A DNA stretch of 37,020 nucleotides from a virus, in IMG/VR virus record IMGVR_UViG_3300036670_000156, positions 1 through 37,020 of that record, one strand, 5' to 3'. The position numbers and the translations under genes are program-made. The number at the start of each line of letters is the position of its first letter. Position 1 is the stretch's first letter. The notes under the pieces are model-generated. The model made no database searches. It was given only the letters and a program-made list of their open reading frames with translations, and had not been told where the DNA came from. Below, piece by piece: positions 1 to 37,020 of the stretch.

Positions 1-135
1 ATCTTCAAATACCACGGGTCCGATGATTCGATGCTCAGTTGACGGGCTTCCTGCTCCTCCATCACGAGTTCCTGTGGAACGCTCCACCAGTCTTCACCGC
101 CCTCGTAGGCAACCACCGCCTCTGCCCACAGCTGG
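1..135. repeat. Terminal direct repeat, left copy
   Basis: These 135 bases recur at 36886-37020 with a single difference: A at position 9, G at 36894. The repeat lies inside the VirE-type helicase gene, whose reading frame continues across the junction, and the difference is silent (TAT or TAC, both Tyr). The simplest reading is a circular or circularly permuted genome linearised by the assembler with an overlap, giving a unique length of 36,885 bp. That fits P22-like headful packaging. A true fixed terminal repeat cannot be excluded from the sequence alone. Confidence 0.9.
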
Positions 136-2216
136 TCGCGTACCTCTTTAAGCAGGGCCGTGTTCATGGGCTTCACCTCGCCCGCGATCACCGGCCAGAA
201 TCGGCGAGCACCACTCGGGTCGATAATATATGACTGGCCCACCTCGTTCGTGGTTCCGGCGAACACGCAGGTCCGGGGATACGCTTTAGCGTCGCGTTCG
301 TAACTCAGTCGGGCGTCGTCGGTCGTGGTCGTTAGCGTGGCCTTAAGTGATTCCATATCGGCTTTGCGTAGCGTGGCTAATTCCGACATTTCGACTATCA
401 GCTTTCCGGTGATCACTGCCACCATATCTTTGTGGTTGCTCGACGCGCCGGTCATCGCCCGCGAAAATTCGGTATAGAAGGGTCCGCCCAGGATGCGTAA
501 TGCCTGCGACTTGCCAATGCCCTGCTTGCCCTCGAAGATGAGCATGTGGTCGGCTTGGCAACCCGGAGTCATTCCACGGGCGACCGCGCTGATCAGCCAT
601 TTCCGGCCAACGGCACAGGTATACTCATCGTTCTTCGTCCCGATCAGGTCAGGCAGCCAAGTGTCGATCCTTTTCACGCCATCCCATCGGAATTTCAAGA
701 GGTGGATGCGTAATGGGTTGACCCGGTATTCATTCGCGATGAATCGGATAGCTTGCGAGCAATGGATCTGCTTCACCCAGGAATCACCCATCGAGTGGAA
801 CTTCACCATCAGATTGATCTCGTCCGATTCACCAGCGCGATCGGCATAGATATCACCCAATTCACCGGCCCGGACTCGGTGATCGAAATCCGCGATCCAG
901 TAATTCGGCACAATCCCCTCCTGCTGCATTCCACGGGTCCGGTTGATCACGCCGATGATATTGCCCTTCTCATTATTCTCGCCCAATGTCTCCTTGATGA
1001 ACTTCCGACGTTCTACCTTCAGGAGGTCTTCGAGGATATTGACTCGCGCCCTCGTACATTCCTTCTTCAGCTTCTTGATGATCCCGTCCAGCTTCTTCCC
1101 GGTGCGGCAGGCCGATTCCAACAGTTCATTATCGACGAGAGGCGCATCACTGTCGCACCACTCTTTCATTCGCAGGTAGATGGCATCCGGATCTTTGAAT
1201 GTCGGATCGACCTTCTCGCGGAATTCCTTCCATCGGAATGCAGAGCAGCTGTTATGCAGACACCGGTAGACCGGGCGATTATTAACCAGTCCGACCATCG
1301 GGTCTGTGTGTTGGTCATTGAATGGGCAGCGGGCGATCGTCCATTTCTTGCCCTCGTTCCCGTACAGTGGACGCGGGCCGCTGGTAACGCGCTGGCCACG
1401 CTCAAGTAGCCACTTCTCCATGTCAGCGATGAACTCGCCAGTCATATCCTTATATTCTTCTGTCTGCGAATTCTTCAGTGCGTTCGCCAGATTCTCGATC
1501 AGGCCACGGGGCACTAAGCCGACCACTTCCGGCACCCGCTCCAGCATGGCAACCCGGTGCGGGCGTTCAGCGGTGGATGATCCCTTCGCAGCTACCGTAC
1601 CGTAGACCTTCCAGACCCGCGATGCATTCCACATCGTGGTGTCGACGAGGATAGCGTCATCGCTGAAAATCCCCGCCAACATCTTGGTGGCGAACTCGTA
1701 TTCCGAACGTGTTGCCTCGTCATTTGGCTCGTCGGTGGCGTACATCATGTGGATGCCGTTACCGGAGCAAGCCTCGATCGGTTCCGGCCAGCCCAAGGAC
1801 GTTAGCCATTCCTTGATCGCCGCCGCAGTCGTGCGAGCCTTGCTCAGTTCCTCGTCGGTCGAAGAGATGCCCGCTGGCCGAACCGGGTCCAGGTCGATCA
1901 GAAACCAGCGCCGCCGGGTGATTTCGGCATCATTGGTCGTCGTATGACTCCCATACTCGAATCGGTTGTGACTTCTCGCTGCGAGCGCAGGATCGACCGG
2001 ATTGGCAGTGACGTAGATCGCTTGATGCTTGCCGTTCTCTTTCGAGATCATGCTCGCCGCCATCGCCGTGTCATCGAAGTACCCGCTGATCGTACCGTAC
2101 TTGGTCTTAGGGATGCGGACCTCAAATACCGTCCCCCGACTAAACAGCAGATCCAATGTGCTCTTAATGATTATCGACGGTTTTGTGTGTCGATATTCGT
2201 CGAATTCTACCGCCAT
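1..2216 (-). CDS. VirE-type primase/helicase-like protein, N-terminal 738 codons (gene crosses the contig junction)
   Basis: The open frame starts at ATG 2216 behind a strong AAGGAGAG site and runs off the left edge. It continues at 36887 and stops at 36531, giving 856 residues in all. The second half carries a virulence-associated E (VirE) P-loop domain, with Walker A GKQGIGKS at residues 563-570 and a downstream DPSGARRFWPV motif typical of the family. The N-terminal part (for example RRRWFLIDLDP followed by a GNGIHMMY-like segment) looks like the primase-polymerase-like module often fused to VirE in phages. The family acts in phage and plasmid replication as an ATPase/helicase. It is the last replication gene of the leftward unit, starting 2 bp after the nuclease gene stops. 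Confidence 0.88.
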   Translation of the reverse strand, partial: MAVEFDEYRHTKPSIIIKSTLDLLFSRGTVFEVRIPKTKYGTISGYFDDTAMAASMISKENGKHQAIYVTANPVDPALAARSHNRFEYGSHTTTNDAEITRRRWFLIDLDPVRPAGISSTDEELSKARTTAAAIKEWLTSLGWPEPIEACSGNGIHMMYATDEPNDEATRSEYEFATKMLAGIFSDDAILVDTTMWNASRVWKVYGTVAAKGSSTAERPHRVAMLERVPEVVGLVPRGLIENLANALKNSQTEEYKDMTGEFIADMEKWLLERGQRVTSGPRPLYGNEGKKWTIARCPFNDQHTDPMVGLVNNRPVYRCLHNSCSAFRWKEFREKVDPTFKDPDAIYLRMKEWCDSDAPLVDNELLESACRTGKKLDGIIKKLKKECTRARVNILEDLLKVERRKFIKETLGENNEKGNIIGVINRTRGMQQEGIVPNYWIADFDHRVRAGELGDIYADRAGESDEINLMVKFHSMGDSWVKQIHCSQAIRFIANEYRVNPLRIHLLKFRWDGVKRIDTWLPDLIGTKNDEYTCAVGRKWLISAVARGMTPGCQADHMLIFEGKQGIGKSQALRILGGPFYTEFSRAMTGASSNHKDMVAVITGKLIVEMSELATLRKADMESLKATLTTTTDDARLSYERDAKAYPRTCVFAGTTNEVGQSYIIDPSGARRFWPVIAGEVKPMNTALLKEVRDQLWAEAVVAYEGGEDWWSVPQELVMEEQEARQLSIESSDPWYLK

Positions 2217-2217
2217 T

Positions 2218-2655
2218 CTATGCTCTCCTTGTATTATCTCTCAGTGCCGTGGTCAACCAAGACCCGGCATCGAGCGAGGAGCCGTCGGCGCAGGATAAGC
2301 CACGCAATATCATCATATCGAGCTTCTCGTCCAATCGCTCGTGGTGCCTTCCAGATACGAGGTAAGCGTGATGCTCCACTTCGAGAAGGAAATGTACGGG
2401 CACCAAGTGGTGGCGCTGACTGATCCACTGGTGTTGCGATGGCTCGATCTTGAATGCCGCAGACTTGGTGCCGGTTAACCGGCTGGCGGCCGCTTTAAGC
2501 TCTAGCCACCCGGTCTCGTACCCAGGCTGGCGCATCACGTAGGATGCATCCGGGACACCGGGACATACCGCCCCGTCCTCGTGCCACGACAGCAGTAGGA
2601 ACGGAGCCAGACGCGGCGCGATCCGGTGCCTGAAGGATAGCTCAACCTTGTTCAT
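2218..2655 (-). CDS. PD-(D/E)xK (VRR-NUC-like) endonuclease
   Basis: This 145-residue protein has the arrangement of small phage PD-(D/E)xK nucleases. P35-D36 is followed about 15 residues later by E52-L-K54, then a conserved-looking Q74-H-Q-W77. Related phage proteins are thought to act as structure-specific nucleases in replication or recombination. The start overlaps the end of datZ by 14 bp. The stop codon sits inside the ribosome binding region of the VirE gene, so the two are probably translated in coupling. The specific substrate is not predictable. How such an enzyme handles Z-containing DNA is an open question in this context. Confidence 0.72.
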   Translation of the reverse strand: MNKVELSFRHRIAPRLAPFLLLSWHEDGAVCPGVPDASYVMRQPGYETGWLELKAAASRLTGTKSAAFKIEPSQHQWISQRHHLVPVHFLLEVEHHAYLVSGRHHERLDEKLDMMILRGLSCADGSSLDAGSWLTTALRDNTRRA

Positions 2656-3196
2656 ATGCGTAGAAAATCACCCAGTTGAGGACGTGTTCGGCGATCAATT
2701 CGGGCCAGACTCCCCGCGCCTCATCGCCCTTCTTACCCATCTGGACGGCCAAGCCCTCTTGCGCATGTTCTGCGGTAATATCTACGCCATGAATCCGAAT
2801 GAATCGGATACCGTCCGCCAGATCGCAAAGCTTCACCAGCAGTTCCGCCCCCGGCGGCCATCCAGTGTACCACAGAGCGGGCAGCGTGTCACGTTCCGCC
2901 TCTTCGACGCCCGATAATCTGCGTTTGGTGTGGCTCGGAATGTCACCTGTGAATACCTCCGCCATATCGTGGAAGAGCGCGCAAGGCAAGATATCGGCGG
3001 CAGGTCCAAAGTAACCGCCGGGCGCTGTCTTGGCGATACCGTAGGCCAACGCCCCCACATTCGCTGAGTGTTCAGCCAGACTCTGAATTCGGGTGGTGTC
3101 GATCATGTGCCAGCGTTTCACGGCAGCAAAGCGCATGACGGTCTCTACTTCCGCCCTATCGATCCCGTAGGCATAATGGTCCAGTTTACTTGACAT
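2642..3196 (-). CDS. datZ: DatZ-like HD-domain dATP triphosphohydrolase
   Basis: This 184-residue HD phosphohydrolase has metal ligands at H43 (AEHSAN), H76-D77 (LFHDMAE) and D125 (CDLAD). Length and layout match DatZ of cyanophage S-2L and the wider YfbR-like 5'-deoxynucleotidase group. In Z-genome phages DatZ strips triphosphate from dATP, draining the dATP pool so that dZTP is used instead. The assignment rests on the fold plus adjacency to mazZ and purZ. By itself the sequence could also be a YfbR-like dNMP phosphatase. The gene overlaps mazZ by 11 bp and the nuclease gene by 14 bp, indicating one polycistronic message. Confidence 0.85.
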   Translation of the reverse strand: MSSKLDHYAYGIDRAEVETVMRFAAVKRWHMIDTTRIQSLAEHSANVGALAYGIAKTAPGGYFGPAADILPCALFHDMAEVFTGDIPSHTKRRLSGVEEAERDTLPALWYTGWPPGAELLVKLCDLADGIRFIRIHGVDITAEHAQEGLAVQMGKKGDEARGVWPELIAEHVLNWVIFYAYEQG

Positions 3197-3482
3197 GCTT
3201 CATCACTCCCAGTTCCGATTGCAACCAGACGCGGGCGTCATTGACCGCCATCTTGCGACGGATGCATTCCTCGATCGAGAAGCGCTTGCGAGCACCGTAG
3301 TCCAGTAGCATGATCATTGCGTCCGCATATTCGGTCTCGTCGGTCGGCGCATCAATGAGTTCACCGATCTCGCTATAGAGCTTCAAGAACATAGATGCGT
3401 CGGTACGCTTCGGGAACAGGTGATCGGCCTGCCTACGTACTTCCAGGGCCAGGATATCGATACTTTGCGCGGCGTCTTTCAT
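3186..3482 (-). CDS. mazZ: MazZ-like (d)GTP pyrophosphohydrolase of the MazG family
   Basis: This 98-residue all-alpha NTP pyrophosphohydrolase has the family metal-binding pattern E38-x2-E41 followed by E51-x2-D54. It is a single MazG-type domain with no extension. In the Z pathway MazZ hydrolyses GTP/dGTP to the monophosphate, supplying dGMP, the PurZ substrate. The ATG overlaps the purZ stop codon (ATGA), so translation should be coupled. As an isolated gene it would only be called a MazG-like enzyme. The specific name depends on its position between purZ and datZ. Confidence 0.85.
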   Translation of the reverse strand: MKDAAQSIDILALEVRRQADHLFPKRTDASMFLKLYSEIGELIDAPTDETEYADAMIMLLDYGARKRFSIEECIRRKMAVNDARVWLQSELGVMKHVK

Positions 3483-4528
3483 TTTGCGATCCTTTTAACA
3501 TCCGCATCATCAGGGCCGTAGCCGACCCACACCACTTTGGGCCGATTGACTTTGGTTAGCGTTTGTTCGTTGATCCGTGCGATCAGGGCGGTGACTTCGT
3601 GCGGCTCGATATAATTCACGAAGTTCAGGAAGATCTGGGTCTCCCAATAGTGACCGCAATGGAATAATGCGTCGTCCAATTGCTGGTGGCTGAATGAGAA
3701 AATCCGCCGCTGGAGCTTGGTCACGGTCGTGACTTCAGGCTGTGGGATACGCTTGAGGTCCGCCCATTCGAGTTCCTCTTGGTCCGGGTAGCACGGACCG
3801 CTGGAGCCATCGCGATTATTCACCCGGATCGGCAATGTCCGCAATGCCGCCATAATCTGAATTCGGCTAGCCCACTTGAATGGTAGGCCGCAATCAGCAG
3901 CGATCTGCCAAGGCGTGACGTCGCGACTGGTGGTATAGGGATATGCGCCATGGTACATCGAAAGCCCGAACCCCTGTGCGCCCTCGATAATGATGTTTTC
4001 GGACTCTTGGAGCGCCCCGTCGTACTCCGCCATGGTCACAACATACTGATTCAGTACGGTATCCCGGAAGCGACATACGGCGGTGTTCGGGTCATCGACG
4101 CGGCGCATGATTCTTTCGATCGCTGCCGCGCCCACGCCCTTCGCGGTGGACCCGATCTTGGTCATACCACCTGCCACCTCTTGAATCGCGTGGTAATCGG
4201 CGACCACTGCAGCATGAGGATGGATCATAAGACGTTTACCCTCCATCAGATCGCTGTATCTGTCCAGTTCGCCGATCAGGGTCTTGGCGTGGATCAGCGA
4301 TCCGGGGCCAAGCATCACGGTTTTGATGGTCGGGGAACAGATCGCCGTAGGCAGCTGCTGGGTCATCATGTGGATGCCCCGCGCCTTATTGATATAGGTG
4401 TGGCCCGCGTTAGTCGCGAACGAACATACGGCGGTGTCGTAATGAAAACGAACGGCCAGATACCCGGCCAGCAAGCCCTTGCCCGTACTGCCGTACTGCA
4501 AGTCGATAATCATGTGTGCGGTATGCAT
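3479..4528 (-). CDS. purZ: PurZ, aminodeoxyadenylosuccinate synthetase
   Basis: This 349-residue adenylosuccinate synthetase homologue is shorter than cellular PurA (about 430). The N-terminal loop reads GSTGKG (residues 13-18), where PurA has GDEGKG. The catalytic Asp of PurA is therefore Ser14, while Lys17, Asn40 and His43 (NAGHT) are kept. As I recall it, phiVC8 PurZ has the same IDLQ-G-STGKGL-AGYLA pattern. PurZ joins L-aspartate to dGMP using a nucleoside triphosphate, giving N6-succino-2-amino-dAMP, which host PurB converts to dZMP. A GAGGA ribosome site precedes ATG 4528. The gene lies 10 bp after dpoZ. This is the diagnostic gene for a 2-aminoadenine genome. Confidence 0.95.
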   Translation of the reverse strand: MHTAHMIIDLQYGSTGKGLLAGYLAVRFHYDTAVCSFATNAGHTYINKARGIHMMTQQLPTAICSPTIKTVMLGPGSLIHAKTLIGELDRYSDLMEGKRLMIHPHAAVVADYHAIQEVAGGMTKIGSTAKGVGAAAIERIMRRVDDPNTAVCRFRDTVLNQYVVTMAEYDGALQESENIIIEGAQGFGLSMYHGAYPYTTSRDVTPWQIAADCGLPFKWASRIQIMAALRTLPIRVNNRDGSSGPCYPDQEELEWADLKRIPQPEVTTVTKLQRRIFSFSHQQLDDALFHCGHYWETQIFLNFVNYIEPHEVTALIARINEQTLTKVNRPKVVWVGYGPDDADVKRIAK

Positions 4529-4538
4529 TTATATGTCC

Positions 4539-6392
4539 TCAGTTTTTGCTAGCTTCGAACCAATTGATGCCACTATCACCCGAAGCGGTGATCGGCACTC
4601 TTATTCTGACCCATGCGGTATCTGAATTGAAATCTGTATATTCCTTAAGTATGATGCCTCGGGTGTCCCCTTCCCCATTGACCGACACACCGATCTCATC
4701 ATGGCAAGACATCATCAGCCGTGCCGGTAGCTTGAATTCGCGGATCGCGGCGTCCGTCCGGATCAGTCCGATTTTGTGTAGATCGGCAGCATAAGCTTGG
4801 TAGAGCAGTCCAGCTGCTTTGTGTTCCCCATGATCCGGGAACCGAAGCCTGCGACCAGTCAGCGTACGTACGAATCCCTTGGACTTGGCCACGCTCTCGG
4901 CATGCTTCATGAACGATTTGACGCCCGGTAGCTTCGTGTGATACAGGTCGAATATGCGTTTCGCGTCATCGCCCGGCAGGTAGCACATCCGCCCCCGGTA
5001 CTCGCTGATCTCGTAATCCATACCCATCATGAACGACAGCTTCCCAGCACCAGCGCCGAATGCCAGCCCCAGGTTAATCTGCTTCGTGTTCGGTGCGCCT
5101 GCGTACAGCGGATTGCGCGGGATACCGGTCATGTCAGACACGATCTGGTGGTAATCCATTGCCGGATTAGCCTTGTATGCGCTGATGATCGCCGGGTCAT
5201 TGATCAAATGTGCAGCCATCCGAAAGTCTACCTGGGAATAGTCGGCGCAGAACCATTCGTCACCTGCGTCGGGGAGAAACATCGCCCGTAGGATCGCAGC
5301 ATTGTTTTTATCTCGCTTGGTGATCTGTTGAAGCGCCGGATCGACCGATGAGAGACGCCCCGTAATTGTCCCGGTGTCAGCGTCGCTTCGAGTCTGGTTA
5401 AATTGAGTGTGGACGTACCCACTCCCATCAGCACTACCGATAATGTGGCCACGGATGAAAGTGTCCCGTAGCTTGATCGTCTTACGAAGATTGCGTACTT
5501 TCTCAGCCAGCGGGTGTTTGATTTCTCGGAGCGCATCTTGTCCAAGAGACGGTCCCTTTCCGCCCTTAGTCGGTCCCACGAGTGTGCCATCTATTAATCT
5601 CCATTGGTATTTGTTAACTGGCTCGGGCTGGAAGAACTCACGCATCTGCTTAGGCGAGTTCACGAAGGTCGATGCGTCCTTGCAGCCGGTGATATCGACG
5701 ATTTCTTTCGCGTAGACTCTCTCCTTTTCATCGAGCAGCGGAATGGCTGCGTGGGCGGCTTCCAGGTCCACACGGACTCCGCCCCAAGACATATCGGCCA
5801 ATACCGGCAGCAGCTTCATCTCGACGTCCAACACGTTCTCAAGCTCCTGCCCCTGTATCTGCTTACACTGCTTCTGGTATATGTCGAAGCAGATCCGGGC
5901 ATCCGAGGCACCATAGGCCGCGACCAGATCACGAGGCGCGTCCCGTAGGCCGGAGAGTATGTCGGTGCGCCGGGTCAGACCCATGGCGGCACCGATCGCG
6001 GCCAGTAGCGCTTCTTTATCGGACTGCACCGCGTTGGCGGTGGCCACGCTGTCGAGCTTGTAACTGAAATGGTGTTCGTTGATCAAACACTCGGCGACCA
6101 TCGTGCAATACCACTCGACCGATCGAGGATCGATTCCGAACGTCCGGGTAGACTGGTATTCGAATTGGGCGTTATGGGCGATCACCTTTTTACCGGGCAG
6201 CAGGTCACGCAACCAATGAGCGAGACCGGGCGTATCCCTGATATCGAAATACCATTCGGCGTCGTGTGTCGCCACTGCGACGCCGAAGACGTTGAAGTCG
6301 GGCATCCAATACTTCAGCCCAGTGGTTTCATAATCCAGCGCGACGATCCGAGCTTCGATCCTGGGCAGCGACATAGATATTCCAGCATTCAT
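4539..6392 (-). CDS. dpoZ: DpoZ-like family A DNA polymerase with 3'-5' exonuclease
   Basis: This 617-residue PolA-type replicase has an exonuclease domain with D20-x-E22 (Exo I), H73-N-x2-F-E78 (Exo II) and Y160-x3-D164 (Exo III). The polymerase domain has motif A around D384 (ADYSQVDFR), motif B at K437-x3-L-x3-F445-G and motif C H564-D-E566. All proofreading and polymerase carboxylates appear intact. DpoZ enzymes of Z-phages prefer dZTP over dATP, and adjacency to purZ supports that role. The nearest in-frame upstream stop is 15 bp before ATG 6392. ATG 6374 is an alternative. Neither has a strong ribosome site, so coupling to the small upstream ORF at 6328-6501 is likely. Confidence 0.9.
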   Translation of the reverse strand: MNAGISMSLPRIEARIVALDYETTGLKYWMPDFNVFGVAVATHDAEWYFDIRDTPGLAHWLRDLLPGKKVIAHNAQFEYQSTRTFGIDPRSVEWYCTMVAECLINEHHFSYKLDSVATANAVQSDKEALLAAIGAAMGLTRRTDILSGLRDAPRDLVAAYGASDARICFDIYQKQCKQIQGQELENVLDVEMKLLPVLADMSWGGVRVDLEAAHAAIPLLDEKERVYAKEIVDITGCKDASTFVNSPKQMREFFQPEPVNKYQWRLIDGTLVGPTKGGKGPSLGQDALREIKHPLAEKVRNLRKTIKLRDTFIRGHIIGSADGSGYVHTQFNQTRSDADTGTITGRLSSVDPALQQITKRDKNNAAILRAMFLPDAGDEWFCADYSQVDFRMAAHLINDPAIISAYKANPAMDYHQIVSDMTGIPRNPLYAGAPNTKQINLGLAFGAGAGKLSFMMGMDYEISEYRGRMCYLPGDDAKRIFDLYHTKLPGVKSFMKHAESVAKSKGFVRTLTGRRLRFPDHGEHKAAGLLYQAYAADLHKIGLIRTDAAIREFKLPARLMMSCHDEIGVSVNGEGDTRGIILKEYTDFNSDTAWVRIRVPITASGDSGINWFEASKN

Positions 6393-6501
6393 TGGGGGAC
6401 TTAGCTACTATTAGGATATTGGAGTCGATCGTCAGGGACCAGAGGCTCGCGACCATCTTGAAGTGAAAAGGTGTCTTCCGAGGAAGACCTGCATTGACCA
6501 T
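6328..6501 (-). CDS. Small ORF overlapping the dpoZ start (possible translational leader)
   Basis: This 57-residue frame begins at ATG 6501 seven bases after a strong GGAGAG site and ends at TGA 6328, overlapping the first 65 bases of dpoZ in another frame. It follows directly after a rho-independent terminator. I do not recognise the product (it starts MVNAGLPRKTPFHFKMV). Because dpoZ has only weak ribosome sites of its own, the likely use is to bring ribosomes to the polymerase start by coupling. It could also be a real small protein, or chance. Confidence 0.45.
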   Translation of the reverse strand: MVNAGLPRKTPFHFKMVASLWSLTIDSNILIVAKSPNECWNIYVAAQDRSSDRRAGL

Positions 6502-6517
6502 ATGTCTCTCCTGCTTG

Positions 6518-6548
6518 AAAAAAGCCCCCGGATTTATGGTCCGGGGGC
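6518..6548 (-). terminator. Rho-independent terminator between the putative SSB gene and dpoZ
   Basis: On the minus strand a perfect 9-bp GC-rich stem (GCCCCCGGA paired with TCCGGGGGC) with a 7-base loop is followed by six T residues. It would reduce transcription from the 6601-7368 gene into the polymerase/Z cassette. It may set the ratio between an abundant binding protein and the replication enzymes. Confidence 0.88.
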
Positions 6549-6553
6549 AAGAA

Positions 6554-6590
6554 GCGCTGGGCGGGCAACTGCTTTCGGCAGAGCCCAGCG
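6554..6590. other. Compound hairpin just downstream of the 6601-7368 gene
   Basis: Arms GCGCTGGGC (6554-6562) and GCCCAGCGC (6582-6590) pair perfectly over 9 bp. The loop contains a further small stem (CTGC/GCAG). No T-run follows on either strand, so it is not a classical terminator. It may protect the 3' end of the upstream message, or act together with the terminator at 6518-6548. Confidence 0.7.
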
Positions 6591-6600
6591 CCTAGGAGAA

Positions 6601-7368
6601 TCAGATAGAATCGGTCTGGTGGCCCGCTGTGGTGGTTTCGCCTGGGGCATCATGGCTGGCTCGTACGACCTGACCATCAGCGCCGGAGAACATCGCGTAC
6701 TGCTTCTCAGCCTCGCGGTACAACGCTTCTGGCGGGAAACCGGCGGGCTGGACCACGTAATTGTAGAACGTCTTGTTCTGCTTGTTCTTGTCTTTAAAGC
6801 TCGTGACCTTGTAGACGCGGCTAAAACGATCGCCCCCGGCGATCTGGATCATCGCGTTCCATTTGCGGGAGACCTTGGCCTTGGACTTGGGCATCGAAAT
6901 AACGATCTGTTCAAGCGACATGTCCGCTGCCACTCGCAGGCAGTAATGGACGGGGGTGTCCACCACTTCCAGCAGGTCCGGATCTTCGCCTGCTGCCACG
7001 AGCTTACGTACTTGGTCGTCGGCCAGATCCTGGTGATCGTAGGACCCATGGAAGCCACCACCGGCGTCTTGGTCCTTCCAGACCAAATACTCCATACGGT
7101 AGTAAACCGGGATCACGAACACCGTGTCGCCCAACACCTCTTGCGTGACCGTGTTGAACATCAGGCCTTCTTTGGCGTCCTCGTTCTCGTCCTTGATCGG
7201 CGACTGCGCCTGCACCAATTCGAGTCGAGGGATCACAATGTCCTTGGTACCGACATTCTCAGAGCCACGACCCTGACCGCCCTTCGCCCACTCAGGAACT
7301 TCTTCGGAAAATCCGAGTGCGTTCACGTTGGATACTGCTGCGATTTCGTTTTTGCTTTTGGTAGCCAT
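6601..7368 (-). CDS. Putative single-stranded DNA-binding-like phage protein
   Basis: This 255-residue acidic protein has a Gly/Glu-rich N-terminus, a central beta-rich part and an ill-defined C-terminal tail. It resembles phage proteins sometimes annotated as ssDNA-binding or recombination accessory proteins (the segment IPRLELVQAQSP is characteristic), but I cannot assign the fold with certainty. Position supports the idea: it lies just upstream of the polymerase and is followed by a terminator that would make it more abundant than the enzymes below. ATG 7368 has AAGGA at good spacing. ATG 7374, two codons upstream, sits too close to it. Confidence 0.55.
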   Translation of the reverse strand: MATKSKNEIAAVSNVNALGFSEEVPEWAKGGQGRGSENVGTKDIVIPRLELVQAQSPIKDENEDAKEGLMFNTVTQEVLGDTVFVIPVYYRMEYLVWKDQDAGGGFHGSYDHQDLADDQVRKLVAAGEDPDLLEVVDTPVHYCLRVAADMSLEQIVISMPKSKAKVSRKWNAMIQIAGGDRFSRVYKVTSFKDKNKQNKTFYNYVVQPAGFPPEALYREAEKQYAMFSGADGQVVRASHDAPGETTTAGHQTDSI

Positions 7369-7443
7369 TTTCATTTCCTTGGATTAGGGCGTTTAAAAAT
7401 CCGACTGCTGTGCCCGTAAACAGGATAGCCGGAGAGGGAGAAA

Positions 7444-7857
7444 TCAGGACTTGATGATCGACGCACGTTGGAACGGCGTTACGGTGAACAGGTGGTCGGG
7501 AATCGGCGCACCTTCTTTGATCATGCGGCGGAACAGCGCCTTCAAGCTCGACGCGTTGTATCCCTCGGTGATCATATTGGCGTAACCGCAATCACGCAAC
7601 CAGACCATGGCCTCATCTTTCATACCGGCAGCGGTGGATGCATAGACGTCCGACGCCAATTGGACCCTGCCGATACCATCATAACTCACGTTCTTGATCT
7701 CCATCTGCTCCATGGCTTCCGGGATTTCATACAAACGCAGACCGTCGAGACGCTTCTTCAAGGGCTTCAGCGTCTCTTCACGGGACTCGATTTCCGCTTC
7801 CAGGTCGCGCATCTCTGTGACGAGCTTCAGCAGCGGATTGCTCGATTTATCGTTCAT
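7444..7857 (-). CDS. Conserved phage protein with N-terminal coiled coil
   Basis: This protein has 137 residues. Residues 8-50 are charged and heptad-like (EMRDLEAEIESREETLKPLK), predicting a coiled coil. The rest is a compact mixed domain ending in a basic helix and VTPFQRASI. Its ATG overlaps the stop of the preceding gene (ATGA). It sits between the SNF2 helicase and the putative SSB, so a replication or recombination accessory role is plausible. I do not recognise a named family. Confidence 0.7.
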   Translation of the reverse strand: MNDKSSNPLLKLVTEMRDLEAEIESREETLKPLKKRLDGLRLYEIPEAMEQMEIKNVSYDGIGRVQLASDVYASTAAGMKDEAMVWLRDCGYANMITEGYNASSLKALFRRMIKEGAPIPDHLFTVTPFQRASIIKS

Positions 7858-8237
7858 TTCGTATTCCTATAGACTATTGCGGAAAATGCCTTTTCGGGCG
7901 AGAACTCGATATAACGTCCCTGCTCACGGCGCCATACGAGGATTTTGGGGCTTGCGGACTGGGCCGCCCTGCCCACGATGATGCCAACCAAGAAGATGGC
8001 CAACGGCGACCCGGTGAGAATAATGAAATCCTCCGATGGGTCGTAGCTTGCGAGAAACGCGCTGATCGCTTTCGACCACTGAGTAGCCACGGTCGACTGG
8101 GCGTGAAGCGGCAGATCAAACTCGGTGATGAACTCCAATTCGCCGAACACCATCGCCGGAGTGTAGTCCATGGCCGACGCTCCATTATCGCTGCGGCGGA
8201 CTTGCTCTTTAATAACCCATACTTTTGGTTTAGTCAT
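7854..8237 (-). CDS. Hypothetical protein in the replication block
   Basis: This 127-residue protein starts at ATG 8237 (MTKPKVWV). An upstream GTG at 8261 in frame is less likely because the ATG has AGAGAT at suitable spacing. The C-terminal half contains a nucleotide/regulatory-like pattern, FIILTGSPLAIFLVGIIVG then KILVWRREQGRYI, similar in layout to phage proteins that report a value on a host or phage factor, but no catalytic motif is clear. It lies 52 bp after the helicase and overlaps the next gene by 4 bp. Function unknown. Confidence 0.65.
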   Translation of the reverse strand: MTKPKVWVIKEQVRRSDNGASAMDYTPAMVFGELEFITEFDLPLHAQSTVATQWSKAISAFLASYDPSEDFIILTGSPLAIFLVGIIVGRAAQSASPKILVWRREQGRYIEFSPEKAFSAIVYRNTK

Positions 8238-8288
8238 GATAATCTCTATATGTCGATACACGAGTATACCACACCTCGGCGGCTGGCG

Positions 8289-10025
8289 CTACCCCACTTC
8301 ACCCATCAGCAAGTCATCGATTTGCTTCCCTTCTTCTATCTTGCGCTTGAAGAACTGGTCCAAGTCGGTCTTTTCGGCGATTGAAGCGGCGATCGCCTCG
8401 TCCAACGTGTTCTCCATGATCAGGTCGATTACCAGACAAGTATGCTTCTGGCCAATCCGGTGGCTCCTGTCCTCGGACTGCATCCGGTCGATATAGGCGA
8501 ATGTACCCGAATAGTAGATCATCACGTCCTCTTCACCTGATACCAGCGTAAGTCCCAGGCCAGCCGCCGCCGGGTTGCCGACGAAGAAACGGGCGTCTGG
8601 GTCATTGCAGTACCGCTCCTCCGCTGCCGTCCTATCCACGTCCGATACCGCCCCGTAATAGCTCAGCACGGATTTCGTCCCATACTTGGTTCGAAGGGCA
8701 TAGATAATCATCTCCAATTCGGGTACGAATCTGGACCAGATCACGAACTTGGATTCGCCCACATGCTCTTCGATCACGTCCATCATCGCATCGAATTTCG
8801 GATTCGAGTCGAGCGGAATGGTCTGGGTACTGCCATTATCGAGCAGAATGGGCTGACTCCCACCGATTACCTGCTGCAGTCGCAGATCGCGCTCAAGTAC
8901 ATTACTGACCTTAATCGCTGGATTATCGCCCTTACCCTTGATGATCTGCTTGAATAACGATCGCTGTTCCGGTGTGGCCTCCACATAGATCTGCTTGTAG
9001 ACCTTCGGCGGCAGATCCAGCACCGATTTCGGTACCGATAGCGTATACGGATTCACCAGCGCTAGTAACTCCTCTACGAATTGGTAGCCGACGATCTTCT
9101 TCGCCTCGTATCCGCCCATCACCAAATACCGGGTCTTGAATGCCCAATAATCGCCCGATCCGATGATATTCGGGTCCAGGAACTCGTATTGCGGCCACAG
9201 ATTACCGACCTGCTTATTGATGGGCGTACCATTCAGGAAGACTCGCCAATCGGATTGCGCGTGACCGAAATTGATCGTGCGCTCGGTGCGGATCGCCTTG
9301 TAGTTCGCAATCTTGCTCGACTCATCAACGACCGTCATATGCTTACCCACCCGGTTTAGGTAGAATGCACACACGGTATCGTAGTACTTGGTACTGACTC
9401 CCAGGCCTTCGACTCCGACCAGGAGCACGTGCAGCTTTTGCGGGTCTTCAGCCATCCAATCCGCTAGCTGCGCACTCTTGCCCGACTGAATACGGCGAAT
9501 CAGGTACTTGTCCGGGTCCGCGTACTTCGCGAATTCTTTCCGCCACGTGTTCGCCAGATTCTTGAGTGTAATGATGGTCAGGCGTCGCAGGCCTTCGGTC
9601 GCGTGTCTAGCCATAGCCAGATTAATGGTCACGAAAGTCTTGCCTGTTCCCATTGCGGCGATCAGCGCATAAGAATCGAGATTCCATCCGAAATCCAGCA
9701 TCTTCCACTGGTGGTCGTACGGTTGATAGGTCACCCGATGGTCGAACCAGTCGCGGGGGAACTGCTTGTAGGTCACCGGCACGAGCAGCGCCTCATAATT
9801 CAGGATGGCCTCCAGGGCTTCGGGCGTAAATTCGAAGGCATACCGACCACGGATATCGTTCAAGTGTCCGATGTTCTGCCTCGATAATGGGCATTTCCAC
9901 TTCTTCGATTTCGGGTCGAAACGTCTGGACGGGAATGCGCGTAGGACGTCCGACGCCCAGAACGGTGCCGCGAACGTCAACCGCCTCAGCTTCTCCTCAT
10001 ACCCGACTTGTATTTTATCAGTCAT
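8289..10025 (-). CDS. SNF2/SF2-type DNA helicase-like ATPase
   Basis: This 578-residue protein has Walker A MGTGKT (residues 125-130), a DESS motif II (234-237), a motif III-like FLNGTPI and the C-terminal motif VI QSEDRSHRIGQ, all typical of phage SNF2-like superfamily 2 enzymes. Residues 1-100 form a small N-terminal region found before the helicase core in many phages. It likely translocates on dsDNA during replication or recombination. The ATG overlaps the upstream stop codon (ATGA at 10022-10025), so it is translationally coupled to the small zinc-binding protein gene. Confidence 0.9.
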   Translation of the reverse strand: MTDKIQVGYEEKLRRLTFAAPFWASDVLRAFPSRRFDPKSKKWKCPLSRQNIGHLNDIRGRYAFEFTPEALEAILNYEALLVPVTYKQFPRDWFDHRVTYQPYDHQWKMLDFGWNLDSYALIAAMGTGKTFVTINLAMARHATEGLRRLTIITLKNLANTWRKEFAKYADPDKYLIRRIQSGKSAQLADWMAEDPQKLHVLLVGVEGLGVSTKYYDTVCAFYLNRVGKHMTVVDESSKIANYKAIRTERTINFGHAQSDWRVFLNGTPINKQVGNLWPQYEFLDPNIIGSGDYWAFKTRYLVMGGYEAKKIVGYQFVEELLALVNPYTLSVPKSVLDLPPKVYKQIYVEATPEQRSLFKQIIKGKGDNPAIKVSNVLERDLRLQQVIGGSQPILLDNGSTQTIPLDSNPKFDAMMDVIEEHVGESKFVIWSRFVPELEMIIYALRTKYGTKSVLSYYGAVSDVDRTAAEERYCNDPDARFFVGNPAAAGLGLTLVSGEEDVMIYYSGTFAYIDRMQSEDRSHRIGQKHTCLVIDLIMENTLDEAIAASIAEKTDLDQFFKRKIEEGKQIDDLLMGEVG

Positions 10026-10411
10026 ATCTTCGTACCAGACGCGGCATCGATCGCGGTACGCATCCGATTCGCAAAGTCCTGTTCGCGGGGAAGATCAGAT
10101 CTAGCTGCCGAAAACCAAGCACGAACCCCCGCTTCGATCTGTATATCACTAAATGTTCGCTGGGCTGGGGCTTGCCCCGGATGGCAATAGGGACACTTGG
10201 TTGCGTTGTGGTGATTGGTCGGGTCGAAACCCAGCGCTGCACAGATAGCGAGCATGTCAGGCTCCTGCCCGCTGGCAAGCGGCTGCTGTGCTGACGATGG
10301 CGCTGGCTTTGGCATGATGCTGCCCCACATCCCGCAGTTGATGCACCGACACTCCCCGCTGGGCATGGCACCTGTCGTAAACCATTCATGTCGGCAGTGT
10401 TCCTGTGTCAT
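10022..10411 (-). CDS. Small putative zinc-binding protein
   Basis: This 129-residue protein has two Cys/His clusters: C6, H8, C21, C23, C26 near the start and C73-x2-C76-H77 in the second half. A linker with LASGQEP lies between them, and the same peptide and the underlying DNA occur in the upstream gene. The C-terminal 40 residues are helical. The ATG overlaps the upstream stop. Function unknown. Proteins of this kind in phage early regions often modify host regulators, which here is only inference. Confidence 0.65.
   Translation of the reverse strand: MTQEHCRHEWFTTGAMPSGECRCINCGMWGSIMPKPAPSSAQQPLASGQEPDMLAICAALGFDPTNHHNATKCPYCHPGQAPAQRTFSDIQIEAGVRAWFSAARSDLPREQDFANRMRTAIDAASGTKI
10259..10280. 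repeat. 22-bp direct repeat shared by two adjacent genes, copy 1
   Basis: The 22 bases starting AGGCTCCTGCCCGC recur exactly at 10705-10726 in the neighbouring gene. Both copies are read on the minus strand and encode the same linker peptide LASGQEP. See the matching entry. Confidence 0.85.
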
Positions 10412-10842
10412 GCTGTGAACCCTTTCAAGTCTTCATACGCCTGTAGCATAGCGACAACATCGTCATCCATCATGGATTGGTGAGCTTGCATAATTGATGC
10501 CCTCATCATCGACGCAGCGAGGTGCCCCATCGGGATGCTCATACAGATCGAGATTAGTTCCTGCACTCGCTCAATTTCGAGCGGCAGAGCACCGGCTAGT
10601 GAGGTGGTCATGGCATCCGCAAAGTACCTCCCAGCAATGCTGCTGTAGATTTTCATATCTGCTTTAGTTGCGGGAACAGGCTGCGCTTGATTAACCCCAA
10701 TCTGAGGCTCCTGCCCGCTGGCAAGCTGCGACTCAAGATCTGCGATGCGCTCACGCAACTCAATAATTTCCTTGGCAGCTTCTTCTGACACGTTGCCAGT
10801 GTTGCGAAGAGTTTGTATTTCTCGGTCAGTAATACGGGTCAT
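10408..10842 (-). CDS. Hypothetical protein with leucine-zipper-like N-terminus
   Basis: This 144-residue protein starts at ATG 10842 after a strong AAGGAG site. An earlier in-frame start at 10893 would overlap the upstream gene heavily and is rejected. Residues 5-37 are a charged, heptad-like helix (EEAAKEIIELRERIADLESQL), followed by the linker LASGQEP, then a helical domain. The stop overlaps the next ATG (ATGA). It may dimerise through the coiled coil. No named family is recognised. Confidence 0.7.
   Translation of the reverse strand: MTRITDREIQTLRNTGNVSEEAAKEIIELRERIADLESQLASGQEPQIGVNQAQPVPATKADMKIYSSIAGRYFADAMTTSLAGALPLEIERVQELISICMSIPMGHLAASMMRASIMQAHQSMMDDDVVAMLQAYEDLKGFTA
10705..10726. 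repeat. 22-bp direct repeat, copy 2
   Basis: Exact repeat of 10259-10280, inside the upstream gene. It marks the boundary between the coiled-coil segment and the C-terminal domain of that protein. The exact DNA identity between otherwise unrelated proteins suggests a recombination joint or an interdomain linker that spreads between genes. Confidence 0.85.
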
Positions 10843-11090
10843 GGCTTCTCCTTGATGTTGTGAGATGTTGCATTTGTACCCCTTGCCGAACACAGCGGTT
10901 CGGTTTCTTTATAAAGGTCTCCTGCACGATTCTTACCGCAAGATGGGCAGCGCATGGAGGGTATGACTCGCTCATGGTAGTTGCGGTCGTCATATCCAGT
11001 AGTAAGCTTTTGTGTGTGGCCGCAGTGCTCGCACTCCATAGTCGCAGTAAAGTCATTGCGGTGCTGGGTCAGAAATGCTTTGATTCTCAT
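10839..11090 (-). CDS. Zinc-ribbon protein
   Basis: This 83-residue protein has paired CxxC knuckles, C20-E-H-C23 and C48-P-S-C51, spaced as in a zinc ribbon. Start ATG 11090 follows AGGAGA. The stop overlaps the next ATG (ATGA). Small zinc ribbons in phage early regions commonly bind nucleic acid or host transcription proteins. No more specific role is visible. Confidence 0.72.
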   Translation of the reverse strand: MRIKAFLTQHRNDFTATMECEHCGHTQKLTTGYDDRNYHERVIPSMRCPSCGKNRAGDLYKETEPLCSARGTNATSHNIKEKP

Positions 11091-11092
11091 GA

Positions 11093-11260
11093 TTATTCTC
11101 CTGATGTTTTGCAGCGGCGATAAAAGGCAATGCTGTCCCGGCAGGCTTTACGCAGGTAGCGGTTTTCGTGCCGACGCTTGAACATGTTGCGGATAATATC
11201 CAGCGTACTATTGATGTATCGCTGATTTGTGGCGTTAAATGCTTCTTGGAATGGTGTCAT
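11093..11260 (-). CDS. Small basic protein (55 aa)
   Basis: The reading frame starts at ATG 11260 after AGGAGAAG and encodes 55 residues rich in Arg and Lys (starts MTPFQEAFNATNQRY). A much longer frame running upstream through the alanine-repeat gene is an artefact of the 12-base repeats there. It is the only gene between the alanine-rich gene and the zinc ribbon, with close spacing on both sides, as expected in the operon. Function unknown. The basic character would allow nucleic-acid binding. Confidence 0.65.
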   Translation of the reverse strand: MTPFQEAFNATNQRYINSTLDIIRNMFKRRHENRYLRKACRDSIAFYRRCKTSGE

Positions 11261-11277
11261 ATCACTTCTCCTGATGG

Positions 11278-11958
11278 TTACCTTAGGACCGCTGCGGCGC
11301 TGTGGCCGATCTGGACCTGCTCGGTAATGCGGGCGCACAAGATGCGCAGCTCTTTTTCCTGGGTATCCCTTGCGGCGGCCCATGCGGCCCCTGCTGCGTC
11401 CCATGACGAGGCACTTGCGACGGCACTTGCGGAGGCACTTGCTGCGGCACTTGCTGCGGCACTTGCTGCGGCACTTGCTGCGTCCCATGATGAGGCACTT
11501 GCTGCGGCTCTTGCGGAGGCACTTGCGGAGGCACTTGCGGAGGCACTTGCGGAGGCACTTGCGGCGGCTCTTGCGACTGCCCCTGCGTCCCTTGCGGCGT
11601 CCCTTGCGGCGTCCCTTGCGGCGGCCAATGCGGCGGCCCCTGCGGCGGCCAGATCTTTCTCGCTCGCTTTGCGAATGGCGAAGCGTAGTGCAACATCGAG
11701 CGAAGCAATTGATCGCGGGTCTTTCATCAGGTGTTGCACCTGGCGGGCACACCAAACTGCATATAGCCGGATCTCGCGGTCGTGGCCGCTGACGGCGCGC
11801 AAGCACCACAGCGCGTCATCGAGTCCGTTTGCGTCGATGATTGTGACGATGGCCAGCGGCTCGTTGTCGGCCCCGGTCTTGCCCAAATGCTTGAGCAATT
11901 TCGCCCAGCCGTCGCGGCATGGCGAGTGCTCCCTGATTATTTCCAAAGTCGTGTTCAT
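11278..11958 (-). CDS. Phage protein with long Ala/Ser/Asp repeat region
   Basis: This 226-residue protein has three parts. Residues 1-100 are a conserved globular domain (WAKLLKHLGKT; DDALWCLRAVSGHDREIRLYA; CARQVQHLMKDPRS). Residues 103-205 are almost only Ala, Ser, Arg and Asp with occasional Trp-Asp (AARDAARDA, ASSWDAA). The C-terminus ends QVQIGHSAAAVLR. The same layout is common in phage hypothetical proteins. The low-complexity part should form a long helix or helical repeat. Two other frames remain open across it, because the DNA is built from 12-base tandem repeats, but only this frame has the known N-terminal domain and an ATG coupled to the upstream stop. Confidence 0.8.
   Translation of the reverse strand: MNTTLEIIREHSPCRDGWAKLLKHLGKTGADNEPLAIVTIIDANGLDDALWCLRAVSGHDREIRLYAVWCARQVQHLMKDPRSIASLDVALRFAIRKASEKDLAAAGAAALAAARDAARDAARDAGAVARAAASASASASASASASASARAAASASSWDAASAAASAAASAAASASASAVASASSWDAAGAAWAAARDTQEKELRILCARITEQVQIGHSAAAVLR
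11294..11320. repeat. 27-bp repeat shared with the 12059-12562 gene, copy 1
   Basis: These 27 bases, beginning GCGGCGCTGTGGCC, are identical to 12420-12446. Both are read on the minus strand in frame and encode the core of QVQIGHSAA. In this gene it is near the C-terminus. Confidence 0.88.
11383..11660. repeat. 12-bp tandem repeat array inside the alanine-rich gene
   Basis: The plus strand shows repeated GGAGGCACTTGC and GCGGCACTTGCT units and variants, plus scattered CTTGCGGCGTCC units. Because the unit is a multiple of three, copy-number change keeps the reading frame, so the encoded Ala/Ser tract can expand or contract. It is not a CRISPR array: there are no spacers. Confidence 0.85.
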
Positions 11959-12068
11959 GGCTGCACCTTTGCGTTTTGGGAATCACTGGTCAGCTCCGAA
12001 ATCATGGGATCGTGCTGTCTGCCCGCTGATAATGGGCTGAGCTGGTGCTGCATTTCGGTCAATCGCAT
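11955..12068 (-). CDS. Very small ORF (37 aa) between two coupled genes
   Basis: ATG 12068 follows AAGGAG with 7-base spacing and encodes 37 residues (starts MRLTEMQHQLSPL). Its stop overlaps the ATG of the alanine-rich gene (ATGA), and its start lies inside the end of the upstream gene. Good ribosome site and coupling at both ends argue that it is translated. No homologue is recognised. Confidence 0.6.
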   Translation of the reverse strand: MRLTEMQHQLSPLSAGRQHDPMISELTSDSQNAKVQP

Positions 12069-12562
12069 AATATTACTCCTTCAGATATGCCGGGCAATCG
12101 GGTCGTATGTCCTCTAGCGATCTTCGCGTTAACGGTGTCGATCGCACGTTCAATGTCGGCCACGCCGATCACTTCCATCTGCGCATCATGCAGGTCCATG
12201 AGTGCGTTGAGAGCGATAATATCGGGTCCGGCGGGGGCGAAACGTTCGATCGATGCTGCGCGCTGGGCGATACGGATAATCGCCTCGCGTCCGGCGATCG
12301 ACTCCTCCTTATACTCCGACCCGAATCCCATACCACAAAGCGCTTCGACGATGTTCGACATGCTGATAAGCGCATCCATCTCGTATCTGGACGCACCGCC
12401 TGTCATGAGCGAATTCATGGCGGCGCTGTGGCCGATCTGGACCTGCAGCATAGCGGCGGTATGTTCGCGCACGGGCCGCATGCCTTGGAGCAGGTGCCCT
12501 ACCGGGTCTTGTAGATTCCGCTTGCGCTTGTACGCTTTTCGCGGCTTTTTGCTTGACGGCAT
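12059..12562 (-). CDS. Conserved small phage protein of unknown function
   Basis: This 167-residue protein starts at ATG 12562 behind AGGAGAG. A start eight codons upstream lacks a ribosome site. The N-terminus is very basic (PSSKKPRKAYKRKRN), a hallmark I associate with a hypothetical family in phages of Burkholderiales and relatives. The middle contains QVQIGHSAA, whose DNA is shared exactly with the alanine-rich gene. The remainder is helical. Function unknown. Confidence 0.72.
   Translation of the reverse strand: MPSSKKPRKAYKRKRNLQDPVGHLLQGMRPVREHTAAMLQVQIGHSAAMNSLMTGGASRYEMDALISMSNIVEALCGMGFGSEYKEESIAGREAIIRIAQRAASIERFAPAGPDIIALNALMDLHDAQMEVIGVADIERAIDTVNAKIARGHTTRLPGISEGVILCD
12420..12446. 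repeat. 27-bp repeat, copy 2
   Basis: Exact copy of 11294-11320, about 1.1 kb away, placed in the middle of a different gene and encoding the same peptide in frame. Shared DNA between otherwise dissimilar proteins suggests a recent exchange or a conserved nucleotide-level signal. Confidence 0.88.
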
Positions 12563-12642
12563 CGTCTCTCCTATGTTTATGATCACTATGTACTATGGTG
12601 AACAGGGCCGAAGCCCCGTCCATGACTCAATACCGGCGGGGG

Positions 12643-13629
12643 TCAGGCCGACTCGGATTCGAATAAGTCCTGCGTATCTGCAGCGGCGACGGCGACGGCG
12701 ACCACCATGTAATGGGCGTCGCGCACCTCGATCACACGCCCGATGGTGATAGCTTCACCGGCTGGGGTCTGGGCATTACGGCGGATCGCACCACGCAATC
12801 GGTTACGCAGATTCATGCTCTGCTGCCCCTGGTTCAGCTGTGAGTACGGGTTCTCGGCCAGACCCAGCACCTCTTTGAGCAGCGGGACCATGTTCGGCAC
12901 CGACACCACCTCCAGCGCCAGCGCCAATTCGTCGGTCGTGCGCATCTGACCATTCGTGCCCTTGACGTACGAGCCTGCGATCACACGCTGACGAAGGGCG
13001 TCGGCCATACCGACCTGGGCCGATGCTGCACCACCTGCAGCGATCCGAGCGGCGACCTTCTCAGCCTTCGCATCATCACGCTCGGCCAGTGCCTTGAGTC
13101 GCATGACGGCTTTCGCATCATCACGTTCGGCCTTGGCCAGTTCCTTGGCAAGCACTTTGTCGGCCTTCTCGGCGGCTTTCAGCGCTGCGGTCTTTTCGGC
13201 TAACGCCTTCTTGGATGCTGCGACTTCCAGCTTTTCTTCGGGGGTCATGTCGGACATTTTGGTCTTTCGGGGTTCGGTCAGGGATTGTGACAGCGCATCC
13301 ATCGCGCCGTCACCAGACGATTGTACCACGCGGGCAGCGTCGTCGTCAATACCCATTACAGGCGGCAGATCGTCTTGCACGACTAGCTTCGACCGCTTCA
13401 CGCGGGCTGTGGGTTCGGCTTCGACCACCGACCGCTTGAACATGTGAAACGGGTCTTTGAACACGGCTGGTGTCATGCCTTCTTCGGCGGCTTCGGGCTT
13501 ACGGGACTTTGCTTTCATTATCTCTCTCCAGGGTTTTACGACGAACGTATTGTTCGGACTCAGCAGAATATCGCGGGCGGACCTGAGCAGGGCGTCCTCC
13601 ACGCGATCGGGGTGATTACGATTGGTCAT
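12643..13629 (-). CDS. Coiled-coil protein with C-terminal GQQSMNLRN domain
   Basis: This 328-residue protein starts at ATG 13629 overlapping the methyltransferase stop (ATGA). A second in-frame ATG at 13518 has a much better site (GGAGAGAG), so a 291-residue form is possible. Residues 125-200 are a highly charged Ala/Lys/Glu/Asp coiled coil. Residues 205-290 form a globular domain (SYVKGTNGQMRTTDEL, LGLAENPYSQLNQGQQSMNLRNRLR). The same domain is present in the 15317-16003 gene, so the two are paralogues. A DNA-binding or regulatory role is a guess. Confidence 0.75.
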   Translation of the reverse strand: MTNRNHPDRVEDALLRSARDILLSPNNTFVVKPWREIMKAKSRKPEAAEEGMTPAVFKDPFHMFKRSVVEAEPTARVKRSKLVVQDDLPPVMGIDDDAARVVQSSGDGAMDALSQSLTEPRKTKMSDMTPEEKLEVAASKKALAEKTAALKAAEKADKVLAKELAKAERDDAKAVMRLKALAERDDAKAEKVAARIAAGGAASAQVGMADALRQRVIAGSYVKGTNGQMRTTDELALALEVVSVPNMVPLLKEVLGLAENPYSQLNQGQQSMNLRNRLRGAIRRNAQTPAGEAITIGRVIEVRDAHYMVVAVAVAAADTQDLFESESA

Positions 13630-14144
13630 ATGAATTCCAAAATCGCAGGACGATGATTCTCCTTATTGAATACATACCAAACATGATTGAACTGGCTATT
13701 GATCTCACCGTAATGAGTCCGGATTCTTAGCCTTTTTACCAAGATGATCGCCTTTTCTAAGTGGCCTGAAGTCATTAAAGGCCTCCGAGACGCAGAGGTC
13801 ATGAATCCGATAGGTAGCAGCATATATACCTTACCAGACGTCAACTTTAATGCGTGTTCTACAAATTCCAAACCCATCGAAAAAGGTGGATTTGTGACTA
13901 TATCGCACTCAACGTGCTCATGGTAACCGAAAAAATCGTTCCCTGAAGTAATGTCCGTGGATTTAACACAGTGATGGTGTGCTTCCAATACCTTGGAAAT
14001 ATCCATTTCACCGCAAGCAGGCTCCCAGATGTCTCGGGAGAGCGTTACTCGACTCAGTAACGCTATAGTAGCAGACTCCGGTGTCGGGTAAAAATCCATC
14101 GGGTGCCTGTCTCGGACAGATGAATTCCCAGCGATTCTTGTCAT
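13626..14144 (-). CDS. Class I SAM-dependent DNA methyltransferase (NPPF type)
   Basis: This 172-residue protein has a motif I-like segment EPACG (41-45) and catalytic motif IV DIVTNPPF with N85-P-P-F88. That is the signature of amino-methylating enzymes (N6-adenine or N4-cytosine). The start DFYPTPESA and the end in a short beta-strand match small phage methyltransferases. No target-recognition domain is visible. The ATG overlaps the upstream stop. The DNA is visibly more AT-rich than its neighbours, suggesting separate acquisition. In a genome where adenine may be replaced by 2,6-diaminopurine, the target base is an interesting question. Confidence 0.82.
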   Translation of the reverse strand: MTRIAGNSSVRDRHPMDFYPTPESATIALLSRVTLSRDIWEPACGEMDISKVLEAHHHCVKSTDITSGNDFFGYHEHVECDIVTNPPFSMGLEFVEHALKLTSGKVYMLLPIGFMTSASRRPLMTSGHLEKAIILVKRLRIRTHYGEINSQFNHVWYVFNKENHRPAILEFI

Positions 14145-14404
14145 TTACTGTTCACGAAAGTACCGGCGTCCATCGACCGGAGATGGGTGTCGACTTTATA
14201 GACGTCGACTTTGAAGTACTCTCGCGGGAATTGGCGCATCATCACGCGGACCATCGAACGGGCTTTCTCGATTTCGATGTGGCCCGTCTTCGTGTAGAAT
14301 TCGAATGGCTCCACACGATTGTAGGCTTTCACGACGATCTCGATATTGATGTATTTCGAGTCGAAGCTAGACGCGGCTGGGATGGTCGGATAGATGCTGT
14401 TCAT
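14141..14404 (-). CDS. Small hypothetical protein (87 aa)
   Basis: Start ATG 14404 follows AGGAGT at 7-base spacing. A longer frame upstream only reads through the promoter cassette. The protein is mixed alpha/beta with many charged residues (KYINIEIVVKAYNRVEPFEFY). It is served by its own copy of the leftward promoter cassette and is coupled by ATGA overlap to the methyltransferase, so the promoter would drive both. Function unknown. Confidence 0.7.
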   Translation of the reverse strand: MNSIYPTIPAASSFDSKYINIEIVVKAYNRVEPFEFYTKTGHIEIEKARSMVRVMMRQFPREYFKVDVYKVDTHLRSMDAGTFVNSK

Positions 14405-14446
14405 TTCGGGACTCCTATATGAGCTATTGACTGACTGGGAAATTCT

Positions 14447-14475
14447 ATTATACCACAGGGAGACGAGCAGCACAA
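14447..14475 (-). promoter_or_regulatory. Leftward sigma-70-type promoter, cassette copy 1
   Basis: On the minus strand TTGTGC (14475-14470), a 17-bp spacer and a perfect TATAAT (14452-14447). The 15-bp motif ATCCGACGAGCGGTA abuts the -35. The leader to the 14404 ATG is shared with the other two copies, including the ribosome site. Confidence 0.88.
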
Positions 14476-14490
14476 TACCGCTCGTCGGAT
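14476..14490. repeat. TACCGCTCGTCGGAT motif, copy 1 of 6
   Basis: Exact 15-bp copy immediately upstream of the promoter -35. It contains an imperfect dyad (CCG...CGG). Position suggests an activator site or upstream promoter element. Confidence 0.85.
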
Positions 14491-14493
14491 CGA

Positions 14494-14694
14494 TCACAGG
14501 ACCGTCGGCAGAGTCTGCTCGACCTGAATGACGTACCCCAGCTTCTTCATCAGCTTGATGGTCGAAGGGGTCAGGGTCCGGGTTCCGGCGATCTGGGCGA
14601 ACGTCTGCGCCTCTTCGTCGAGCGGGATTACGACCTGCTGGCCATACTGGCTGGCGAGTCGGACGAGGGCGATCTTCGGGGATGTTGGGGACAT
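14494..14694 (-). CDS. Small hypothetical protein (66 aa)
   Basis: Starts at ATG 14694 behind AGGAGTCCC and is transcribed from promoter cassette copy 2. The sequence (starts MSPTSPKIALVRLASQYGQQV, with LTPSTIKLMKKLGYVIQ) has a possible short helix-turn-helix-like pair of helices but is too short for a firm call. It is the first gene after its promoter, as expected for a strongly expressed early protein, perhaps a small regulator. Function unknown. Confidence 0.65.
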   Translation of the reverse strand: MSPTSPKIALVRLASQYGQQVVIPLDEEAQTFAQIAGTRTLTPSTIKLMKKLGYVIQVEQTLPTVL

Positions 14695-14736
14695 TTCGGG
14701 ACTCCTATTGGGACTATGGACTGACTGGGAAATTCT

Positions 14737-14765
14737 ATTATACCACAGGGAGACGGGCGACGCAA
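14737..14765 (-). promoter_or_regulatory. Leftward sigma-70-type promoter, cassette copy 2
   Basis: Minus-strand TTGCGT (14765-14760), 17-bp spacer, perfect TATAAT (14742-14737). The block around the -10 is nearly identical to copies 1 and 3, and the 15-bp motif lies one base upstream of the -35. Confidence 0.9.
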
Positions 14766-14766
14766 C

Positions 14767-14781
14767 TACCGCTCGTCGGAT
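14767..14781. repeat. TACCGCTCGTCGGAT motif, copy 2 of 6
   Basis: Exact copy next to promoter copy 2. It lies just before the stop region of the 14785-14958 gene. Confidence 0.85.
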
Positions 14782-14784
14782 CGA

Positions 14785-14958
14785 TCATTCGGCATCGATG
14801 AACATGCTGACCAGAAACGACCCGAATCCCCAGAGCATGAGTAACGCGGGCGAGATACCGTCCGGGTCTGGCCAGATCGCGGCGACTGCAGCGGCACTCA
14901 TTAGAGCCACGCCGAGATAGAAGAAAGCCATTACGAGAATGTAGCTGAAATGTTTCAC
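14785..14958 (-). CDS. Small two-helix membrane protein (57 aa, GTG start)
   Basis: The start is GTG 14958, seven bases after AAGGAG. A longer upstream frame has no ribosome site. Residues 5-28 and 37-53 are hydrophobic segments joined by a short acidic turn (WPDPDG), so it is probably an inner-membrane protein with two helices. Small membrane proteins in early phage regions often act in exclusion or host takeover, but nothing specific is visible. The start codon lies inside a parS-like site (14952-14965), which could link ParB binding to expression. Confidence 0.68.
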   Translation of the reverse strand: MKHFSYILVMAFFYLGVALMSAAAVAAIWPDPDGISPALLMLWGFGSFLVSMFIDAE

Positions 14959-14965
14959 GTGGAAC
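14952..14965. promoter_or_regulatory. parS-like site 1 (GTTTCACGTGGAAC)
   Basis: Matches the chromosomal parS consensus GTTNCACGTGNAAC at every fixed base. Identical to sites 2 and 3. It overlaps the ribosome-binding/start region of the small membrane protein gene. Confidence 0.6.
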
Positions 14966-14968
14966 TCC

Positions 14969-15250
14969 TTAAGGGATGGGCGCGACGTCGCCGTCGACAT
15001 TGACTTCGAGCCAGACGTCACCACCATCCAGGCAGATATGGATAACCGAATTACATCCGCCGATATCGAAGGCATCGACCATATCCGCCGGATAAAGTAC
15101 GCCATAGTAGCGCAGGACCTCTTCGAGGGCGATATCCGCCTCGTCGGACAATACCGACCCGCGATCGGCTGCGATGCCGATCCAGCCTTGTACTGCCATG
15201 CCCACGACCATCGGATTCGTCGCGTGTCGGGTCTGGGTGAATTGTGTCAT
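14969..15250 (-). CDS. Small hypothetical protein (93 aa)
   Basis: Starts at ATG 15250 after AGGATC. An earlier in-frame start at 15286 lacks a ribosome site. The product is acidic, with the segment SVLSDEADIALEEVLRYYGVLYPADMVDAFDIGG followed by a short beta-rich end. No family is recognised. It is the second gene after the main leftward promoter, separated from the first by 66 bp, and ends 10 bp before the small membrane protein gene. Confidence 0.65.
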   Translation of the reverse strand: MTQFTQTRHATNPMVVGMAVQGWIGIAADRGSVLSDEADIALEEVLRYYGVLYPADMVDAFDIGGCNSVIHICLDGGDVWLEVNVDGDVAPIP

Positions 15251-15316
15251 GACTATGATCCTATATCGGGAGAATCCCCGCGACAACCGGCTGTCACCCG
15301 GCTGGCACTGGACGCC

Positions 15317-16003
15317 TCAGGCGGTGGGCTGTGCGGCGAGACCACTGAGTACCTCTGGCGTCATTCCGATCAATGCGCCTGGTGTTACGAAGCCATTCCG
15401 GATGGCGTGGCGCAGGCGATTACGCAGATTCATGCTCTGCTGGCCTGGATTCAGCGTCAGATATGGATTACCGGGCAGCCCCAGCAGGATTACGCAAACC
15501 CGGATAACGTCGGGGCGAGCCATCGCGCTGAATGCCTGACCGATCAGGTCGCCGTTATGCGGGTTGCCATTCGCGCCCTTCACGTAGGCTTTGCGGGCGG
15601 CGACCAGCGCGAGCATCGGACCAACGTACTTGCACTTCTTCTCGGTCGTGTCCAGGTGATCGGCCACATACAGCTCGATCGCGGCGGCATCCAGACCCAG
15701 GCTGGCGGCATCGGCGCGGATCGCGGCCTCGTACACGGCGGTCGTGTCGGGCTTCGCCGTTTCACGTGGAACGTCTGGCGTCTGAGTCAAGACTGGTTCG
15801 GGCTCTCGGTGCTCGTGATCATAGGTCGCGGCATCTGCGCGGATCGCCGCCTCGAACGCTGCCGCGTCAGCATCCTTGTCTGTCTTCGCGTCGCGAAGGG
15901 CCTTGCGGCTAGCCGCCTTCCGGGCCTTATCGGCTGCCGCATTCGCGGCGACGGTGGCTGCGTCTTTATTCAGGGCTTTCACTGGCTTACGTGCTGCTGT
16001 CAT
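15317..16003 (-). CDS. First gene of the leftward unit; paralogue of the 12643-13629 protein
   Basis: This 228-residue protein has an Ala/Lys/Asp-rich helical N-terminus in which a short motif is duplicated (FEAAIRADAA and YEAAIRADAA). The C-terminal domain is about 100 residues (KAYVKGANGNPHNGDL, LGLPGNPYLTLNPGQQSMNLRNRLRHAIR). That domain is clearly related to the one in the 12643-13629 protein. The gene is read from promoter copy 3 and starts at ATG 16003 after AGGAGTCC. A parS-like site lies within its coding sequence. Being first expressed suggests an early regulatory or DNA-organising role, which is inference. Confidence 0.75.
   Translation of the reverse strand: MTAARKPVKALNKDAATVAANAAADKARKAASRKALRDAKTDKDADAAAFEAAIRADAATYDHEHREPEPVLTQTPDVPRETAKPDTTAVYEAAIRADAASLGLDAAAIELYVADHLDTTEKKCKYVGPMLALVAARKAYVKGANGNPHNGDLIGQAFSAMARPDVIRVCVILLGLPGNPYLTLNPGQQSMNLRNRLRHAIRNGFVTPGALIGMTPEVLSGLAAQPTA
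15759..15772. promoter_or_regulatory. parS-like site 2 (GTTTCACGTGGAAC)
   Basis: Identical 14-bp copy inside the first leftward gene, where the minus strand encodes V-P-R-E-T. See the findings for the set of three. Confidence 0.6.
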
Positions 16004-16044
16004 GATGGACTCCTATATGGGCTATTGACTGACTGGGAAATCCC

Positions 16045-16073
16045 ATTATACCACAGGCTTGGGGACCGCGCAA
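16045..16073 (-). promoter_or_regulatory. Leftward sigma-70-type promoter, cassette copy 3 (main early promoter)
   Basis: Minus-strand TTGCGC (16073-16068), 17-bp spacer, perfect TATAAT (16050-16045). It heads the whole leftward unit. The leader runs about 35 bases to ATG 16003 and resembles the other copies. Four copies of the 15-bp motif lie upstream. Confidence 0.92.
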
Positions 16074-16250
16074 TACCGCTCGTCGGATCGTGGGGCTGGA
16101 GAGATACCGCTCGTCGGATGGCGAGATACCGCTCGTCGGATCGTGGGCGGCGGCGGCTGGCGCAAGTACCCTCTGATCCCCCTCTGGTCCGAGATACCCC
16201 CCCTCTGGTCTGGGCTGGCGCTCGGATGCCTCGGATACCGCTCGTCGGAT
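16074..16250. repeat. Cluster of four TACCGCTCGTCGGAT motifs
   Basis: Exact copies at 16074-16088, 16105-16119, 16127-16141 and 16236-16250, bringing the genome total seen to six. The first abuts the -35 of promoter copy 3. The irregular spacing (31, 22 and 109 bp) suggests protein binding sites rather than a mechanical tandem duplication. Confidence 0.9.
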
Positions 16251-16261
16251 CATGGGCCGAT

Positions 16262-16278
16262 CTGGCACGGTTCTTGCC
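16262..16278 (+). promoter_or_regulatory. Sigma-54-type promoter element 1
   Basis: CTGGCACGGTTCTTGCC matches the -24/-12 consensus YTGGCACGrNNNTTGCW except for the last base, with the required ten bases between GG and GC. A palindrome (16286-16299) sits where transcription would begin. Confidence 0.55.
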
Positions 16279-16285
16279 TTCCGGA

Positions 16286-16299
16286 AGTGAGCGTTCACT
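16286..16299. promoter_or_regulatory. Palindrome AGTGAGCGTTCACT, operator-like, copy 1
   Basis: A 14-bp dyad with one imperfect pair, nearly identical to the perfect palindrome at 16695-16708. It lies just downstream of sigma-54-type element 1, a position where a bound protein would block or control initiation. Confidence 0.6.
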
Positions 16300-16365
16300 A
16301 ACCTCTAATGCTAGCATCCCCCCTCTGGTACCCCTCTATATGCCGCCGGGCCCTCTCCGCCCCGG

Positions 16366-16507
16366 CCCTCCTACCCCTCTATCCCCTCTATCTCTCTAGG
16401 TATGTGGAGTCTGTAGAGGTCTGGAGGTATCTCAGGGACGTCCAGCCCCCTCGTCGTCGCCGCCGCCACCGCGCCGTAGGCCTCGGAGAGATAGAGGGGT
16501 AGGAGGG
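16366..16507. repeat. 17-bp perfect inverted repeat with 108-bp spacer
   Basis: CCCTCCTACCCCTCTAT (16366-16382) is exactly complementary to 16491-16507. The arms are embedded in polypyrimidine and polypurine runs. It could fold as a long hairpin in RNA or single-stranded DNA. Role unknown. Confidence 0.8.
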
Positions 16508-16571
16508 GATAGAGGGTATGTATGCCCGTACAGTGGTCTGGCTGGCGTCTGGCTGAAATGCGCCGCCTTAT

Positions 16572-16588
16572 CTGGCACGATTCTTGCT
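16572..16588 (+). promoter_or_regulatory. Sigma-54-type promoter element 2
   Basis: CTGGCACGATTCTTGCT matches the sigma-54 consensus YTGGCACGrNNNTTGCW at every position. It differs from element 1 by two bases and points toward the late genes, which begin about 410 bp downstream. Confidence 0.6.
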
Positions 16589-16621
16589 AGTATCCGTTCG
16601 ACTTGGAGGCGTTCGACTCTG

Positions 16622-16635
16622 GTTTCACGTGGAAC
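16622..16635. promoter_or_regulatory. parS-like site 3 (GTTTCACGTGGAAC)
   Basis: Third identical copy, this time in the non-coding control region between two GTTCGACTTGG(A/G)GGC repeats (about 16596-16610 and 16645-16659). Being non-coding, it cannot be explained by protein conservation. Confidence 0.62.
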
Positions 16636-16694
16636 ACATCCGGCGTTCGACTTGGGGGCGGCGAATCGGTAGTTCGCGCCTATCGGGCGGGCGA

Positions 16695-16708
16695 AGTGAG
16701 CGCTCACT
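16695..16708. promoter_or_regulatory. Palindrome AGTGAGCGCTCACT, operator-like, copy 2
   Basis: Perfect 14-bp palindrome and second copy of the 16286-16299 element, about 110 bp beyond sigma-54-type element 2. Likely a dimer-binding site for a regulator that I cannot identify. Confidence 0.65.
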
Positions 16709-16965
16709 GGGGACCGATAGCCCGAGCCTATGAGGAGAAGCGCAGCGATAGCTGGGGACTACCCCGACGTAGGGCACCCCTCGAAGAGGCCTCAGCCTCG
16801 TACTTGTACAGGGGGTTCGTTGTACACTAGAAAATATTCGAGAACCTATATTATATATACCCTATCCACGCACCAGTGGCCTCGCCCTTTTGTCCTCGGG
16901 AGGAGTGCCCATTTTCCCGAACAAAAAATAACTCCGGAGAACCATATTTATATGACCCACACCCG

Positions 16966-16994
16966 TTGACTCCGGTACCTGCTCGTGGTATAAT
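16966..16994 (+). promoter_or_regulatory. Strong rightward promoter for the terminase/late unit
   Basis: TTGACT (16966-16971), a 17-bp spacer and perfect TATAAT (16989-16994). Transcription should begin about 17001, which is the terminase small subunit ATG, so the message appears leaderless. Confidence 0.9.
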
Positions 16995-17000
16995 CGTCGC

Positions 17001-17471
17001 ATGGATCTACGCCCCCTCAACCCGACGGTTATAACGGATGCCCTGGTATTAGTGGATGACGTCCAGCCGCTGCCGCCGCTTTCGGTCGACGAGGACTCCT
17101 TCGCCCTGGCCGTGATCGAATGTAGTGGTAACGTCGCCGCCGCGCACCGGATGGTATATGGTGATTCATACACTTCGCCGGGGGCGAGGGGACGCATGCT
17201 CCTGCAGAAACCCCAGATCGCGGCGCGGATCGAGGAGTTAACGGGCGCGATCAAGGAGACGACGTTCATATCGATCGGTACGCATTTGCAGGAACTCGCG
17301 GTGATCCGGGATCTCGCGAAGGCGCAGGGGCAGATTAAAGTGGCGCTCACCGCCGAACGGGCACGGGGCGAAGTGGTGGGGCTTTATAACCGGTTTGAAC
17401 ACGGCGATAAGACGGCAGGCCCGGTGCTGGTGCAGATCAATCTCGTGAGCAAGTATGACGCTGATATATGA
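17001..17471 (+). CDS. terS: Terminase small subunit
   Basis: This 156-residue protein directly precedes the large terminase and overlaps it by 4 bp (ATGA). Residues 33-80 contain a helix-turn-helix-like region (ALAVIECSGNVAAAHRMVYGD, then a stretch ending LLQKPQIAARIEEL), as in DNA-recognising terminase small subunits. The protein should bind the packaging start site, which in headful phages often lies in or near this gene. The start codon coincides with the predicted transcription start and has no ribosome site, so leaderless translation is likely unless a GTG inside the frame is used. Confidence 0.8.
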   Translation: MDLRPLNPTVITDALVLVDDVQPLPPLSVDEDSFALAVIECSGNVAAAHRMVYGDSYTSPGARGRMLLQKPQIAARIEELTGAIKETTFISIGTHLQELAVIRDLAKAQGQIKVALTAERARGEVVGLYNRFEHGDKTAGPVLVQINLVSKYDADI

Positions 17472-18811
17472 GTGAATTTCAACTGACTGAGCGGCAGGAA
17501 GCGGCGATGGCGGTGCTGTCGGGACCGGCCACACACGGAATGCTCTACGGCGGGTCGCGTTCGGGCAAGACATTCCTACTGACTCGTAACGTCGTGCTTC
17601 GCGCTATGAAGGCCCGGCGTTCGCGCCACGCGATTTTGCGTTTCCGCTTCAACCACATCAAAGCGTCGATCATCCTGGATACGTTCCCGAAGGTCATGGA
17701 AATCTGCTTTCCGGGTGTCGAATACGTGCTATCCAAGACGGACTGGTTCGCAGCACTCCCGAACGGTTCCGAAATCTGGTTCGGCGGGTTGGATGACAAG
17801 GACCGGACCGAGAAGATTCTGGGGCAAGAGTACGCGACCATCTACTTCAACGAGTGTTCGCAGATCCCACATAGTTCACGGGCGATCGCCATTACCCGAC
17901 TCGCGCAATTGGCTGAGACCACGCCAGGCAATTTCCTCGTGCCTCGTGCGTTCTACGACATGAACCCGACCGACAAGATCCATTGGGCGTACAAGTCGTT
18001 CGTGCAGAAAGTCGATCCGGAGACGAAGAATCCGATCCACGACCCTGAGAATTATGTGTCTTTCCGGATCAATCCCGAAGACAATATGCAGAACCTGAGT
18101 GCGAACTACCTGGATACGCTGAAATCCCTGAGTCCACGGTTGCAGAAGCGTTTCCTACGCGGTGAATTCAGCGATGGTACGCCCAACGCGTTGTTCAAGG
18201 ACGAGACGATCGAGACTTGGCGGGTGGTGAACGGCGATATCCCGGATCTGGTTCGCGTTCTCGTGGCAGTCGACCCTTCGGGTTCAGGGGATGATGCCGG
18301 GTCTGATGCCGATGCTATCGGGATTGTGGTTACCGGGCTGGGTACAGACGGGAACGCATACGTACTCGAAGACCTGACGGTGAAGGCGGGGCCAGCGACG
18401 TGGGGAAGGGTAGCGGTCGATGCCTATATCCGCCACGAGGCCGATGCGGTGGTAGGCGAGGCGAACTATGGTGGTGCGATGGTCCAACACGTGATCCGTA
18501 CCGCTGCTGCTGCCCGGAACGCCCGTGTCAATTACCGGAAAGTTACCGCGACCCGTGGTAAAGTGGTCCGCGCCGAACCGATATCCGCATTGTACGAGCA
18601 GGGTAAGGTACGGCACGTTGGCTACTTCGTCGATATGGAAGACGAGCTATCCGGATTCACCACGAATGGATTCGTCGGCGAGAGTTCGCCCAACCGCGCT
18701 GATGCCCTGATTTGGGGTATCAGCGAACTGTTCCCTGCCCTCGTGTCGCCCAATAAGCCGGGCGCTCACGATTCAGTAATCATCATGCCATCCGAACACC
18801 GCTGGCGCTAA
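17468..18811 (+). CDS. terL: Terminase large subunit
   Basis: This 447-residue packaging motor has ATPase Walker A GGSRSGKT (residues 28-35) and Walker B/catalytic glutamate ATIYFNE (E129). The C-terminal RNase H-like nuclease has likely metal ligands D269 (VAVDPSG), E331 (GEANYGG) and D412 (NRADALIWG). All core motifs are present and the length is normal for the family. With the portal it drives DNA into the prohead and cuts concatemers. The P22-like neighbourhood suggests headful packaging, consistent with the circular contig. It would have to act on Z-containing DNA if the Z cassette is functional. Confidence 0.95.
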   Translation: MSEFQLTERQEAAMAVLSGPATHGMLYGGSRSGKTFLLTRNVVLRAMKARRSRHAILRFRFNHIKASIILDTFPKVMEICFPGVEYVLSKTDWFAALPNGSEIWFGGLDDKDRTEKILGQEYATIYFNECSQIPHSSRAIAITRLAQLAETTPGNFLVPRAFYDMNPTDKIHWAYKSFVQKVDPETKNPIHDPENYVSFRINPEDNMQNLSANYLDTLKSLSPRLQKRFLRGEFSDGTPNALFKDETIETWRVVNGDIPDLVRVLVAVDPSGSGDDAGSDADAIGIVVTGLGTDGNAYVLEDLTVKAGPATWGRVAVDAYIRHEADAVVGEANYGGAMVQHVIRTAAAARNARVNYRKVTATRGKVVRAEPISALYEQGKVRHVGYFVDMEDELSGFTTNGFVGESSPNRADALIWGISELFPALVSPNKPGAHDSVIIMPSEHRWR

Positions 18812-18821
18812 AGGAATCATA

Positions 18822-20876
18822 ATGGCAAGAACATCTCGCGATCAACGTTTGGCGGATGTGCACCAGGAGGCGCTGATCGAATTCGACCAGATCCAGTCCG
18901 CGATGCGCGACGAGCGACTACAATGTCTGCAGGATCGCCGGTTCTACTCCATCGCCGGAGCACAATGGGAAGGCCCGCTGGGCGAGCAGTTCGAGAACAA
19001 GCCCAAGTTCGAAGTGAACAAGATCGCGCTCTCTGTTCAGCGCATCTTCACTGAATACCGCAATAACCGCATAACCGTCGACTTCGTGAGCAAGACCGGC
19101 GAGAAGGGCGATCGCCTTTCGGAAGTCTGCGATGGCTTGTATCGCGCCGACGAGCAGGATAGTGTCGCGAACGAGGCGTACGATAACGCATTCGAGGAGG
19201 CGGTCGGCGGCGGATTCGGCGCGTGGCGGCTCAGGACCAGCTACGAGGACGAGGAAGATCCGGAGGATGACCGTCAACGTATCCGGATCGAGCCTATTTT
19301 CGATGCCGATTCGTCCGTGTTCTTCGATCTGGAGGCCAAGCGGCAGGACAAAGCGGATGCCAAGCGGTGTTTCGTCATCTACAGTATGACGCCCGATTCG
19401 TACCGCGAAACGTTCAACGATGATCCGGCCACGTGGCCGAAAGAGGTACACCAGCACGAATTCGATTGGGCAGCGCCCGATGTCGTCTACGTGGCCGAAT
19501 ACTATCGGGTCGAGGAAGTCGCCGAAACGATCCGCATTTTCCAGGCGATCGACGGATCTGAGGAACGTTACAGCGCGGATGAGATCGACGAGGCCATGGA
19601 ACTGCAGTTAAGCGCGGTCGGCACTGTCGAAGTCCGCCAGAAGCGGATTAAGCGCCGCCGCGTTCGGATGTACGTGCTCTCGGGTTCCAAGATCTTGGAG
19701 GACAACGGATTCATCGCGGGCAAGAATATCCCGATCATCCCGGTCTACGGCAAGCGCTGGTTCATCGACAACATCGAACGTTGTATGGGTCACGTCCGTA
19801 TGGCGAAAGACGCGCAACGGCTGGCTAATATGCAGCGCTCCAAGCTCGCGGAAATCTCGGCGTTATCCAGTGTCGAGAAGCCAATCATGACGCCGGAGCA
19901 AGTCGCGGGCCATCAGGATATGTGGTCGAATGACAATCTCCGGAACTACCCGTACCTGCTCCTGAACCCCATCACGGGCGCTGACGGGTCTATGTCCCCC
20001 GCCCCTCCTCTCGGCTACACGAGGGCACCGTCCGTGCCTCCGTCGATGGCAGCGCTGCTGCAGATATCCGAGCAGGACATCCGCGACGTGCTGGGGAACC
20101 AGGAGCAGGGCGACAAGATCGTCAGCAACATTTCGGGTCGGGTCGTTGAGATGGTGCAGCAGCGCCTCGACATGCAGACGTTCTTGTATGTATCTAATAT
20201 GTCGAAGGCGATCCGTCGGTGTGGTGAAATCTGGCTGAGTATGGCCAAAGAAGTGTACGTCGAACCCAAGCGCAAGATGAAGGCGATCAGCCCCCTGAAC
20301 CTGATGAGTTCGGTGGAACTATCGCGCCCGACCATCGACGAGAACACCGGAGCACTGAAAGTCGAAAACGACCTTTCGGACGCGCATTTGGATGTCACGG
20401 TCGATGTCGGCCCATCATTCTCCAGTCAGCGGGCCGGAATCGTACGGGCACTTACCGGTATGATGGCGATCACCCAAGACCCGGAAGCTCAGCAGGTTCT
20501 GCAGTCGGTGGCGATCATGAATATGGAAGGCGAAGGTCTTGCCGATGTTCGCAAGTTCTTCCGCAAGAAGATGGTCCAAGCTGGGGTTATCGAGCCTACC
20601 GACGAGGAAGCAGCAGCAATGCAAGCCGCGATGGAGAACCAGCAACCGGATCCGAATGCGGTGTTCTTGCAGGCCGCAGCGGAAGAAGCTACCGCGAAGG
20701 CAGCTGGCGCACGGGCTGGCGTACTCAAGACGGTCGCCGATGCCGAACTGGCACGGGCGAAGACGGTCGAGACCTTGGCCAGCGTCGATCAAGAGGCACA
20801 GAGGATCGCCCTTGAATCCGCGCAAGCGATCAGCGGGATGTTGCAAGACGCCGCCGAACCCGTCACCGGGATGTAA
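18822..20876 (+). CDS. Portal protein, P22 type
   Basis: This 684-residue protein is close in length to P22 gp1 (725). The N-terminal region (QWEGPLGEQFENKPKFEVNKIALSV pattern) is typical of P22-like portals. It forms the dodecameric ring through which DNA enters and leaves. The C-terminal 100 residues are Ala/Gln/Glu-rich and helical (AAAMQAAMENQQ, AEEATAKAAGARAG), as in the barrel of P22 portal. AAAGGAATCATA precedes ATG 18822. It lies 10 bp after the terminase, in the usual order. Confidence 0.93.
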   Translation: MARTSRDQRLADVHQEALIEFDQIQSAMRDERLQCLQDRRFYSIAGAQWEGPLGEQFENKPKFEVNKIALSVQRIFTEYRNNRITVDFVSKTGEKGDRLSEVCDGLYRADEQDSVANEAYDNAFEEAVGGGFGAWRLRTSYEDEEDPEDDRQRIRIEPIFDADSSVFFDLEAKRQDKADAKRCFVIYSMTPDSYRETFNDDPATWPKEVHQHEFDWAAPDVVYVAEYYRVEEVAETIRIFQAIDGSEERYSADEIDEAMELQLSAVGTVEVRQKRIKRRRVRMYVLSGSKILEDNGFIAGKNIPIIPVYGKRWFIDNIERCMGHVRMAKDAQRLANMQRSKLAEISALSSVEKPIMTPEQVAGHQDMWSNDNLRNYPYLLLNPITGADGSMSPAPPLGYTRAPSVPPSMAALLQISEQDIRDVLGNQEQGDKIVSNISGRVVEMVQQRLDMQTFLYVSNMSKAIRRCGEIWLSMAKEVYVEPKRKMKAISPLNLMSSVELSRPTIDENTGALKVENDLSDAHLDVTVDVGPSFSSQRAGIVRALTGMMAITQDPEAQQVLQSVAIMNMEGEGLADVRKFFRKKMVQAGVIEPTDEEAAAMQAAMENQQPDPNAVFLQAAAEEATAKAAGARAGVLKTVADAELARAKTVETLASVDQEAQRIALESAQAISGMLQDAAEPVTGM

Positions 20877-20930
20877 TCTCACCGGCAACCGCTCAGCCGT
20901 TTAAATTGGGCGAGTCAGGTAGATATAAAA

Positions 20931-21809
20931 ATGTTCCAGAAAACCCCCATCAAAGACACAGAAGAAGAGTTCGAGACAGGCGAAACCGAGATCGAGGAGG
21001 AAGTCGTCGAATTGGAAGAGACCGATGAGTCTGAGTCCGTTGACGGGACACCGCCAGAGGCGGAAGACGAAGAAGTAGAAGTCACGATCCCAGGCGAAGA
21101 CCCGCGCCCGGAGGATGTGGAGGACGAACGAAGCCCCGCACCGATGTGGGTCCGCGATCTGCGCAAGTCCAGCCGTGAAAAGGACAAGAAGATCCGCGAG
21201 TTGGAGGGTAGGATCGCCGCCGCCGGACCGACGACCCCGAAGGTAATCGCCCTCGGTAAGAAGCCAACGCTGGAGGACCATGACTACGACACCGACATCT
21301 ACGAGACCGCGCTCGGTAATTGGTTCGACCAGAAACGAGCCCACGAAGCCCGCGAAGGTGAAGCCAATGCTCAGCAGGCGGAAGCCCAGCGGGGCTGGCA
21401 GGCCAAGCTCGATGGATACGGCAAGCTGAAGGCCGATCTGAAGGTCAAGGACTTCGAGGAGGCGGAAGCCCAGGTCCAGGAGAAGTTTAACGTCACTCAG
21501 CAGGGCATCATGTTGCAGGGACTCGACAACCCGGCCCTTGTCGTCTACGCCCTCGGCAGAAGTCCCAAGAAGGCCGCAGAACTGTCCGCCATCAAAGATC
21601 CCGTCAAGTTCGCAATCGCAATCGGTAAATTGGAGACCACCTTGAAAGTCACACCACGCAAAGCCGCCCCGCCACCCACGAGATCCATTTTCGGTAATGG
21701 TCCCGTATCGGGTGTCGCGGATTCCACGCTCACTCGTCTTCGCACCGATGCAGAGAAAACCGGTGATTATACGAAGGTGGTGGCCTACAAACGCTTGAAG
21801 AAGAAATAA
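20931..21809 (+). CDS. Scaffolding protein
   Basis: This 292-residue protein lies between portal and coat, the scaffold position in P22-like phages. Residues 7-65 are extremely acidic (runs such as TEIEEEVVELEETDESES). The centre is a charged coiled coil (KSSREKDKKIRELEGRI) and the C-terminus is basic (KVVAYKRLKKK), matching the coat-binding tail of scaffolds. It would direct coat assembly and leave the procapsid before or during packaging. Identification rests on position and composition, since scaffolds share little sequence. Confidence 0.82.
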   Translation: MFQKTPIKDTEEEFETGETEIEEEVVELEETDESESVDGTPPEAEDEEVEVTIPGEDPRPEDVEDERSPAPMWVRDLRKSSREKDKKIRELEGRIAAAGPTTPKVIALGKKPTLEDHDYDTDIYETALGNWFDQKRAHEAREGEANAQQAEAQRGWQAKLDGYGKLKADLKVKDFEEAEAQVQEKFNVTQQGIMLQGLDNPALVVYALGRSPKKAAELSAIKDPVKFAIAIGKLETTLKVTPRKAAPPPTRSIFGNGPVSGVADSTLTRLRTDAEKTGDYTKVVAYKRLKKK

Positions 21810-21810
21810 T

Positions 21811-21960
21811 ATGAAAGCGATGGGACTATACGCGAACATCAACGCGAAGAAGAAGCGCATCGCAGGTGGCTCGAAGGAGAAGATGAACCGTGTCGGTTCT
21901 AAGGCTGCGCCATCAGCCAAGGACTTCAGGCAGTCGGCGCGGACGGCCAAGAAAAGGTAA
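21811..21960 (+). CDS. Small basic protein between scaffold and coat (49 aa)
   Basis: ATG 21811 follows the scaffold stop by 1 bp and encodes 49 residues with 15 Lys or Arg (starts MKAMGLYANINAKKKRIAGG, ends RTAKKR). Similar tiny basic proteins occur at this position in related podophages. A second basic mini-protein follows the coat gene at 23465. They may bind DNA or the acidic scaffold. Role unknown. Confidence 0.72.
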   Translation: MKAMGLYANINAKKKRIAGGSKEKMNRVGSKAAPSAKDFRQSARTAKKR

Positions 21961-21963
21961 ACG

Positions 21964-22011
21964 ACCACCCGAAGCGAGATACTTGACAGCGCGCTTCGGG
22001 TGGTGTAGAAT
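21964..22011 (+). promoter_or_regulatory. Coat-gene promoter embedded in a hairpin
   Basis: TTGACA (21983-21988), 17-bp spacer, TAGAAT (22006-22011) form a good promoter. A perfect 13-bp inverted repeat, ACCACCCGAAGCG (21964-21976) with its complement at 21992-22004, encloses the -35 in its loop and most of the spacer in its right arm. In transcripts from upstream the hairpin could end or slow elongation while the promoter restarts transcription for the coat gene. Confidence 0.82.
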
Positions 22012-22075
22012 CCCTATATACGGTCCACCCACCAGACGGGTAGTGCATCGGGATTTCGAAGACTGGCTACCGCCC

Positions 22076-22135
22076 GGCTCCTAATGGGTGAGAAAGTTAT
22101 CGGGCGCATGCCCACCCATTCACTCACCAGGAGCC
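22076..22135 (+). promoter_or_regulatory. Structured coat-gene leader that can hide the ribosome site
   Basis: GGCTCCT (22076-22082) is complementary to AGGAGCC (22129-22135), which contains the coat Shine-Dalgarno sequence. Two alternative inner stems are possible: AATGGGTG with CACCCATT (22113-22120), or GGTGAG with CTCACC (22123-22128). A small GGGC/GCCC hairpin lies within. The pattern suggests translation control of the coat gene. Confidence 0.68.
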
Positions 22136-22139
22136 TATT

Positions 22140-23417
22140 ATGGCAAACGAATTCAGTAAAGAAGAACGCGTCGCTTTCGAAGACATCCTCCAAGGCTTCC
22201 AGGATGCGCTGGTCCTGTCGCGCAATGTGACGACCTACGCTACCGAGCAAACCATGATGGAACGTGCTCGCAACACCATCTGGCGTCCTATGCCCTACAT
22301 ATCGCAGTCTATCGACAGCGTACCGGGCGTGGCGATTCCAGGCTACCAGTCGATCACCCAGTTGGCCGTGCCATCGACCCTTGGCTTCAGCAAGACAGTG
22401 CCGTTCACCATGACGACCCTGGAATTGCGCGACGCCCTACAGGAGAACCGATTCGGCCAGTCCGCGCGGCAGAAGCTCGCCAGCGATATCAACATCGCCA
22501 TCATGAACGTCGCCGCCTCGCAAGGCACCCTAGTGGTCAAGGTCGCTGGCGCTGCCGGTAAGTACGATGACGTGGCCCTGTGCGACTCGATCATGAACGA
22601 GCAAGGCGTGATGACCGAAGACCGGTCTCTGGCCCTGTCCAGCCGCGATTATAACGGCATGGCCGGTAATCTGGCGACCGCCACCCGTTCGTTTACTGGC
22701 GGCAAGTCGGCTAATGCCTACGAGCGCTCTTTCGTCGGCATGGTCGCAGGCTTCGATACCTTCAAGCTCGACTACGCGAATCGGATCGCTGCAGCCGGTG
22801 GAGGTACGTCCAAGACCATCGCTACCAATGGCTCGCAAGTCGATTTCATACCTCGCGCAACAACGAACTCGGTCGGTGGTCAGATCAACGTCGATAACCG
22901 TTACCAGACCGTTACGGTTAGTGCCACGGCAGGTATTGTGGCGGGCGATGCCTTCACGATCGCTGGTGTACAAGCAGTGCACCACATCACCAAACAGTCG
23001 ACCGGCCAATTGAAGACGTTCCGAGTGTTGAGTGTGACGAACGGCACTACCCTGGTGATCAGTCCGCCAATGATCGGCGCGACCACCGCGTCGCCTACTG
23101 ATGCCGAACTGCAGTACAAGAACGTGGAAGTCGTGACCGAAAGCGCGAGCGCTGCAATTGTGTTCTTGAACGTGAATGCTACCGCGATCAACGTGTTCTG
23201 GCAGCGTGATGCGCTCGAAATCCTGCCCGGTCGTTACGCGGTGCCAACCGATGCTGGAACTGCAGTGATGCGCGCCAGCACGGACCAGGGTATCGAACTC
23301 GTGATGCAGAAGCAATATGACATCGACAGCATGACCATCAAGTATCGTCTGGATACGTTGTTCGGCGTCGTGAACAAGCAGCCCGAGATGTCCGGCATCC
23401 TGTTGTTCAACCAGTAA
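22140..23417 (+). CDS. Major coat protein, P22 gp5 type
   Basis: This 425-residue protein is about the length of P22 coat (430). The N-terminal segment with ARNTIWRPMPYISQS and the overall pattern match the P22 coat family. A central region (about 240-320) is beta-rich and would correspond to the inserted I-domain that stabilises P22-type HK97-fold subunits. It builds the T=7 shell on the scaffold. ATG 22140 follows AGGAGCC. Expression probably depends on its own promoter and on the structured leader. Confidence 0.92.
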   Translation: MANEFSKEERVAFEDILQGFQDALVLSRNVTTYATEQTMMERARNTIWRPMPYISQSIDSVPGVAIPGYQSITQLAVPSTLGFSKTVPFTMTTLELRDALQENRFGQSARQKLASDINIAIMNVAASQGTLVVKVAGAAGKYDDVALCDSIMNEQGVMTEDRSLALSSRDYNGMAGNLATATRSFTGGKSANAYERSFVGMVAGFDTFKLDYANRIAAAGGGTSKTIATNGSQVDFIPRATTNSVGGQINVDNRYQTVTVSATAGIVAGDAFTIAGVQAVHHITKQSTGQLKTFRVLSVTNGTTLVISPPMIGATTASPTDAELQYKNVEVVTESASAAIVFLNVNATAINVFWQRDALEILPGRYAVPTDAGTAVMRASTDQGIELVMQKQYDIDSMTIKYRLDTLFGVVNKQPEMSGILLFNQ

Positions 23418-23464
23418 CCTGAATCGGGCGGGGGCTACGGCTCTCGCCCTTACCGGAGAATTCT

Positions 23465-23629
23465 ATGGCAACAGGCAAGAACACTTTCGGGTCGAACATC
23501 GCGAAAGCGAAGCGGGCCGGTAAGACGCAGAAGGAAGCGGTATCCACCGCGATCAAGACCGCCAGCAGGCCTATGCCTTCTCGTGGTGGGCGCACAGCCA
23601 AGAATAAGGCGAGTCGAGGAATGAAATGA
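23465..23629 (+). CDS. Small basic protein after the coat gene (54 aa)
   Basis: ATG 23465 follows CCGGAGAATTCT. 54 residues, rich in Lys, Arg, Ala and Gly (starts MATGKNTFGSNIAKAKRAGK, ends ASRGMK). The stop overlaps the next gene start (ATGA at 23626-23629), confirming that it is translated. In composition it resembles the 21811-21960 protein. A DNA-binding or minor head role is possible, without direct evidence. Confidence 0.72.
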   Translation: MATGKNTFGSNIAKAKRAGKTQKEAVSTAIKTASRPMPSRGGRTAKNKASRGMK

Positions 23630-24108
23630 GCTATACGAAGCGCCAATTCGTGGTCGCGGCCTTTGAAGAGGTCGGATTGGCTTCGTACGTATTTGATATC
23701 CAGCCCGAAGGTCTCCAGAGCGCGCTTCGTCGTCTGGATTCGATGCTTGCTGAGTGGAACGCGAAAGGCATTCGGCTCGGGTTTCCGTTACCGTCGAATC
23801 CGCAAGACAGTGACCTGGATGAGGACACATTCGTTCCTGACTCCGCGAACGAGGCGATCATCACGAATCTCGCCATCCGCATCGCACCGAGTTACGGTAA
23901 AAACGTTTCTCCCGACACCAAGGTCATCGCGAAGCAGGGATACAATACCCTCCTTTCCCGTGCCGCGATACCGGCTCAGCAACAGCTGCCTGGAACAATG
24001 CCTGCCGGTGCGGGCAACAAGCCTCTGCGCAGCCACGATAATCCATATCTCATCCGTCCAGTCGACCCGGTACTTGCCGGTCCCGATGGTCCGATCAGAT
24101 TCAATTAA
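23626..24108 (+). CDS. Head completion/tail accessory factor, P22 gp4-like
   Basis: This 160-residue protein starts SYTKRQFVVAAFEEVGLA. The pattern RLDSMLAEWNAKGIRLGF then NEAIITNLAIRIAPSYGK is characteristic of the P22 tail accessory factor family. gp4 binds under the portal after packaging and extends the exit channel for gp10. The gene order coat - gp4 - gp10 is that of P22-like phages. A short Gly/Pro-rich C-terminal tail extends past the helical core. Confidence 0.85.
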   Translation: MSYTKRQFVVAAFEEVGLASYVFDIQPEGLQSALRRLDSMLAEWNAKGIRLGFPLPSNPQDSDLDEDTFVPDSANEAIITNLAIRIAPSYGKNVSPDTKVIAKQGYNTLLSRAAIPAQQQLPGTMPAGAGNKPLRSHDNPYLIRPVDPVLAGPDGPIRFN

Positions 24109-24117
24109 GGCCCGATC

Positions 24118-24573
24118 ATGCCTCAGATCTACCAATTACCGTTGCTGAATGTGGTCTCAGGTGGCGACCAGCTGCCGATATTCTCGCCGAACCAGGGCGA
24201 TTCACGCCGGGTATCGATCAACTCGCTGCTGGATTACTTCCAGAAGACATTCGCATCGCCGGCGCTGGCTACTAATATCTTCACTCCGGGTACCGGTTTC
24301 AATATCGCGGTCCCGAATCCTGTCGCGGCGCAGCAGTGGATGCTCTTGCGGCCGGTAAGTACACTGGCTTCGGGCACTGTCACGTTGCCGTTGAACTCGC
24401 AGACACCAGACGGCACCGAGGTGCTTATCACGACGACCCAGCAGATCACCGCATTCACGTTGGCGCTCAATGGTGCCTCGCAGGCCTTCGGCGTTCCCTC
24501 GATATTGGTCGTTGGGGGACCGTTTCGGGTACGATTCGTACAGGCCACGAATTCATGGCACCGGATCGCGTGA
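24118..24573 (+). CDS. Hypothetical virion protein between gp4-like and gp10-like genes
   Basis: This 151-residue protein is predicted mostly beta (TLASGTVTLPLNSQTPDGTEV, ITAFTLALNGASQAF, PFRVRFVQATNSWHRIA). The N-terminal PQIYQLPLLNVVSGGDQLPIF looks like a docking arm. Similar proteins occur next to head-completion genes in podophages and may decorate the neck or tail. Not assignable to a P22 gene. Spacing of 9 and 15 bp on either side places it firmly in the morphogenesis operon. Confidence 0.7.
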   Translation: MPQIYQLPLLNVVSGGDQLPIFSPNQGDSRRVSINSLLDYFQKTFASPALATNIFTPGTGFNIAVPNPVAAQQWMLLRPVSTLASGTVTLPLNSQTPDGTEVLITTTQQITAFTLALNGASQAFGVPSILVVGGPFRVRFVQATNSWHRIA

Positions 24574-24588
24574 GCGCGGGCTATTCAC

Positions 24589-25992
24589 ATGCAAATCCCG
24601 ATCCTCAACGGCATCTACGTCGATAATGGTCCGGATTTGCGTACTGCTTATCCCGTGAATATGATGCCGGTGCCCAAGGTGTCGGGTATTAGTACCGGGT
24701 TCCTGCGCCCAGCAGACGGTATTGTGGCGAACGGCATCGGTCCAGGCGTCGATCGTGGCGGCATCAGCTACAAGGGCATCTGCTACCGGGTCATGGGTAC
24801 CAAGCTGGTGATCGTCGCATCCGACGGCGCGGTCACGATCCTTGGTGATGTCGGCGGTCCGACTACCGAATTGGTCATTTTCGATTATAGCTTCGATTTC
24901 CTGGCTATAGCGTCCGGTGGGCGTCTGTACTACTGGAACGGGACTCTGACCCAAGTGACCGACCCGGACTTAGGTGTCGTCCTGGATTTCGTGTTCGTCG
25001 ATGGCTATTTCATGACCACGGACGGCACGAATCTGGTCGTAACCGAGTTGAACGACCCCACCCAGGTCAACCCGTTGAAGTATGGCAGTTCCGAGGTGGA
25101 CCCGGACCCGGTGATCGGGTTGCTGAAGCTACGGAACGAAGTATATGCCCTGAACCGGAACACGATCGAAGTATTCGATAACGTCGGCGGGAACTTCTTT
25201 CCGTTCGCAAGGATCGATGGCGCGCAGATCATGAAAGGCGTGATCGGGGCGCATGGCTGCTGCATATATATGGAAATGATCGCATTTATCGGCAGTGGCC
25301 GGAATGAGGCACCCGCCATTTATCTAGGTGCGAATGCTCAAGTTCAGAAGCTCAGTACTCAAGAGATCGATGAAATGTTGCTCGGATACACCGAAGCGCA
25401 ACTCGCAACAGCCAAGCTTGAACGGCGCAACGACAAAAACCGCGAGTGCCTATACGTCCACCTACCAGACAGTACTTTGGTTTATGACGCGGCAGCTTCG
25501 CAGGTGCTGGGTGAAGCGGTGTGGTTTATCTTGTCTTCCTCATTGGTCGGGTTCTCGCAGTTCCGGGCAAGGAATCTGGTATGGGCGTACAATAAATGGC
25601 TGGTCGGTGACCCGGCATCGAATGCTGTCGGATACCTGATACAGAATGTGAGCACTCATTGGGGGGCGATCGTTCGCTGGGAGTTCGGCACTATGGTGAT
25701 CTACAACGAGAGTAATGGTGCGATCATTAATGAACTGGAACTCGTGAGCCTGACCGGCGCAGTCGCACTTGGAATTGACCCCACAATCACGACCAGCTAT
25801 TCGACCGATGGGAAGTCTTGGAGCCAAGATCGATCGATCCGCGTCGGGACGACCGGAAGCACGAAGAAGCGGCTAGTCTGGTTCCAGCAAGGCCATATGC
25901 GGAGCTTCCGCATTCAGCGCTTCCGGGGCAGTAGCCAAGCACACCTGTCTTTCATTCGTCTGGAAGCCCAGGTCGAGCCTCTCGGGTACTGA
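24589..25992 (+). CDS. Packaged-DNA stabilisation protein, P22 gp10-like
   Basis: This 467-residue protein has the size of P22 gp10 (472). Repeated beta-propeller-like blades are visible (DGAVTILGDVGG, GGRLYYWNGTLTQV, VFVDGYFMTTDG) and the motif VLDFVFVDGYFM is typical. It attaches beneath gp4, closes the DNA channel and receives the tailspike and needle. No insertion or truncation is evident. ATG 24589 follows a GC-rich stretch with a weak ribosome site, so expression may rely on read-through from the preceding gene. Confidence 0.9.
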   Translation: MQIPILNGIYVDNGPDLRTAYPVNMMPVPKVSGISTGFLRPADGIVANGIGPGVDRGGISYKGICYRVMGTKLVIVASDGAVTILGDVGGPTTELVIFDYSFDFLAIASGGRLYYWNGTLTQVTDPDLGVVLDFVFVDGYFMTTDGTNLVVTELNDPTQVNPLKYGSSEVDPDPVIGLLKLRNEVYALNRNTIEVFDNVGGNFFPFARIDGAQIMKGVIGAHGCCIYMEMIAFIGSGRNEAPAIYLGANAQVQKLSTQEIDEMLLGYTEAQLATAKLERRNDKNRECLYVHLPDSTLVYDAAASQVLGEAVWFILSSSLVGFSQFRARNLVWAYNKWLVGDPASNAVGYLIQNVSTHWGAIVRWEFGTMVIYNESNGAIINELELVSLTGAVALGIDPTITTSYSTDGKSWSQDRSIRVGTTGSTKKRLVWFQQGHMRSFRIQRFRGSSQAHLSFIRLEAQVEPLGY

Positions 25993-25994
25993 GC

Positions 25995-26618
25995 ATGGTG
26001 ACGCGGAATTTTAATATCACCCGCGACCAATTGGCTACCTTTTTAGGCAGTCCTGAACTGATCCGCCAATTCGAACGGCTTCTGGATGGCGCCAACCTTC
26101 TCGCGGTCGGGAATGGCGGGACAGGGCAGACCAGTTACGAGGATGGTGACCTTCTTATCGGCGATGATCCGGGTCTCTCGAAGGCAAAGCTGTCCGAGGG
26201 CACCGGGATCGCGGTTGTGAATGGCCCAGGATCAATTACGGTCCGGATTGCTGATACGGCGGTTCTTCCAGGCGATTTTACGTACGCCTCGATTACCGTG
26301 GACGCTCAGGGCCGACTCACTGCCGCGTCCAGCGGGGTGGACCCTGTGACTTCAGTCACCGGAACCGCGCCCATCACCAGCACGGGCGGATTGACGCCCG
26401 CGATCAGTATTGATGATACCGCAGTCGTGCCCGGTGATTACGTATTCGCATCATTCACCGTTGACGCGAAAGGCCGACTCACTGCCGCATCGAATGGAAC
26501 ACCATTGGCGGGAGGAATCGGTGTTATCATCACGACCGCGAAGTTAACCGCCGGGGGCATCGATGGCAGTATGACGTTCACGAACGGCCTTTTAACGGCC
26601 CAGACACAGGCCACGTAA
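25995..26618 (+). CDS. Phage virion/tail-needle-like protein with repeated beta motif
   Basis: This 207-residue protein has a helical N-terminus (residues 1-35) followed by a region with two copies of a beta repeat (DTAVLPGDFTYASITVDAQG at about 91-110 and DTAVVPGDYVFASFTVDAKG at about 141-160, each followed by RLTAAS). Such repeats are common in trimeric fibre shafts. It occupies the position where P22 encodes gp26, the tail needle, but the sequence is not a recognisable gp26. It could be a needle equivalent or a small tail fibre. It begins 2 bp after gp10. Confidence 0.65.
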   Translation: MVTRNFNITRDQLATFLGSPELIRQFERLLDGANLLAVGNGGTGQTSYEDGDLLIGDDPGLSKAKLSEGTGIAVVNGPGSITVRIADTAVLPGDFTYASITVDAQGRLTAASSGVDPVTSVTGTAPITSTGGLTPAISIDDTAVVPGDYVFASFTVDAKGRLTAASNGTPLAGGIGVIITTAKLTAGGIDGSMTFTNGLLTAQTQAT

Positions 26619-26628
26619 GGAGAATATT

Positions 26629-27030
26629 ATGGATATGCCACGAATGATGGTCGGGAGCATGATGGGCGGACTCCCGGAGTCCGAACCGTTCATAACCGCA
26701 GCCGAGAATCGGCGCAACGCAACGGTCGTTATCGCTGACTGGATGTTCGGGCCGGAGAACCCGTCGAGCGTCCCTGGTACGAATAAGCCGTTCTGGATGG
26801 CCCTTGCGGGTGCGCTTCAAGTCGACGAGAAGGAAGCCCGCCGCCACCGCTGCTCGAATTGTGTCCACTATGATAACAGCAGTATGACGCAGGCATTGAT
26901 GGCCCAGATCCCGCAGAACGACGCTGATGTCGATGCGGGCTATCGTGGGTACTGCCACCGATTCGATTTTATCTGCCATGATATGCGAGCCTGCCAAGCT
27001 CAAGAAGAACGCATGTTCAGTGATAGTTGA
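26629..27030 (+). CDS. Cysteine-rich putative metal-binding protein
   Basis: This 133-residue protein has five cysteines: C75-S-N-C78, C109, C116 and C122 (GYCHRFDFICHDMRAC). The segment resembles phage proteins that may bind a metal or an iron-sulphur centre, but the cluster type is not determined by the sequence. The Met-rich start (MDMPRMMVGSMMGG) follows a strong AAGGAGAA site. It lies among tail genes, so it may be a virion component. The DNA promoter for the next gene overlaps its stop codon. Confidence 0.7.
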   Translation: MDMPRMMVGSMMGGLPESEPFITAAENRRNATVVIADWMFGPENPSSVPGTNKPFWMALAGALQVDEKEARRHRCSNCVHYDNSSMTQALMAQIPQNDADVDAGYRGYCHRFDFICHDMRACQAQEERMFSDS

Positions 27031-27055
27031 CAGACGTTCGCCGATGTGGTAGAAT
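27027..27055 (+). promoter_or_regulatory. Internal rightward promoter before the cupin-like gene
   Basis: TTGACA (27027-27032), 17-bp spacer and TAGAAT (27050-27055). Same -35, spacer length and -10 as the coat promoter. The leader is about 45-50 bases. It would boost the downstream cupin-like, ejection and tailspike genes. Confidence 0.85.
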
Positions 27056-27108
27056 TCGTATGCTGAGTCCGTTGAACCACCGGCAGTTCGTCCACCATTG
27101 AAGACTCA

Positions 27109-27534
27109 ATGAACGATACCGTGACTCAGATAACGACAACCGACTACCAGCCGATCTACCGGTTGGAGGCGGAATTGTTGAAGATGCCCCAGGTTGAATT
27201 GCCTGTGACGCACGATTTCTGCAGCGGTATCTACGCTCGCACGATCTTCATCCCAGCCGGGACGGTGTTGACGGGTGCGGTTCATAAGGACGAGTCATTT
27301 TTCGTGGTCCGCTCGGGTTGGATTATCGTCACGACCGATTCCGGTACCATCACGATCGGCCCAGGTTCTATGAGCGTGACCAAGCCGGGGACCAAACGGG
27401 CCGGGATTGCTGTTACCGATGTCGAGGTTACGACGTTCCACGCGAACCCGGTAAATGAGCGCGACCCGGACGCTCTGTGGAATAAGTTCACCGTGCCCGC
27501 GCCGGTACTTAGTATCGAAGGAGAAGCACGATGA
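27109..27534 (+). CDS. Cupin-fold protein
   Basis: This 141-residue protein has a single cupin-like beta-barrel: IFIPAGTVLTGAVHKDESFFVVRSGWIIVTTDSG resembles cupin motif 1 and the GPGSMSVTKPGTKRAGIAVTDVEV part resembles motif 2. The motif-1 His is present but other metal ligands are not clear, so it may be structural rather than catalytic. Related small cupins occur in tail and ejection regions of podophages. It is the first gene after the internal promoter and overlaps the next gene by 4 bp. Confidence 0.72.
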   Translation: MNDTVTQITTTDYQPIYRLEAELLKMPQVELPVTHDFCSGIYARTIFIPAGTVLTGAVHKDESFFVVRSGWIIVTTDSGTITIGPGSMSVTKPGTKRAGIAVTDVEVTTFHANPVNERDPDALWNKFTVPAPVLSIEGEAR

Positions 27535-28178
27535 CGTTTGGATTATCAGCCGCTGCTGTCGCGGGTATCGCAGTCGGCGGGGCCACGATTGTTTCAGGTG
27601 CTCTAGGTGCCAGGGCATCGCGAAATGCTGCCGATACTCAGTCCGCCGCCGCCCAAGCGGGCATCGAGGAACAACGCCGCCAATTCGATGCGGTCCAGAA
27701 GTTGCTCGCGCCCTTCACCCAGGGCGGCACGACTGCGTTTGGACAGCAGCAGGCATTGATCGGCGTCCAGGGACCTGAGGCACAGCAGAAGGCGATCAAT
27801 GCACTGGAGCAGGGACCAGCATTCCAGTCTCTCGTCCAGCAGGGCGAGAATGCGATTTTGCAGAATGCGTCAGCGACCGGTGGGTTGCGCGGCGGCAATA
27901 CTCAGGCTGCTCTCGGCCAATTCCGACCACAGTTGCTGAGTCAGTTGATTGATCAACAGTTCAACCAGTTGGGTGGCCTGTCGGCCACGGGGCAGGCATC
28001 GGCAGTGGGGCAGGCGACAGCAGCGCAGAATCAAGGCAGTGCTATCTCAGGCCTGTTGGCCCAGCAGGGTGCTGCAGTCGCAGGCGGGCAACTAGCTTCC
28101 GGCCAGTTCGCGGCATCGATTCCTGCCGCGATTTCCAGTGGCTTCGGCCTGTTCAAGGGCTTGGGGGGTAAATTTTAA
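27531..28178 (+). CDS. Ejection (DNA transfer) protein, P22 gp7-like
   Basis: This 215-residue protein starts with a glycine/alanine-rich hydrophobic helix (ALSAAAVAGIAVGGATIVSGALGA-type region, residues 5-28), followed by EEQRRQFDAVQKLLAPFTQGG and a Gln/Gly/Ala-rich body. This fits the small ejection protein of P22-like phages. It is released into the cell envelope to help build the DNA conduit. The order of three consecutive ejection genes of increasing size matches gp7-gp20-gp16. Adjacent starts and stops abut or overlap. Confidence 0.8.
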   Translation: MTFGLSAAAVAGIAVGGATIVSGALGARASRNAADTQSAAAQAGIEEQRRQFDAVQKLLAPFTQGGTTAFGQQQALIGVQGPEAQQKAINALEQGPAFQSLVQQGENAILQNASATGGLRGGNTQAALGQFRPQLLSQLIDQQFNQLGGLSATGQASAVGQATAAQNQGSAISGLLAQQGAAVAGGQLASGQFAASIPAAISSGFGLFKGLGGKF

Positions 28179-29542
28179 TGGTCCAGCCGATCGACTACAG
28201 CATTAACGTACCTGACCCGACTCAATCATTCATGAGGTCGTTCGAGGTGGGGTCCACGATCAGCGGCGCGCAAGCCGTCCAGGCGGAAGCAGTACGCAAA
28301 GCGGAGCAACAGCAGATGACGGCAGCGGCGATTGCGCGTCTTCAGCAGCCGGGAGCGACAGCAGCGGATTATGCGAAATTAGCGATGATGCTTCCCAAGG
28401 ATCAGGCCGAATCCATCCGTGAAAGCTTTAGCCTCATCAATGTCGAACGCCAAGAGACAGCGCTGAAGCAGGCTGGCGAGGTATTCTCCGCGTTCAAGGC
28501 AGGCCAGCCCGCGATCGCGATTCAACTTATGGAACGCCAAATCGAAGCCAAACGTAATAGCGGTGATGAGCCGGGGGCGAAGTTCTTGGAAACGTTTCGT
28601 GATGTAGCTAGAGAGGATCCGAAATCGGTTGAGGATTACTTCGGGTTCACAATATCGCAGATTCCGGGTGGCGATAAGGTTATCGATGCAGTGATCAAGA
28701 TGCGCGAAGCGCCAACGGTTGGGCAATTCAAAGTACTGACCCCCGCACGGATCGCCGAACTCGGCCTAGGCACCGGCTCGTTCCAGGAGGACGTTAATAC
28801 CGGCAAAGTCACAGCTATCGGTAGCGGCGGCGTCACGATCAACATGCCGCCTGCGGTCGGGCCGATTCCCAAAGATTTTCGGATGAATTATGATCCGCAG
28901 AACCGGCCTATTTCCATGGAGGTGATCCCTGGATCGAAAACGGCCCTCGAACTGGCAACGGCTGAATCGAAGCGCGGGATCGCTGCCGGTACATCCCTGA
29001 CCAGTTCCAATATCGTCGGCGAAGAGATCGGACGACTGAAATCGCTGGTTAAGAATCAGACGGTTCTTAGTCCCGTTACAGGTGTTACAGGCGCTCTCGT
29101 GGCGGGTGCCGGTCCGCTGGCTGCTGGGTCGGCCCGCCGGTCCGCTGAAGCGGTGGCGGAGACCATTCGCGCTAACATCGGCTTTGATCGTCTGAACCAA
29201 ATGCGTCTGGAGTCACCAACCGGCGGAGCGTTGGGTAACATCACGGAGCAGGAATTGAAATTCCTTCAGGCCGTACTGGGTTCGCTGAATCTGGACCAGA
29301 AGGATACCGACCTCATCAAGAGCTTGAACCGGCTGGAAAAGATCTATGACGGCATTATCAAGAAGGCGGCGGCTTATCCGAATGCTGGAAAATTCGGTTT
29401 CGACGATGCGGCTCCTGCGAACCCTGCAGCCCCTGCCGGTGCCCCGACCGTGAATGTAGGCGGGCAGACGTTCGCTAGACCCGCCGGTTTCACTGACGAG
29501 CAATGGGCCGGATATAAACGCGCCATGGGAGTCACTGAATGA
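28178..29542 (+). CDS. Ejection (DNA transfer) protein, P22 gp20-like
   Basis: This 454-residue protein is close in length to P22 gp20 (471). It is helical and Gln/Ala-rich over residues 30-180 (QAEAVRKAEQQQMTAAAIARL). The C-terminal part contains a further helical domain and a Pro/Ala linker (AAPANPAAPAGAPT) followed by a short terminal module (GFTDEQWAGYKRAMG). Position between gp7-like and gp16-like genes supports the role. It shares one base with the upstream stop and overlaps the next gene by 4 bp. Confidence 0.8.
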   Translation: MVQPIDYSINVPDPTQSFMRSFEVGSTISGAQAVQAEAVRKAEQQQMTAAAIARLQQPGATAADYAKLAMMLPKDQAESIRESFSLINVERQETALKQAGEVFSAFKAGQPAIAIQLMERQIEAKRNSGDEPGAKFLETFRDVAREDPKSVEDYFGFTISQIPGGDKVIDAVIKMREAPTVGQFKVLTPARIAELGLGTGSFQEDVNTGKVTAIGSGGVTINMPPAVGPIPKDFRMNYDPQNRPISMEVIPGSKTALELATAESKRGIAAGTSLTSSNIVGEEIGRLKSLVKNQTVLSPVTGVTGALVAGAGPLAAGSARRSAEAVAETIRANIGFDRLNQMRLESPTGGALGNITEQELKFLQAVLGSLNLDQKDTDLIKSLNRLEKIYDGIIKKAAAYPNAGKFGFDDAAPANPAAPAGAPTVNVGGQTFARPAGFTDEQWAGYKRAMGVTE

Positions 29543-32049
29543 GTCCCGCCGAATGGCTGGCCTCGCAGTCGACTGCTGCGCCTGCAGCCGTGCCGCCGGT
29601 CGCCGCGCCTGCTCGTGCTTCGCTGGCCAGTACCCGCCGCGAGACTGATCGGGCGGAAATCCTGAACGCCGAGATGCGCAAGGCCCGTGAACGGGTGATG
29701 GCGGGAGATACAAGGGCGGCAGGCGACGTCGAAGCGTTGACCCGCGAAATGCAGCGGCTCAACATCCCGATCGCGGGCGCAACAGCACCGATCGCATCAA
29801 TGGCGGTTCCAGCAGTCGCGACGCCGACGCCCGTTGTCGCAGCAGCGACTGCCGCATTATCTCCTGCCGACTGGTTAGCATCCCAGACCCCTGCTGCCAC
29901 CGCTGCCGTGCCCCCGGTAGACGTACAGCCAGCGACACCCGAAGTACCCTCGACTACTATGGGCGGGCTAGTGGGCGCGGTCACTCGCGGACTGGCGCCC
30001 GTGGCGGTCGGAGCGGGTCTCGGAGCCATCGCGGGCGCTCCACTAGCTGGCGTGGGCGCGATCCCAGGAGCGGTCGTCGGTGCCGGTGCTGCCGCCATCG
30101 CTTCCGTACTCGGCGATCCCGTGGTCGGAGCGATCAATGGACTACTCGGCACTCAATTCACGATGCCGACCGAAGCCATGGAGCAGTTGCTCACCCGCAT
30201 CGGGGTGGCGCAGCCCAAGACCGAAGCCGAACGCATTGTCCAGTCCGCCTCAGCGGGCGCAGGCGTCGGTGGTGGTCTGGTCGCAGCAGGACAAGCTATT
30301 ACACGGGCAGCTGGCGCAGTATCACCGGTCGCCGCAAGGGTCGGCGGCGTCCTAGCTGGTCAGCCCGCAGCCCAAATAGCTGGCAGCGCTACAGGCGGGG
30401 CGGCGGGGCAGGCCGCACAAGAAGCCGGAGCGGGTCCAGTCGGGCAGGTGCTCGCAGGCGTGGCCGGTGGAATGGTCGGTGCGGCGGCGGGTGCGATTCG
30501 GACGACCAATATTCAACTCCCATCTGATTTGACAGCAGCGCGGGAAGCCGGAATTCGCGTTCTAACCAGTGATGCGATACTTCCACGGACATTCGCACAG
30601 AAATGGTTGCAGACGATCGGTGAACGCATTCCCGTAGTCGGCACCGGTTCCGTGAGGCAGCAGCAACAGGCCGAACGTATTCAGGCGGTCAAGAACGTCG
30701 CCGATGACTTCGGGGTCGATGATCCACAGCTGCTCTCCACCAAGGTCATGAACGATCTTGCGACTAAGCGTGGTGCGGAGCTTTCGGAATATGTCGGCGC
30801 TCGTGCTGCAGTCGTGCAAAAGATTAGTACCGCGCAAGCGCAAGTCGGTCCCGGTCAGTCGCTGATCGACGAGGCGAACGTACTTGCCGCGAAGGCGACC
30901 GACCTCTTGGGCGACCAAGCCGCGTTATCGGTCCGTGTCGCGGATCTGCGGGCGGAGGCTTCGCCCCGGCTATCCCGAATCGCCAGCCTGGATGCCCGAA
31001 TCACGCAGAGGCAGGTGAAAATCGATGAGGCGAACACAGCTGCTGCACTGAAGCGGCAGCAGGGTCAGTCAATGATCGATGGCGTATCGAACGCATCCGT
31101 TACTGTTACCAGGACGATGGCCGCGATCGATACCGAAATCGCCACTCTCACCGCTATGGGCACCAATCAGGTGAACCCCGCCATCAGCATCCTTCGCGAC
31201 TGGAAGGCATCGATCCAGGGCAAGGATCTGGCTAATGTCGAACTCCTACGCAAACAGCTAAGCCAGAGCTTCAAAGCGCCTGAGCTTACCGCGATTCGCG
31301 GGATCGGTGATAAGGCGGTCTCGAACATCTACAGGCCATTGGCCGATGATATGGGCGACTTCATTCAGGCCAATGGTACCGGGCGCGACTTCACGAAGTG
31401 GCAGGTTGCCAATAAGCGCTTGACTGAAATGAGCGGTGAACTGAAGATGGATTCTCTGAAATCCGTATTGTCTCGCGGCGAACTCGTTCCTGAAACCGTG
31501 AACCGTCTGTTATTCAGCTCCAAGCCAAGTGAGATCACTCAACTATATAAGGGCTTGACCCCGCAAGGTCGCGCTCACGCAAGGTCCGCGATCATTACCC
31601 GCGCCGTCAATAACTCCAACGGTATCGATAATATTAGCCCCGAGAAATTCGCCACCCAAGTCGACAAGCTCAGCAAGTCGATCAATGTCTTTTTCACAGG
31701 CGACGAATTGAATCGTGTCCAGGGTCTCGCCCGTGTAATTCGCCTCACCAAGCGCGGGGCAGAGGCGTCCCTGCTGCCCGCCACGGGCGTCCAGAATTTC
31801 TACGCTATGCTCGGAGTAAGCGTCGGCGGCGCTACAAGTGGCGTATCGGGCGCAGTCATCGCGGGAACCGCCATGGGAACAGTCGGCGGCGCGGCGCGAA
31901 TCTATGAATCGGCTGCAGTCCGTAACCTGCTTCTGCGACTCCCCCGAACCCCCGCAGGCAGTGCGGAAGAGCTTGCGCTCACGAAACGCCTATTTACGGC
32001 TATCGACTCCCAGCAGCGTGTAGCCACACCAGAAATCGCAGAGGAATAA
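29539..32049 (+). CDS. Large ejection protein, P22 gp16-like
   Basis: This 836-residue protein is larger than P22 gp16 (609). The N-terminus contains a duplicated segment (SPAEWLASQSTAAPAAVPPV and SPADWLASQTPAATAAVPPV, about 112 residues apart). Residues 150-300 are glycine/alanine-rich and hydrophobic, suited to membrane insertion. The rest is helical with a coiled coil. Position just before the tailspike and after gp20-like supports an ejection role. No lysozyme or transglycosylase motif is obvious, so peptidoglycan cutting cannot be claimed. Confidence 0.78.
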   Translation: MSPAEWLASQSTAAPAAVPPVAAPARASLASTRRETDRAEILNAEMRKARERVMAGDTRAAGDVEALTREMQRLNIPIAGATAPIASMAVPAVATPTPVVAAATAALSPADWLASQTPAATAAVPPVDVQPATPEVPSTTMGGLVGAVTRGLAPVAVGAGLGAIAGAPLAGVGAIPGAVVGAGAAAIASVLGDPVVGAINGLLGTQFTMPTEAMEQLLTRIGVAQPKTEAERIVQSASAGAGVGGGLVAAGQAITRAAGAVSPVAARVGGVLAGQPAAQIAGSATGGAAGQAAQEAGAGPVGQVLAGVAGGMVGAAAGAIRTTNIQLPSDLTAAREAGIRVLTSDAILPRTFAQKWLQTIGERIPVVGTGSVRQQQQAERIQAVKNVADDFGVDDPQLLSTKVMNDLATKRGAELSEYVGARAAVVQKISTAQAQVGPGQSLIDEANVLAAKATDLLGDQAALSVRVADLRAEASPRLSRIASLDARITQRQVKIDEANTAAALKRQQGQSMIDGVSNASVTVTRTMAAIDTEIATLTAMGTNQVNPAISILRDWKASIQGKDLANVELLRKQLSQSFKAPELTAIRGIGDKAVSNIYRPLADDMGDFIQANGTGRDFTKWQVANKRLTEMSGELKMDSLKSVLSRGELVPETVNRLLFSSKPSEITQLYKGLTPQGRAHARSAIITRAVNNSNGIDNISPEKFATQVDKLSKSINVFFTGDELNRVQGLARVIRLTKRGAEASLLPATGVQNFYAMLGVSVGGATSGVSGAVIAGTAMGTVGGAARIYESAAVRNLLLRLPRTPAGSAEELALTKRLFTAIDSQQRVATPEIAEE

Positions 32050-32052
32050 ACC

Positions 32053-33963
32053 ATGTCCGCAGTATCAGTCCAAACGCCCTTCCCGATCTTTAACGACATT
32101 GACGGCCAGCCACTAGAGGCTGGATATATCTTTGTCGGTGTTGCGAACCTAGACCCGCAGGTAAACCCTGTGGCGGTGTTCTTCGATGAGGCGCTTACCC
32201 AGCCAGCAGGACAGCCCATTCGCACTATAGGCGGCTATGCGGTCAATTCAGGGACACCGACCAATCTTTACTCCAGCACTGACTACAGCATCCGGGTGAC
32301 GAACAAGAATGGTTCGGTTATCTACTCTGCGCCTGTCGCTCAAAGCTATTTGACTTTACCAAGCCCTTTCGGATCGTCCTTAGTCGGCTTTATTCAGTCG
32401 GGCGCTGGTGCTGTTGCTCGCACGGCGCAGGGGAAGCTGCGGGAGATTGTTAGCGTAAAAGACTTCGGGGCGGTAGGTGATGGAGTAGTTGACGACACTT
32501 CTGCTATTCAGTCGGCAATGTCCTATGCCTCCACGGTAGTCACATCAGGCGCTAACGATACACAGCAGGTGCTAGCGGCTGTATATTTTCCAGGCGGGAA
32601 GTACAGAACCACTGCCGCAATTGAGATGTTTAACAATGTCAGCATCCAAGGAGATGGAACCGGGACGAGTTGGGTTTTAGTGGATCACACAGGAGATGGA
32701 TTCTTTACGGCAGATGGCAGGTATTATGCCAATATTCATGTAACTGGCTTATTCTTACAGAGCGCGGGTACCGCCAGAGACGGCTTCAATATATATGGGC
32801 AAATCAGAAACTGCCATTACCACGACGTAGGATTACGTGGATTTCGCCACAGCTTCCAAGTCGCGGAATCATGGACTATCAAATTCGACCAATGCTTTTC
32901 TTTTAACAGTGTAAGGCACTTCAACTTTACAACAGGATCCGGCGGCGTTCACATATACGGCGGCAGGTATGATGTGGCGTCAGACCATGGGGTTTTTGTG
33001 AATGCTGTTTCGGCAGAGCTGATAATGCAAGATGTGGCTGTTCAATTCGGACAAAAATCGGCGGTTCGCGTTGAAAACTGCTATACCGTTGAATTGAATC
33101 AGTGCTTTTTTGAAGGAAATTGCATTGGAAGCGCTACAGATTACTATGTGCATATAAGCAACAGTACTACACAATCACTTAGTTCTGCTACAGTGACCAA
33201 TTGCGTTATGAACAACTTGGCCGACAACAACCGAAACGGCTTGGGTGTTCTATTCATTGAAAATATAGTCGCGTTCACATATTTGTCTAGGTGGACGCGA
33301 AACGCAATTAATTCAGTGCCTGTTGTGGGTGACGGTGTCACAAGGATAAACGGATCTTATAATTCCTCCATAAGTAGAGCGACGTTCCTAGAAAATATTG
33401 TGGCGGGCAGTGCTAACAATGCCGTAATCGGGCAAGTAGCAAGACCGTACGGAATATACGGCCAAGACATGGCCGACGTGTCTTTTGCGCCTACCACACG
33501 CGCCGCGTTAAATGTCGGATTTCTTAATATAGGCGTAGCCATCGGAACTTATGCCTCTATTCCATCAATTCAAGGCTATGGTGCTGCAAATGCCATTGAT
33601 CTAAATCCTGTGATTGGTGTCGTGCGCTTAGGGCAAGCTGGCGCTGATGTAGCAACCGGAACCAATGAATTCTTTGGCCGGAATCGACTTGCGAGTCAGA
33701 CGACATCTTCAAATTTAACGCCTGCTGCCACCACTGCTCTAGCTCTAATCAACTGCTCTGGCGGGAACAGAACCGTCACTCTTACTAATATCACACATTC
33801 TCCAGGTAGGGTGTTCACGGCGAAGAAGACCGATTCCGGTGCTAATTTGTTGATAGTTACGCCGGCATCTGGAACTATTGACGGCGGTGCTAATTTTTCT
33901 AGCGCTGCTGCATTCGCTACAGTTACCATTGTTTCAGACGGAACCAATTGGTTCAGCATTTAA
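32053..33963 (+). CDS. Tailspike: P22-type head-binding domain fused to a beta-helix
   Basis: This 636-residue protein has, at residues 5-110, the P22 tailspike head-binding fold pattern (TPFPIFNDIDGQPLEAGYIFVG, then TNLYSSTDYSIRVTNKNGSVIY). Residues 130-160 contain the pectate-lyase-type entry motif VKDFGAVGDGVVDDTSAIQSA, followed by a right-handed beta-helix. It binds and probably cleaves or modifies a surface polysaccharide. The catalytic residues cannot be placed. From about 32.5 kb the DNA is clearly more AT-rich than the rest, indicating that the receptor-binding part was exchanged separately from its adaptor. Confidence 0.9.
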   Translation: MSAVSVQTPFPIFNDIDGQPLEAGYIFVGVANLDPQVNPVAVFFDEALTQPAGQPIRTIGGYAVNSGTPTNLYSSTDYSIRVTNKNGSVIYSAPVAQSYLTLPSPFGSSLVGFIQSGAGAVARTAQGKLREIVSVKDFGAVGDGVVDDTSAIQSAMSYASTVVTSGANDTQQVLAAVYFPGGKYRTTAAIEMFNNVSIQGDGTGTSWVLVDHTGDGFFTADGRYYANIHVTGLFLQSAGTARDGFNIYGQIRNCHYHDVGLRGFRHSFQVAESWTIKFDQCFSFNSVRHFNFTTGSGGVHIYGGRYDVASDHGVFVNAVSAELIMQDVAVQFGQKSAVRVENCYTVELNQCFFEGNCIGSATDYYVHISNSTTQSLSSATVTNCVMNNLADNNRNGLGVLFIENIVAFTYLSRWTRNAINSVPVVGDGVTRINGSYNSSISRATFLENIVAGSANNAVIGQVARPYGIYGQDMADVSFAPTTRAALNVGFLNIGVAIGTYASIPSIQGYGAANAIDLNPVIGVVRLGQAGADVATGTNEFFGRNRLASQTTSSNLTPAATTALALINCSGGNRTVTLTNITHSPGRVFTAKKTDSGANLLIVTPASGTIDGGANFSSAAAFATVTIVSDGTNWFSI

Positions 33964-33972
33964 AGGCCGATT

Positions 33973-34098
33973 ATGGGAATACTTGACATAACAACTCCGC
34001 CACCCAGCTGGTGGCAGATCATTCAGATGGTGTGCGGAAAAGAAGTCAACGACGGTGATGTTTTCGCGGCTTGCCGAGGCCAACAGCAAGATGGATAA
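33973..34098 (+). CDS. Small ORF after the tailspike (41 aa)
   Basis: ATG 33973 follows AAAGGCCGATT and encodes 41 residues (starts MGILDITTPPPSWWQIIQMV). The stop overlaps the start of the next gene by 8 bp, consistent with coupling. A Pro/Trp-rich centre could be a short membrane-interface segment. No family recognised. The weak ribosome site lowers confidence. Confidence 0.5.
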   Translation: MGILDITTPPPSWWQIIQMVCGKEVNDGDVFAACRGQQQDG

Positions 34099-34378
34099 AA
34101 CCCCAATCGAGCACGGTCTGATCGCAGTCGCTGTGCAGGTTGCGTTTGGCCTGTGGATCGGTGACTGGATTGCAGGCGCAGCGCTGGCCTGTATCTGGTT
34201 TATCGCCCGCGAGCACACCCAGGCCGAGTACCGATGGATAGCCAAGTTCGGCGGTGGCAAGCGCGCTAACCTCACTGCAATGGGATGGGCTGATAAACGG
34301 GTCTGGAATCTCGGATCTGTCCTGGATTTTGCAGTCCCGGTCGCGGCTTGTCTCGGTATATATTTTTTGGTCTATTAG
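34091..34378 (+). CDS. Membrane protein, possible lysis or exclusion accessory
   Basis: This 95-residue protein starts at ATG 34091 (MDKTPIEHGL). An upstream frame start at 34055 has no ribosome site. Hydrophobic segments at about 9-32 and 73-94 flank a basic loop (YRWIAKFGGGKRANLTAMGW). It sits directly before the holin genes, where membrane accessory proteins are common. Not a recognisable holin family. Function unknown. Confidence 0.65.
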   Translation: MDKTPIEHGLIAVAVQVAFGLWIGDWIAGAALACIWFIAREHTQAEYRWIAKFGGGKRANLTAMGWADKRVWNLGSVLDFAVPVAACLGIYFLVY

Positions 34379-34397
34379 TATCAGGTAACGTAGTCTA

Positions 34398-34634
34398 ATG
34401 AAAAGCGAAACCACAGCCCAGGCCATCGAGGCATCGGCAGCGAGCGTTGCGAACAAAGCTACCTACGCTGGAGCGGGTGTCACGATCAGTGGCGGTATCA
34501 TGCTCTCGGAATTGGCCGTGATTCTCGGCATGGTCATCGGCGTATTGGGTCTTGTGGTCAACTGGCACTACAGGGCGAAAGAGGACAAAAGATCTGCCGC
34601 AGAACACGAACAACGGATGAAAGACCTAGAATGA
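34398..34634 (+). CDS. Holin, HP1-family-like
   Basis: This 78-residue protein resembles HP1-type phage holins: a short polar N-terminus, a hydrophobic segment at about 23-56 (TISGGIMLSELAVILGMVIG and following) that can form two membrane helices, and a highly charged C-terminus (KEDKRSAAEHEQRMKDLE). It would open inner-membrane lesions at a set time to release the endolysin. The next gene begins 4 bp before its stop (ATGA). Confidence 0.82.
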   Translation: MKSETTAQAIEASAASVANKATYAGAGVTISGGIMLSELAVILGMVIGVLGLVVNWHYRAKEDKRSAAEHEQRMKDLE

Positions 34635-34864
34635 AACTAATCAGTAATTGGCGCGATGCCCCCCGTATGTACAGCATGTGGGCGCTGGCCGCGATCACCA
34701 CGATTCAAGGCAGTGTACTCGCCCTTCTGTCTCCGGCCCAGCTGGATTCATTGGTTCTGTTCATGCCGGGTTGGACGTGGGGCGATCTGTTGCAAAGCGC
34801 GGTGGCGTTCTTGGCGATCACGGGCGGTATCGGGCGGCTCATCACGCAAGAGGTAGAAAAATGA
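34631..34864 (+). CDS. Second holin-like/lysis membrane protein
   Basis: This 77-residue protein starts with KLISNWRDAPRMYSMWALA, a recurrent start of small phage proteins between holin and endolysin. Hydrophobic segments lie at about 15-35 and 54-70. It may be a second holin, an antiholin or another lysis-timing factor. Overlaps on both sides (ATGA with the holin and with the endolysin) show that it is part of the lysis cassette. Confidence 0.72.
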   Translation: MKLISNWRDAPRMYSMWALAAITTIQGSVLALLSPAQLDSLVLFMPGWTWGDLLQSAVAFLAITGGIGRLITQEVEK

Positions 34865-35406
34865 ACGTCAACGCTGATAAATACATCACTAACCTGCTGG
34901 CCCGAGAGGGCGGCTATGTTGACCATCCTGCAGATCGGGGCGGCGCAACAAATCACGGCATCACCGAGCACGTGGCGCGCGCCTTTGGCTACCACGGCGC
35001 CATGCAAGACCTGCCGCAATCGGTGGCGCGATCAATCTATCTGGAGCGCTTCTGGGAGGCACCTGGGTTTGACAAGGTGAGCGAGTACAGTGCGCCCGTG
35101 GCCGAGGAGATGCTCGACACCGGTGTGAACATGGGTCAGGCGGTGGCCGGGCGATTCCTACAGCGAGCGCTCAACGTGCTGAACAGCGAAGGCAAGCACT
35201 ACCCCGACATAGTTGCCGATGGCGCTGTTGGCCGCATGACGATCGCCGCCCTGCGCGCGTACATCGGCGCGCGTGGGAAAGATGCTCACACCGTGCTGCT
35301 GCGCGCCCTCAATTCGCAGCAGGGGGTGCGTTACATGGAGATCGGGGAGAGGCGCCCCAGCCAAGAAGCGTTTGTTCACGGCTGGTTTCTACACCGGGTA
35401 GTGTGA
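34861..35406 (+). CDS. Endolysin, glycoside hydrolase 108 family
   Basis: This 181-residue protein starts at ATG 34861 (overlapping the upstream stop, ATGA). The N-terminus has the GH108 signature with catalytic E16 in AREGGYVDHPADRGGATNHG, and the C-terminal part is the peptidoglycan-binding domain usual for this family. No signal or anchor peptide is seen, so it probably needs the holin to reach the cell wall. It cleaves glycan strands of peptidoglycan. The following gene starts at the TGATG junction. Confidence 0.92.
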   Translation: MNVNADKYITNLLAREGGYVDHPADRGGATNHGITEHVARAFGYHGAMQDLPQSVARSIYLERFWEAPGFDKVSEYSAPVAEEMLDTGVNMGQAVAGRFLQRALNVLNSEGKHYPDIVADGAVGRMTIAALRAYIGARGKDAHTVLLRALNSQQGVRYMEIGERRPSQEAFVHGWFLHRVV

Positions 35407-35930
35407 TGTGGACACCCCTAAAATTCCGGCTGGCTGTGGCCACACTTATCAGCATCTCACTTGCCGTGAGTGCTCTGTACGCCTACAGCAGCGGCAAGCG
35501 ATCCGGGATGGCGACTACGCAGGCGCAATGGAATATCGAGCGTCTGACGCAACAGACGGCCCGAGCATTCCAGGAAGCAACAAACCGACTGATCGAGCAG
35601 GAGCTGAATGATGCCTTCGAAATACACGCTCAAGAAATCGCCACAGCTAACGCGGCTCGCACTGCCGAGCGTGTCGCTGGCGCTGTTGTTGCTATCCGGC
35701 TGCGCGACGCCGCCCGCGCCACCGCCGAACTTGCCGGTCAGGTCCGTGCAGATTCCACCGCTGCCGAGGTACGCGCAGCAGCCGCCGATGCCGCCCGAGT
35801 GCTCGCCGACGTGTTTGAGCGCGCTGAACAAAGAGCGGGAATCTTGGCTGAAGCAGCTGACGACGCCCACTTTGCAGGAAACGCCTGCCAGCGTCGATAT
35901 AACGAAGCCCGCTCGACCGTGAACGAGTAG
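35406..35930 (+). CDS. Rz: Rz-like inner-membrane spanin
   Basis: This 174-residue protein starts at ATG 35406, sharing a base with the endolysin stop. An N-terminal signal-anchor (about 8-28: LAVATLISISLAVSALYAY) is followed by a long Ala/Glu/Arg-rich coiled coil, as in DUF2514-type Rz proteins. It pairs with the nested Rz1 lipoprotein to fuse the inner and outer membranes at lysis. The arrangement is direct evidence for a Gram-negative host. Confidence 0.88.
   Translation: MWTPLKFRLAVATLISISLAVSALYAYSSGKRSGMATTQAQWNIERLTQQTARAFQEATNRLIEQELNDAFEIHAQEIATANAARTAERVAGAVVAIRLRDAARATAELAGQVRADSTAAEVRAAAADAARVLADVFERAEQRAGILAEAADDAHFAGNACQRRYNEARSTVNE
35608..35922 (+). CDS. Rz1: Rz1-like outer-membrane spanin lipoprotein, nested in Rz
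   Basis: This 104-residue frame lies entirely inside Rz in another frame. A signal peptide ends in the lipobox LLSGC with C32, followed by a proline-rich stretch (ATPPAPPPNLPVRS), both hallmarks of Rz1. It starts at ATG 35608 or 35611 after GGAG. After lipidation it would sit in the outer membrane and contact Rz. The nested arrangement is known from lambda. Confidence 0.9.
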   Translation: MMPSKYTLKKSPQLTRLALPSVSLALLLLSGCATPPAPPPNLPVRSVQIPPLPRYAQQPPMPPECSPTCLSALNKERESWLKQLTTPTLQETPASVDITKPARP

Positions 35931-36015
35931 CGAAGTATATCAGGAGACTAGATACTACGGTAGCCTGGACTGGCCGCACATCATTCGCTTGGGGGACTCT
36001 GCCTTCGGGCAGTTC

Positions 36016-36050
36016 GGGGCGAGATTCAGGTCTCGCCCCTCTTTTTATTT
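36016..36050 (+). terminator. Rho-independent terminator of the late unit
   Basis: GGGGCGAGA / TCTCGCCCC stem (9 bp), 6-base loop and a T-rich tail (TCTTTTTATTT). It lies between the convergent Rz/Rz1 and Acb2-like genes, ending the rightward transcript. The tail overlaps the start of the 24-bp repeat at 36045. Confidence 0.93.
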
Positions 36051-36068
36051 CATCGACTCGCGGCTGAA
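36045..36068. repeat. 24-bp direct repeat flanking the Acb2-like gene, copy 1
   Basis: Begins TTATTTCATCGACTCGCGGC and is identical to 36531-36554. On the minus strand it reproduces the last codons and stop of the VirE-type gene (FSRESMK then stop), although here it lies beyond the Acb2-like gene. It looks like a duplicated gene end left by insertion of a cargo segment. Confidence 0.9.
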
Positions 36069-36075
36069 AGCAGCG

Positions 36076-36480
36076 TCAGATGGTGTGAGTGCCTTCCACC
36101 CCACGCGCCATACGGGCCTTGGTTCGACGAAGTAGTGCAATCATCGCGTGTTCAAGTGCTAGTAGGGCTTCAGCGTTATCGGCGTTCGCAAAAGGCCCGG
36201 ACTGAAAGCCACGCATCCTGTCGATCAATATCGAGATCAATGCTTCGTGTGTGATGCCATTCACACCGACCTCATTGATCGGGCCATTCTGGAAAAGTAG
36301 GGTCGTGTGCTGTGCCAGTGGTACGTACCAAGCGTCGAACGGATCACTGGCATTGGTCGATGTGTTGAATCCGATGATCCGATAAAGATGGTTTGCTCCA
36401 CCCGATCCGGGTTCGTCTTCGACCGTCACGATCAAAGCATCGTTGGCCGGGTTCACTTGGTGGTCGTTCAATGTGCGCAT
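36076..36480 (-). CDS. Acb2/Tad1-like cyclic-nucleotide sponge (anti-CBASS/anti-Thoeris candidate)
   Basis: This 134-residue protein has a C-terminal half, FQNGPINEVGVNGITHEALISILIDRMRGFQSGPFANADNAEALLALEHAMIALL-type (residues 63-134), with the hallmark end KARMARGVEGTH. I recognise the Acb2/Tad1 hairpin domain of phage anti-defence proteins here. These proteins bind cyclic oligonucleotides or gcADPR made by CBASS and Thoeris and so block cell suicide. The first 60 residues form an extra N-terminal part. AGAGGAAA precedes ATG 36480. The gene sits between direct repeats at the end of the leftward unit, like an added cargo gene. Which signal it binds is not predictable. Confidence 0.72.
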   Translation of the reverse strand: MRTLNDHQVNPANDALIVTVEDEPGSGGANHLYRIIGFNTSTNASDPFDAWYVPLAQHTTLLFQNGPINEVGVNGITHEALISILIDRMRGFQSGPFANADNAEALLALEHAMIALLRRTKARMARGVEGTHTI

Positions 36481-36530
36481 TTAATTTCCTCTATGTATCG
36501 CCAGCGTTTGTATCGGTGCTGGCACACCGA

Positions 36531-36554
36531 TTATTTCATCGACTCGCGGCTGAA
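36531..36554. repeat. 24-bp direct repeat flanking the Acb2-like gene, copy 2
   Basis: The original location: it encodes the C-terminus and stop codon of the VirE-type gene. With copy 1 it brackets the 462-bp segment carrying the Acb2-like gene. Confidence 0.9.
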
Positions 36555-37020
36555 TGTACCCTGCTTGGCCGTCTTGACTGCAGCCTCGATCGCGGACCAC
36601 AGGTGCGGAACCGAACTTTTACTCAGGTCGAATGCGTACGTACTATCGACCCAGCCGCCTTCAGGGCGTACTTTCTTGAAGCCCATCGATCGGAATATGT
36701 CGCGAAGTCGGATGGTATCGAGCTTGCTCTGTCGCTCCAGGTCAAGGCCAATCACGATCCCGAGGACATCATGAAACGCCCCGGCGCGGATCACGAAGCC
36801 CTCAGTCTGCTGGCCTCTGTTGTACTCCGGTCTGTCGATGAAGCAATGATTAATGTAGGAGTCGGGCGCGGTCAACGCCTCCCGGATCTTCAAGTACCAC
36901 GGGTCCGATGATTCGATGCTCAGTTGACGGGCTTCCTGCTCCTCCATCACGAGTTCCTGTGGAACGCTCCACCAGTCTTCACCGCCCTCGTAGGCAACCA
37001 CCGCCTCTGCCCACAGCTGG
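36531..37020 (-). CDS. VirE-type primase/helicase-like protein, C-terminal part (continues from position 1)
   Basis: Encodes residues 695-856 of the gene that begins at 2216. Residues 695-738 are present at both contig ends because of the 135-bp overlap. After joining, the frame continues without interruption (WYLKIREALTAP across the junction) to TAA at 36531. This part holds the C-terminal helical region after the P-loop domain (DTIRLRDIFRSMGFKKVRPEGG). The stop lies 51 bp before the Acb2-like gene. A separate short gene starting here should not be called. Confidence 0.88.
   Translation of the reverse strand, partial: QLWAEAVVAYEGGEDWWSVPQELVMEEQEARQLSIESSDPWYLKIREALTAPDSYINHCFIDRPEYNRGQQTEGFVIRAGAFHDVLGIVIGLDLERQSKLDTIRLRDIFRSMGFKKVRPEGGWVDSTYAFDLSKSSVPHLWSAIEAAVKTAKQGTFSRESMK
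36886..37020. repeat. Terminal direct repeat, right copy
   Basis: Same 135 bases as 1-135, with G at 36894 instead of A at 9. It allows the contig to be closed into a circle. The substitution is synonymous, so it could be a true variant in the phage population or an assembly/read error at the contig edge. Confidence 0.9.

Follow-up and report, generated by a model that had tools for sequence, protein, structure and literature searches.

Phages with aminoadenine (Z) for adenine make up at least seven groups in the NCBI viruses of June 2022, in a text that contains neither P22 nor metagenomes (PMC12884076). The Z-phages phiVC8 (Vibrio, Enhodamvirus) and ZP6 (Alteromonas, Mareflavirus) are short-tailed, as is, judged by its genes, the phage described here, which is represented by the window, i.e. 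the whole stretch of 37,020 nucleotides that was analysed (IMG/VR record IMGVR_UViG_3300036670_000156). An SF2/SNF2 helicase, Pam3 gp33/gp34-like genes, DpoZ, PurZ, a MazG-like gene, DatZ and a small nuclease are common to phiVC8, ZP6 and the window in the same overall order, with DpoZ being 35-36% and PurZ 38-43% identical. However, in phiVC8 and ZP6 the primase gene separates dpoZ from purZ and belongs to another type (Prim-Pol with DUF5906, as also in BUCT555), the MazG-like gene is a MazZ-2 where the window has MazZ-1, and no match to the P22 portal, coat or terminase was obtained. Cyanophage S-2L resembles the window in its unfused MazZ-1 (39% identical), DatZ (31%) and PurZ (41%) and in a PrimPol with a VapE domain, but it is a siphovirus without DpoZ and its PrimPol is located away from the Z cluster. 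In SH-Ab 15497 (Acinetobacter), PMBT28 (Salmonella) and PSA28 (Pseudomonas), DpoZ, PurZ, a DUF550-type MazZ and DatZ are encoded in the order of the window; these phages differ from it by a small gene between dpoZ and purZ, a large N-terminal fusion on MazZ and the helicase before dpoZ (UvrD/PcrA-type in SH-Ab and PMBT28). P22-like phages (Lederbergvirus, Sf6, APSE) share portal, scaffold, coat, gp4, gp7 and gp10-type genes with the window but have other replication genes, and purZ was found neither in MW202867 and MW202475, the nearest relatives of the window portal, nor in the P22-like PfAn1.

We consider it very probable that the window represents, almost in full, the genome of a P22-type phage with a short tail and a replication module for making Z-DNA (Table 1). 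A 135-bp direct repeat, with a single mismatch between its copies, is found at both ends of the window, and because of this repeat the AEP-VapE gene runs across the ends and resumes at 36885-36531, so that the genome is nearly complete in the window.

Table 1. Predicted features of the window, with functions assigned by similarity.
Feature	Position	Strand	Length	Match
AEP/LigD-type primase-polymerase with VapE (VirE) helicase-like domain	3-2216 + 36531-36885	minus		PF05272 E 3e-66, PF21686 E 3e-6
Nuclease-like gene	2218-2655	minus		phrog_2165 E 2e-11; VRR-NUC/PD-(D/E)xK-like by inspection
datZ, putative HD-domain dATP triphosphohydrolase	2642-3196	minus	184 aa	
mazZ, putative unfused S-2L-type (MazZ-1) MazG/DUF550-like (d)GTP pyrophosphohydrolase	3186-3482	minus	98 aa	
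purZ, putative N6-succino-2-amino-2'-deoxyadenylate synthetase	3479-4528	minus	349 aa	
dpoZ, putative aminoadenine-preferring family A DNA polymerase with 3'-5' exonuclease domain	4539-6392	minus	617 aa	
Pam3 gp34-like replication-module protein	6601-7374	minus		PF23977 E 2e-61
Pam3 gp33-like gene, conserved in lineage	7444-7857	minus		PF23984 E 5e-29
Pam3 gp32-like gene, conserved in lineage	7854-8261	minus		PF23992 E 2e-15
SNF2-like DNA helicase, opens replication module, conserved in lineage	8289-10025	minus		PF00176 E 1e-18, phrog_62 E 5e-91
Terminase small and large subunits	17001-18811	plus		phrog_51 E 1e-5; phrog_979 E 3e-67
P22-type portal	18822-20876	plus		phrog_156 E 2e-136; 69% identical to MW202867 'P22 like portal'
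P22-type scaffold	20931-21809	plus		phrog_648 E 2e-54
P22-type coat	22140-23417	plus		phrog_283 E 2e-71
P22 gp4-like adaptor	23626-24108	plus		phrog_637 E 4e-33
gp10-like head-closure/stabilisation protein	24589-25992	plus		phrog_578 E 8e-93
gp7-like DNA-ejection protein	27531-28178	plus		phrog_598 E 6e-36
Unknown gene within DNA-ejection set	28178-29542	plus		
gp16-like DNA-ejection protein	29539-32049	plus		phrog_770 E 2e-53
Tailspike (pectate-lyase-like)	32053-33963	plus		PF12708 E 2e-18

Based on the open reading frames, dpoZ, purZ, mazZ and datZ lie in this order on one strand, in agreement with an earlier sequence-only reading of this DNA. That reading had also described overlaps or 10-bp spacing within the cassette, and we found a 10-bp gap between dpoZ and purZ, a 4-bp overlap (ATGA) of purZ with mazZ and an 11-bp overlap of mazZ with datZ. 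The nuclease-like gene, which overlaps datZ by 14 bp, is part of the conserved module and has the same position in 19 of 21 related contigs. Each of the four proteins was identified, by matches well beyond chance, with its catalytic or diagnostic residues kept, bearing out the claim of a complete Z set, and the best solved-structure match of each was the corresponding Z-phage enzyme, ahead of the ordinary counterpart. It was thus confirmed, at the level of sequence, that the cassette holds the full predicted gene set of the pathway for Z-DNA synthesis with no gene missing. Regarding dutZ and dmtZ, no dUTPase or NDT gene was present among the identified window proteins.

Such genes could also be decayed or repurposed homologues of ordinary PurA, PolA, MazG and YfbR, a reading to which the score of PurZ with NCBIfam NF038379 (295 bits, E 5.5e-88), 5 bits under the curated cutoff of 300, and the additional matches of DatZ to YfbR families would lend themselves. 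However, the ordinary family models scored far lower, with at most 145 bits for PurA on PurZ, and in the PDB both 6fko (phiVC8; E 6e-73) and 7odx (S-2L; E 1e-62) came before any PurA. PurZ further matched phrog_1211, '2-aminooxy adenylosuccinate synthetase', at E 8.7e-71. It carries Ser14 at the position of the catalytic Asp of PurA; serine was also found in all 21 related contigs, whose PurZ have the motif GSTGKG, and it occurs in all 147 phage PurZ (PMC12884076). The T-K-x-D guanine-recognition loop of PurA is replaced in the window PurZ, as in other phage PurZ. The sequence-only reading had named a grouping of PurZ with ordinary PurA as the result that would speak against it; in the tree the window PurZ was placed with phage PurZ rather than PurA, so the reading passed this test (89/84 for a PurZ clade with PurZ0 and PurA outside it). 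The window PurZ also stood apart from the Moki/Frizzle pair of PurZ0 in this tree and did not group with this (Wayne/Ghobes-like) subgroup. With the PDB ranking, Ser14, the tree position and the co-conservation of the genes all standing against it, decay or repurposing appears very unlikely, and the four genes are best read as Z-DNA genes.

The evidence for DpoZ was of the same kind. It scored 775 bits with NCBIfam NF038380 (aminoadenine-incorporating polymerases; curated cutoff 500), and its best PDB match was phiVC8 DpoZ (7pbk, E 4e-93) as compared to E 4e-35 for Klenow. Residues L455, F459 and G548 of phiVC8 and the loop insertions are characteristic of DpoZ (PMC8599892); these residues are kept in the window as L441, F445 and G528, and insertions 1-3 around the active site are present, with insertion 3 being shorter. 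Motif C is the ordinary HDE and not HDS, and, as a point against the reading, the exonuclease residue D85 is replaced by Glu in the window and most related sequences. The DpoZ of the window, of its relatives and of the sampled Z-phages together formed one phiVC8-like clade in the tree, outside which fell the polymerase of Ab19, a non-Z phage (95/94).

MazZ matched PF04447 (E 3e-5), and its sole match in the PDB was S-2L MazZ (7ody, E 6e-11); tblastn to S-2L, PSA28 and SH-Ab gave E 1e-6 to 1e-10, and the acidic set E38, E41, E51 and D54 is invariant. MazZ-1, which is S-2L-like, has been described as distinct from the phiVC8-like MazZ-2 (PMC8342488). For DatZ, the match to phrog_7076 'dATP triphosphohydrolase' was E 5e-22, and a profile in which S-2L DatZ itself is a row gave E 4e-53 with S-2L DatZ (6zpa) and E 8e-18 with YfbR. 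Of the metal and phosphate ligands known from S-2L DatZ (PMC8065100), none is lost (R19, H34, H66, D67, E70, D75, K81, K116 and D119), and W20 is kept as well. Two changes count against the reading: where S-2L has I22, the residue that keeps out the 2-amino group, the window has Met (M31), as does ZP6, and P79 is His (H89) in the window and His in most of the lineage; both positions vary among known DatZ. Co-conservation of DatZ and MazZ with PurZ has been reported as the rule (PMC8342488), and it was also observed in the window and its relatives.

Two DpoZ scans yielded 21 IMG/VR contigs with a 60-68% identical DpoZ, 20 of them distinct (L133 and L134 are identical over the module); examples are IMGVR_UViG_3300016665_000507 and IMGVR_UViG_3300044655_002016. 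As a single-protein query against viral contigs PurZ gave no match, whereas DpoZ did. The order dpoZ-purZ-mazZ was found in all 21 contigs, continuing to datZ in 20 and to the nuclease and PrimPol-VapE genes in 19, and the two contigs without the latter stop near contig ends. Where a related contig reaches that far, the SNF2-like helicase and the three Pam3-like genes precede the cassette. The closest pairs gave dN/dS values of 0.03-0.06 for dpoZ, purZ and mazZ; the cassette is selectively maintained under strong purifying selection. In maximum likelihood trees with 13 sampled Z-phages the window and seven contigs formed a clade of their own (100/100 for DpoZ, 96/100 for PurZ), which adjoins, from outside, the phiVC8/ZP6/BUCT555/Bm1 and SH-Ab/PMBT28 groups.

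The P22-type virion plan proposed in the sequence-only reading was recovered with PHROGs matches for portal, scaffold, coat, gp4, gp10, gp7 and gp16 types, and a short-tailed P22-type particle is predicted from these genes. None of the six Z-phages that were read whole (phiVC8, ZP6, K300, BUCT555, OspP_OH and S-2L) had a match to the P22 head genes of the window, in line with the virion part of the combination that the earlier reading called unusual. In the literature no earlier report of Z-DNA in P22-like phages was found, with most subscription papers lying outside the search. Such a pairing might result from an assembly that joined Z and P22 modules of different viruses, in keeping with the presence of purZ in only one (G004) of the 48 searched records with a related P22 portal, many of which are fragments. 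However, G004, G059 and G064 independently carry the same cassette together with a portal 65-83% identical to that of the window and a coat match of E ~1e-89, in G004 the replication and virion blocks follow each other in the circular order seen in the window, and the terminal repeat joins both ends of the window within one gene. Moreover, a P22-type coat gene (PF11651 over cutoff) is held by 11 of the 21 related contigs, so an assembly chimera is excluded for practical purposes, its remaining probability being minute.

We therefore treat the Z and P22 modules as parts of one genome, but the virion genes are not the same throughout the lineage. At least two long related contigs (G005 and G007) carry terminase and portal genes of other families, indicating that the Z module changes virions, and together with the single purZ among the 48 portal records this shows that Z and virion modules are exchanged. 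Such exchange agrees with the horizontal transfer argued for Z-phages (PMC12884076). Among 84,980 bacterial and archaeal species whose genomes were searched, none yielded a DpoZ relative, and the search thus gave nothing that ties the lineage to a prophage or a host. Portal relatives were scattered over genomes and MAGs of Acinetobacter, Pandoraea, Novosphingobium, Paraburkholderia and others, and hence do not settle the host.

The sequence-only reading had further counted a VirE-type replication protein as part of the unusual combination. The protein itself was confirmed by PF05272, but taken by itself it is not unusual for a Z-phage, as the PrimPol of S-2L has a VapE domain and its C-terminal region has been described as VirE-like (PMC8065100). 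The VirE/VapE domain is thus not the new part; the P22 virion is. The match to PF21686 (AEP) was just at the cutoff and places AEP and VapE in one chain. A homologue with 53-67% identity occupies the same position in related contigs, and the 32% identity to S-2L PrimPol is limited to the VapE part. The predicted structure of the AEP-VapE protein was of low confidence (mean pLDDT 52) and carried no information on A/Z specificity. Homologues of the Pam3 gp34-like protein occur in phiVC8, ZP6, BUCT555 and the new lineage, and among the genomes read only the new lineage combines DpoZ and MazZ-1 with an AEP-VapE primase that immediately follows the cassette.

From characterised homologues we infer what the phage enzymes catalyse, that host enzymes are needed and that virion DNA contains Z (PMC8342488, PMC8065100, PMC8599892, PMC12884076). 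MazZ would convert dGTP to dGMP, from which PurZ would form dSMP with aspartate, and host PurB and nucleotide kinases would turn dSMP into dZTP. DatZ would destroy dATP and spare dZTP, and DpoZ would favour Z over A opposite T, so the packaged genome would carry Z for A and withstand host nucleases that recognise A. Priming and unwinding may be done by the AEP-VapE protein, and the SNF2-like helicase and the nuclease may complete the replicon. The claim of the earlier reading that, if the cassette is functional, every A is Z in virion DNA would follow from the same homologues. Alternatively, substitution could be partial, or the genes could mainly adjust the nucleotide pool, if a non-discriminating AEP-VapE protein does much of the synthesis. 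S-2L PrimPol uses A no less readily than Z (PMC8065100), an AEP-type enzyme adjoins the cassette in the window too, and by analogy this protein could in principle incorporate A. However, the window encodes a DatZ for the removal of dATP, its dpoZ gene is intact as well as conserved and evolves under strong purifying selection, and in S-2L replacement is complete although the polymerase is non-selective (PMC8065100). Partial substitution, or a main role in the nucleotide pool, is thus improbable, and we favour a replication module that makes Z-DNA.

Six-base palindromes consisting of G and C only were scarce in the window (29 observed, 118 expected), while those containing A/T were near normal (482 observed, 582 expected). 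As a group the Z contigs differed in this pattern from their non-Z P22 kin (Mann-Whitney p 0.0006), with the relatives not being independent. The pattern would fit a shielding of A-containing restriction sites by Z, but it was absent in S-2L and strong in the non-Z phage Ab19; because of these contradictions and the dependence among relatives we do not count it as evidence.

The chemistry is that of a known system, and what is new is the lineage and the combination of modules. It is possible, though we regard it as doubtful, that this is an additional lineage of Z-phages, widespread in the environment, in which the block from the SNF2 helicase to AEP-VapE works as an independent Z-DNA replicon, passed between P22-like and other virion types and equipped with a Z-adapted primase. 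A separate uncultured lineage would be added to the few groups with a non-standard genetic alphabet, and its Z module stays intact while the surrounding virion genes are exchanged. Moreover, Z-DNA would here be housed in a particle of P22 type, whose packaging and ejection are well studied, so that one can ask how the more stable Z:T DNA is handled in headful packaging, ejection and priming.

The 17-bp site ATACCGCTCGTCGGATC occurs six times on the plus strand of the window with no more than one mismatch, where 0.2 copies were expected, and a seventh copy with three mismatches was found at position 6108. Three of the copies are contained in repeats of approximately 84 bp at 14409, 14699 and 16007. 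When read on the minus strand, these repeats carry TTGTGC-17-TATAAT or a near match together with AGGAG, directly upstream of early genes; they are likely early promoters sharing one operator. The TTGACT-17-TATAAT element at 16966-16994, immediately upstream of the terminase genes, is a probable late or head-gene promoter.

Sequence features of the window
Feature	Position	Strand	Remark
ATACCGCTCGTCGGATC copies	14475, 14766, 16073, 16104, 16126, 16235	+	0-1 mismatch
TTGACT-17-TATAAT	16966-16994		TG preceding the -10
Paralogous genes	12643-13629 and 15317-16003	-	
12-bp tandem repeat array	11358-11679		within a doubtful basic ORF
Small DNA methyltransferase-like gene	13626-14144	-	phrog_799, E 2e-42; NPPF motif

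The two paralogous genes have a C-terminal LNPGQQSMNLRNRLR stretch in common and are kept adjoining the Z module in most of the related contigs.

GC-only six-base palindromes were strongly avoided across the whole window (29 versus 118 expected), with CCCGGG and CCGCGG being completely absent, and palindromes containing A or T occurred at near normal frequency. Several known Z-phages likewise avoid the GC-only palindromes, but S-2L does not, and the non-Z phage Ab19 avoids them as well.

In the exonuclease motif of DpoZ (4539-6392, minus strand), residue 78 is Glu where phiVC8 has Asp (D85). Most members of the lineage carry Glu at this position and two carry Asp; proofreading by the Glu78 enzyme may differ. 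The Z cassette of the 67.5-kb Burkholderia phage Bm1 (L110), located at 3817-7749, includes DatZ, a DUF550-like gene, PurZ and DpoZ, with a tRNA-Met immediately upstream of dpoZ.

The methyltransferase-like gene has a GC content of 45%, and no counterpart of it turned up in the related contigs. A Dam-type gene (PF05869; L109:29689-30225) is present in the Z-phage K300 (L109) too. If the methyltransferase-like gene is N6-adenine specific, it raises the question of its substrate in a Z genome.
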